A stretch of 37,047 nt of DNA from a virus. The notes beneath the pieces are model-generated. The model ran no database searches, had not been told where the DNA came from, and saw only the letters and a list, made by a program, of their open reading frames with translations. Where the stretch lies: the IMG/VR virus record IMGVR_UViG_3300048672_000136, positions 1-37,047 of that record; one strand, 5' to 3'. This document shows positions 1 through 37,047 of this stretch, one piece after another (positions within the stretch are counted from its first letter, which is position 1; each line of letters starts with the position of its first letter). A program made the translations under genes and the position numbers.

Positions 1-332
1 AGATAGGGCGGCATGAGGAAGGCCGCAATAACGAGCAAAACGCTAAGCAGTGGGCCATGTATAACGACTTAGCTAATCAGCTTGAGTGGTACGGAGAAAG
101 AATGACACCTGAGCAATGGAAGGAATTAATAAGCCATGATTGGCAAGCACAGAAAATAGTGCCAGCTATTAGCGGTGGATTCTGCGCATTGGGGGTTAGA
201 ACTAGCAAACTCAAAAAGCGGGAGATGGCAGAATTGATCGAGCTAGTTTATGCCTTTGGCGCTGAAAAAGGTGTTAAATGGAGTGAGCCAGCTTTAGCAT
301 GTTATGAAGAATATCGAGAATACAAGCAATAA
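1..332 (+). CDS. ninB: NinB-like recombination protein, 5' end cut by window
   Basis: The reading frame is open from base 3 with no stop, so the gene starts outside the window; the first in-window ATG at 57 is internal. The visible part has the NinB signature: EQNAKQWAM, then a WYGE/MTPEQWK block, IVPAISGGF, TSKL and the C-terminal ELIELVYAFGAEKGVKW-SEP. NinB (lambda Orf family) is a single-stranded DNA and SSB binding recombination mediator of the lambdoid nin region. About 40 N-terminal residues should lie upstream. It sits immediately before cassette array 1 and pairs with ninG at 3015, so the array is inserted inside a nin region. The family call is from memory of the conserved motifs and is strong. 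Confidence 0.88.
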   Translation, partial: IGRHEEGRNNEQNAKQWAMYNDLANQLEWYGERMTPEQWKELISHDWQAQKIVPAISGGFCALGVRTSKLKKREMAELIELVYAFGAEKGVKWSEPALACYEEYREYKQ

Positions 333-336
333 TATA

Positions 337-365
337 TTGCAATACTCTAAGCAATATATTAATAT
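337..365 (+). promoter_or_regulatory. Promoter of cassette array 1 with inverted-repeat operator
   Basis: TTGCAA (337-342), 17 bp spacer and TAATAT (360-365) make a good sigma70-type promoter for the MazG-like gene and the cassettes behind it. It is overlaid by a 10-bp inverted repeat, AATATATTGC (331-340) and GCAATATATT (351-360), with centres 20 bp apart, about two helical turns. The same sequence recurs as a palindrome in the divergent early promoter at 32690-32701. Promoter function is inferred from sequence only. Confidence 0.6.
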
Positions 366-396
366 GAATACAACAAGTCAAAACAGAGGGTAAAAA

Positions 397-852
397 ATGA
401 CTAATTTTGATCGAGTTCGTGAAATATGTAGCGGGTGGGGATTATACCAAGTCAGCACAGAATTGACACAGATTTTATACGCGGTTAGTGAGGCTGGCGA
501 GCTGGCTAAGTCAATCGCTAAAAATGACCGTGAGCAGGCGCGTGACGATATTGGTGACGTATTGGTGTGCTTGATTAATGCTTATGAGCTAAGTGGAAAT
601 GAAAACCATTTGGAGGATCAGGTTGATTTTGAAATAAAACAACTGGATAACTTAACGGCATTTGGTTTATTGATTGAAGGGTTTGGAAGCCAAATTATTA
701 ATAATAGTTTTCGTTATTCTGGCGTGGCAATTTCAATCGCAACTATTGCCAGCAATATGTTACTGACTATTGACGAATGTTTATTGCAAGCTATTAGCGA
801 GATTGAAAAGCGAAAAGGCAAGATTGTTAATGGAGTGTTTGTAAAAGATTAA
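397..852 (+). CDS. MazG-like nucleotide pyrophosphohydrolase, first gene of array 1
   Basis: 151 aa. The first half has the MazG-like helical metal-binding pattern: E32-A-G-E35 (ExxE) and, after about 15 residues, D51-I-G-D54 (xxxD). Relatives hydrolyse NTPs or dNTPs to monophosphates and are common phage accessory genes. The second half (about 75-151) is unassigned and ends with a short charged helix. The ATG is preceded by GAGGG at normal distance. The stop codon lies inside the R'' box of the first attC, as in true cassettes. However, no R' box complementary to that R'' is found upstream, so this gene is probably a fixed leader gene of the array. Confidence 0.7.
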   Translation: MTNFDRVREICSGWGLYQVSTELTQILYAVSEAGELAKSIAKNDREQARDDIGDVLVCLINAYELSGNENHLEDQVDFEIKQLDNLTAFGLLIEGFGSQIINNSFRYSGVAISIATIASNMLLTIDECLLQAISEIEKRKGKIVNGVFVKD

Positions 853-979
853 CGCCAAGCTAAGCGGCAGGATTTAAGTTGTGATTTTGTGATAAAAATT
901 TACGCAGTAAATTCACAAAAGCGCGACTTAAAGACTGTCCAAGGAGCGTAGCGACTGGTGCTTGAGCGCCTTGTTATGC
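847..979 (+). other. attC: attC site 1 (133 bp)
   Basis: R'' GATTAAC (847-853) and R' GTTATGC (973-979). L'' contains GCTAAGC and L' contains GCTTGAGC, whose reverse complement is GCTCAAGC: identical but for one extra base, the expected extrahelical base. The centre is longer than in its neighbours. Confidence 0.85.
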
Positions 980-1012
980 AAATTTAACGAAGTGATATTT
1001 TGGGGTAAACAA

Positions 1013-1339
1013 ATGAAAATTGCAAAAGCTAGCAAAGAAGATATGGACATGGCGATTGACCTTGTTTCAGTTTTAGAAACATTAGAGCGCGGTTATATTC
1101 CGAGCCAAATGGACGAAGGCGACGAAGACGGCTATGGGTATTTTGATATTGACGATAAAACCCAGTGCCGAGAAGTATTGAAAGTAATTTTAGGCATTTT
1201 AGAAAAAGGCTCAATTGGTCGGGTAGTTTGGGGAATGGCTACTCTAATTGATCCAGCAAATAAAGTGGTTAATCCTGACGCCAATGCTCTTGAGTTACAC
1301 CCAGAATTGCAAAAACTACTTTCAGCGCAAAGTGCATAA
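1013..1339 (+). CDS. Hypothetical cassette protein, 108 aa
   Basis: First true cassette of array 1. The ATG at 1013 lies 34 nt after the attC 1 R' box; upstream in-frame codons fall inside attC 1 and are not used. The protein is acidic, with a DEGDEDGYGYFDIDD stretch around residues 36-50, then a predicted helical part (REVLKVILGILEKGS) and a short C-terminal tail. I recognise no catalytic motif. Small acidic proteins of this kind occur in both phages and integron arrays; the function is unknown. The stop codon is within the R'' box of attC 2, so gene and recombination site are tightly fused. Confidence 0.75.
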   Translation: MKIAKASKEDMDMAIDLVSVLETLERGYIPSQMDEGDEDGYGYFDIDDKTQCREVLKVILGILEKGSIGRVVWGMATLIDPANKVVNPDANALELHPELQKLLSAQSA

Positions 1340-1418
1340 CGCCGAGTTCAGCCCGTGGCTGGGAGTAGGAATTAATGGCGAGATGGTAATTCCATCGCGC
1401 TGCAACGACTTGTTAAGT
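1334..1418 (+). other. attC: attC site 2 (85 bp)
   Basis: R'' GCATAAC (1334-1340) and R' GTTAAGT (1412-1418), a perfect GTTRRRY. L'' GTTCAGC faces L' GCTGCAAC (reverse complement GTTGCAGC), one extrahelical base. R'' is the exact complement of the R' at 973-979 that opens the same cassette. Confidence 0.9.
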
Positions 1419-1430
1419 GAGGATACCGAA

Positions 1431-1652
1431 GTGAGCACTAAAGATTTAAATTTATTTTGTGAATTTGATGGCGAAACAACAATGCACGAAATTGAGACCG
1501 AGGAAGGCAAATTAGTTCTTGTATCTCATTGCGAAGGCGGCCATGTTCAATGTTATGCAGATTTGGAAAAGTTGCTTGAATATATGGCGATTAATTACCC
1601 TGAGTTATACATGAAGAACGTAACAAGCAAGATGATGCGAGATTACACTTAA
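1431..1652 (+). CDS. Hypothetical cassette protein, 73 aa
   Basis: The likely start is GTG 1431, 12 nt after the attC 2 R' box, with AGGA at 1420-1423. Longer in-frame versions run back through attC 2 and into the previous gene and are rejected. The sequence opens with a beta-rich segment (LNLFCEFDGETTMHEIETEEG, about residues 6-26), then KLVLVSHCEGGHVQC and a helical end (LEKLLEYMAINYPELYMK). No family recognised. The stop lies inside the R'' box of attC 3. Confidence 0.65.
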   Translation: MSTKDLNLFCEFDGETTMHEIETEEGKLVLVSHCEGGHVQCYADLEKLLEYMAINYPELYMKNVTSKMMRDYT

Positions 1653-1730
1653 CGCTGAGCTAAAGCGCTGCGGTACACAAGTGACAATAGCGCAAATTTC
1701 TAGGCAGTCGCTTTGAGTGACTGGTTACAT
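1647..1730 (+). other. attC: attC site 3 (84 bp)
   Basis: R'' ACTTAAC (1647-1653) and R' GTTACAT (1724-1730). L'' GCTAAAGCG faces L' CGCTTTGAGT (reverse complement ACTCAAAGCG): one extrahelical base and one mismatch. R'' complements the opening box GTTAAGT at 1412. Confidence 0.88.
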
Positions 1731-1761
1731 TTACATATCTGAATAAATTACGGAGTGAATT

Positions 1762-1980
1762 GTGGATAATTATTATTGGACAACCGAGCAACCGCACGGA
1801 AGCAATACTACAACAATGTGCGACTTTATAGAAAACCATAACTCATGGCTTCACATTGATACTGTTGACGGGAGTTATGCCGAAGGCGTTGATACAAGCG
1901 GTGCGAGATGGGAAATACATGCTGGCGGCAACGGCAATTTTAATGACCATGTTGTGCGTTTTAAACTGATAAACGAGTGA
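1762..1980 (+). CDS. Hypothetical cassette protein, 72 aa
   Basis: GTG start at 1762 with CGGAG at 1751-1755. A small protein rich in aromatic and polar residues: DNYYWTTEQPHGSNTTT at the start, a central SWLHIDTVDGSYAEG-VDTSGARW segment and a final VVRFKLIN beta strand. It looks like a compact beta protein. No family recognised. It stands alone in its cassette, with attC 3 31 nt upstream and attC 4 starting directly after the stop codon. Confidence 0.7.
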   Translation: MDNYYWTTEQPHGSNTTTMCDFIENHNSWLHIDTVDGSYAEGVDTSGARWEIHAGGNGNFNDHVVRFKLINE

Positions 1981-2066
1981 ATGTAACGCCAAGTTCAGCC
2001 CGTGGCGGTATGAGTGTAGAGAATTGCGCGGTGTAAATTCCATCGCGCTGGAACGCCTTGTTACAT
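1981..2066 (+). other. attC: attC site 4 (86 bp)
   Basis: R'' ATGTAAC (1981-1987) and R' GTTACAT (2060-2066), perfect complements. L'' GTTCAGC faces L' GCTGGAAC (reverse complement GTTCCAGC), one extrahelical base. The centre resembles attC 2 and attC 5, so these cassettes share one lineage of sites. Confidence 0.9.
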
Positions 2067-2079
2067 TTTGGAGGACGAA

Positions 2080-2292
2080 ATGAAATTTAAAGTAGCAGTA
2101 TCAGTTTTTCATTTTAAAGACCTTAGCTTTCCTTTGTGGAATAAGGTTCACATGGTTTTAGATGGTAACAAGCGAGATTTGATTAATTTGCAAGATCAAC
2201 TCGCAGACTTAAAAAGTGATATTAATTCAGATATGAACAAACGCGGTATTGCATTGCGTGACGTTGATATTTTTATTGATTTTCTGGACTAA
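2080..2292 (+). CDS. Hypothetical cassette protein, 70 aa
   Basis: ATG 2080 is 13 nt after the attC 4 R' box with a strong GGAGG at 2070-2074; an in-frame TTG at 2068 overlaps the ribosome site and is not preferred. The sequence starts with MKFKVAVSVFHFKDLSFP, an Ile/Leu/Asp-rich middle (DGNKRDLINLQDQLADL) and ends DVDIFIDFLD, suggesting a small mixed alpha/beta fold. No family recognised. The last base of the stop codon is the first base of the next R'' box. Confidence 0.72.
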   Translation: MKFKVAVSVFHFKDLSFPLWNKVHMVLDGNKRDLINLQDQLADLKSDINSDMNKRGIALRDVDIFIDFLD

Positions 2293-2376
2293 TGTAACGC
2301 CGAGTTCAGGCGTGGCAGTATGAGGGTAATTAAATAGCTAGATGGTAATGCCATCGGCTGCAACTTTTTGTTATGT
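2292..2376 (+). other. attC: attC site 5 (85 bp)
   Basis: R'' ATGTAAC (2292-2298) and R' GTTATGT (2370-2376). L'' GTTCAG faces L' CTGCAAC (reverse complement GTTGCAG), one extrahelical base. R'' complements the cassette's opening GTTACAT at 2060. Confidence 0.88.
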
Positions 2377-2413
2377 GCAACTTTGCTTGCGAATAACTAA
2401 CTACGGGGGTTTT

Positions 2414-2623
2414 ATGAAAACTAAAGTGAAAGTTTTACAAGATGTAAACCAAAGCGCAATAACCGAAGGTGATATTGGCTACATTGATGGATACGTCAGG
2501 GCTGCTGACGATAGACCTTACGCGGCAGTGGTAATACCAGCAAAAAAGATTATTGATTGGTGCCCATTGTATACCTTGGAAATCATCAATGATGACATGC
2601 ATAGTAATTTAGGGGAAGTGTAG
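2414..2623 (+). CDS. Hypothetical cassette protein, 69 aa
   Basis: ATG 2414 follows a GGGGGT ribosome site; earlier in-frame ATGs lie in attC 5. The sequence has an SH3-like small beta pattern: MKTKVKVLQDV, a turn with TEGDIGYIDGYV, then AAVVIPAKKIIDWCPLYTLEII. Proteins of this pattern often fold as small beta barrels, but I cannot name a family. It is the first of two genes in the last cassette of array 1; its TAG is directly followed by the ATG of the next gene, so the two are probably translationally coupled. Confidence 0.7.
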   Translation: MKTKVKVLQDVNQSAITEGDIGYIDGYVRAADDRPYAAVVIPAKKIIDWCPLYTLEIINDDMHSNLGEV

Positions 2624-2827
2624 ATGGAAATAAAAGGCTTTAAAAGGTGGTTTGGTGCGCAGAGATTATTTTGTGGCAACGATGGAGTGAAGGTGGCTGA
2701 GCTTGCGTGGGTTGCTGCACAACGTGAGATTGTTGATTACATACATGATAGCGTGATAGATGACTGTGAAACTGCGGAAGATTGCAGGAAAGCTCTTATA
2801 AATTTAAGTATGAGGCTCAACACATAA
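2624..2827 (+). CDS. Hypothetical cassette protein, 67 aa, phage-early style
   Basis: ATG abuts the preceding stop codon, with GGGGAAG about 8 nt upstream. The protein is mostly helical, with a FKRWFGAQRLFCG opening and a KVAELAWVAAQREIVDYI helix. This AW-AAQ pattern is seen in many small early proteins of temperate phages, so the cassette may carry a phage-adapted gene; that is an impression, not a family match. The TAA stop (2825-2827) lies within the R'' box ACATAAC at 2822-2828. Confidence 0.7.
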   Translation: MEIKGFKRWFGAQRLFCGNDGVKVAELAWVAAQREIVDYIHDSVIDDCETAEDCRKALINLSMRLNT

Positions 2828-2828
2828 C
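2822..2828 (+). other. Orphan attC R'' box ending array 1
   Basis: ACATAAC is the exact reverse complement of the GTTATGT opening this cassette at 2370-2376, so it is the left end of the cassette's own attC. What follows (AGTTTATTCTACGG) has no L'' box, and no matching L'-R' is found downstream. The site is truncated. Array 2 ends the same way at 35401-35407. Confidence 0.7.
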
Positions 2829-2872
2829 AGTTTATTCTACGGCCCAATAAATATATTTACGTTTTTTATTTT

Positions 2873-2919
2873 TAGCATTTGCTTAAAATTCAATAGCTTG
2901 CAAAGTGCTAATGTTTTTT
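2873..2919 (+). terminator. Probable terminator closing array 1
   Basis: TAGCATTTGC (2873-2882) pairs with GCAAAGTGCTA (2900-2910), one bulged base, followed by ATG and a six-T run (2914-2919). The block around it resembles the terminator block after array 2 (35426-35508). No protein gene is seen in 2828-3014. Confidence 0.5.
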
Positions 2920-2960
2920 AAGCGCCAAAATGCAGAAATATAAAATAATGTAATAATACG

Positions 2961-2975
2961 GGCCGTATATTTCCA
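2961..2975 (+). repeat. 15-bp GGCCGTATATTTCCA repeat behind array 1
   Basis: Exact 15-bp match to 35426-35440 behind array 2; a variant, GGCCGTGTATTTACGG, is at 35539-35554. The copy lies between the array 1 terminator and ninG. Confidence 0.6.
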
Positions 2976-3014
2976 ATTGAGCTATCAGTATTTGAGTTTT
3001 AATAGGATTAATTA

Positions 3015-3590
3015 ATGCAGCGTAAAGAGTTAAAGCCAAAGAAGTGCGCATTATGCGGTGAAAGATTCATTCCGTTTTCATCACTTGCAAAAGTATGTTC
3101 GATGGCGTGTAGTCTTGATTACGTTGGGGCGCAGGCAAAAAAACAGCAGGATAAAGCGGCTAAGGCTCAAAAAAAGGAGTTTCTCGATAATGACAAGTCA
3201 TTCCAGCGCGCAAAGGCCCAGAAATCGTTTAATGAGTTTATCCGATTGCGTGATGCTGGATTGGGTTGTGTCTCTTGCGACAAGACAATCGACTGGCATG
3301 GTCAATGGCATGCTGGACACTATAAAACAATTGGGGCGCGACCAGATTTGCGCTTTAATGAATCAAATGTTCATAAGCAATGCAGCCAGTGCAACAACTT
3401 TCTAAGCGGCAATGTAGCGATGTACAGGATTGAGCTTATAAAGCGCATAGGTGAGGATAGAGTGCTTGAGATAGAGAAAGATGCTGGCAATCCGATGAAG
3501 TACACTGCAAGCGATTACAAAGCGATACACACTCAATACACAAAAAAGGTTAAAGAACTACGTGCAAGACTGGAAACAACAACAAATTAA
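3015..3590 (+). CDS. ninG: NinG-like recombination protein
   Basis: 191 aa, close to lambda NinG (Rap, about 204 aa). An N-terminal zinc-binding motif (C-ALC at residues 11-14, then C28 and C32) and a second cluster, CVSCDK near 90-95, GHYKT, and HKQCSQCNNFLSG near 120-132, match the NinG arrangement. The protein assists phage recombination, resolving branched DNA with RecBCD or Red-type pathways. ATG 3015 is used; the upstream GGATTAATTA region gives a usable ribosome site. It is separated from ninB by cassette array 1. Identity is recognised from motif order. Confidence 0.9.
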   Translation: MQRKELKPKKCALCGERFIPFSSLAKVCSMACSLDYVGAQAKKQQDKAAKAQKKEFLDNDKSFQRAKAQKSFNEFIRLRDAGLGCVSCDKTIDWHGQWHAGHYKTIGARPDLRFNESNVHKQCSQCNNFLSGNVAMYRIELIKRIGEDRVLEIEKDAGNPMKYTASDYKAIHTQYTKKVKELRARLETTTN

Positions 3591-3693
3591 ACAGATCATA
3601 GAGTATTTCAAGCTAGATCAGAAAGAAACAAAACAGAAAGCAGAGGATGAAAATGAGCGCAGAACTAAGACCAAAATGCCCGCAATGCGGTAG
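3562..3693 (+). CDS. Possible small helical protein overlapping ninG
   Basis: A 43-aa frame from GTG 3562 overlaps the 3' end of ninG and the start of the zinc-ribbon gene. It reads as a charged, glutamine-rich helix (QDWKQQQIKQIIEYF, then KETKQKAEDENERR). Small charged frames behind ninG are common in phages, but the start codon and ribosome site are weak here. It fills the 62-nt gap between two better genes, which is the main reason to list it. Confidence 0.3.
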   Translation: MQDWKQQQIKQIIEYFKLDQKETKQKAEDENERRTKTKMPAMR

Positions 3694-3808
3694 CTATTAC
3701 CTGTCAACACTTGAAGGAGAAAAGAAGCGCAAGTGTATCGATTGTAGATTAGAGTTTAATACCGATGATAAGCAGGTAGTAGTCAATAACCGGATCAAAA
3801 ACACTTAG
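3653..3808 (+). CDS. Small zinc-ribbon protein, 51 aa
   Basis: Two CxxC knuckles, CPQC (residues 9-12) and CIDC (28-31), 15 residues apart with a basic stretch (EKKRK) just before the second, form a classic zinc ribbon. Such phage proteins usually bind nucleic acid or a transcription partner. The ATG at 3653 is preceded by AGAGGATG at 3641-3648. It lies in the ninG-terminase interval, where lambdoid phages carry late regulators. No antiterminator signature is visible, so the role is open. Confidence 0.65.
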   Translation: MSAELRPKCPQCGSYYLSTLEGEKKRKCIDCRLEFNTDDKQVVVNNRIKNT

Positions 3809-3816
3809 GAGGCTAT

Positions 3817-3882
3817 ATGCCGATCAAGAAAGGCTCAAGCAGCAAAACAGTATCAGCATACGGAATAATTACAGTAAGTTAA
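3817..3882 (+). pseudogene. 21-aa remnant of a conserved small phage protein
   Basis: A strong AGGAGG at 3807-3812 precedes ATG 3817. The product opens MPIKKGSSSKTVSA, the usual start of a widespread small phage protein (about 40-60 aa, normally followed by a KPQKQAVAIA-type helix; from memory). Here it stops after 21 residues, with TAA at 3880-3882 directly on the terminator stem. Either the body has been lost or a new short form is made. The excellent ribosome site suggests the peptide is still translated. Confidence 0.45.
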
Positions 3883-3906
3883 GCCACCTAATAAGTGGCT
3901 TTTTTA
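3882..3906 (+). terminator. Rho-independent terminator before terminase genes
   Basis: GCCAC (3883-3887), an eight-base loop and GTGGC (3895-3899), extended by flanking A-T pairs, followed by a run of six Ts. It separates the nin-type genes from the late packaging operon. Confidence 0.8.
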
Positions 3907-3956
3907 TTGCCTGAAATATGCTAGAATTCCGTAAATGACCGAAAAAAGACGGACAC

Positions 3957-4373
3957 ATGGCAAAGAAGTTATTTGATTCAAACAACCAGCCAGAGAACCG
4001 AGCGCCACGCGGTAAGGCGTTTAAGACTATGGTTATCGAAGCGCTAAAGACTCACGGCATGGATGAGCAGGCGTTTATTAATAACCTAGTAGAGCGAGCC
4101 TTAGCGGATGGGGGCGTATACCTTCAAGAGCTGCTAAAGCGCTACTCACCAATTCCAAAACAAACCCATGAACCGATTAACATTGATTGGCCTGCTGATG
4201 GTACTCCAGCACAAAAGGCTGATGCAGTGCTAAAGGCTATGAGCGAAGGACAGATGAGTCCAGATGTTGGTGCTATCTTTATCGAGGCTATTAGCAAGTC
4301 GCTAGGTATCGAAGAAATTACCGAGCTTGCCAAGCGCTTAGAGGCTATTGAGAAGCTATTGGAGTCTAAGTAG
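3957..4373 (+). CDS. terS: Probable small terminase subunit
   Basis: 138 aa directly upstream of the large terminase, the standard place for the small subunit, which recognises phage DNA and regulates the packaging ATPase. The N-terminus is basic (KKLF, NRAPRGKAFK), followed by helices with VIEALKTHGMDEQAFINNLVERAL and a C-terminal helical tail rich in Glu/Lys (ELAKRLEAIEKLLESK) suited to oligomerisation. I do not see a clear helix-turn-helix, so the call depends on position and size. The stop is immediately followed by the start codon of the large subunit, so the pair is coupled. Confidence 0.6.
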   Translation: MAKKLFDSNNQPENRAPRGKAFKTMVIEALKTHGMDEQAFINNLVERALADGGVYLQELLKRYSPIPKQTHEPINIDWPADGTPAQKADAVLKAMSEGQMSPDVGAIFIEAISKSLGIEEITELAKRLEAIEKLLESK

Positions 4374-6038
4374 TTGCGTAAGCGCTTAAGCCTGCAAGCC
4401 ATAGAAGCCTGCGAGCAAAAAGTCGCCAATGCTGATGGATGCTACCACTCTACTGTATTTGGCATAGTCCATCCTAACGGTGATCTGCTTAGATGCATTG
4501 AGTGTATAGACGGTGAATGGGTAGAGGTAGATAAGCCTGCCGACATTTACACAGCAGAGAAGCTAGAGCGAGCTGTAACGAGCAAGAAGCGCTTTGTGGT
4601 TATCATTGGTGGACGCGGTTCGATGAAGTCAGTAGGTGTGGTTGACATCATGCTGGCGGGTGTAATGGACTACGGTGACAAGGTTTACTGTTTGCGGGAA
4701 TATCAAAGTTCAATTAGCGAATCAGTCCACGCGCTCAACAAGGGCGAGATAGAGCGGTTAGGCTTGGACGGTTTTGAGATACTAGATACCACTATCCGTC
4801 ATAAGAACGGCGGTGAGCTAAAGTATTTGGGGTTATCAAGAAACCCCGAAAGTATTAAGTCGGCGGCGGGGTTCAGACGGTTTTTTAGCGAGGAATCGGC
4901 AAAGCTAAGTGATGCCTCACTGACTAATCTCACGCCTACTGCGAGGAACAAAGCTAAGGCTGGACTACCGAATCAGCAACAAGAAGAAAAGAAGTCGGCT
5001 ATTGATGATGTTCAAATGTTTTTCGTTGCTAACCCTAACTCAAGTAATGACCCGTTCAGTAAGCGCTTTATTGTTCCATTCCAAAATGAGCTAGACAAAC
5101 ACGGATTCTACGAAGATGATCTACACTTGATCATCAAAATGAACTACACGGATAACCCATGGTTCGCTGATTCAGGGCTTGAACAAGAAAGGGCGTTTGA
5201 CTATGCAAACAAATCACGCGCCAAATACGATCACATATGGCTAGGGGCATTCTTGGACGATATAGATAACTCGATCATAGAAGCAGAGTGGTTCGATGCT
5301 TGTGTGGATGCCCATATTAAGCTCAAGTTTGCGCCATTGGGCCAAGAGAAGATAGCCTACGACCCTGCGGATAGTGGCGATGCTAAAGCAATGGCGTATC
5401 AGCATGGATGTGTAGTGTTGGGTGTGACAAGTACCACCGCCAATGATATTAACGATGCTACTGACTGGGCACTAGGCCATGTCAACAAGTTAAAGCCAGA
5501 TGTTTTCTTGTGGGATAGTGACGGTGTTGGTTTATCGTTGCGCAGGCAGATTACAGACGGTGTGAGCGGTAAAAAAATTAAGTTGTTTCCGTTCCATGGT
5601 GGCGGCTCGGTTGATAATCCATTTGATATTTATGATGAGATAGGCAGTGATTTTGCAGGTGACATAGATAGAGAGCGCAATAACGCAGAGATGTTTACTA
5701 ACACCCGCGCGCAATGTTATTGGATGCTGCGAGATAGAATGTTTAAAACCTATTTAATGGTTGAGAAAGGCAAGCACTTTCCGTTAGATGAGCTAATTAG
5801 TTTCAGTAGTGGGATAAGTGAATTGATGGGGTTAAGAGCTGAGCTATGCCGAATCCCAAGAAAGTACAATAACGCCTCTGGCCGTATTCAGATCATGAGC
5901 AAGCCAGAGATGAAGAAGCTAGGCATACAATCGCCTAATATGGCCGATGCTGTTATGATGTTACAAAAGCAGGTTGACATTTACGGGCCTGATATTTCAG
6001 ATTATTCACCCAAGAAAACTACAGGTAATTGGGCATGA
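4374..6038 (+). CDS. terL: Terminase large subunit
   Basis: 554 aa. The packaging motor ATPase and nuclease. Walker A is GGRGSMKS at residues 79-86 after a hydrophobic strand (FVVIIGG). The RRFFSEES segment near 168-175 fits Walker B plus catalytic Glu. The C-terminal half has the RNase H-like nuclease start AYDPADSGD near residue 328 and a second acidic strand, FLWDSDGVG. The start is TTG 4374, adjacent to the stop of the small subunit, with GGAG at 4361-4364; no better ATG exists upstream. The sequence resembles PBSX/P22-type terminases. Motifs make this a confident call. Confidence 0.92.
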   Translation: MRKRLSLQAIEACEQKVANADGCYHSTVFGIVHPNGDLLRCIECIDGEWVEVDKPADIYTAEKLERAVTSKKRFVVIIGGRGSMKSVGVVDIMLAGVMDYGDKVYCLREYQSSISESVHALNKGEIERLGLDGFEILDTTIRHKNGGELKYLGLSRNPESIKSAAGFRRFFSEESAKLSDASLTNLTPTARNKAKAGLPNQQQEEKKSAIDDVQMFFVANPNSSNDPFSKRFIVPFQNELDKHGFYEDDLHLIIKMNYTDNPWFADSGLEQERAFDYANKSRAKYDHIWLGAFLDDIDNSIIEAEWFDACVDAHIKLKFAPLGQEKIAYDPADSGDAKAMAYQHGCVVLGVTSTTANDINDATDWALGHVNKLKPDVFLWDSDGVGLSLRRQITDGVSGKKIKLFPFHGGGSVDNPFDIYDEIGSDFAGDIDRERNNAEMFTNTRAQCYWMLRDRMFKTYLMVEKGKHFPLDELISFSSGISELMGLRAELCRIPRKYNNASGRIQIMSKPEMKKLGIQSPNMADAVMMLQKQVDIYGPDISDYSPKKTTGNWA

Positions 6039-8326
6039 CAATAGAATCAATCGTTAAGCTAGTTGGCGAGACAAACATAGCTGCAAGCCTTGATAAAGAA
6101 GAGCTTGCAAAGATTGCTCGCAGTGTGATTGAGCGAGCAGATCAAGACAAGTCCACGATGAAAGACTGGGAGTCTTGCGTCACCGAGGGGATAAAGCTCT
6201 GCAAGCCTGAGTTTAAGGCTAAGAGCGAGCCTTGGGATGGTGCTGCTAACTTTAAGACGACAATACTAACCGAAGCCGCTAACACGTTTGGTAATCGCGC
6301 CAGCGTTGAAGTAATGCGAGAGCTAAAGCTAGTGGGTGCTGATGTTATCGGTGCAGATACAGTTAAGGCTGTTATTGATCGCAAAGCATCACAGACTAAC
6401 CAGCTTAAATCTGAGTTAGAGCCATTAGTCGCACAAGTGGCGCAGATGAAACAATCTGGCCAAGATACCGCAGAGCTAGATGCAGTTATTAAGCAATTCC
6501 AAGAACAAATCCAAGCTAACGAAAAGTCAGTTAAAGACAAGCGTTTAGCCATGCGCAATAAGTACGACAAGGCTGGCCGTGTATCCGAGCTTCTGAACTG
6601 GCAAATTAACTACGAGATGTCAGAGTGGCGCAAAGATCAGAAGCGCTTATTCTACGCTTTGCCGCTTGAGGGTACGAAGTTTAAAGAGACGTTCTACGAT
6701 GACACCCTAGGGCGCTGCGTATCAAAAACAATCGCATGGCCTAATTTCATTGTTAACCAATCCGCAACTGATGCCAATAACGGTAGATCATTCACCCACG
6801 TTTGCGCATTTACCAAAGGCGAATTTGAAACCCGCGTAAAGTCAGGTGTTTGGATTGGTGACGTATACGCAGAAGGATTGCCAACTGATACCGGCGGCAA
6901 TGAAGAAGCCGATGCAGAAAACGCAGAAGAAAATGCGGATAAGTTTTACAAGCAATATTGCTGGTTAGATTTAGATGATGACGGCGTTGAAGAGCCTTAC
7001 ATCGTTACCGTTCATGTTGCATCTACAACGGTTGTTCGTATCGTTGCCCGTTACTCTATGGATTCAATCATAGTTAAGTTAGATGCAAGCCGACCGATGA
7101 AGTTATACGATGCGCAGAAGCTACAGCACAAGCGAATAGATGAAGATAATGCAGAGTTCGGCACAAATGACGAATATCCAGAGCAAGACGATCTAAGTGC
7201 ATTTGAAGTTGTTCGAATTGAGCCTATGCCAATTCTGACTAAGTACGGATTGATACCTAGTTTTGACGGTACATATTTAGACGTTGGCTATTATCACTTG
7301 ATCGGCTCTATGTCGATGGGGGTGAACAAGACCACTAACACCCTATTGAATAATGGCGACCTAGCTACTATGAACGGTGGATGGGCAGCAAAAGGCGCTA
7401 AGATGAAAGGCGGCTCGTTCGCGGTCAATCCTGCCGAGTTTATCCAAACTGACATCCCTGCCGAACAGCTTGCTCAATCGTTTATGCCATTCCCGTACAA
7501 AGAGCCTAGTCAAATGCTATTCATGCTCTTGCAGATGATGGAGCAACAAGCAAGGGGTTTTAGTGCTAACGTGGATGCAGGCATTCAAGCCAATACTGCC
7601 CCGACTACTGCACTTGCAATGATTCAAGAGTCAATGCTTAAACAAACAGCGCATAATTCAATGATCGCGGATGCAATGGCCGAAGAGTTTAGAATCCTTT
7701 ACCTGTTAAATCGTGACTATTTTAGTTCTCAGCGTTACGTTGAAATTGTTGGGGATGATGAAGCTAGTTTTGAGGAAGACTTCAACGAGGACGGTATTCA
7801 TATTACATGCGCATCTAACCCAGAAACGTCTAGTAAGATGCAGCGCATGCTTTTAGCTGAAGCTGAGATGCAGCAAGTACCATTGGTAATTCAAGCAGGA
7901 GGAAATGCGGTCGAGATTATCAAAAACTACTTCAACCGCATTGGATCAGAAAATACCGACAAGATATTCCCGAATGAAGCTGAAATGTCGCCAGAAGATA
8001 AGGCGCAGATTCAGGCTATGCAGCAACAACAGCAACAAGCTAACAAGATGGCTGAGACTCAAGAGAAGCTACTAACCGCACAGACTGAAATTCTACTGGC
8101 TGGTGAGAAACGGAAGGATGCTGAGTTTTCTGAAGCTCAGAAAGAAAACAGCATCAAGTTCGAGAAGATGGCCGAGGAGATAGAAAAACTCAGAGCCGAA
8201 ACAGCGCTTACATGGGAAAAGAGAAACACCGAGGACGTAAACAACGGGCTTTCCATTACTGGCGCGATCAGTGGCGAGATGGATAAGGCGGCAGAATTAG
8301 GCAAAGAGGATTCTTACAATGACTAA
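6035..8326 (+). CDS. Portal protein, P22 gp1-like
   Basis: 763 aa, near the roughly 725 aa of P22 portal. ATG 6035 overlaps the terminase stop in ATGA; a TTG two codons earlier is less likely. Features include an N-terminal ESCVTEGIKLCKPEFKAKSE-type region, then WDGAANFKTTI, a central INYEMSEWRKDQKRLFYALPLEG segment typical of P22-like portals, an acidic Asp/Glu-rich middle and a long Gln-rich C-terminal helix (QAMQQQQQQANKMAE near 667-681), the expected barrel/coiled-coil end. It forms the dodecameric DNA channel at the capsid vertex. Confidence 0.9.
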   Translation: MTIESIVKLVGETNIAASLDKEELAKIARSVIERADQDKSTMKDWESCVTEGIKLCKPEFKAKSEPWDGAANFKTTILTEAANTFGNRASVEVMRELKLVGADVIGADTVKAVIDRKASQTNQLKSELEPLVAQVAQMKQSGQDTAELDAVIKQFQEQIQANEKSVKDKRLAMRNKYDKAGRVSELLNWQINYEMSEWRKDQKRLFYALPLEGTKFKETFYDDTLGRCVSKTIAWPNFIVNQSATDANNGRSFTHVCAFTKGEFETRVKSGVWIGDVYAEGLPTDTGGNEEADAENAEENADKFYKQYCWLDLDDDGVEEPYIVTVHVASTTVVRIVARYSMDSIIVKLDASRPMKLYDAQKLQHKRIDEDNAEFGTNDEYPEQDDLSAFEVVRIEPMPILTKYGLIPSFDGTYLDVGYYHLIGSMSMGVNKTTNTLLNNGDLATMNGGWAAKGAKMKGGSFAVNPAEFIQTDIPAEQLAQSFMPFPYKEPSQMLFMLLQMMEQQARGFSANVDAGIQANTAPTTALAMIQESMLKQTAHNSMIADAMAEEFRILYLLNRDYFSSQRYVEIVGDDEASFEEDFNEDGIHITCASNPETSSKMQRMLLAEAEMQQVPLVIQAGGNAVEIIKNYFNRIGSENTDKIFPNEAEMSPEDKAQIQAMQQQQQQANKMAETQEKLLTAQTEILLAGEKRKDAEFSEAQKENSIKFEKMAEEIEKLRAETALTWEKRNTEDVNNGLSITGAISGEMDKAAELGKEDSYND

Positions 8327-8528
8327 AGACGCATTTCTGCTTTGGCAGCAAAACGAAGTCACTCAAGCGTTTATGCGAGAGGTTAAAGATAGCCTTAAAT
8401 CATTGACAGAAGATGAGATTCAAGGCTCTACAATTGAGGCTCTTGGCATTGGTGCAATTACAAGAAAGGCCAGCATACGAACGCTAGAGAAAGTTTTAAA
8501 GTGGAAACCAGAAGAGGTAGACGAATGA
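8319..8528 (+). CDS. Hypothetical protein, 69 aa, after portal
   Basis: Starts 8 nt inside the portal gene and ends 4 nt inside the next gene, so it is translated as part of the packaging operon. It is a short, highly helical protein with LLWQQNEVTQAFMREVKDSL and a Lys/Glu-rich end. Small proteins with a similar LWxxxExTxxFxxxL start follow portal genes in other P22-like phages; the function is unknown. Confidence 0.7.
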   Translation: MTKDAFLLWQQNEVTQAFMREVKDSLKSLTEDEIQGSTIEALGIGAITRKASIRTLEKVLKWKPEEVDE

Positions 8529-8908
8529 CAGTAACGATTAGACCAACAGGCCATAAGCTATTAGTTCAGCCGGTAAAAGTTAAAAACGTAAGCGGTGGAG
8601 GCATTATCTTGGGTGATACTACCCGAGAAGATAACGCAATCGGACTTGGAAAAGTGGTAGGCATTGGCCCGACTGCTTTTGTGAGTGTTGCAGGTTGCAA
8701 TCCAAACGAATACCCAACTAACGACCCGCGCTACAAGATGGAACCGCACGAATTGTGGGGTCTTAAAGTTGGTGATGTTGTGGTGTACAACCGATTCGCA
8801 GGGTTTAAGCCAGACGTACCAGAATACAAAGACTTTAAACTTATTCCAGATGTGGAGGTTTCAGCTGTTGCAGTTGGCGAATTTGAAGTAACAAAAACCG
8901 ATTTTTAA
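8525..8908 (+). CDS. GroES-like co-chaperonin
   Basis: 127 aa from ATG 8525 (ATGA overlap with the previous gene). The start TIRPTGHKLLVQPVKVK followed by SGGGIIL matches the GroES opening strand and mobile loop, whose GGI-V/L tripeptide docks on GroEL. GKVVGIGP and GLKVGDVVVYNRFAG match the later GroES strands, with about 25 extra residues inserted between them. Phage co-chaperonins such as T4 gp31 adapt the host GroEL to fold the capsid protein. Its place between portal and coat genes supports a capsid-folding role. The fold call is strong; the partner is inferred. Confidence 0.8.
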   Translation: MTVTIRPTGHKLLVQPVKVKNVSGGGIILGDTTREDNAIGLGKVVGIGPTAFVSVAGCNPNEYPTNDPRYKMEPHELWGLKVGDVVVYNRFAGFKPDVPEYKDFKLIPDVEVSAVAVGEFEVTKTDF

Positions 8909-8926
8909 TAACTGAGGGTATCCCCT

Positions 8927-9760
8927 ATGTTCGACCAAGACGAGTTAGTTGATGAGTTTGATTTAGAAGATGAAGAGGTCAACGAAGCATTAGATAAAGA
9001 AGAAACAGAAGATGCTCCGGAGCCTAAGCATTCCGAGCCTGCTGTAAAGATGCACATTAGCAAAGACGAATGGATTGCCCAAGGCCGCGATCCTGAGTTA
9101 TGGGTACCGCCAGAAGTATTCAAAGAGCGTACTCAAAGAATCAACGAAACAAACAAGCTGCGTCAAGAAAACGCCAAGCTAAAGGCAGAACGTGAAGCCG
9201 ATGCGCGCAGACTGACTAACGTGGCATTCTTGCAGCAGCAGCAAATCACGCGAATGAAGGCCGAACTTGAGCAGCGTAGAGATGACGCTATCGATGTCGG
9301 TGACAGAAACGCGGTGAAGGCGCTAGATAGGCAAATACGCGACCTTGATACCGAAGAGTCGCTGATTAAAGAGCCTGTTGTTCAGTCAAATATCCCGCCA
9401 GAGGTTCAAGAGTGGAACGAGGAAAACGCATGGCTTACGTCAGATCACCCGCTTAAAGGATTAGCTAACGATGTATTTGTAAAAGCCATGAATGAAGGCA
9501 AGACAATCGCAGGAGCTTTGCGTGTTGTCGATCGTGAACTGGCGAAGCATAAAGACGAACCAGCACCGAAAAAGGTTGCCACTAAATCTATTGTGGATAG
9601 TCCGTCACGCGGTTCGGTAGCCAAATCAGACTCGGTTAGCTTGCGGTTTGAAGACTGTACGCGCGAAGAAAAAGAGATGTTTAACGAATTCTACAAGCCG
9701 AGCGGTGCAACGCTTAAAGAGTTCTTGAAAGATGTATCACTAGCACGCAAAGGTAATTAA
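8927..9760 (+). CDS. Probable scaffolding protein
   Basis: 277 aa, very charged. The N-terminus is acidic (LVDEFDLEDEEVNEALDKEE), the middle is a long predicted coiled coil (about residues 68-145, LRQENAKLKAEREADARR and LQQQQITRMKAELEQRR) and the C-terminus is basic and helical (TLKEFLKDVSLARKGN), like the coat-binding end of P22 scaffold. Size, position before the coat gene and composition fit an internal scaffold that directs procapsid assembly and leaves before DNA filling. There is no sequence motif that proves it. Confidence 0.65.
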   Translation: MFDQDELVDEFDLEDEEVNEALDKEETEDAPEPKHSEPAVKMHISKDEWIAQGRDPELWVPPEVFKERTQRINETNKLRQENAKLKAEREADARRLTNVAFLQQQQITRMKAELEQRRDDAIDVGDRNAVKALDRQIRDLDTEESLIKEPVVQSNIPPEVQEWNEENAWLTSDHPLKGLANDVFVKAMNEGKTIAGALRVVDRELAKHKDEPAPKKVATKSIVDSPSRGSVAKSDSVSLRFEDCTREEKEMFNEFYKPSGATLKEFLKDVSLARKGN

Positions 9761-9762
9761 CC

Positions 9763-10278
9763 ATGATTGAACAATCTGAAAGCCAAGAAGTATCGTTAGT
9801 TAAAAAGACTCGCCAGCGCTCAACGTCACACTTAAGCAATCAAGAAGCAAGCCAAGTGCGCACAAGTGGTGAGTTTCAAATCCAATACGGCGACCGCTAT
9901 CGCCCACGCCAATCAAATGAGAATGACGATCTCAACTTGTCTATTCCTGCCGGCGTAATTCCAGAGGGCTTTGTGGCTCAATGGGTTATTGATGATGGCA
10001 AAGGATCGCTAGACCGCAAACTAGGCGATTGGTGGGCATTCATTACAGACTCGCAAGGCATGCGTTATGCGCGACCTACTGGCGGCGGAAAGACTCAATA
10101 TCTAATGGTCATAGAGAAAAGCTATTACGATGAGTCAGAATCGTTGCGAATATCTAGATACCGTGCTAGCATTGGTGAAGATGATTCTAAATCCCTTGGT
10201 GTTCAAGGTTTAGATGCATATACGCCGAACGGTGAAGCAAACAAAATTAAGGTCACAACTGACCCTTTTGCTAGTTAG
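9763..10278 (+). CDS. Hypothetical protein, 171 aa, head module
   Basis: Begins two bases after the scaffold stop. The first 40 residues are polar and basic (KKTRQRSTSHLSNQEAS). The centre has IPAGVIPEGFVAQWVIDD and DRKLGDWWAFITD, and the end is polar without a clear fold. The pattern VIPEGFVAQWV-DDGKGSLDRKLGDWWAF suggests a protein on or near the capsid shell; similar genes lie between scaffold and coat in other podoviruses. Function not recognised. Confidence 0.7.
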   Translation: MIEQSESQEVSLVKKTRQRSTSHLSNQEASQVRTSGEFQIQYGDRYRPRQSNENDDLNLSIPAGVIPEGFVAQWVIDDGKGSLDRKLGDWWAFITDSQGMRYARPTGGGKTQYLMVIEKSYYDESESLRISRYRASIGEDDSKSLGVQGLDAYTPNGEANKIKVTTDPFAS

Positions 10279-10290
10279 CTCACTTTCAGG

Positions 10291-10305
10291 CAGCGGCCAC
10301 CGCTG
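10291..10305 (+). promoter_or_regulatory. Perfect hairpin upstream of the capsid genes
   Basis: CAGCGG, a three-base loop and CCGCTG, with no T run after it. It is followed 59 nt later by the capsid-module start with a strong GCGGAGG ribosome site. Possibly an mRNA-stabilising or processing hairpin raising expression of the two capsid genes; the role is inferred. Confidence 0.35.
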
Positions 10306-10363
10306 GAATTTGAAACGATGAGATCACACATTCATTTATCATTTTTTAGCGGAGGTTGCTATT

Positions 10364-10918
10364 ATGGCGATCAAATTCTCTGGCACTGGTGCGAATTGCA
10401 CTTATGTCCGTTTAAATCAATACCCTATCGCGTCTAGCCATGCTGGTATTCTAGCAATTGGCGACTTTGTTACTCTCACTGGTACTTCCGATGCAACAAC
10501 TGGCCAATCCACTGTAGATATTGGCGTTGCAGGCTCACCATTACTCGGTCAGATTGCTGGCTTTGTTCCTGATTACTCAAGTGAAAACTTTACTGATGCC
10601 GGTGGCCTTGCGGCTTCTACGGCTGGTATTGCTTATGTTCTTGATGACCCACGAGCTGAGTATATTGCAGACGTATCTAACGGCCCTCTTGCCGCTGCTG
10701 ATGTAGGTCTTAACGTAAACTTGCTTGCAACTGTTGCCACCAAATCCGGCGGTTTAACAATTTCAAACATGACCGTTAATGCAACTGGTAAAGCAACCAC
10801 TTCTTCACTCAATTTCCAAGTTGTAAGCTTGTTGGCAGATGATGCTGGCGTTCTTGGTAATCGTGCATTGGTTCGCTTGAACTCTACTTACTCAATCGCT
10901 GGCGCTACAGGGGTATAA
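10364..10918 (+). CDS. Probable capsid decoration or head structural protein
   Basis: 184 aa, rich in Ala, Gly, Thr, Ser and Val and nearly free of long helices, as expected for a beta-rich shell protein. It starts MAIKFSGTGANCTYVRL after a strong GGAGG. It lies directly before the major capsid gene, separated by three bases, the usual place of decoration proteins. AGSPLLGQIAGFVPDY and GNRALVRLNS are typical small-capsid-protein features. No named family can be assigned. Confidence 0.6.
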   Translation: MAIKFSGTGANCTYVRLNQYPIASSHAGILAIGDFVTLTGTSDATTGQSTVDIGVAGSPLLGQIAGFVPDYSSENFTDAGGLAASTAGIAYVLDDPRAEYIADVSNGPLAAADVGLNVNLLATVATKSGGLTISNMTVNATGKATTSSLNFQVVSLLADDAGVLGNRALVRLNSTYSIAGATGV

Positions 10919-10921
10919 TTT

Positions 10922-11839
10922 ATGTCAAATGTTATCACTAGCGGTTCAGCCGCACGTTTATTGCAAGATGGCGTTAAAAAGGTTTGGCACGCTGCAAGTA
11001 AAGAATGGGAACCAATTTATACCCAGCTTTACAAAATGGATTCGTCTACTAAGCAGTATGAACTTACTGTTCAAATGGAAAACATGGGTTTGGCTTCTGT
11101 TAAGACCGAAGGCGACGATATTACCTTCGACTCTTTCCGTCAGTCCTTCGCCCCCAAGTTTGTACACGTTGCCTACGGTAAAGGGTTCATTGTTACCCGC
11201 GAAGCCAAAGACGATAACCAGTACGGTTATTACAAAAAAGGCGCTCGCGCTCTTAATCGTGCAATGAACATCACAAAAGAAGTGCGCACCCATGTACTTT
11301 ACAACACCGCATTCTCTACCAGCTCAGCAATGACTGGCGGTGACGGTATTGCAATGTGTTCAACTGCACATATCAACGGTCCTTCTGGTGGCACTTACTC
11401 TAACCGTTTAGCGGTAGATGCCGAGTTCTCGGAAGCAGCTTTAGAAGATATGTTGAAGCAAATCATGCGCGCTAAAGATGATCGTGGTTTGGCGATTAAA
11501 TTACGCGCTATGAAGTTGATAGGCCATACCAACAACAAGTTTGAGTTTGATCGCGTATTGAATTCTAGCTTGCGTAGCGGTACTGCTGACAATGACAAGA
11601 ACGTGTTGATGGGTACTATTGCCAACGGTGTTGTTGTATCTCCTTACTTGGATGCAAACACTAAAGCATGGTTTATCATGACCGATGCCGAAGAAGGTAT
11701 GACCTACTACGACCGCGTTCCATTAGAGTTTGACGAAGATAAAGCGTTCACCTCTGATAACAGTCGCTATAAGGCTTACATGCGCTTCAGCACTGGTTAC
11801 AGCGATCCACGCGGTATTTACGGTAGCAATCCTACCTAA
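10922..11839 (+). CDS. Major capsid protein
   Basis: 305 aa. Expected features of an HK97-fold shell protein of the Mu gpT-like type: an N-terminal helix (GVKKVWHAASKEWEPIYTQ), an extended acidic loop (VKTEGDDITFDSF), the backbone region (EVRTHVLYNTAFS), CSTAHINGPSGGTYSNRL near 142-160, and the YDRVPLEFDEDKAF and AYMRFSTGYSDPRGIYGS end typical of this family. It is followed by a terminator, as befits the most highly expressed late gene. Mixing a gpT-like coat with P22-like portal and tail genes is a mosaic but known pattern. Confidence 0.85.
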   Translation: MSNVITSGSAARLLQDGVKKVWHAASKEWEPIYTQLYKMDSSTKQYELTVQMENMGLASVKTEGDDITFDSFRQSFAPKFVHVAYGKGFIVTREAKDDNQYGYYKKGARALNRAMNITKEVRTHVLYNTAFSTSSAMTGGDGIAMCSTAHINGPSGGTYSNRLAVDAEFSEAALEDMLKQIMRAKDDRGLAIKLRAMKLIGHTNNKFEFDRVLNSSLRSGTADNDKNVLMGTIANGVVVSPYLDANTKAWFIMTDAEEGMTYYDRVPLEFDEDKAFTSDNSRYKAYMRFSTGYSDPRGIYGSNPT

Positions 11840-11845
11840 TTAATT

Positions 11846-11868
11846 GGGGGAGCAATCCCCCTTTTATT
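11846..11868 (+). terminator. Terminator after the major capsid gene
   Basis: GGGGGA (11846-11851), GCAA loop, TCCCCC (11856-11861) and a T-rich tail (TTTTATTT). It probably limits read-through so that coat mRNA is made in excess. Confidence 0.85.
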
Positions 11869-11917
11869 TAATCCTAAATTTTCTACATAGACCGCACGCG
11901 GTTTAGGAGTAATAAAA

Positions 11918-12886
11918 ATGGCTTATTCTCATTTCCAAAACGGCTTTGCTAATGGCGTAACTATTCGCGGATTGCCTCTGCAGCAAGTTCAGCCGGGCGA
12001 AGTTTTTTATGTAAGTAATTCTACTGCTATTGCTAAGGGCGGAATTGCTGGATCGAATGGCAATAAGGGATCATATCAGCAACCTTTCGCGACTCTTGAC
12101 TATGCCGTAGGCCGCTGCACTGCTGGCCGTGGTGACATTATTCTAGTTATGCCGGGTCATGCAGAGACAATCTCTACAGCTACCGCATTGGCGCTTGATG
12201 TCGCCGGAGTTGCGATCATTGGCTTGGGTGTTGGCACTTCTCGCCCAACTTTCACCCTAGATACAGCTACAACCACAACAATTCCCGTAAGTGCAAACGG
12301 CATCACGATTGCTAACTGTATTTTTACAGCTAACTTTGCTGACATTGTTTCTTGCTTCACATTAACTACCGCTAAAAACTTCTGTTTGGATGGATGCTCA
12401 ATCAAAGCAACTGCCACCGATATGAACTTCTTAAACGTGGTTGATACTGATGCAACAAGTAATAACTGTGATGGTTTGACAATCATAAATAGCCGTTGGG
12501 TAGAGCCAGACTTAGCAACGCTTGGATTGGTCAAGATGGATGGGTCAAATATCAATGTGGTTATTGAAAACAACGATATTAATGTTGGAGTAAATAACAA
12601 CAAAGCGACAATAATGGCGATTGCTGCTGGTAAAGTTGTGACTGGTGCTACTCGCGTTGTGAATAACCGCGTGTATAGATTAAACACTGATACTGCAACT
12701 GGCGGCCTGCTGATTACTACTGATGGTTCAACCAATTCAGGTATAATTGCATTAAACCAATGCCAGCATGCGGATACGGCTGCCGAAATTTTGGTGACTG
12801 CATCTTCTGGCTTTGCGTTCTTTGATAATAAGGCTTCTGGTGTCGCTGGCGCTTCTGGCTACTTATTACCTGCTGCTGATAGTTAA
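11918..12886 (+). CDS. Right-handed beta-helix virion protein
   Basis: 322 aa with a ribosome site TAGGAG and a small ACCGC/GCGGT hairpin upstream. The start NGVTIRGLPLQQVQPGEVFYV is followed by GSYQQPFATLDYAVGRC-TAGRGDIILVMPGHAE, a hallmark of phage pectate-lyase-type proteins in which a shallow repetitive region is opened by a DTL/ATLDYAV block. The rest is repeated beta strands with ladder motifs (ANCIFTANF, LTIINSRW, VIENNDINVG, VVNNRVYRL). Likely a surface or decoration trimer. No catalytic site is visible, so enzymatic activity is not claimed. Confidence 0.7.
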   Translation: MAYSHFQNGFANGVTIRGLPLQQVQPGEVFYVSNSTAIAKGGIAGSNGNKGSYQQPFATLDYAVGRCTAGRGDIILVMPGHAETISTATALALDVAGVAIIGLGVGTSRPTFTLDTATTTTIPVSANGITIANCIFTANFADIVSCFTLTTAKNFCLDGCSIKATATDMNFLNVVDTDATSNNCDGLTIINSRWVEPDLATLGLVKMDGSNINVVIENNDINVGVNNNKATIMAIAAGKVVTGATRVVNNRVYRLNTDTATGGLLITTDGSTNSGIIALNQCQHADTAAEILVTASSGFAFFDNKASGVAGASGYLLPAADS

Positions 12887-12932
12887 TAGTCTGGGGGTGT
12901 AATGCCCTCTTTAACCCATTCAGGAGTAGAGC

Positions 12933-13544
12933 ATGAATTTTCAGAAAACATATACACCGGCAGATGCGAACCTTACGGGGTTTGCGTCTAATGTTACCGG
13001 CGCAGCATTTACGCTAACCGCTACCACAAGCGGCGATTCTTTGGCACACCAAGTTTCTATTCGTAACGATTCAGCAACGGATCACAGCAGCAAGACCGTT
13101 ACATTAGTTGGCACTGATCACTTAGGCCGCGCATTGACTGAAGTGGTAACTGGCCCTGCTGGATCTGCAACTGTTGAGTCTACAGGTTATTTCTTAACGC
13201 TCACTAGTGCGACACCGTCGGCTACAATCGGCGCAGATACCTTTGATATTGGTTGGGTGGATGAGTTCTTAACTCCCGCCATTCCAATGGATTGGCGTGC
13301 AGGAGTTGGCGCTTTGCTTGTTACGATTACTGGAACGATCAACGTAGATTTGCAGTCATCTAACAGCGATATTCAAAACACCACTACCGAACCTTCATGG
13401 CTGGTTGATTCAACAGCTAACACAGGTTTTACAGCTAGCCAGTGGTGTACTTTCAACGCAACGCCTAGATTTATTCGCGTTAAAGCTAACTCGTATTCGT
13501 CTGGTGCAACTGTGAAGCTCGAATATGCGCAAACGAATGTCTGA
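12933..13544 (+). CDS. Structural protein, 203 aa, beta-rich
   Basis: The ribosome site AGGAG at 12922-12926 serves ATG 12933. The protein is Thr/Ser/Val-rich with strand-forming segments (GAAFTLTATTSGDS, KTVTLVGTDHLGRALTEVVTG, GALLVTITGTINVDL) and an end RFIRVKANSYSSGATVKLEYAQT, resembling phage virion proteins with an immunoglobulin-like or jelly-roll fold. It sits between the beta-helix protein and the neck genes, so it is probably a virion component. No family named. Confidence 0.65.
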   Translation: MNFQKTYTPADANLTGFASNVTGAAFTLTATTSGDSLAHQVSIRNDSATDHSSKTVTLVGTDHLGRALTEVVTGPAGSATVESTGYFLTLTSATPSATIGADTFDIGWVDEFLTPAIPMDWRAGVGALLVTITGTINVDLQSSNSDIQNTTTEPSWLVDSTANTGFTASQWCTFNATPRFIRVKANSYSSGATVKLEYAQTNV

Positions 13545-13770
13545 TGGTGACTATCAGGTAAGATGCGATTACAGTGGTTTTAACTGTTTACGCAGCGAAT
13601 GCGTTATAATGTGGAATGGGCTTTTAGTTCGCAGGGATTTTGCAGAGCTAGAGCGTCACCCACAAGACTTTATATCGAACACAAAAGAAAGGCCGTTTAA
13701 AGGCGAAGTTAGAAACGAACAGGCGGAACCGCCACTCGACCCTTTGATAACAGTAGATCAAATGATATGA
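13525..13770 (+). CDS. Conserved small phage protein, neck module
   Basis: 81 aa overlapping the end of the previous gene by 20 nt; an alternative ATG 13537 would shorten it by four residues. It contains the pattern YDCSGF-like DYSGFNCLRSECVIMWNGLLVRRDFAELERHPQDF split over residues 15-48, then a polar RPFKGEVR segment. A C-x-WNG-L-V-R-DF-E-RHP-DF pattern is common in small proteins next to gp4-like genes of podoviruses. Cys22 and Cys27 may bind metal. Function unknown. Confidence 0.7.
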   Translation: MRKRMSDGDYQVRCDYSGFNCLRSECVIMWNGLLVRRDFAELERHPQDFISNTKERPFKGEVRNEQAEPPLDPLITVDQMI

Positions 13771-14684
13771 GTACGGGTGTATACGCCAAGACTGCAGGAG
13801 ATTTAATCCGTGATGCGTTGCGAGCTGCAACCATATCGGGTATTTCCTTACCTATTGACCCTTCTGACTTTGCGCAGGGTGAAACGGCCTTAAATGACAT
13901 CCTTCTAAATCTACAAACCAAGAAAGTGCATATCTGGTCTGAGACTGAGGCGCTAATACCTCTTAACGCAGATCAGCAAAAATACACTTTTGGTACAGAC
14001 CACGCATTCACTGATTATGTTTATACCACAGCTAGTGCGGCTATTTCTGGCGCAACTACTTTAAACGTAGTTAGCACAACCGGAATGACTACCGGTGACA
14101 ATATCGGAATCGAGCTATCTACCGGTGTCCGTCAATGGACTACATTAACCGTAGTTGATGGTGACACCGTAACGCTTGGCGCTGCTCTATCCGCTTCTGT
14201 TGATGATCTTGCCAGTGTGTACACTTACACTACAGGTATAGATCAGCCAATACGCGTCGAGAGCGTGCGCTATGCCAATAATTACACGGCTAATGAAATC
14301 AGTACCGAAGGTGTTGCGCGCGATACTTATTTCAACCAATCAAGCAAAGACGCTACCGGACCAGTAAATAGCTGGTATTTCTCTCGCAAGCTAGATGTTG
14401 GCGAGCTTTACGTTTGGCCGGTGGCTAACGATTGCAAAAGTCTATTAAGAGTCACATTTTTAAAGCCGCAATACATACCAGAAGATCAGAGCGAGAATAT
14501 TCTCATCCCGCCAGAGTGGTATATTGCGCTTAAATTTAAACTAGCGGCCGACTTGGCAATCACTTACTCGGTAGATACTAATAAACAAATGATGCTAGAG
14601 CAAAAAGCCGCTTTATATTTGAAAGATGCGATGGAGTCCGATGACGATAGCGCGCCATTTCAATTCTATCCGAGGTCACGTTAA
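13767..14684 (+). CDS. Neck/tail accessory factor, P22 gp4-like
   Basis: 305 aa. The opening KTAGDLIRDALRAATI-x-ALNDILLNLQTKKVHIW is the P22 gp4-type start: a helix with T-GDLIR-ALR, then a second helix ending in KKVHIWSETE. The C-terminus IPPEWYIALKFKLAADLAITY matches the alpha-helical end of this family. It has an extra central region (about 70-150, Thr-rich, beta-like, AISGATTLNVVSTTGMTTGDNIGIEL) absent from the roughly 166-aa P22 protein. It adds to the portal after packaging and starts the tail. It starts 3 nt before the end of the upstream gene. Confidence 0.78.
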   Translation: MSTGVYAKTAGDLIRDALRAATISGISLPIDPSDFAQGETALNDILLNLQTKKVHIWSETEALIPLNADQQKYTFGTDHAFTDYVYTTASAAISGATTLNVVSTTGMTTGDNIGIELSTGVRQWTTLTVVDGDTVTLGAALSASVDDLASVYTYTTGIDQPIRVESVRYANNYTANEISTEGVARDTYFNQSSKDATGPVNSWYFSRKLDVGELYVWPVANDCKSLLRVTFLKPQYIPEDQSENILIPPEWYIALKFKLAADLAITYSVDTNKQMMLEQKAALYLKDAMESDDDSAPFQFYPRSR

Positions 14685-16156
14685 TGTCTCGCACTAAGCT
14701 GCCAATTGCCAAAGGTTTTAACCGTGACGAATCGCTCACGGTGGCCGCGATTGACTGTGTGAACCTATTCCCGCACATACCTCAAGGCAAGACTATTGAG
14801 GATGGCGTGCTGTTTGGTGTTGCTGGTATTGAGCAGGTAACAGATACGGCTGTAAATGCGTTTAACCGCGGTGGAACCGCTATGGCTGGAGTTCCTTACT
14901 TTGTATGTGGCACTAAGCTATACAGTGTTACCTACACAACTGACATTTATGGGGTACGCACTTACACGGCTAATGACGTAAGTGGGGCTGAGTCAATCAA
15001 TGGAACGGCTAGAGTATTTTTTTCGAATAACGGTGTGCAGCTTGTTATTGTAGCACCTGATTATGACAGCCAATTTAATGCATGGGTTTACACCGTTGCG
15101 GGCGGTCTTGTACAAATCAGTGATAGCGATTTTGATGGCCCTGTTGCTGGTGTAGATTTCTCTTATGGTTATTTCCTGTTTCCAAAGAAAGACTCAAATA
15201 AATGGTTCCATTCTGATTTGCGTGATGGAGAATCTTACATAGCTACTGACTTCACGGTCGCAGAATCAGACCCCGATAATATTGTAGCGATAAAACCGTT
15301 GAATGGTTTGGTGTACGTGTTTGGCACTTCAACGATGGAGCCATATCAAAACATTCAGGGCGCAGGGTTCCAGTTCCAAACAATCACTTCATCAATTCAG
15401 CAAAAAGGATGCACGTCCCCTCATTCAATTGTTGAGCTAAATGGGAATCTAATGTGGATAGGCGCAGGCGTTAATGAGCAGCCTTCCATCTATGCTTCAA
15501 GCGGTGGGTTGCCTGAAAAGCTATCAAGCGCAGCTATTGATAATCTAATTTATCAAGGTGGTATCGCTGCGCTACAAAATGCCTATGCAATTAAGTGGGC
15601 AGAGCGTGGGCACTCGTTTGTTTCGATTACAGTGCCTAGTATTTGCACCATTGTGTATGATGCAATCACAGGATTGTGGCATGAGCGCAAGTCAGTAGAC
15701 AGATTCTACCAGCCGCAGCCATGGCGCGTTACATCTATGGTTGATGCCTACTCGGTTCGATTAGTCGGTGATGAGCTAAGTGGAATTATCGGCTTAATGA
15801 GCGAAGATATTTTCGCGGAATACGGAGAAGAAATCCGCTCTTATTTCACTACAGAAGCGATTGATAACACTGGCAGGCCATTCAGTATCGCGCAAGTTCA
15901 ACTGCATATGGAAACAGGATTTAATCCTGTAACCGGTCAAGGTTCTGCGCCGGTGGTTCGCATGAGCGTATCTAAAGACGGTGGCATTACCTATTCGCCA
16001 GAAATATCCCGCGAGATGGGGTCAACCGGTGATTACTATTCGGCTATCTCATGGCCTGCACTTGGTAGATTCAGTCGTTCAGCCTGTTTTAGATTTGATA
16101 TTAGCGAGCCAATTAAAAAGGTATTTGCGCGGCTGGAGGTAGAGATTAATGCTTAA
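14684..16156 (+). CDS. Packaged-DNA stabilisation protein, P22 gp10-like
   Basis: 490 aa, near the roughly 470 aa of P22 gp10. It opens KLPIAKGFNRDESL then DCVNLFPHIPQGKTI and VLFGVAGIEQVTDT, and later includes GRDL-type beta-propeller repeats such as FPKKDSNKWFHSDLRDGESY, KPLNGLVYVFGTSTME and NLMWIGAGVNEQPSIY. In P22 this hexamer forms the tail hub that seals the portal after gp4. It overlaps gp4-like by one base. The order portal, coat, gp4, gp10 is conserved in P22-like phages, which supports the call. Confidence 0.82.
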   Translation: MSRTKLPIAKGFNRDESLTVAAIDCVNLFPHIPQGKTIEDGVLFGVAGIEQVTDTAVNAFNRGGTAMAGVPYFVCGTKLYSVTYTTDIYGVRTYTANDVSGAESINGTARVFFSNNGVQLVIVAPDYDSQFNAWVYTVAGGLVQISDSDFDGPVAGVDFSYGYFLFPKKDSNKWFHSDLRDGESYIATDFTVAESDPDNIVAIKPLNGLVYVFGTSTMEPYQNIQGAGFQFQTITSSIQQKGCTSPHSIVELNGNLMWIGAGVNEQPSIYASSGGLPEKLSSAAIDNLIYQGGIAALQNAYAIKWAERGHSFVSITVPSICTIVYDAITGLWHERKSVDRFYQPQPWRVTSMVDAYSVRLVGDELSGIIGLMSEDIFAEYGEEIRSYFTTEAIDNTGRPFSIAQVQLHMETGFNPVTGQGSAPVVRMSVSKDGGITYSPEISREMGSTGDYYSAISWPALGRFSRSACFRFDISEPIKKVFARLEVEINA

Positions 16157-16388
16157 ACTTGACCGCAATAATCCAGTAGTTGATGACAAATTCAGACCCC
16201 TGCAAAAACTGCAGATGTTTGGAGAGCAATGCGCGGCACTAGAGATTCTTAGCGGTATTGGTTCACCTGAAAACGTAGTTTCTGCAAACAAAATACGTCT
16301 ATATATGGACGAAAACACCGGTGCGCTTTATATAAAGCGTGTTAATGACATTGGCGGTGATGATAAACAAGGGTGGGTATTAGTTTGA
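16149..16388 (+). CDS. Hypothetical protein, 79 aa, tail module
   Basis: Overlaps the gp10-like gene by 8 nt. The product contains KLDRNNPVVDDKFRPLQKLQMFGEQ and a polar end (IRLYMDENTGALYIKRVNDIGGD). The sequence NKIRLYMDENTGALYIK looks like a small beta hairpin of a virion protein. No family recognised. Confidence 0.65.
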   Translation: MLKLDRNNPVVDDKFRPLQKLQMFGEQCAALEILSGIGSPENVVSANKIRLYMDENTGALYIKRVNDIGGDDKQGWVLV

Positions 16389-16966
16389 ATAATTTTTTAA
16401 AGATGAGTGATGGCGCAAACGTGATGCCTTTATTGCTTGCAATTCATAGGCTAGAAAAATCTCATAGTGCATGGAAAGAAGACACGTATTTACGCGATTA
16501 CCCACAGGGTCCATTTGGTGATACGGAATCTATTATTTTGAGATTTCCTGATAGATCTGTACATGCAACAGAAGACGCGCTTAAAGAGCATTTAGCTAAT
16601 TTTGACCAGCATGAAAACTACGACCAGCCAATATTTAAGCTTTTGCCAGAAGCAAGGCCGCTCATTTTTACGCTTATGTCATTTGTTAATGGCGAGAGGC
16701 TAGGTCGATGCATGATTAACAAATTAAAGGCTGGCGGTGTTATTTATCCACATGCTGATACTCCTGTACATGCTGAATACTGGGATAGATTCCACATTAT
16801 TTTACAATCTCAGGCAGGTAGTAATTTCAGATGCGGTGATGAAGTCGTAAATATGCAGCAAGGTGAGGTCTGGTGGTTTAACAATAAGCTTGAACATGAA
16901 GTAATTAATAATTCAGCCGATGACAGAATCCACTTAGTTATCGATATTAGGACTAGCAAGCCATGA
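16385..16966 (+). CDS. Aspartyl/asparaginyl beta-hydroxylase-like 2-oxoglutarate oxygenase
   Basis: 193 aa from TTG 16385, which overlaps the preceding stop and has GGGTGG just upstream; GTG 16373 is an alternative. The protein shows the full iron and cofactor set: H123-A-D125 in VIYPHADT, second histidine H171 in LEHEVINN, and the 2-oxoglutarate-binding R181 ten residues later (DDRIHLVIDIR). EVWWFNN before H171 matches the aspartyl/asparaginyl hydroxylase family. It would hydroxylate a side chain with O2, Fe(II) and 2-oxoglutarate. It sits inside the virion operon with a GNAT gene, suggesting modification of a phage or host protein; the substrate is unknown. Confidence 0.82.
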   Translation: MNNFLKMSDGANVMPLLLAIHRLEKSHSAWKEDTYLRDYPQGPFGDTESIILRFPDRSVHATEDALKEHLANFDQHENYDQPIFKLLPEARPLIFTLMSFVNGERLGRCMINKLKAGGVIYPHADTPVHAEYWDRFHIILQSQAGSNFRCGDEVVNMQQGEVWWFNNKLEHEVINNSADDRIHLVIDIRTSKP

Positions 16967-17418
16967 TTACAGCGCAAATTGAAAGTTTTGAAAAAACACT
17001 AGGCGAGTTCAGCCCTTTATTCCCTATTCACTACGAGGAATTAGCGCTTAACAAAGATAAGGTTCCTCTTGACCCACAATACGATATTTATATTGATCGT
17101 GAGCAGCGAGGTGAGTTGTTATTTGTAACTTTGCGAGAGCTAGGGAATCCGGTTGGCTACTTTATTGGGTTCATAAATCCAGCATTACATTACAAAACCT
17201 GCCTCACTTGCATTATGGATATTTTCTACGTATCGCCTGAATATCGCGGCAATGGCGGCGGTAAATTATTGTTTACATTTGTTGAGAAAGAATTGAAAAG
17301 GCGCGGTGTTGATCGTTGGTTTGTCGGCTCAAAATTGCATAAAGATTCAAGCTGGCTATTTGAAAATTTAGGCTTTGAAAAAGTAGAGATTTATTACTCT
17401 AAATGGTTGGGTGATTAA
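16963..17418 (+). CDS. GNAT-family acetyltransferase
   Basis: 151 aa overlapping the hydroxylase gene by 4 nt (ATGA type). The acetyl-CoA-binding motif A is IFYVSPEYRGNGGGKLLF, with RGNGGG as the pyrophosphate loop, and the family's C-terminal strand is WLFENLGFEKVEIYYSKWL. Such enzymes move an acetyl group to amines of proteins or small molecules. It is paired with a hydroxylase in a structural operon. Phage GNAT genes at this position between neck and ejection genes are common, and no target is known. Confidence 0.85.
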   Translation: MITAQIESFEKTLGEFSPLFPIHYEELALNKDKVPLDPQYDIYIDREQRGELLFVTLRELGNPVGYFIGFINPALHYKTCLTCIMDIFYVSPEYRGNGGGKLLFTFVEKELKRRGVDRWFVGSKLHKDSSWLFENLGFEKVEIYYSKWLGD

Positions 17419-17419
17419 T

Positions 17420-17962
17420 ATGGTTGCAGCGGCAGTAATTGGATCAGCGGTAGTTGGTGCCTATTCATCAAATAAAGCATCTAAGCAAGTAGCAGCAGGC
17501 CAGCAAAAGGGGCTTGATACTTCCAATGCTTTAAATCAGCAAGCAATAGGTCAAGCTAAAGACTATTTCAACATTGGGCAAAAATCTGCACAAGCTGGAT
17601 TCCAAAGCTCTTTAGATTTCTTTAAGAATGCGCAGCCTGCTAAATATGCACCGATGATTCAAGGCAATGTTGCTGCTCAAAAGGTGATCGGACAAGGCGC
17701 TACGCAGGCTAATAATGCCATTCTAGGTCTACCAGTAGATATGTCATTTGCTAATCAGCCACAAGCCATACAGCCAGATTATTCAGCGATTCAGAACGCC
17801 AAAGTTCCCGTGTTAGGCGGTCAACAAATAGCCAATGAGCAAGCAGCACAGCAAGCGATTCAACAGCAGCAGCAAGCTAATCAAGCTGCAGCTAATTCCA
17901 CTAATGAAACATACGCAAGATATGCCCAACAGGGGCGCGGTTACATGTTGGGGGCTAGATAA
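17420..17962 (+). CDS. Probable internal virion (DNA ejection) protein 1
   Basis: 180 aa. ATG 17420 is preferred; GTG 17411 overlaps the GNAT stop. It begins with a hydrophobic helix (VAAAVIGSAVVGAYSS, residues 2-17), a typical leading segment of small phage ejection proteins, followed by Ala/Gln-rich helices (SKQVAAGQQKGLDTSNALNQQAIGQAKDYF) and a Gln run near 150-160. It is the first of several such proteins, so it may be the P22 gp7-like member that enters the host envelope with the DNA. Similarity to gp7 is by position and composition, not by motif. Confidence 0.6.
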   Translation: MVAAAVIGSAVVGAYSSNKASKQVAAGQQKGLDTSNALNQQAIGQAKDYFNIGQKSAQAGFQSSLDFFKNAQPAKYAPMIQGNVAAQKVIGQGATQANNAILGLPVDMSFANQPQAIQPDYSAIQNAKVPVLGGQQIANEQAAQQAIQQQQQANQAAANSTNETYARYAQQGRGYMLGAR

Positions 17963-19827
17963 TGGGTATATTAAATCCACAGCTATTAGGTCAGCCAAGC
18001 GCATTACCTGCACAGCAAGTGCCACAAACTGGCTTGATTGGCTCAGAACAGGCTTTAATTCAGGGTCAGTATGGCAATGAGATAGCGTTACAGGGCGGAC
18101 TAAATCAGTCTACAAACACAATCAATCAAGGCGTGATGCAAAGCGCGAATACGTTATACGGTGGCGTAAACCAGTCTAATCAAATGCTTAATCAGGGGTT
18201 GCTTGGCTCTACAGGCTCAATCCTTGGCGGGGCGTCTGGCGCAGTTAATGCGATGAATCAAGGATACCAAGGAGCCACTACAGCATTGAGTGGGTTTAAT
18301 CCTAGCTACAATGCCGCTCAAGTAAATCCAGTGTATGCGCAAGGTGTGCAAAATATTGATGCTCAGAATATTAATGCGCAATACCTGCAAAATCAGCCAC
18401 AAGTAAATGCACAGTATTTGCAAAATCAACCTAATGTGAATGCTGTAAGCAATAGCTTTTCGGCTAATACAAATGTAGGTGCAAATATTACTGATCCACT
18501 AAATCAAGGTGCTGCAAACTTCCAAGGTTTTTTAGGTGGCGGTCAAGGTGCAGCAAAATTACAGGCTGACTTAACCGGAGCAAATGGTACAGCGGCTCAA
18601 CAAGCAGCTTATGCGACTTATCAGTCATCACCAGCAATGCAATATCAAATGGATCAAATGCAGCGTGCAACAGAGAGAAGTGCCGCAGCTCGTGGTGGTT
18701 CTTTGGGTGGTAATGTGCTGCTAGAGCTGCAACGAAATGCGGCTGGTATTGCTACGCAAGATTATCAAAACCAATTTAACAATATTAACACCGTTGCCAA
18801 TCAGGGGATTAATGCTGCAAATCAAATTGCAGGATTAAAATCTACACAGGCTGGAATTGCTGGTAACTTACAGCAAGCAGGTATTGCAGCAGATGCTCAA
18901 GCAGCAATAGCTAACCAAGATGCAGCGATGCGCGCACAATTAGCAAATCAAAGTACCGGCCTGCAAACTGGATTGGCAAATCAGCAAGTTGGCATGCAAT
19001 CGCAGATTGCAAATCAGAATATGGGATACCAAACTGGTGTTGCAAATCAGCAAGCCGGAATGCAGGCACAATTAGCAAATCAAGATACTGCACTGCGCGC
19101 TCAATTAGCTAACCAAAATGCAGGAATGCAAACCAATCTTGCAAATCAGCAGGCTGGGATGCAGGCAGGACTATCAAACCAATCTGCTACAAATCAGCAA
19201 CAAATGTTTGCGCAAGAGCAGAAAGCGAATATCGCCAGTAAATTAGCTGATCTTTCTAGTATGTACGGAATTAACACCGGTAACTTACTTTCTAGTACTG
19301 GCAATTTGTTAGGCCAGAATCAGCTTGGTGTTGCACAAACTCAGGCCGGTAACGTATTTGGTGCGGCGGGTAATGTAGCTCAGGCTCAGTTAGGCGCGGC
19401 TGAGAATATCGCCAATAACCAACTTGGCACCAGTCAAATACTTGGACAGTCTCGCTACGCCACTGGCACCAACTTAGCCTCTGGCAGAACTGCGGCAGGT
19501 AATGCTATTGCCCAAAATGCGTCAAGTGCGGCAAGTAATATTGGAAACCTTTTATCCCAACAAGGTGTTAATATTTCTAACCAAATGGCAAATGATATTA
19601 GCAATGTTACAAATATGATGTATGGATATGGACTGCAAGATCAAGTCAGTAATCAACAACTTGCCTCTATGATTGCCAATATCACAGTTGGTCAAGCGAC
19701 AAACTCACAAAATGCCTATTCAAATATTGGTCAAGCACAAGCGGCCGGAACTATGGGGGTAGGTAACGCCATCCAAAGCGGATTACAGGGTGCGTATTCA
19801 ACGGGTGTACTAGGGGGGGGCAAGTAA
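17962..19827 (+). CDS. Probable internal virion (ejection) protein 2 with hendecad repeats
   Basis: 621 aa, very rich in Ala, Asn, Gln and Gly and almost without charged residues, a composition typical of proteins ejected into the cell with phage DNA (P22 gp20-like). It contains nine tandem 11-residue repeats of type LANQxxGMQxQ at residues 316-414, and looser NQ repeats before and after. It has no Cys or Trp. The 11-residue period suits a right-handed coiled coil or stacked helices able to form a channel across the periplasm; the function is inferred. The start codon overlaps the end of the previous gene by one base. Confidence 0.62.
   Translation: MGILNPQLLGQPSALPAQQVPQTGLIGSEQALIQGQYGNEIALQGGLNQSTNTINQGVMQSANTLYGGVNQSNQMLNQGLLGSTGSILGGASGAVNAMNQGYQGATTALSGFNPSYNAAQVNPVYAQGVQNIDAQNINAQYLQNQPQVNAQYLQNQPNVNAVSNSFSANTNVGANITDPLNQGAANFQGFLGGGQGAAKLQADLTGANGTAAQQAAYATYQSSPAMQYQMDQMQRATERSAAARGGSLGGNVLLELQRNAAGIATQDYQNQFNNINTVANQGINAANQIAGLKSTQAGIAGNLQQAGIAADAQAAIANQDAAMRAQLANQSTGLQTGLANQQVGMQSQIANQNMGYQTGVANQQAGMQAQLANQDTALRAQLANQNAGMQTNLANQQAGMQAGLSNQSATNQQQMFAQEQKANIASKLADLSSMYGINTGNLLSSTGNLLGQNQLGVAQTQAGNVFGAAGNVAQAQLGAAENIANNQLGTSQILGQSRYATGTNLASGRTAAGNAIAQNASSAASNIGNLLSQQGVNISNQMANDISNVTNMMYGYGLQDQVSNQQLASMIANITVGQATNSQNAYSNIGQAQAAGTMGVGNAIQSGLQGAYSTGVLGGGK
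18907..19203 (+). repeat. Nine tandem 33-bp coding repeats
   Basis: Each 33-bp unit encodes an 11-residue segment beginning [LIV]-[AS]-N-Q. The nine units run without gaps at 33-bp spacing. Codons vary between units, so the protein rather than the DNA is conserved. Confidence 0.85.
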
Positions 19828-19895
19828 TGAAGCCTGCTGCTGGTAACTCAGTTGGAACTATCAATAACGGTCAATATTACGGGGCATATGCATAA
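19827..19895 (+). CDS. 22-aa peptide between ejection genes
   Basis: ATG 19827 overlaps the previous stop (TAATG) and is preceded by a run of eight Gs, a strong but unusual ribosome site. The peptide MKPAAGNSVGTINNGQYYGAYA ends with TAATG shared with the next gene's ATG 19895. Coupling at both ends suggests it is translated. It may be a linker that passes ribosomes on, or a small virion peptide. Function unknown. Confidence 0.45.
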   Translation: MKPAAGNSVGTINNGQYYGAYA

Positions 19896-21094
19896 TGGAC
19901 GGTGGAATTTTAGGTGCAATCGCTAACCCTCAAATGGCTGACGTAGCTGGAGCGTTAAGCTATCGCCAAGCGAAAATAGACAAAGATGAGGCTAAGCGTA
20001 AAGAACTGCGAATGAATCAGCTTATCGCGCAAGCTATTCCAAATATGGCAGAAGATTCTCCCTTACGTGAAATAGCACAGACCGACCCACAAAAGTTCGC
20101 AATGATGGCGAAGGTGTTAAATATTCCATTGAATGAAGGTGAGCGCTTCGAACAATTACGCTCGCGTGTTGGTCAGTTATCGGCATTAGCTGAAAGTGAC
20201 CCGCGTGAAGCCTATCAGTACGCGCAACGCATACAAGCAGAAAATCAACGCAATGGAATACAAGATGCAAACCTTGATAAATGGCTGCAAACCGTTGATA
20301 AAGATCCAATTACAGGGTTTAACGCTTTGCATGTGATGAACCAATCGCTTAACCCTGTTAAGGCTAAAGAAGGCTTTACTTTAGGCGAAGGTCAGAAAAG
20401 ATTTGATGCGCAAGGCAAAGAAATTGCTTCCGTTGAGAAAACCTACAATCCTAACGCGCCAGAAAATAGACCTACAGCTAACGCTCAAGATCTAGCAACT
20501 TATAAGGCAATGAAGCGCGCAGGCGATCCAGACGCAGAGGGATTTGGTAGATCTATTGGGATCGTATCTAAAGAGGGTGAGAAGCTATCTTCCTTTGCTG
20601 AAAAGGCTATTGCTGATGCTAGCGATGCGGCTAATGCTTCTCGATCATCCGCAGCAAGATATTCAACACTTGCTGATAATTTAAGAAAAGCGTCTGGTAT
20701 GGGCAGAGGCTTAAAAGCAACATGGGGCGAATGGCTCAAAGAGCAAACTGGAAACCAAGACGAGATTACTGCATTGCGCAAAGAGGCTCTTGGAATTACC
20801 AATAGTGAGGCTATTGCAAGCCTCCCACCGGGGCCTGCTACTGACCGCGATATTGAAATGGCTAAGGCTCCATTTCCTACCGAGAAATCAGATCCAAAAT
20901 ATGTTGCTGACTGGCTTGGTGCTGTTTCTAGATTACAGCAGAAAAAAGCTGAATATGCAGAGTTTAAAGCGCAATTTATTACTGACCATGGCACGGTGCG
21001 TGGCGATGGGAAAAGCCTGTCTAGCGCTTGGAAAGAATTGCAAAAAAGCGCACAGCCAGCGGTAGGGCGCTTTAAGATTGAGGTTAGCAACTAA
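19895..21094 (+). CDS. Probable internal virion (ejection) protein 3
   Basis: 399 aa, highly helical and charged. The first 120 residues carry heptad-like patterns (LSYRQAKIDKDEAKRKELRMNQ in two parts, LREIAQTDPQKFAMMAKVL). A P-rich NPNAPENRPTANAQ linker near 186-199 leads to a second helical region (residues 230-399) including SEAIASLPPGPATDRDIEMAKAPFP. The GPATDRDIE-x-A-x-FP block is familiar from podovirus internal proteins of the gp16/gp20 region. It is placed among ejection genes and just after a short coupled peptide. Exact role not known. Confidence 0.6.
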   Translation: MDGGILGAIANPQMADVAGALSYRQAKIDKDEAKRKELRMNQLIAQAIPNMAEDSPLREIAQTDPQKFAMMAKVLNIPLNEGERFEQLRSRVGQLSALAESDPREAYQYAQRIQAENQRNGIQDANLDKWLQTVDKDPITGFNALHVMNQSLNPVKAKEGFTLGEGQKRFDAQGKEIASVEKTYNPNAPENRPTANAQDLATYKAMKRAGDPDAEGFGRSIGIVSKEGEKLSSFAEKAIADASDAANASRSSAARYSTLADNLRKASGMGRGLKATWGEWLKEQTGNQDEITALRKEALGITNSEAIASLPPGPATDRDIEMAKAPFPTEKSDPKYVADWLGAVSRLQQKKAEYAEFKAQFITDHGTVRGDGKSLSSAWKELQKSAQPAVGRFKIEVSN

Positions 21095-23292
21095 TGCCTA
21101 AGTACACAGTAACAGACCCACAAACAGGCCGCAAAGTCACTTTAACCGGTGACTCTCCGCCTACTGAGAAAGAGCTTGAAGAGATTTTTGCGTCATTGCC
21201 TGCGCCAAAACAAGTAGAACAACAAGATCAGCCCAAAAAAGATGAATACCAAGGCGATAAGCTGCAAATATTAAACCCTTTTGGCGAGAATATTGAAACC
21301 CCTATCCCGCTGGGCGGCAATACAGAGAAATTCATGCAGGGCATGGGGCTTGGGTTTGCCCAAGTTGGGCGAGGTGTAAAGAATCTTACTGGCTTTGGCG
21401 AGAAAAATATCAATGCAGAATTTGACAAGGCGCTTACTGACAATAGTGGTATGGCGATGGCTGGGAAAATCGCAGGAAACGCGCTCCCATTCTTACCTGC
21501 TGGCCTTGCGTCAGTGGGCGGCTCAGCGCTTCGCAGCGTTGGCTATCAGGCTGCTGTTGGCGGGTTACAGGGCGCTACAACTGCGTCAGGCGATGGTGGT
21601 AGTAATGCGGAAGTTCTCGGAAGTGGATTATTGGGAGCTGGCATTGGTGGTGCTGTACAAGCTGCTAGCCCTTATGTTGGTCGCGTACTTGGTTCACTAG
21701 CTAAAAAGTATGGCTTTGGTTCTGCTGATAAATTGATTGATCCGCTAACCGGTGCGCCTAATCAGGCTGCGCGTGACATTTTAGCGCGTGAAGGTGTTGA
21801 TCCTGCTACGTTGAGCGCGCCATTGCAAAGTTCTGAGTTGGCAACAGCTCCAGCAATTAAACGTGGCGAAGAAATAGCGGCAACAATGACCGTAAATCCT
21901 GCTAGAGTAGCAGCCAATGAGCGCGCAGGAATTCAGGCGCCTATTGCGGCCTTAACTGATGATGTTGCGGCTCAAGAGCTTGGCGGTTCGTTGGCTGCTG
22001 TGCAAGGTTCGCAAGCAAGTGAGGCACTAGACTCTTACACAAAATCATTAACTGATCACGCTAAAAAGATCACAGAAGATGCTGTTGGCAGTCTTGATAG
22101 TGGCGCAGTAAGCGAGTCGCTAAAAATGAGCATGCAAGATACCATTAAACGGCTTGGCGATGACTCGTCTGTCATTTACAGCAAAATTAATGAGCTTGTG
22201 CCACAAAATACGATTATAAATTCAAAGCCTTTATTAAATGAGATACAAAAGCGCGCAGCTAATCGACAAGAGGGTATAAAAGGACTTTCCGCTGTTGAGC
22301 AAGACGTTTTTAAGACAATGAAGGGTAAGCCTACCTACGCAGACGTTGACGCGCTCAGAAAGAAGATTGGCGACTCAATTGGCAGCTTCAAAGGTCATTA
22401 TGTAAACGAAGAAAAAGGCACCCTTAATAGACTTTATGGCCAGCTCACAAGAATTCAGGAAGGTGTAGCAGATCAAGTCGGAAATGGCGCTGGAACACTT
22501 TGGAAAAGCGCAAAAGAGATGGATGTTGCGCGATTCAAGGCTCAAGAGGGGAGCGAGTATTTATTTGGTTCAAATCTTGCTGGATCAGTTTCTAAAAAAA
22601 TGGAATCTGCAATAAGCATGTTGGCAAAAAGAGAGCCAAAAGCATTTCAGCAAGTCATTAAAAATGTGCCAGATGATTACAAAGGCAAGGTTTTAATGAG
22701 TGCGCTTGATAACGTAATGCGCAAATCGTATGCGTCCGGCGATGTTCTTGATGCTAACGGATTTGCAAAGTTTTGGGGTGAGCTAAGCAGAAGCCCTACC
22801 AACAAGGCAATGCTAACAAAACATTTGCCAGAAGGTGCATCCGAGCGATTGGATGACATGGCGATCATGGCTCAGGGGCTGGCCAACATAAACAAGAACA
22901 AAGTAAGAACCGGTATAGTTCCCGATGCAATGAAAGACTTTAATCAAACAAAGGGAATAATCGGCAAGCTTTACGGGTTCTCGCAAAAGGCTAGTATGGC
23001 TCCAAGCGCAGGAATGCGCGCTGCTGGCGTTGTCGCTGAACTAGCTGCGAAGACCAGAACAGATGCAGTGAGGGCGGCTGATGATTTGCTTGCAAGCCCA
23101 GAGTTTAGAACTGCAGTATTGTCGACAAACAAAGGGCCAAAGATCGCGCAAATAGCTGAGGCCAGACTAAAGAAAACCGATGCTTACAAGGCATATTTAA
23201 ACGAGCTGCAAAAAACTAACAGCAAAAAAGCGCTTAACGCAGTATCGTCTCAAGGCTTAATTGGCTATTTATTGAGTGGTGAAGAAGAATGA
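21094..23292 (+). CDS. Probable large ejection protein, P22 gp16-like
   Basis: 732 aa. Starts PKYTVTDPQTGRKVTLTGDSPPTEKELEEIF in two segments, the YxVTDP-TGxxxxxTGDxPPTExEL-xIF head found on many phage internal proteins. After residue 70 come Gly/Ala-rich hydrophobic stretches (MAMAGKIAGNALPFLPAGLASVGG; GLLGAGIGGAVQAA) able to span a membrane, then a long helical body and a basic end. This architecture fits the largest ejected protein that helps DNA cross the inner membrane. It starts on the last base of the previous gene. There is no enzymatic motif, and no lysozyme domain is seen. Confidence 0.68.
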   Translation: MPKYTVTDPQTGRKVTLTGDSPPTEKELEEIFASLPAPKQVEQQDQPKKDEYQGDKLQILNPFGENIETPIPLGGNTEKFMQGMGLGFAQVGRGVKNLTGFGEKNINAEFDKALTDNSGMAMAGKIAGNALPFLPAGLASVGGSALRSVGYQAAVGGLQGATTASGDGGSNAEVLGSGLLGAGIGGAVQAASPYVGRVLGSLAKKYGFGSADKLIDPLTGAPNQAARDILAREGVDPATLSAPLQSSELATAPAIKRGEEIAATMTVNPARVAANERAGIQAPIAALTDDVAAQELGGSLAAVQGSQASEALDSYTKSLTDHAKKITEDAVGSLDSGAVSESLKMSMQDTIKRLGDDSSVIYSKINELVPQNTIINSKPLLNEIQKRAANRQEGIKGLSAVEQDVFKTMKGKPTYADVDALRKKIGDSIGSFKGHYVNEEKGTLNRLYGQLTRIQEGVADQVGNGAGTLWKSAKEMDVARFKAQEGSEYLFGSNLAGSVSKKMESAISMLAKREPKAFQQVIKNVPDDYKGKVLMSALDNVMRKSYASGDVLDANGFAKFWGELSRSPTNKAMLTKHLPEGASERLDDMAIMAQGLANINKNKVRTGIVPDAMKDFNQTKGIIGKLYGFSQKASMAPSAGMRAAGVVAELAAKTRTDAVRAADDLLASPEFRTAVLSTNKGPKIAQIAEARLKKTDAYKAYLNELQKTNSKKALNAVSSQGLIGYLLSGEEE

Positions 23293-24464
23293 CAGAAAGA
23301 TTCCGTAATCCCGTTATAAAGTACACAACCGATATGCTAAAGACGTTGCCTAATTCAAAGCTTTATTTCTATCAAAACGGCACTACTACACCAAAGGCCG
23401 TATACGCAGATAAAAATAAAGTAACGAGTTTGGGTGCCGTAGTAGATTGCATAGATGCTTCTGGCGTTTTCCCGCCTATCTTTTTAGATGGCACCTATCG
23501 CGTCACGCTTAAAAACGCGGCTGGGGTAACTCAAACAGGATGGCCAGTTGATAATGTTGGTGGTGAGGATACTACAGGCCAATTTGATGACTGGTCGTCT
23601 ATTACCGTTTACAGCGAGGGAGATATTGTCACAGGCTCTAACGGGCTTAGGTATGTAGCTATTTACAACGCATCACAGAACCTAAATCAAGACCCGACAA
23701 CTTCCCCGTTGTTTTGGGATGAGCTTCGCTTAACGCTAGAGTGGGATTCGCTGAGCAATTTCTCAATCAATGACCGAGTTTTTTATTCCGGTGGGGAATA
23801 CGTTTCATTGCAAAACTCAAACATTGGAAATACGCCAGCAAGCTCAAGCGCATGGTGGAAAAAAGCCGATGAAGAGTTTGTATGGAACGCATCTACAACC
23901 TATGGATCTGGCGATATTGTTAAAAAATCAGGAATTCGATATAAGTCATTATCTGGATCAAACACAAATAATGATCCAGCTACAACTCAAGCATATTGGA
24001 AAGCTGAGAAACTTGGTTACGAATGGAATGCTGGCATAGTTTATGGTTCTGGAGCATACGCTTACGATGGCGAAATTCGTTACATATCGAAACAATCAGC
24101 AAACACTAATCACCAGCCTAGTCTTGACACATCGGAAGCGTGGTGGAAACCAGATTGGCAGGCATTTTCACCGCTGACAACAGTTAGGACGATGTCTGGA
24201 GGCGGTGCTCTTACCGCATACACAGCTCATGATCTTACCGACTCATCAACATACACTTTGCCTTTAGCTTCAACTGTTCCAAGCGGGGGATTTGTTGATG
24301 CTGTTAAGCCAGAACAATATAAGGGATATCAGCCAATTGTTTCTAGATCGGGATCAGATGTAATACGTTATAATGGCGGTACAGATACAAGCATTAGGTA
24401 CACATTAAACTATCGTAGCGGGCTTAGATATAAATCCAATGGCGTTGATGAGTGGAGCGTTTAA
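23289..24464 (+). CDS. Tail fibre/spike with four carbohydrate-binding repeats
   Basis: 391 aa. The N-terminus (FRNPVIKYTTDMLKTLPNSKLYFYQNGTTTPKAVYADK) is the standard tail-attachment domain of podovirus spikes. It is followed by four units of about 45 residues with pattern W-x6-Y/F-x-GD-x4-G-xxY-x7-N-x3-P-x6-WW (starts W at about 101, 154, 198 and 245), which resembles chitin/cellulose-binding modules of the CBM5/12 type. A C-terminal beta domain (about residues 290-391, SSTYTLPLASTVPSGGFVDAV) resembles a trimer-forming tip. Role: host receptor binding. The start codon overlaps the previous stop. Confidence 0.72.
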   Translation: MTERFRNPVIKYTTDMLKTLPNSKLYFYQNGTTTPKAVYADKNKVTSLGAVVDCIDASGVFPPIFLDGTYRVTLKNAAGVTQTGWPVDNVGGEDTTGQFDDWSSITVYSEGDIVTGSNGLRYVAIYNASQNLNQDPTTSPLFWDELRLTLEWDSLSNFSINDRVFYSGGEYVSLQNSNIGNTPASSSAWWKKADEEFVWNASTTYGSGDIVKKSGIRYKSLSGSNTNNDPATTQAYWKAEKLGYEWNAGIVYGSGAYAYDGEIRYISKQSANTNHQPSLDTSEAWWKPDWQAFSPLTTVRTMSGGGALTAYTAHDLTDSSTYTLPLASTVPSGGFVDAVKPEQYKGYQPIVSRSGSDVIRYNGGTDTSIRYTLNYRSGLRYKSNGVDEWSV

Positions 24465-25073
24465 ATGTTAGATATGAGCAATTTAATCCCAGCTGGAACG
24501 GTCGATCAGCCGCTATGGGTTAGCGGTGGTTCGTACACTATTGGGCAGCAGGTAATCAGCCCAGCTAATTTAAATGCGTATGTTAGACGCACAAATGGAT
24601 CTGGCACAACCGATCCGCAGTCAGATAATACGAACTGGAAACCGTTTGGTGTTCACGCCACAAAATCAATCAGCGGTACAAGACAATCATCGTCTGGTGG
24701 AATAACTTTTATAAGCGCGGTAGGACTAAACTCAGCATCAAGTGGATCATTGAGCGCCGGTGTTTTTTCTACCGTGTTAAGTCGATCAGATAGCGCAGGG
24801 TTTCTGCATCATTTTACAGCATACACAAATGATGCAACATTAAGAAATATGAGTCTGAAAATCACGATTGATGGCGTGGTTGTTTTTAATGATGCCTACT
24901 CTTCAATTGCGGCATCTGGTACCGGCTATTTAATTTCTGGCGTAAGGTCAGAGTCATCTACTGCAAGAATGCCGCCTCTAACATGGACAAACTCAATATT
25001 AATTGAGTGGGCTTCGTCATTGACTGAAAGCGGAAAATTTACTACCCAATATATGTACGAGGAATTGCAATAA
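24465..25073 (+). CDS. Tail fibre-type protein, 202 aa
   Basis: Directly follows the spike gene (stop then ATG at 24465). The first part has another W-x-Y-x-G-QQV-x-PANLNAYVR-x-N module, like the preceding repeats, and the rest is a jelly-roll-like beta domain (residues 65-202, rich in Ser, Gly, Thr; LKITIDGVVVFNDAYSSI). It may be a receptor-binding tip or a chaperone partner of the spike. No catalytic residues visible. Confidence 0.6.
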   Translation: MLDMSNLIPAGTVDQPLWVSGGSYTIGQQVISPANLNAYVRRTNGSGTTDPQSDNTNWKPFGVHATKSISGTRQSSSGGITFISAVGLNSASSGSLSAGVFSTVLSRSDSAGFLHHFTAYTNDATLRNMSLKITIDGVVVFNDAYSSIAASGTGYLISGVRSESSTARMPPLTWTNSILIEWASSLTESGKFTTQYMYEELQ

Positions 25074-25447
25074 TGAGCAACTTTGAGCTGCCGCAATCAC
25101 CTAGACCTACTCACAAAACACGCGGTATTGACCTTATCGCGTGGTCAAAACTTTTCACAATTGAAGAGATGATGTTGATTGATAAACTATCTTCAAATAT
25201 TGAAGGTGATTTATCTTTTTTACCGAGTGGTGAGGTCAACATTGATGATTCAACAGTTGAAAAACTTGGGATTGAGGGGACATACCGAGACTTCCTTCGC
25301 TCTTGCTTCAAGCGCTTTGCAGAATGTAACACTACCGGGATCAATGTAGATGATCCGCTTGTTATGCCAAGCCTGTACTGTTTTGAGTTGCTTGGGCTGA
25401 TAGCAGCGGGCCGTAAGGAGGTTATTATTTGCGGGGTTCCTTTATGA
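25073..25447 (+). CDS. Hypothetical protein, 124 aa, tail/lysis boundary
   Basis: ATGA overlap with the previous gene. The start is polar (PQSPRPTHKTRGIDLIAWSK), then a helical body (LFTIEEMMLIDKLSS, TYRDFLRSCFKRFAEC) and a hydrophobic end (VMPSLYCFELLGLIAAG). No known domain seen. Possibly a tail-fibre assembly factor or lysis-region protein by context only. Confidence 0.6.
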   Translation: MSNFELPQSPRPTHKTRGIDLIAWSKLFTIEEMMLIDKLSSNIEGDLSFLPSGEVNIDDSTVEKLGIEGTYRDFLRSCFKRFAECNTTGINVDDPLVMPSLYCFELLGLIAAGRKEVIICGVPL

Positions 25448-25752
25448 AATTTTTAGATGTTATGCGCGAGTGTTACGAATCATTGCCGTTAAAGATTAGG
25501 TTATTTATCGGGATGCTAGTAGCAGCAAATTCAGCAGGATTAGCGATTTATTGTTGCGGTAAATTTATCAGAGCGGATATGGATTATCGCACTTGTATTG
25601 GTATGTTTTTGATGGTTCGCGTGTTTTTATTTATGGCTAATCCAGCCATGCCATTAACCGACAAAAATGTTTCTTTTATGAGTTCGGAGCGCATACTTTG
25701 GAATACAATGACATTATTGATTCTAGCAGTTGTAGCGATTGTGACGTGGTAG
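25444..25752 (+). CDS. Small membrane protein, possible holin-like
   Basis: 102 aa from ATG 25444, overlapping the previous gene by 4 nt; a ribosome site GGGG is just upstream. It has three likely membrane segments: residues 20-38, 50-66 and 86-102, with short charged loops. Size and topology resemble phage holins, but a clearer holin lies next to the endolysin at 29502. It could be a second holin, an antiholin or an exclusion protein. Confidence 0.55.
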   Translation: MKFLDVMRECYESLPLKIRLFIGMLVAANSAGLAIYCCGKFIRADMDYRTCIGMFLMVRVFLFMANPAMPLTDKNVSFMSSERILWNTMTLLILAVVAIVTW

Positions 25753-25940
25753 AGCTGATAGAAATATCAAATGAAGTAATAAGCAATATTCGCTCAAATG
25801 GCGATACGCCTTATTTGAAAGCTCTAGAGCATTGTTTAAAGCATGTTGCAAACGGTGGAATGGTGCATACATTTAAACCCCTTGTGAGGACAACGGACTA
25901 TGCAGGACTTGATAGACGACAAGAGAGAAGGGCAATCTGA
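25746..25940 (+). CDS. Hypothetical protein, 64 aa
   Basis: The most sensible start is GTG 25746, which overlaps the stop of the membrane protein by 7 nt; a TTG at 25698 would add 16 residues. The product is helical and acidic (ELIEISNEVISNIRSNGD, then YLKALEHCLKHVANGGMVH) with a basic end (LDRRQERRAI) overlapping the next gene by 41 nt. No family recognised. It may be a cytosolic partner in the small membrane-protein cluster. Confidence 0.45.
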   Translation: MVELIEISNEVISNIRSNGDTPYLKALEHCLKHVANGGMVHTFKPLVRTTDYAGLDRRQERRAI

Positions 25941-26310
25941 GTGCATAAGCGCTCAAGAAAAGCTCGTTAAAAGTCTTGTGGAAGCCGTTGTTGATTCAAA
26001 GGTGCTTAATAAAAAAATGACTGAACTTGCTAAGACAGTTGATGCTCACGATAGAAAGCACACAGAGGCAATTGACAATTTACGTCAATTTGTGACGGCC
26101 CAAAATGCCGCGCTTCTTGGTAGATCTGATGAAATACGCGAGTCGATAAAAGACATAAGCATTAAGCTAGATCCGCTTATTAAGCGCGAAGAAAAAGTAA
26201 AATTGTTTATTTTAAAGTGGGCTGTACCGACAATTATTTTATTGCTTTTCGTCATATTTATGGGCGACAAAGTAAAAGTATTGCTTGAAGTTTTAAAGGC
26301 GGTGAAGTGA
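25900..26310 (+). CDS. Coiled-coil protein with C-terminal membrane anchor
   Basis: 136 aa. Residues 15-100 form a long amphipathic helix (KLVKSLVEAVVDSKVLNKKM, LRQFVTAQNAALLG), followed by one membrane span at 102-121 (KLFILKWAVPTIILLLFVIF) and a short basic tail. Membrane proteins with this plan are found near phage lysis genes (XhlA-like accessory proteins). It lies about 3 kb before the endolysin. Role not proved; it might also be a spanin-like or superinfection factor. Confidence 0.55.
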   Translation: MQDLIDDKREGQSECISAQEKLVKSLVEAVVDSKVLNKKMTELAKTVDAHDRKHTEAIDNLRQFVTAQNAALLGRSDEIRESIKDISIKLDPLIKREEKVKLFILKWAVPTIILLLFVIFMGDKVKVLLEVLKAVK

Positions 26311-27506
26311 TGGCAGAAGCAACTGTAACTTTAAGCAAAAATTCAGACAATACTTACTCAAGTATTTTTCCGTCTGGCGATAAACCAAGTGGTGCCATTG
26401 GATATAAAAATTTAACCAATCCTAATCAGACCCCCACGCAGGGCGATATTGTCACTATCACAACAGACGGAACGTATAACTTTGGCACATCATTTCCGAT
26501 TCTATTAATTAGAATGCGTGAACAGAATATGACGGCTGGTCAAAACTTAAATATAGATACGTCTACAAATGGAACTGTTAAAGTTGGAAGTAAAGTATCT
26601 ACCCCAACTTACAAAGACACAAATTACAAATATGCGGTTCACTCACGAAGCACGATGCCGTGGGGTAAAGCTCTTGCGATAGGTCGCCCATTGATTGCTG
26701 ATGCAGCTAACTCTGGCGCTGTTTACCCGTCAATTACTGCAATCAGCTCGCAAGTAAAAACAAAGATGTTCTCTCATGCAATATTTGAATATCCAGCGGC
26801 TAACCAAGTAAACAGGTCAATATACCAAATAGCGGATACAGGGGTAACATGGAATTGTAAAACCGTTTGGACAATGAGAACTGAGACAGGTGGGCAGGAC
26901 ACAGGAATTAACACCGATATGTATTTTGGTGGATACACAAATGGAACAACGCCATTTAACCCCACAACTGGCGCGATAATGATTTCCAACGATGGGAATT
27001 TAACAAACCACACTTCAAACGTGACAAGTGCTAATAGTTCGATTGACCCCAGCGATTCAACAAAGTACAGAACAAGCCCGCTAATTCAACAGAACTATTA
27101 TTTTGCAGATGATAGCGGAAAAGTCGAGCAGCAATTAATTGACCTGAATAACGGTGTTTTGTACACATTTGCACAAGACTCAGTAAGCGGTGACTATAAC
27201 ATTTGTACAAATAACGGGTTCGATGTTGTGAAAACAACGGCTGAATGCCGAGGCTATTATGTTGATGTTGCCGCCAATTATTATATGGCTGACTTGTACG
27301 AAACGCTTGGGGCATTTCGTGTCATGATTGGCGATGCTTCCTCGCCATCTCTTGCAAAATCTCCATGTACAGTTCTGTATGTAAACGGTAATGTGGTTAC
27401 GTTTGAAGTTGAAAAAGGCGTGTATTGGCAAGAGTCGCTGGTCGGTAAGAAATTCTACATATTTAGTGACGACAATATTAATATTGCATCGGTGACAATA
27501 TCATGA
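26310..27506 (+). CDS. Large beta-rich tail protein 1
   Basis: 398 aa. ATG 26310 follows GGCGG; GTG 26307 directly before it is also possible. Thr, Asn, Ser and Gly are abundant (TVTLSKNSDNTYSSIFPSG, VTITTDGTYNFGTSFPILLI) and the sequence is almost free of helices, as in fibre or adhesin-like proteins. No specific family recognised. It is followed by a second protein of similar style, so the two probably form a paired fibre. Its position between the membrane proteins and the lysozyme is unusual for podoviruses. Confidence 0.55.
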   Translation: MAEATVTLSKNSDNTYSSIFPSGDKPSGAIGYKNLTNPNQTPTQGDIVTITTDGTYNFGTSFPILLIRMREQNMTAGQNLNIDTSTNGTVKVGSKVSTPTYKDTNYKYAVHSRSTMPWGKALAIGRPLIADAANSGAVYPSITAISSQVKTKMFSHAIFEYPAANQVNRSIYQIADTGVTWNCKTVWTMRTETGGQDTGINTDMYFGGYTNGTTPFNPTTGAIMISNDGNLTNHTSNVTSANSSIDPSDSTKYRTSPLIQQNYYFADDSGKVEQQLIDLNNGVLYTFAQDSVSGDYNICTNNGFDVVKTTAECRGYYVDVAANYYMADLYETLGAFRVMIGDASSPSLAKSPCTVLYVNGNVVTFEVEKGVYWQESLVGKKFYIFSDDNINIASVTIS

Positions 27507-29032
27507 GTGTGATGACAAGTGTCTATCCAAAAGTGCCTTCTGGTGGTATCGCAGGCATAACCGCATCGGCTTCTGCCTTTACAACGATAGACTTGAACAC
27601 GATAACAGGCGCAACTGTTCCAGCTGGCTCTACTCACGCTATTCTAACGTGTGAGATCACAGGCGGCACAGGGTATACATACGGATTTCAAGCGGCATCA
27701 AGTAGTGAGAATTTAATTCTAGCATCGTCTTCAAGACTGATACGAAACGCTGTTATCCCGCTGAATGGTGGCACAACTGTATCCCTAAATGTTGCGAGCA
27801 ATACGACTGTAAAATGGTACGTCTCAGGCTATACAGACCACATTACAGCCATAACCCCTGCTGATATTTCCAGCCAAGTCACAAGTACAAGCGCTGAAAA
27901 CGTAGTTGATTTATCCGCAATACTTCCAGCAGGTGCGGCCAGTGGTACAGTATTAATTAGAAATAATATTGCTACTAAACAATGCGATTGGGGACCAGTT
28001 GGTGGAACAAGCAACAGCTATGTTTTCCTTCATCTGCAAAGACAAATTGAATACGTTCCTCTTGACTCAAGTAGACGCTGTGCTGTGTGGACACCTACCG
28101 CTACAAGCGCGGGTGATTATGAGGTCGTGGGATGGATGAAAGCAGGGTGTTTTGCCCATTCAGCTAGACCGCTTACACAAGAAGTAGCTGGCGGCACATC
28201 CTACGAAACAAGAACAGGAACTATAACCGCTGGCTCGCCTTTTGCTGTTTGGCGTACAAGCACAACAAGCGGAGCAACGCAGAGATTCAGGTTCGATAAA
28301 ACAGGCTCTCCAACCGGCACAGCGGACGCTTTAGCAAAGTACGGGAACCCGCAAATTGTTCCTGTTAACGCAAGCGGTCAATCTTCAAGTATTGCTACTG
28401 CAGCATCGACAACATCATTCTTTTTGATGGGGGGCTTTGCAGCTAGTGTAGTAGATGCTAACTTAACATCCACCACTTCTAACGTAGAAAATACTTCTGT
28501 AACAGCTACATTTGACGCAGCATTTACTCCTAGCTCATTCTCTTTATCAGACGGCACTACAACTAAATCGGCAACGACAACGGGCGGTAGCGGTACAAGC
28601 TGGACATACACAGCCACACCTATCCAAGATGGTGTAGTTGGTTTAAAGATTGGTGCAATAACCGTTTCAGCTACTAACGGAACAAGCACGACTAACACAG
28701 TAAACAGCACATATTCAAAAGCTGGATACACTTTACAGGACATTACTGAGACGCCAGCACCAAACAATATTGGAAAGGATTTCACTTCGCAAACTGTGCA
28801 AATAGGCGACCAATTTTTATATGACGCAACGAAGGGGGCTATTGATCAGTTTGGTGTTTTTACGTCAACATGGGTAGGAACACAAACAGCTTGGTGGTAC
28901 TCATCAGTGGACTACAAATGGCGATCTTTTAATATAGATACAACAGCCAGCACCGTTACAACTGGCTTGACTACGGCTGGATTGACTGTATCTGGATTAA
29001 CAACGGCAGGATTAACGAGAGCAGGACTATGA
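27503..29032 (+). CDS. Large beta-rich tail protein 2 with Ig-like domain
   Basis: 509 aa with ATGA overlap to the previous gene. The first part (residues 1-215) is beta-rich with LDLNTITGATVPAGSTHAIL-type strands. Residues 315-410 resemble a bacterial Ig-like domain (TSNVENTSVTATFDAAFTPS, then GLKIGAITVSATNGTSTTN). A W-x6-WWYSSVDYKW segment follows, and the protein ends in pentapeptide-like GLTTA repeats. It is probably a host-recognition fibre; Ig-like domains in phage virions bind surface sugars weakly. The C-terminal repeat is described separately. Confidence 0.6.
   Translation: MSVMTSVYPKVPSGGIAGITASASAFTTIDLNTITGATVPAGSTHAILTCEITGGTGYTYGFQAASSSENLILASSSRLIRNAVIPLNGGTTVSLNVASNTTVKWYVSGYTDHITAITPADISSQVTSTSAENVVDLSAILPAGAASGTVLIRNNIATKQCDWGPVGGTSNSYVFLHLQRQIEYVPLDSSRRCAVWTPTATSAGDYEVVGWMKAGCFAHSARPLTQEVAGGTSYETRTGTITAGSPFAVWRTSTTSGATQRFRFDKTGSPTGTADALAKYGNPQIVPVNASGQSSSIATAASTTSFFLMGGFAASVVDANLTSTTSNVENTSVTATFDAAFTPSSFSLSDGTTTKSATTTGGSGTSWTYTATPIQDGVVGLKIGAITVSATNGTSTTNTVNSTYSKAGYTLQDITETPAPNNIGKDFTSQTVQIGDQFLYDATKGAIDQFGVFTSTWVGTQTAWWYSSVDYKWRSFNIDTTASTVTTGLTTAGLTVSGLTTAGLTRAGL
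28964..29029 (+). repeat. 15-bp coding repeats at the C-terminus of the fibre
   Basis: Four 15-bp units encode GLTTA, GLTVS, GLTTA and GLTRA, then GL (residues 488-509). The pattern [AS]-G-L-T-x resembles the A-N/D-L-x-x pentapeptide repeat, but it is too short for a full fold. The tract ends at the stop codon, which overlaps the endolysin start. Confidence 0.7.
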
Positions 29033-29505
29033 CAGCGGCAAGTGAATTGGCGGTAAAGATTTTAATCAAAGAGGAAGGCTTTAAAGATAAGCCTTACTAT
29101 GACACCGAAAGCATCCCGACTATCGGTTACGGCTTCGTTTGCGGCAATAAGTACGATCCATTGCCAGATATGACAATCACTCAAGATGAGGCGATTAAGA
29201 AGCTTTTAGCATTGGTTGAAGTCAACAAAAAGACCATGATTAACAATCCTGACTTGTACCGCGCTTATTCGCCATGCAACGACAATCAGAAAGCAATTTT
29301 ATTATCAATGGCGCATCAAATTGGCATATACGGGATTCTGAAATTCAAGAAAATGCTTGGCGCTTTATATCATGCTGATTTTAATGGCGCGGCAGATCAA
29401 ATGCTTGATTCATTAGCAGCGAGACAAACTCCCGCACGATGGAAGCGTAACGCAGAGCAAATGCGAACAGGTGAATTAAACTCATATTATAAGGCTAACA
29501 AATGA
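29029..29505 (+). CDS. Endolysin, T4 lysozyme type (GH24)
   Basis: 158 aa. The catalytic triad of the family is intact: E16 in KEEG, D25 in YYDTES and T31 in PTIGYG, spaced as E11, D20 and T26 in T4 lysozyme. The C-terminal helix has ARQTPARWKRNAEQMRTG, the R-W-R-A-E-RxL-like motif of the family. No signal peptide or SAR segment is seen, so it needs a holin to reach peptidoglycan. It starts in the stop of the fibre gene and overlaps the holin gene by 4 nt. Confidence 0.92.
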   Translation: MTAASELAVKILIKEEGFKDKPYYDTESIPTIGYGFVCGNKYDPLPDMTITQDEAIKKLLALVEVNKKTMINNPDLYRAYSPCNDNQKAILLSMAHQIGIYGILKFKKMLGALYHADFNGAADQMLDSLAARQTPARWKRNAEQMRTGELNSYYKANK

Positions 29506-29960
29506 GTATCGCTGAAAGTATTGCAAACTTTGTAGGCGGATCTGCATTCAAAGAAGCCAAAGAGCTAATAACAAGCTATTGGCCGCCAGACGTATCGCCA
29601 GAACAGCGAGCTGAATTTGATTTGAAATTACGCGAACTAGAAGCGCGTAAGGCCAGCGAAGCGGCAACTATTGCGCAATCTCAGCTTCAATCCGAACTAG
29701 CTGATATGCAGGACGCGAGAAAGGCTCACACATTGTCTAATATGCCTGCGGTTATAACTGTGATGCTTACAATTATGGCGGGAGGTCTGCTTTACGCTGT
29801 AATCTTTTTGGAAATAAGAGAAAGCAGCCGTGAGCTTGCGTTTGCGTTATTTGGTACTGTGTTCACCCTTTGGTCAACATCTATAAGTTATTGGGTTGGA
29901 ACAACCAGAAACGGGGCTGTAAAAACGGATATTATCGCTAGATCGGATGCAGTGAAATAA
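29502..29960 (+). CDS. Holin-type membrane protein
   Basis: 152 aa. A soluble helical part (residues 30-75, with RAEFDLKLRELEARKASEA) precedes two membrane segments (81-105 and 111-134, ending SISYWVGTT) and a short polar tail. This matches the holin family first described for gene transfer agents, which has the same P-EQR-EF-LKL-E-E-A start and a W-G-TxxG end. It follows the endolysin in one operon. Role: timed membrane pores for release of lysozyme. Confidence 0.78.
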   Translation: MSIAESIANFVGGSAFKEAKELITSYWPPDVSPEQRAEFDLKLRELEARKASEAATIAQSQLQSELADMQDARKAHTLSNMPAVITVMLTIMAGGLLYAVIFLEIRESSRELAFALFGTVFTLWSTSISYWVGTTRNGAVKTDIIARSDAVK

Positions 29961-29963
29961 AAA

Positions 29964-29983
29964 AGCCCGACATAATCGGGCAA
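29964..29983 (-). terminator. Leftward terminator of the early recombination operon
   Basis: On the minus strand GCCCGA, a five-base loop and TCGGGC are followed by six Ts, a proper terminator for the leftward genes. On the plus strand no T run follows, so it works mainly leftward. The 75-bp strip to 30035 holds nothing else visible. Confidence 0.8.
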
Positions 29984-30034
29984 GGTGCTATGAGCTAACT
30001 AGCGAGGGAAATAGAAATCAATAATAACTTAATA

Positions 30035-30307
30035 CTAATCTTTGTCCAGCCTTTCGTTAGTTGATTGATAAAACTCATCAAGAAAATCACCGTCAATCTG
30101 AATATCAGTTGATCGCCTATTGTGTTTCTTTTCCGGCCATAAAAACGTGATTAAAGTTGCAGTCGAAAACGCAGCAATAACTAACAGAATTAACTCATGA
30201 CTTGCTAGTGTGCTTAACCACACTACTAGCGGATAGCTAAACCAGTAAGTTATGCCAGCGCCACATAGGGCGCATAAGGTTAAGAATAAAAATGATTTTC
30301 TAGTCAT
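30035..30307 (-). CDS. Small membrane protein, end of early operon
   Basis: 90 aa. The start at 30307 has GAGG at good distance; a longer version from 30346 overlaps the SSB gene and lacks a better site. It has two membrane segments, about residues 5-24 and 37-57, then a charged cytosolic tail (EKKHNRRSTDIQ and DEFYQSTNERLDKD). It is the last gene of the leftward operon. Possible superinfection or host-envelope function; none recognised. Confidence 0.65.
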   Translation of the reverse strand: MTRKSFLFLTLCALCGAGITYWFSYPLVVWLSTLASHELILLVIAAFSTATLITFLWPEKKHNRRSTDIQIDGDFLDEFYQSTNERLDKD

Positions 30308-30314
30308 AACTACC

Positions 30315-30737
30315 TCAGAACGCAATATCATCATCGAATGAATCAAAACCTTGCGGAGCTGATTGTGGAGTCATAGCCTTGTTATACGCTTGCTGTGCCG
30401 CATCTGGCGCACGAACTTGACTAGGGCTGGCAATATACTCAATCCGCGCATTGTTTAAAACTAGCGTGATTTGCAGCCCTTGCTGGCCTTGATATTCTTC
30501 AGCCGCTATAGAGTCTCCAGATACAGTTACCACAGCGCCTTCTATTAAATTAGCGGCATAAAAATCAATTTGCTGCTGATTCTTAGCAAAAATTGCCGCT
30601 TGGTAATTAGTCCACTTTTCAGTTTTAGACTTTCGATCATAGTATTTAACGCCCCCACGGATGCCAAAGCCTACCGACTCACCCGCCTGAAATTGTTGCG
30701 CTGGTTTGTTTAGCTTAAATGCAATTGTATGGCTCAT
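30315..30737 (-). CDS. ssb: Single-stranded DNA-binding protein
   Basis: 140 aa from ATG 30737 with AAGG upstream; the 14-residue longer form from 30779 overlaps the exonuclease gene. The C-terminus FDSFDDDIAF is the acidic tip by which SSB proteins recruit partners. The body has an OB-like strand pattern (FGIRGGVKYYDRKSKTEKWTN, then FAKNQQQIDFYAANLIEGAV and a beta strand VTVSGDS). It lies right after exonuclease and annealing genes in the operon, as in many phage recombination modules. It binds single strands made by the exonuclease. The OB-fold reading is from the pattern. Confidence 0.8.
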   Translation of the reverse strand: MSHTIAFKLNKPAQQFQAGESVGFGIRGGVKYYDRKSKTEKWTNYQAAIFAKNQQQIDFYAANLIEGAVVTVSGDSIAAEEYQGQQGLQITLVLNNARIEYIASPSQVRAPDAAQQAYNKAMTPQSAPQGFDSFDDDIAF

Positions 30738-30747
30738 AATGTTTACC

Positions 30748-31401
30748 TTATTTAATGTATTCGTCATGTGATAACGCAAATTCTTTAACTGCGTTTTCTA
30801 TCCAAAGATTAGCTTTTGCGCATCGCTCTAGCATTTCTTTCTCAATATCCATATCGCGTGTGTATCGCGCTATAGTTATTCTGTAATGGGCTGGAATAGC
30901 GCTATCAATAATATGTATTGATGTATCATCCCACGGTTTTAATATTTCTTCTGGTGTATCTATTGCGCAGTAGGCTATCTCCCATTCAGGAAGATCAAAC
31001 AGGCACATATAGCCGCGTGCTTGCCATTCATAGCCTTTTTTGTCTGCATCTTCTGCTGTTAATGGAAACGTAAGCAAAGACCAAGCTATTTTAATATCAA
31101 CGCCTTTTTTTGAATGCGCGGCAACTAAATCAGGTTCGCCAGTAATTATCCCATTATTGCGCCTTTCGTTGCTTTCTACTTTTTTCAAATCATACAAAAA
31201 AACGTCATTGTATAATTTAATGCCTTTATCTTCACATGCGCGGCCTTTTTGTATTGCTTGCATATCGTCAAGATTTTTACGCACACCAAATAGAATCTCT
31301 CGCACAGATTCCATCATTGCGGCTTTTGCTGTTTCAGACCATTCAGCGCTTTTTGATTGCGGCTTAGTCATTATTTTATCAATTAAGCTACATCTAATCA
31401 T
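30748..31401 (-). CDS. YqaJ-like phage exonuclease
   Basis: 217 aa. PD-(D/E)XK nuclease signature: E57 in ACEDKGIKLYND, then TGEPD91L and VD102-I-K104 with the usual spacing, and YEWQ127ARGYM, matching the YqaJ/lambda-exonuclease QxxxY helix. It would degrade the 5' strand of double-stranded ends to make 3' tails for the annealing protein. The start at 31401 overlaps the previous stop in ATGA with AGGTG upstream. It is paired with a RAD52-like annealing gene, a typical two-component recombination system (established for lambda Red and related phages). Confidence 0.85.
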   Translation of the reverse strand: MIRCSLIDKIMTKPQSKSAEWSETAKAAMMESVREILFGVRKNLDDMQAIQKGRACEDKGIKLYNDVFLYDLKKVESNERRNNGIITGEPDLVAAHSKKGVDIKIAWSLLTFPLTAEDADKKGYEWQARGYMCLFDLPEWEIAYCAIDTPEEILKPWDDTSIHIIDSAIPAHYRITIARYTRDMDIEKEMLERCAKANLWIENAVKEFALSHDEYIK

Positions 31402-32051
31402 GATTGCACCTGATCATTCAGCACTTTTAATTGTGATTCTGTTAAAACAAAGCTAGATAAAAGCCTTTCTTTTGTGTATTCACCGCTTTTGATTTTTGCA
31501 ATTGCTGCTGCTAATCGGCTATCAGCTATATTTTCTTTCGGTACAGCATTTAATGGCTGTGAGCTATTATCTTCTTCTTTTGGTAGATGAAGGTCGCCTT
31601 TGTGCCAAAGATCAAGCGCGCAACCAAAGCGCATAGCAGCGTTTCTAAGTGCGTCACCAATTAATTCCTTGACTGCATCACCGCCATTTTTGCCGGTTGC
31701 ATCGCCATACCCTAAGCGGGTAACGCCAAGAATAGTTAGCTTTATCCAAAGGCCGCCATTATCATCTTTTGCCGGCAATCCTTTTGAATCATAAGCTAAT
31801 GGCTCCCAATACCATGATGGGTCAACTTCTAGCAATCTATCAGTGATTGCCGCGTGACCAACATAATCAAGGTGAACAACTTGCGGATGATGCCAAGCGT
31901 TGCAGAGATTGCATCGTATTCCTTTGCTAAAATCGGCCTTTACTGCATCTGTTTGCGCTTTGGTTGGCTTTGGTAGCTTGCCTATATGGTGAGGCGCAAA
32001 AGGCTGCCTAAGAGCATTTAAACCGTTTCTGATTTGTTCGTTATTGTCCAT
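31398..32051 (-). CDS. RAD52-like single-strand annealing protein
   Basis: 217 aa from ATG 32051 with GGAG at good distance (the 7-residue longer form is unlikely). The sequence VVHLDYVGHAAITDRLLEVD, then WYWEPLAYDSKGLP, LWIKLTILGVTRLGYGDA and GGDAVKELIGDALRNAAMRFG is the N-terminal RAD52-type annealing domain of phage Sak-like proteins. There is also a CxxC (C47, C50) with HH at 54-55 and H60, like a small zinc knuckle at the start of the domain. It anneals complementary single strands. The upstream 50-aa gene overlaps it by 11 nt, so translation is coupled. Confidence 0.85.
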   Translation of the reverse strand: MDNNEQIRNGLNALRQPFAPHHIGKLPKPTKAQTDAVKADFSKGIRCNLCNAWHHPQVVHLDYVGHAAITDRLLEVDPSWYWEPLAYDSKGLPAKDDNGGLWIKLTILGVTRLGYGDATGKNGGDAVKELIGDALRNAAMRFGCALDLWHKGDLHLPKEEDNSSQPLNAVPKENIADSRLAAAIAKIKSGEYTKERLLSSFVLTESQLKVLNDQVQS

Positions 32052-32193
32052 GATCCATCTCCATAACTTCAATGCTTGCTACAACGCGATTCCATATTTT
32101 GCGCTCAGCATTATCCAAATAATCAGGAGGCGTCATTGATCCAGTGCGTATATACTGATTAACAATCAGCGCCTTAATTTCATTGTCGTTCAT
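32041..32193 (-). CDS. Hypothetical protein, 50 aa, early operon
   Basis: ATG 32193 is preceded by GAGGG at good distance, and the gene overlaps the annealing-protein start by 11 nt. The product is helical (NEIKALIVNQYIRTGS, DYLDNAERKIWNRVVAS, IEVMEMDHG). The two helices with an intervening PP may form a small helical hairpin. No family known. Coupling with the RAD52-like gene suggests a linked role or simple control. Confidence 0.65.
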   Translation of the reverse strand: MNDNEIKALIVNQYIRTGSMTPPDYLDNAERKIWNRVVASIEVMEMDHGQ

Positions 32194-32194
32194 G

Positions 32195-32344
32195 TTATAC
32201 CCTCGGTTTTAGAATTGAGCCTACAACTATGTTACGCTTAGGCTTTTCGCTTTTAATCATAAAGAAGTCGCCAATTAATCCGGCAACGCATAGCAGCGCA
32301 AGAAGCGCCACCATGTAGACACCTAGCAAAAATACGTTATCCAT
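32195..32344 (-). CDS. Small single-span membrane protein, 49 aa
   Basis: ATG 32344 directly follows the stop of the upstream gene. Residues 4-30 (VFLLGVYMVALLALLCVAGL and on) form one strong membrane span, and a basic tail (KSEKPKRNIVVGSILKPRV) should lie in the cytosol. Likely a minor membrane accessory such as an exclusion or lysis-control protein; not recognised. Confidence 0.6.
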   Translation of the reverse strand: MDNVFLLGVYMVALLALLCVAGLIGDFFMIKSEKPKRNIVVGSILKPRV

Positions 32345-32632
32345 TTAGCCCACCAAGTAAGAGGCCATAATTTTAGCCTCCATTTCAATTTGTGACGTTG
32401 ACATTTCACGGGTATCAACCATGTTAAGCGAATACTTAGTAGAACCATCACGGGCGGTTAGTTCAGCGCCAGAAAGCAGTGCGGTTACATAGTTGTGGTA
32501 GACGATACTTTGATATTTCATATCCTCAATATCAAGAGGCTTGCGGTCATAGTCATCTTCGTTTGGCTCTACTGCGACGCGGTTTTGTTCATGGTCGTGA
32601 TCTATTTCAGCTTGGTCTACTGGATCGCGCAT
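32345..32632 (-). CDS. First gene of the leftward early operon, 95 aa
   Basis: The start is ATG 32632 with AGGGGA upstream; a longer version to 32740 would run through the promoter and is rejected. The N-terminus is very acidic and polar (RDPVDQAEIDHDHEQNRVAVE), then RKPLDIEDMKYQSIVYHN, and the second half is mixed (LLSGAELTARDGSTKYSLNM; STSQIEMEAKIMASYLVG). An acidic, possibly DNA-mimicking protein expressed first fits an anti-host or anti-defence role, but that is conjecture. No family recognised. Confidence 0.68.
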   Translation of the reverse strand: MRDPVDQAEIDHDHEQNRVAVEPNEDDYDRKPLDIEDMKYQSIVYHNYVTALLSGAELTARDGSTKYSLNMVDTREMSTSQIEMEAKIMASYLVG

Positions 32633-32665
32633 TTTATTCCCCTGTTTTGTTGTTTGTGTGCTCAC

Positions 32666-32693
32666 AGTATACATGCAAAAACATATAGCGCAA
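32666..32693 (-). promoter_or_regulatory. Leftward early promoter
   Basis: On the minus strand TTGCGC (32693-32688), 16 bp spacer and TATACT (32671-32666), a good sigma70 promoter for the recombination operon. Its -35 overlaps the palindrome GCAATATATTGC. Confidence 0.65.
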
Positions 32694-32701
32694 TATATTG
32701 C
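32690..32701. promoter_or_regulatory. Palindromic operator shared by divergent promoters
   Basis: GCAATATATTGC, a perfect 12-bp palindrome covering the -35 ends of both the leftward promoter and the rightward promoter (TTGCAT at 32698-32703). Its half-sequence is found twice, as an inverted repeat, in the promoter of array 1 (331-360). A single bound regulator could silence both directions. Confidence 0.6.
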
Positions 32702-32725
32702 ATAAAATATTTTTAAGGTTATACT
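32698..32725 (+). promoter_or_regulatory. Rightward promoter of RHH gene and array 2
   Basis: TTGCAT (32698-32703), 16 bp spacer and TATACT (32720-32725). The first downstream gene starts at 32752 behind a GAGGA ribosome site; cassettes follow without an obvious promoter of their own. Confidence 0.65.
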
Positions 32726-32751
32726 TAGCAAAACCAACAAGAGGATTTTAA

Positions 32752-32928
32752 ATGAAAAAGATTTATCAAAAGCCAGTAATGTTACCAGTTGCAGTTAAAG
32801 AGCAATTAGACGATATGCTAATTAAGGTCAATGATTTAAGGGATTCAAAAGGCATGGTAAGGCTATCTAGGGGCGATTTAATCAGTCGCGCATTGAGAAA
32901 ATACAATGTAAATCACGGGGCGAAGTAA
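32752..32928 (+). CDS. Small ribbon-helix-helix-like regulator, first gene of array 2
   Basis: 58 aa. MKKIYQKPVMLPVAVKEQLD reads as a beta strand followed by helix (PVxLPxxVKExLD), then SKGMVRLSRGDLISRALRKY as a second helix; this is the Arc/MetJ plan in miniature, with R42 and R48 as basic residues in helix two. It lies just downstream of the palindrome, so it could bind the operator and control both arms and both cassette arrays. The RHH call is from pattern only. The stop codon is inside the R'' box of the first attC of array 2. The R' box matching that R'' is missing, as for the MazG-like gene. Confidence 0.55.
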   Translation: MKKIYQKPVMLPVAVKEQLDDMLIKVNDLRDSKGMVRLSRGDLISRALRKYNVNHGAK

Positions 32929-32981
32929 CGCAGAGCTAAACCGTGCCGTTTGCGGCATCGTGTTTCAGCGACTTGTTATGT
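32923..32981 (+). other. attC: attC site A (59 bp)
   Basis: R'' AAGTAAC and R' GTTATGT. L'' GCTAAAC faces L' GTTTCAGC (reverse complement GCTGAAAC), one extrahelical base. The centre GTGCCG/CGGCAT forms a short stem with a TTTG loop. Its length equals the classical 59-base element. Confidence 0.92.
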
Positions 32982-33004
32982 GCAACTTTTACTTGGAGTA
33001 AATA

Positions 33005-33238
33005 ATGCGAGATGAAACGATTTTATTAATAGCACACAGAACAGCGTGGAAATACAAATATAGTACAGACCCGCATCATTCAGACACTTACACTTTTAAT
33101 GATTCGTGCATGTTAGATTTTGCAAGGAAATTATTAGAAGCAGGCAAAGCTGAAAACGAAACCGAAATTGATATTCCGTACCCAGAAGGGTGCAAACTTT
33201 GTAATGTTGCAAGTGGCTGCGATGGTAGTTGCTACTAG
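33005..33238 (+). CDS. Hypothetical Cys-rich cassette protein, 77 aa
   Basis: ATG 33005 is 24 nt after R' of attC A with GGAG upstream. The N-terminal part (RDETILLIAHRTAWKYKY) is helical, the middle is FARKLLEAGKAE and the C-terminus is CKLCNVASGCDGSC, four Cys in 14 residues that could bind a metal. No family recognised. The stop is followed by one base and then the R'' box of attC B. Confidence 0.7.
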   Translation: MRDETILLIAHRTAWKYKYSTDPHHSDTYTFNDSCMLDFARKLLEAGKAENETEIDIPYPEGCKLCNVASGCDGSCY

Positions 33239-33239
33239 C

Positions 33240-33376
33240 ACATAACGCCGAGTTGTGCGGCAGGCAGCCCAGACTAATTGGAGAATAAAATGCTTAAAGA
33301 AAATGAAGGCCAAGAACAAAACTGCATTGGGCTGACTGTCCAGCGCGAAGCGCGATGCACCAACGACTTGTTAAGT
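33240..33376 (+). other. attC: attC site B (137 bp)
   Basis: R'' ACATAAC (33240-33246) and R' GTTAAGT (33370-33376). L'' GTTGTGC faces L' GCACCAAC (reverse complement GTTGGTGC), one extrahelical base. The centre is extra long and holds a possible small gene. Confidence 0.82.
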
Positions 33377-33400
33377 TTTACGGGTGGTACATGCAAATGA
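33290..33400 (+). CDS. 36-aa frame running through attC B
   Basis: ATG 33290 lies 5 nt after GGAGA and the frame crosses L', R' and ends TGA at 33398-33400, where ATGA starts the next gene. Hydrophilic peptide (KENEGQEQNC, REARCTNDLL). A real ribosome site inside the attC centre and coupling to the next cassette gene make it a possible translated leader; the coding evidence is otherwise weak. Confidence 0.35.
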   Translation: MLKENEGQEQNCIGLTVQREARCTNDLLSFTGGTCK

Positions 33401-33567
33401 CTTTTATTGAACACAGAAGCAAAAACGAATGTTTTTTATCTTACAGAATACCGTTCTTTTTTGATAAGCGAACATTCGGACATATTGACAGGTTACGAGC
33501 ATTTCAAGCTCTAGGTTTTGAGTCTGAATGTTTTATTTTTAACAAACAACTAAGTGAGCGATTTTAG
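33397..33567 (+). CDS. Hypothetical cassette protein, 56 aa
   Basis: The preferred start is ATG 33397 with GGGTGG about 8 nt upstream; ATG 33391 would add two residues. Aromatic and basic: FIEHRSKNECFLSYRIPFFF, then KRTFGHIDRLRAFQALGF. It looks like a small alpha/beta protein. No family. It is the first of two genes in this cassette; the second starts just after its stop. Confidence 0.6.
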   Translation: MTFIEHRSKNECFLSYRIPFFFDKRTFGHIDRLRAFQALGFESECFIFNKQLSERF

Positions 33568-33568
33568 G

Positions 33569-33775
33569 ATGATTACTTTTATGCAAATTTCAATTTTGGT
33601 TCTCTGCTACGTTTTTATTTTAATGCCAGCTATTGGTTCTGCGGTAATAAAATATCCATGTTGCTGCGATTATTTTGATTCTCTTAAATCTGGTTTAAAA
33701 GTAACCTTTTTTGTGTTTCTTGCTGCTGGAATTTTTTTCGCTTTTATTTGGGCGACTGCTGGCCTAACCGAGTAG
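33569..33775 (+). CDS. Two-span membrane protein, 68 aa, in a cassette
   Basis: ATG 33569 comes one base after the preceding stop with TAGGA upstream. Membrane spans at residues 5-26 (MQISILVLCYVFILMPAIGS) and 44-64 (KVTFFVFLAAGIFFAFIWAT), separated by a Cys-rich loop (YPCCCDY, residues 29-35). The three adjacent Cys may be modified or bind metal. Integron cassettes often carry membrane or surface-linked genes. Function unknown. The stop is followed by one base and then R'' of attC C. Confidence 0.68.
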   Translation: MITFMQISILVLCYVFILMPAIGSAVIKYPCCCDYFDSLKSGLKVTFFVFLAAGIFFAFIWATAGLTE

Positions 33776-33776
33776 A

Positions 33777-33861
33777 ACTTAACGCCGAGCACAACGGCGG
33801 CACACTCAAGTCAAGGCAATGCGCGATTCTAGCACCGTCCGCTTGCTGCGACTTGTTATGT
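33777..33861 (+). other. attC: attC site C (85 bp)
   Basis: R'' ACTTAAC (33777-33783) and R' GTTATGT (33855-33861). L'' GCACAA faces L' TTGCTGC (reverse complement GCAGCAA), one extrahelical base. R'' complements the box at 33370. Confidence 0.85.
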
Positions 33862-33882
33862 TTTACCGAGCGGGAGATTAAC

Positions 33883-34080
33883 ATGTTTGAAGACCATATG
33901 TGTATAGTTGAAGAATGTGAAAAATCAGAAAAATGCCACCGTTTTATGGCTAAACCTAAAGAGCGGGGGCAAGCGTTTTTCATTGACAATGACCACGATG
34001 AAAACGGGTGCAATTATTTTATACCAGCAACGGAGAATGATTATGATAGACGTAGAAGAAGCTTACAAAAAATGGGTTGA
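33883..34080 (+). CDS. Hypothetical Cys-containing cassette protein, 65 aa
   Basis: ATG 33883 follows GGGAG about 8 nt upstream. C7, C12 and C18 (CIVEECEKSEKC) and C43 may bind a metal; the C-terminus is basic (YDRRRRSLQK). Similar small phage proteins with C-x4-C-x5-C starts are common in early regions, function unknown. The leader from R' to ATG is nearly the same as that of the cassette at 35090. The next gene overlaps its 3' end in another frame. Confidence 0.65.
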   Translation: MFEDHMCIVEECEKSEKCHRFMAKPKERGQAFFIDNDHDENGCNYFIPATENDYDRRRRSLQKMG

Positions 34081-34201
34081 AAGCCCGCTTGGCGTAAACT
34101 GCCAAAACACAGAAATACTAAAACATGAAGAGTACAGGCGCGTGCTCTTGGCAGTTATGAAGCAAGCATTTATTGCTGGGTTTTATTCAAATGAACAATA
34201 G
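34043..34201 (+). CDS. Hypothetical cassette protein, 52 aa, overlapping
   Basis: ATG 34043 lies within the 3' part of the preceding gene, with GGAGA 9 nt before. The product MIDVEEAYKKWVESPLGVNC, then HEEYRRVLLAVMKQAFIAGFYSNEQ, is helical and shows the A-x-K-W-V-S-P-G pattern seen in small phage early proteins with an AFxAGF end (a commonly recurring phage helix). It is in the same cassette as two other genes. Function unknown. Confidence 0.6.
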   Translation: MIDVEEAYKKWVESPLGVNCQNTEILKHEEYRRVLLAVMKQAFIAGFYSNEQ

Positions 34202-34349
34202 AATTGCAAAAAAGATTTTAACTCAGGTTAGCAGCTTGCACCTGAGTGAAAAATCAGTAATTAAGGCAAGAAAGCAAGCAGCTAAAAACCGTGGTTATTT
34301 TAAAGGTAAAGCCATATATCTATGGCCGACACTATTCTCACCAAGGTAA
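34191..34349 (+). CDS. Hypothetical basic protein, 52 aa, end of cassette
   Basis: ATG 34191 overlaps the preceding stop by 11 nt, with no clear ribosome site; translation probably depends on the upstream gene. Basic helices (NRIAKKILTQV, SVIKARKQAAKNRGY) suggest nucleic acid binding. The stop TAA is directly followed by R'' of attC D, which supports that the frame is real because cassettes normally end with a gene. Confidence 0.5.
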   Translation: MNNRIAKKILTQVSSLHLSEKSVIKARKQAAKNRGYFKGKAIYLWPTLFSPR

Positions 34350-34435
34350 ACATAACGCAGAGTTCAGCGGTGCGCTGACTGAGCAACATTAAGAACTGAG
34401 TCTTACCACGTATCCGCTGGAACGACTTGTTACAT
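34350..34435 (+). other. attC: attC site D (86 bp)
   Basis: R'' ACATAAC (34350-34356) and R' GTTACAT (34429-34435). L'' GTTCAGCGG faces L' CCGCTGGAAC (reverse complement GTTCCAGCGG), one extrahelical base in an otherwise perfect stem. Confidence 0.92.
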
Positions 34436-34467
34436 TTGCATAGCAATTTAATTTAGGAACAATAGCC

Positions 34468-34695
34468 ATGAAAGAAAAAGAAGATTTAATTAATTTAAAG
34501 AAAACCGAACTAAAGGTCGCACAAGAAAAGCTAAATAGAAGTCGCAGCGATTCCGATTTAGTGAGAGTTATTTCGCTTGCCTGCGAAGTGGCAGGAATGC
34601 TTCAAGATATGTACGTTAGCGTGCGCGATAAAAATTCTGAATTAGAGGATGAAGTTAAACAACTAAAATCAGTAATTAATACACTGACGACCTAG
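34468..34695 (+). CDS. Coiled-coil cassette protein, 75 aa
   Basis: ATG 34468 comes with TAGGAA upstream. Almost fully helical, with heptad-like charge pattern: KEDLINLKKTELKVAQEKLNR, then SDLVRVISLACEVAGM and a C-terminal DKNSELEDEVKQLKSVI coil. Likely a dimer or a partner of another helical protein. No enzyme motif. It ends just before R'' of attC E. Confidence 0.7.
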   Translation: MKEKEDLINLKKTELKVAQEKLNRSRSDSDLVRVISLACEVAGMLQDMYVSVRDKNSELEDEVKQLKSVINTLTT

Positions 34696-34698
34696 TGA

Positions 34699-34784
34699 AT
34701 GTAACGCCTAGCTAAAGCGCGGCATGAAGATGCCAGAACAGAAAACAAATTTACGAACCGTCGCCTTTGAGCGACTTGTTATGT
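34699..34784 (+). other. attC: attC site E (86 bp)
   Basis: R'' ATGTAAC (34699-34705) and R' GTTATGT (34778-34784). L'' GCTAAAGCG faces the L' block GCCTTTGAGC (reverse complement GCTCAAAGGC), with one extrahelical base. An inner GCATGAAGATGC hairpin is visible in the centre. Confidence 0.88.
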
Positions 34785-34813
34785 GACGGAACTAGAGATT
34801 AACTAAAGAGGCA

Positions 34814-35023
34814 ATGAATATGGAATGGAACAAAATATGGCAGGATGGTGTACGAGCTTGCACACCACCTGTAGGGGTATGGGTAGAATTTTATGATGGC
34901 GAAAAAACAATGCGAGGCGAGCTATTGCACCACATTGATCAAATAGATAAATATGGCGACTGTGTAAATAATTACTTAATAAATTACACGCACTGGCGCT
35001 ACCTTTCAGCACCGAACACATAA
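34814..35023 (+). CDS. Hypothetical cassette protein, 69 aa
   Basis: ATG 34814 with AGAGG upstream. The pattern W-x4-A-x3-P-x-GVWVEFYDGE, then a polar loop and a final THWRYL is like small phage proteins of the DUF551 type that open W-x-P-x-G-x-V-V and end H-W-x-L (from memory, not tested). It looks like a small beta protein. It ends inside the R'' box of attC F. Confidence 0.65.
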   Translation: MNMEWNKIWQDGVRACTPPVGVWVEFYDGEKTMRGELLHHIDQIDKYGDCVNNYLINYTHWRYLSAPNT

Positions 35024-35096
35024 CGCCGAGCTAAACCGCAGCCGTCAGGCTGTCGAACGTAGCGAAGCGAAGTGGTGTTTGAGCTACTTGTTATGT
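35018..35096 (+). other. attC: attC site F (79 bp)
   Basis: R'' ACATAAC (35018-35024) and R' GTTATGT (35090-35096). L'' GCTAAAC faces L' GTTTGAGC (reverse complement GCTCAAAC), one extrahelical base. R'' complements the box at 34778. Confidence 0.92.
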
Positions 35097-35118
35097 TTTA
35101 CCAAGCGGGAGATTAAAC

Positions 35119-35400
35119 ATGATTAGAAATAAAGTTAGGGTTTGCTTTTTTCTTGAAAACGGAAACAAGCAAGAGGAAGGGGAAGCTAGTGCGCACTGGG
35201 AGCCTATAAACTTTCAGATTTACAGTAATCTGTTCCCTGAATTGATTCAGGATGCAATAGATCAGTGGTTGGCAGATAACACGATTAACCATAACTGTAC
35301 GCATGAAGTTATTTTTTCTCATGTGGTTGATAGAGATGGAGCTGGCGCGGTTGTTGGAGAGTATTTTGAACCGATATGGCACGAAAGCCAGAATTGGTAA
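35119..35400 (+). CDS. Hypothetical cassette protein, 93 aa
   Basis: Last gene of array 2. ATG 35119 comes after GGGAG in a leader almost the same as that of the cassette at 33855. The start (RNKVRVCFFLENGNKQEEGEA) is beta-like, then SNLFPELIQDAIDQWLADNT is helical and a beta end (HEVIFSHVVDRDGAGAVVGEYFEPIW) follows. No family known. The TAA stop abuts the orphan R'' box. Confidence 0.7.
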   Translation: MIRNKVRVCFFLENGNKQEEGEASAHWEPINFQIYSNLFPELIQDAIDQWLADNTINHNCTHEVIFSHVVDRDGAGAVVGEYFEPIWHESQNW

Positions 35401-35407
35401 ACATAAC
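35401..35407 (+). other. Orphan attC R'' box ending array 2
   Basis: ACATAAC complements the GTTATGT at 35090, but the sequence then goes AGCGATATAACAGG with no L'' and no matching L'-R'. Same truncation as at 2822-2828, and both continue with AG. Confidence 0.7.
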
Positions 35408-35425
35408 AGCGATATAACAGGCGCA

Positions 35426-35440
35426 GGCCGTATATTTCCA
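35426..35440 (+). repeat. 15-bp GGCCGTATATTTCCA repeat behind array 2
   Basis: Exact copy of 2961-2975. A related GGGCCGTGTATTTACGG lies at 35538-35554, on the other side of the terminator. No protein gene is seen in 35408-35689. Confidence 0.6.
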
Positions 35441-35472
35441 GTTTTTATTTTTATCAACTCCAACAAAATCAA

Positions 35473-35508
35473 AGGCTTGCAGGTGTAAAAAATCTCAAGC
35501 CTTTTTTT
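35473..35508 (+). terminator. Terminator closing array 2
   Basis: AGGCTTG (35473-35479) pairs with CAAGCCT (35496-35502), followed by a T run to 35508. It stops transcription of the cassettes before the KilA-N gene. Confidence 0.75.
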
Positions 35509-35630
35509 CGCAAAAATAAAAACGGGGTGTAGATATAAGGGCCGTGTATTTACGGTTTTATTTGGTGATGTGGGCAAGTAAGTGGTTTTTTTATTTCAAT
35601 AAATATACTAAAAGATTAATAAATTAAATA

Positions 35631-35659
35631 TTGACCAAATAATAATTATGTTTAATAAT
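35631..35659 (+). promoter_or_regulatory. Promoter of the KilA-N gene
   Basis: TTGACC (35631-35636), 16 bp spacer and TAATAA (35653-35658, in TTTAATAATA), AT-rich around it; the KilA-N start lies 32 nt downstream. The array terminator upstream makes an own promoter necessary. Confidence 0.5.
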
Positions 35660-35689
35660 AGCCTTGAGATTAACAATTGAGGTGAAAAC

Positions 35690-36325
35690 ATGAAAACAGC
35701 AGTTATTATGAAGCGCGAACTAATGGGTATAACTGTTCGACAAAATCACAAAACAGGGATGTTTAATGCTAACGATTTACACAAGATAGGCAATGAGCAT
35801 AGAAAGGTTTTAGGTTTGCCGCCAAAGCAGCTTGCTCAATATTTTACCATTGCGCCAACCGATGAGCTAATAAAAGAAATTTGTTTAACAGAAGTTATTA
35901 AACTAGATGACGTTAAAAAAGCCACAAAAGGAAAAGAAGGTGGCACATGGTTGCATCCTGTGGTATTTGCTGACTTGGCTATGTGGTACTCGCCCAAACT
36001 CAAATATAAAGTTTTGAAATGGGTTATGGATGATTTAATGGCTGCGCGTGACGAGTCTGGCGATTCATACAAGAGAATGAGCAGCACACTATCAAGATGC
36101 TTCCCAAAAGAGTTTGAGCAGCCTTTATCATTTATCAAAGTAGCTAAAGCTATTGCAGCCGCTTGTAATGTCCAAGAGGGTGCAGACAAGTGGCAGAAGG
36201 CTAGTGAGTCTCAATTAAAGCTACGTGACCGCATACAGAGCAATATAGAGCTTATTGCTGACTTATGCCCAAATGCTGGCGAGTGTATAAACAAAGCAAT
36301 TGAAAAAGCGAGGAAAGCGCAATGA
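35690..36325 (+). CDS. KilA-N domain protein
   Basis: 211 aa. The first half is a KilA-N DNA-binding domain: ITVRQNHKTGMFNANDLHKIG as the opening strand-helix unit, then GGTWLHPVVFADLAMWYSPK and LKYKVLKWVMDDLM, the closing W-HP-A-LA-W-P signature. The second half is helical (residues 120-211) and may form a partner-binding region. In temperate phages such proteins act as antirepressors or regulators. The ribosome site is GAGG 7 nt before the ATG. It has its own promoter and is followed by an overlapping small gene. Confidence 0.85.
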   Translation: MKTAVIMKRELMGITVRQNHKTGMFNANDLHKIGNEHRKVLGLPPKQLAQYFTIAPTDELIKEICLTEVIKLDDVKKATKGKEGGTWLHPVVFADLAMWYSPKLKYKVLKWVMDDLMAARDESGDSYKRMSSTLSRCFPKEFEQPLSFIKVAKAIAAACNVQEGADKWQKASESQLKLRDRIQSNIELIADLCPNAGECINKAIEKARKAQ

Positions 36326-36615
36326 TTAAAGATCAAATTTATATGATTCCACACACTTGCTTTGTGTGTGAGTGGTCAACCGAAGATTATGGAGGGTATT
36401 CAATTTTTGGAGCTTATGCCGATGATTTTTTAAAGCGCTTTGATAAGGTTTCAGAAGTTAAAGGATTTCGCTGTATACGCCTTGTAGAGCGCGTTAGAAA
36501 TCACTGGGTAGTAGATACATGGCTAGATTGTATTGATGAACCTACGCCATTTAAAACAAAGCTTATGAGTGATAAATATCTTAGGAAGTTAATCAGAAAT
36601 ATTAACCCACTTTAA
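36322..36615 (+). CDS. Hypothetical protein, 97 aa, after KilA-N
   Basis: Overlaps the KilA-N gene by 4 nt (ATGA), so it is cotranslated. The sequence IPHTCFVCEWSTEDYGGYSIF, then FLKRFDKVSEVKGFRCIRLVERVRNHW and a helical, basic end, is a mixed alpha/beta protein. Two Cys form CFVC at residues 13-16. No family known. It is the last protein gene with support before the window ends. Confidence 0.68.
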   Translation: MIKDQIYMIPHTCFVCEWSTEDYGGYSIFGAYADDFLKRFDKVSEVKGFRCIRLVERVRNHWVVDTWLDCIDEPTPFKTKLMSDKYLRKLIRNINPL

Positions 36616-36618
36616 CAC

Positions 36619-36646
36619 TTGCAAAATAGTTTGTGTTTGTTAGAAT
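36619..36646 (+). promoter_or_regulatory. Promoter facing the structured end region
   Basis: TTGCAA (36619-36624), 16 bp spacer and TAGAAT (36641-36646). Transcription would start close to 36653, right at the first stem of the proposed RNA. No good ribosome site or long reading frame follows. Confidence 0.55.
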
Positions 36647-36651
36647 ATTTG

Positions 36652-37047
36652 TGCGGCTAGGTAAATCTTGCCGAAAGCTCTTTTCCCCTCACCCTTGAGC
36701 TGCCGCATCCGAGGTGAGGCGTTGACCAAACAACGTAAAAAAGGCGGATTAGTACAGGGTAGAGGGTAATTCTAGGCGTTCTGCCAACAATTCCCCCAAA
36801 ACACGTTATACAGCTTCATAGCCCTAGTTCGTTTATTGCGCCTGCGATTACATCAAAAGCAATAACCAGCGCATTTGATGCAGTGTTGTTTGATGCTGGA
36901 AAAAACGCAAACAGTACCAAAAGCCAGCTTAGCACTGGTAGCACACTTTAAACGCCACCAGCCTTTGAGACGCGAAAGCACCGAGGCAAATAGTCAGACG
37001 CAAGCCGGACTAGGATAAGCGGGGGTGGACGTTATGCCTTCCAGGAT
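36652..37047 (+). ncRNA. Putative structured RNA, 3' end beyond or near window end
   Basis: The stretch has no reading frame of convincing quality for about 400 nt. At its 5' end sit several exact pairings: TGCGGC (36652-36657) with GCCGCA (36702-36707); inside, GGTAA/TTGCC (36660-36672) and AGCTC/GAGCT (36676-36701), which form a three-way junction. CCTCACC (36687-36693), in the loop of the second arm, pairs perfectly with GGTGAGG (36713-36719), a pseudoknot. CGTTG/CAACG (36720-36735) follows. It is preceded by a promoter. I do not recognise a known RNA family. Alternative: a replication origin or leader region. The 3' limit is arbitrary. Confidence 0.4.

Follow-up and report, generated by a model that had tools for sequence, protein, structure and literature searches.

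Architecture of two cassette arrays in a phage genome

The viral contig analysed here over its full 37,047 nt (the window) carries 11 attC sites grouped in two arrays, five in array 1 and six in array 2 (32923–35096; Table 1). A sequence-only reading had correctly recognised in array 1 a string of integron-type cassettes set in a phage nin region. It had also placed the array between ninB and ninG; the nin location stands, while the array is directly flanked by a MazG-like gene, itself preceded by ninB, and by ninG. The plus-strand crossover is TAA/C (the slash marks the crossover) and each cassette therefore consists of an attC followed by its ORF, the five cassettes of array 1 spanning 853–2827. 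The TAA stop codon of the MazG-like gene is the R-box TTA of a recombination site (junction GATTAA/C). The final box, ACATAAC at 2822–2828, belongs as R box to an attI-like site and not to a missing attC. An arrangement with attC1 joined to mazG and a final cassette that has lost its attC was overturned by the orientation of bacterial attC sites relative to intI. Rather than running in the direction of its ORFs, as had been assumed, array 1 is inverted and starts at the attI-like site at its far end, beside ninG. Cassettes are short and mostly carry a single ORF, and most array ORFs have their own Shine-Dalgarno-like sequence. A gene at 31398–32072, used as a scan query, returned one distant relative and nothing else.

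Table 1. Features of the two arrays and their flanks in the window
Feature	Position	Strand	Basis and remarks
MazG-like phage gene	397..852	+	PHROG 1992, E 8.7e-23; upstream of array 1
Array 1 attC1, long host-type	847..979	-	PWM 44.5; CM E 2.9e-7
Cassette 1 (attC1 + ORF 992/1013-1339, antisense to attC)	853..1339	+	ORF list; TAA/C crossover boundaries
attC2	1334..1418	-	PWM, CM
Cassette 2 (ORF 1431-1652)	1340..1652	+	
attC3	1647..1730	-	PWM, CM; weakest in CM, E 0.0014
Cassette 3 (ORF 1762-1980)	1653..1986	+	ORF list
attC4	1981..2066	-	PWM, CM
Cassette 4 (ORF 2080-2292)	1987..2297	+	ORF list
attC5	2292..2376	-	PWM, CM
Cassette 5 (ORFs 2414-2623, 2624-2827)	2298..2827	+	ORF list
attI-like site of array 1	2822..2878	-	crossover ...GTAGAATAAACTG/TTATGT; leave-one-out score 30.4
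NinG/Rap gene	3015..3590	+	PHROG 171, E 2.4e-70; downstream of array 1
58-aa phage ORF	32752..32928	+	upstream of array 2; stop codon within R box
Array 2 attC1	32923..32981	-	PWM, CM
Array 2 attC2, long	33240..33376	-	PWM, CM; start codon and short frame inside loop
Array 2 attC3	33777..33861	-	PWM, CM
Array 2 attC4	34350..34435	-	PWM, CM
Array 2 attC5	34699..34784	-	PWM, CM
Array 2 attC6	35018..35096	-	CM E 1.4e-8
Six cassettes of array 2	32929..35406	+	ORF list
Array 2 cassette ORFs	33005-33238, 33554-33775, 33908-34201, 34173-34349, 34468-34695, 34814-35023, 35119-35400	+	
attI-like site of array 2	35401..35457	-	crossover ...CTGTTATATCGCTG/TTATGT; leave-one-out score 37.7

The attC sites match bacterial models

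Sites were called with two models trained on bacterial sequences. A site profile (PWM), trained on bacterial attC sites adjoining intI genes (n = 112), recovered all 11 window sites (27–44 bits for the five of array 1); shuffled phage DNA (1.13 Mb) yielded no match of ≥26 bits. The Infernal covariance model R2 (CM), built on 25 bacterial attC sites and run on the window with filters off, recovered the same 11 with E values from 1e-8 to 1e-3 and found no further attC in the window. Both models thus recover the five array 1 sites exactly where the sequence-only reading had put them, including by the covariance-model check it had proposed. Rfam at gathering thresholds returned no match. The pattern TAACAGCGNTATACACGG proved too narrow for site search, and one apparent array carrier (L175), an unrelated prophage, was discarded as a chance pattern match.

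In all 11 window cassettes, reverse-complementing the opening R' yields the R'' with which that cassette closes. This rule, previously noticed in array 1, holds there, and among the 96 cassettes compared in related phages 82 obey it (permutation mean 13, maximum 29); when R'' is set against the R' of its own site, just 13 of the 96 match. In 10 of the 11 window sites two exact stems enclose a lone extra base at site position 16. For array 1 an extrahelical base at one place had been claimed throughout; four of its five sites have it, and the site at 1647–1730 fails the strict test.

All 11 sites have the canonical orientation when read on the minus strand; the plus strand of the window is therefore the bottom, recombinogenic one. 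Folding of the minus strand, as suggested earlier, amounted to folding the canonical top strand, and the structures were weak because the array is inverted. Free folding gave a textbook cruciform for 35018–35096 only, with partial folds at the remaining window sites.

Cassette ORFs run against their attC sites

Comparison of ORF and attC polarity gave 97 antisense and 2 sense cassettes in related phages, versus 5 antisense and 59 sense in bacteria; Cellvibrionaceae chromosomes hold 40 sense and 3 antisense cassettes. Of 32 phage genes lying upstream of arrays, 20 end on the TAA of the R box, and 70 of 136 cassettes likewise take their stop codon from it.

An attI-like site without an integrase

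Read on the minus strand, each window array begins at a conserved attI-like site, a gapless 57-bp consensus that stands at the canonical start of 22 phage arrays. Leave-one-out scores are 27–47 for most of the 22, and the model gave 0 matches in 2.26 Mb of shuffled sequence. It matches 17 of 144 Cellvibrionaceae genomes at E ≤ 1e-3, and several of these matches adjoin an intI gene and long sense-oriented arrays (L236, L245, L246, L247). A covarying attI palindrome found no support, since arm symmetry lay within the permutation range (covariation 5.81 versus 5.69 of 9 pairs permuted, reached by 292 of 1000 permutations). No empty attI-like site was found, and hence the pre-insertion state is one that we infer.

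The window record, which is linear and uncultivated, encodes no PF00589 protein or recognisable tyrosine recombinase, and a PF00589 protein is absent from 26 of the 28 viral records of the set, likewise linear and uncultivated contigs, which may miss a recombinase encoded beyond their ends or one of an unrecognised kind. The arrays differ from complete integrons: they have the attC features (R''/L''/L'/R' boxes, extrahelical base, cassette R'/R'' rule) and, judged by its match to intI-linked Cellvibrionaceae attI, an attI at the array start, but no intI beside it, and ORF polarity is opposite to the array direction instead of giving sense cassettes behind a Pc promoter. Like CALINs, they hold at least two attC (5 and 6) with no nearby intI. 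A CALIN, however, is a remnant array with no attI of its own, whereas here an attI-like site is present and cassettes turn over.

Cassette turnover and a candidate host

The same architecture was found in >20 independent viral contigs from many samples. Two of them (L004 and G001) have both flanks in common at 82% identity and no cassette ORF in common. The attI-like site of array 1 with its flank (154 bp) is 100% identical to that of L173, whose cassettes are unrelated. Because related phages with matching flanks hold unrelated cassettes, the attachment sites appear to be evolutionarily active. Near-identical cassettes (93–97%) occur in different phages, and in array 2 attC5 is 94–96% identical to sites of three other contigs (L155, L157, L165) and attC2 91% identical to a site of L178. 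Cargo encoded among the phages includes Lar (twice), an Acb2/Tad1 hairpin, a DNA methylase, an RNA ligase and a TET-associated glycosyltransferase; a Lar-like ORF lies at 6702–6926 of L166 and an Acb2/Tad1-like one at 9003–9260 of L159. The cargo is read as accessory phage genes, with likely counter-defence genes among them.

Phage attC sites reach 94–95% identity with attC of Cellvibrionaceae chromosomal integrons (L178–L245, L172–L236), and over 129 nt attC1 of array 1 shares 81% identity with one attC in the L245 integron. Contigs with portal or terminase genes and an attI-like site also occur within Cellvibrionaceae MAGs. The attI and attC similarity together with MAG membership, which may be a binning error, points to Cellvibrionaceae as the best candidate host. 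Phage cassette proteins gave no match to ORFs of the fetched Cellvibrionaceae integron loci, so these data do not show that entire cassettes were recently taken straight from the host.

Proposed phage capture sites served by a host integrase

We propose, with a probability of about 0.78, that the arrays are phage-owned, integrase-less integron platforms loaded by host IntI, with polarity inverted so as to extend a phage operon. A phage attI-like site would follow immediately on a phage gene's stop codon and point against phage transcription. Where the host has an integron in its chromosome, Cellvibrionaceae being the best candidate, IntI would recombine circular cassettes into it, and attC × attC exchange would reshuffle those captured. 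Since the attI is inverted, a captured cassette would be useful to the phage only if its ORF is antisense to its attC. A pool of such antisense cassettes, with their own Shine-Dalgarno sequences and stop codons often supplied by the R box, may thus circulate among phages and owe its expression to transcription reading through from the phage gene upstream, not to an integron Pc promoter. Recombination activity of the sites, the action of host IntI in trans, co-transcription with the phage operon and maintenance by counter-defence selection are presumed parts of this proposal. With somewhat better than even odds, it may be generalised: Cellvibrionaceae phages would keep one to three private attI behind phage genes, against transcription, and host IntI, often SOS-controlled, would shuffle the inverted-cassette pool, such that DNA damage or infection diversifies counter-defence genes.

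Pieces of host integrons might instead have entered phages by illegitimate or homologous recombination and now be relics, as Qi et al. 2023 (PMC9892861) proposed for phage attC clusters. The near-identity of some phage attC to host chromosomal attC fits such passive capture, but host arrays are sense-oriented and longer while phage arrays are antisense and short, many loci share one type of attI-like site, conserved flanks enclose changing sets of cassettes, and the R'/R'' rule is kept; we consider it improbable. Slightly less probable still is that the cassettes are moved not by host IntI but by a phage-encoded recombinase from a family as yet unrecognised. That the phage cassettes form a distinct pool of inverted polarity, and that the details of the phage attI set it apart from known bacterial attI, would suit it, yet the attC fit IntI-substrate profiles, the attI matches real IntI-associated sites, and a tyrosine recombinase is absent from almost all records.

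Attenuators or RNA-processing hairpins between small early genes could also resemble attC, and the sites do separate small genes that run in one direction, most of which have a Shine-Dalgarno-like sequence of their own. This is very unlikely given that R boxes pair across cassette ends and not within the site (82/96 versus 13/96), that the profile fits only the strand opposite the ORFs, and that the extra base keeps one fixed position. As for a join of phage and bacterial contigs, which metagenomic, uncultivated material might invite and which would have undone the sequence-only reading, it is effectively refuted, since upwards of 20 contigs drawn from many samples show this architecture; in addition, both arrays are internal to the phage contig and bacterial arrays have the opposite polarity.

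If the platform reading is right, phages run their own capture sites on a host integrase, beyond carrying integron debris, with gene polarity adapted to phage transcription. It would account for fixed-site swapping of small accessory genes, including anti-restriction and anti-CBASS/Thoeris-like ones, and the arrays would be a source of unrecognised counter-defence genes. Integrons are a recombination system by which bacteria collect genes, and a cassette economy common to bacterial integrons and their phages becomes a testable question.

Relation to known systems

Integrase-less attC clusters (CALINs) have been published for virulent phages, for example Pseudoalteromonas phage H101/PH101, and five of six phage attC assayed recombined with attI1 via IntI1 (Qi et al. 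2023, PMC9892861). The presence of an array alone is therefore not new. This was the one study found in our literature search on phage attC; a compost paper mentioning Cellvibrio and integrons was unrelated. It reports no phage-wide attI, polarity inversion, fixed-site turnover or host attI link, and these features (shared attI, inverted polarity, turnover and host link) appear to be undescribed so far.

The phage CALINs (H101/PH101) resemble the window in their attC-bounded small cassettes and lack of an integrase. In our scan H101 cassettes were antisense to attC, as in the window phage, whereas those of Tetrasphaera phage TJE1 were sense-oriented. Sedentary chromosomal integrons of Cellvibrionaceae share the attI type and attC architecture, with some phage attC 94–95% identical, but possess intI and longer, sense cassettes (40:3). 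Array 2 had no match in the isolate-phage collection. The only isolate-phage match of array 1 is a stretch 78% identical to attC1 in Shewanella phage vB_SspM_M16-3 (integron plus CALIN), where a prophage attI likewise starts an integrase-less array; unlike the window, this inactive prophage carries a complete host-like integron with intI (PMC9892861).

attC sites of the window and the polarity of their cassettes

The sequence-only reading had claimed an integron-type array of five attC sites in a phage nin region. All five were found in this uncultivated viral record, whose 37,047 bases encode ninB, a MazG-like gene, ninG and terminase, and a second array of six sites was detected. We gathered 80 bacterial loci encoding integron integrases as an independent reference for the attC test, and an attC profile built from 112 bacterial sites adjoining intI was run on phage DNA. 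The 11 sites of the window all reach 27-44, while no match of at least 26 bits occurred in 1.13 Mb of shuffled DNA, the shuffled controls of this and the attI profile (both in Python) preserving single-base composition only. A structure-aware Infernal model (R2) from 25 bacterial sites, a few of them from Cellvibrionaceae and none from phages, returned with filters off exactly 11 sites in the window at E-values of 1.4e-8 to 1.4e-3, which rest on a short calibration; the five sites for which a covariance-model check had been proposed are among them. Of 96 phage cassettes, 82 have a closing R'' complementary to their own opening R', where permutation predicts 13. Among the 86 sites with an extra base, 81 have it at position 16. 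Some long attC sites (see table) carry a start codon, a short reading frame and a Shine-Dalgarno-like sequence in the variable loop.

The canonical bacterial attC reads TAACAAG...GGCG/TTA on the strand opposite intI. The window sites match this profile on the minus strand only; their cassette ORFs lie on the plus strand. Where orientation could be decided in related phage arrays, 97 of 99 cassettes run antisense to their own attC; for the bacterial loci the count is 59 sense out of 64. Both counts rest on automatic ORF choice. A Shine-Dalgarno-like sequence directly follows the R box in 114 of 136 cassettes of the phage set. Phage cassettes are also shorter, with a median spacing of 259 nt versus 541 nt in bacteria.

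Coordinates of features in the window and in other loci
Record	Feature	Position
Window	array 1, five attC	847-2376
Window	array 2, six attC	32923-35096
Window	attI-like site, array 1 (minus strand)	2822-2878
Window	attI-like site, array 2 (minus strand)	35401-35457
Window	partial attI palindrome copies	2958-2973, 35538-35553
L158	partial attI palindrome copy	~125
L159	partial attI palindrome copy	~8549
L005	partial attI palindrome copy	~7549
Window	long attC	33240-33376
L018	long attC	1328-1445
L178	long attC	6637-6774
L172	sense 215-aa ORF	1683-2330
L172	attC	2325-2438
G001 (L281)	attI-proximal ORF	18017-18871
NC_029094	CALIN of phage H101	75919-77987

A shared attI-like site at the junction with phage genes

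Read on the minus strand, each array opens with a 57-bp attI-like element that aligns without gaps across 22 phage arrays and whose conserved core ends in CGCTG/TTA or ATAAACTG/TTA. In leave-one-out scoring with a 40-bp attI profile most sites reach 27-47, and 2.26 Mb of shuffled DNA gave no match at 14 bits. On the plus strand a stop codon precedes the element: in 20 of 32 arrays the upstream ORF terminates on the R-box TAA, and a stop lies within 30 nt in 28 of 32. Insertion therefore keeps the phage gene intact and appends genes behind it. Cassette ORFs likewise terminate at the R-box TAA in 70 of 136 cases. No empty attI-like site was found in these records, which are uncultivated. At a distance of ~50-130 bp from the attI-like site its palindrome recurs in partial form (GGGCCGTATATTTCC-like), in many cases inverted; this repeat may be an accessory binding site or a terminator.

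Cassette turnover

G001, the nearest large relative (80-83% nucleotide identity across morphogenesis genes), lacks an array at the ninB-ninG position and carries two arrays elsewhere. One location is common to G001 and another locus, L004, with both flanks 82% identical; the two arrays there have only attC sequence in common and share no ORF, even by tblastx. Window array 1 and locus L173 are 100% identical over 154 bp including attI, and the arrays themselves show no similarity. The 136 cassette proteins form 127 clusters. A few cassettes, 93-97% identical, are present in different phages; attC sites of 94-96% identity recur in different phages, yet nearly all cassette ORFs are unrelated.

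Integrase and host

A PF00589 search of the window record gave no match. Nor did 26 of 28 viral records of the set give one, about a dozen of these being 33-48 kb; matches came only from a 65-kb phage and from an unrelated prophage that lacks attC. The attI model matches Cellvibrio and, within its family Cellvibrionaceae, 17 of 144 genomes at E<=1e-3. In several of these (L236, L245, L246, L247) the attI-like site adjoins intI and stands at the head of a long array of attC whose ORFs are sense, and chromosomal cassettes of the family total 40 sense and 3 antisense. Over 109-129 nt, phage attC of L178 and L172 share 94-95% identity with chromosomal attC of L245 and L236, respectively; window attC1 is 81% identical to a chromosomal attC in L245. 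Phage-type contigs carrying the attI are present in two Cellvibrionaceae MAGs. Their cassettes are antisense (7, against 0 sense), and the larger contigs encode portal, terminase or primase. On attI/attC similarity and MAG membership, the probable host of these phages is placed at family level only, in Cellvibrionaceae.

The best-supported reading is that the phage's attI and attC are recombined in trans by host IntI; we infer this recombination step. As is established for integrons, host IntI is often SOS-controlled. We propose that inverted polarity was selected because the phage would read the cassettes, to its presumed benefit, from its own operon.

The L172 sense ORF, of a kind rare in phage cassettes, adjoins an attC 94% identical to a chromosomal attC of L236 and is a candidate recent capture from the host. 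Seven Cellvibrionaceae loci (L234, L235, L238, L239, L243, L244, L248) have chromosomal attI-like sites and no intI within the fetched 14-19 kb; these are apparently dispersed orphan attI sites. Several species of the family have 2-5 attI-model matches per genome, and behind some of the sites lie attC with sense cassettes.

Relation to published phage attC clusters

Qi et al. 2023 (PMC9892861) describe attC clusters in phages, with 5 of 6 tested phage attC, PH101/H101 among them, being IntI1 substrates. In our scan all ORFs of the published CALIN of Pseudoalteromonas phage H101, whose attC are IntI1-active, are antisense to attC, as in the window phage, an orientation not mentioned in the part of that paper covered here. 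Unlike the window phage, Tetrasphaera phage TJE1 has sense cassettes in our scan; inversion is therefore not universal. The window arrays fall under the published definition of CALIN but own an attI. In the literature searched, whose coverage excludes most subscription journals and all preprints, we found neither an attI common to phages nor systematic inversion described, nor the exchange of cassettes at conserved sites in phages, nor the Cellvibrionaceae link.

Cassette cargo

Most cassettes of the phage set have no known function, and the window's own cassette proteins gave no clear family match. Named products include two Lar-type restriction alleviation proteins, an Acb2/Tad1 hairpin protein, a DNA methylase, an RNA ligase, PAPS-reductase-like proteins and an exoribonuclease. 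The attI-proximal ORF of G001 encodes a TET-associated glycosyltransferase (E 7.5e-49), which suggests that genes for DNA hypermodification are carried along in such phage arrays.
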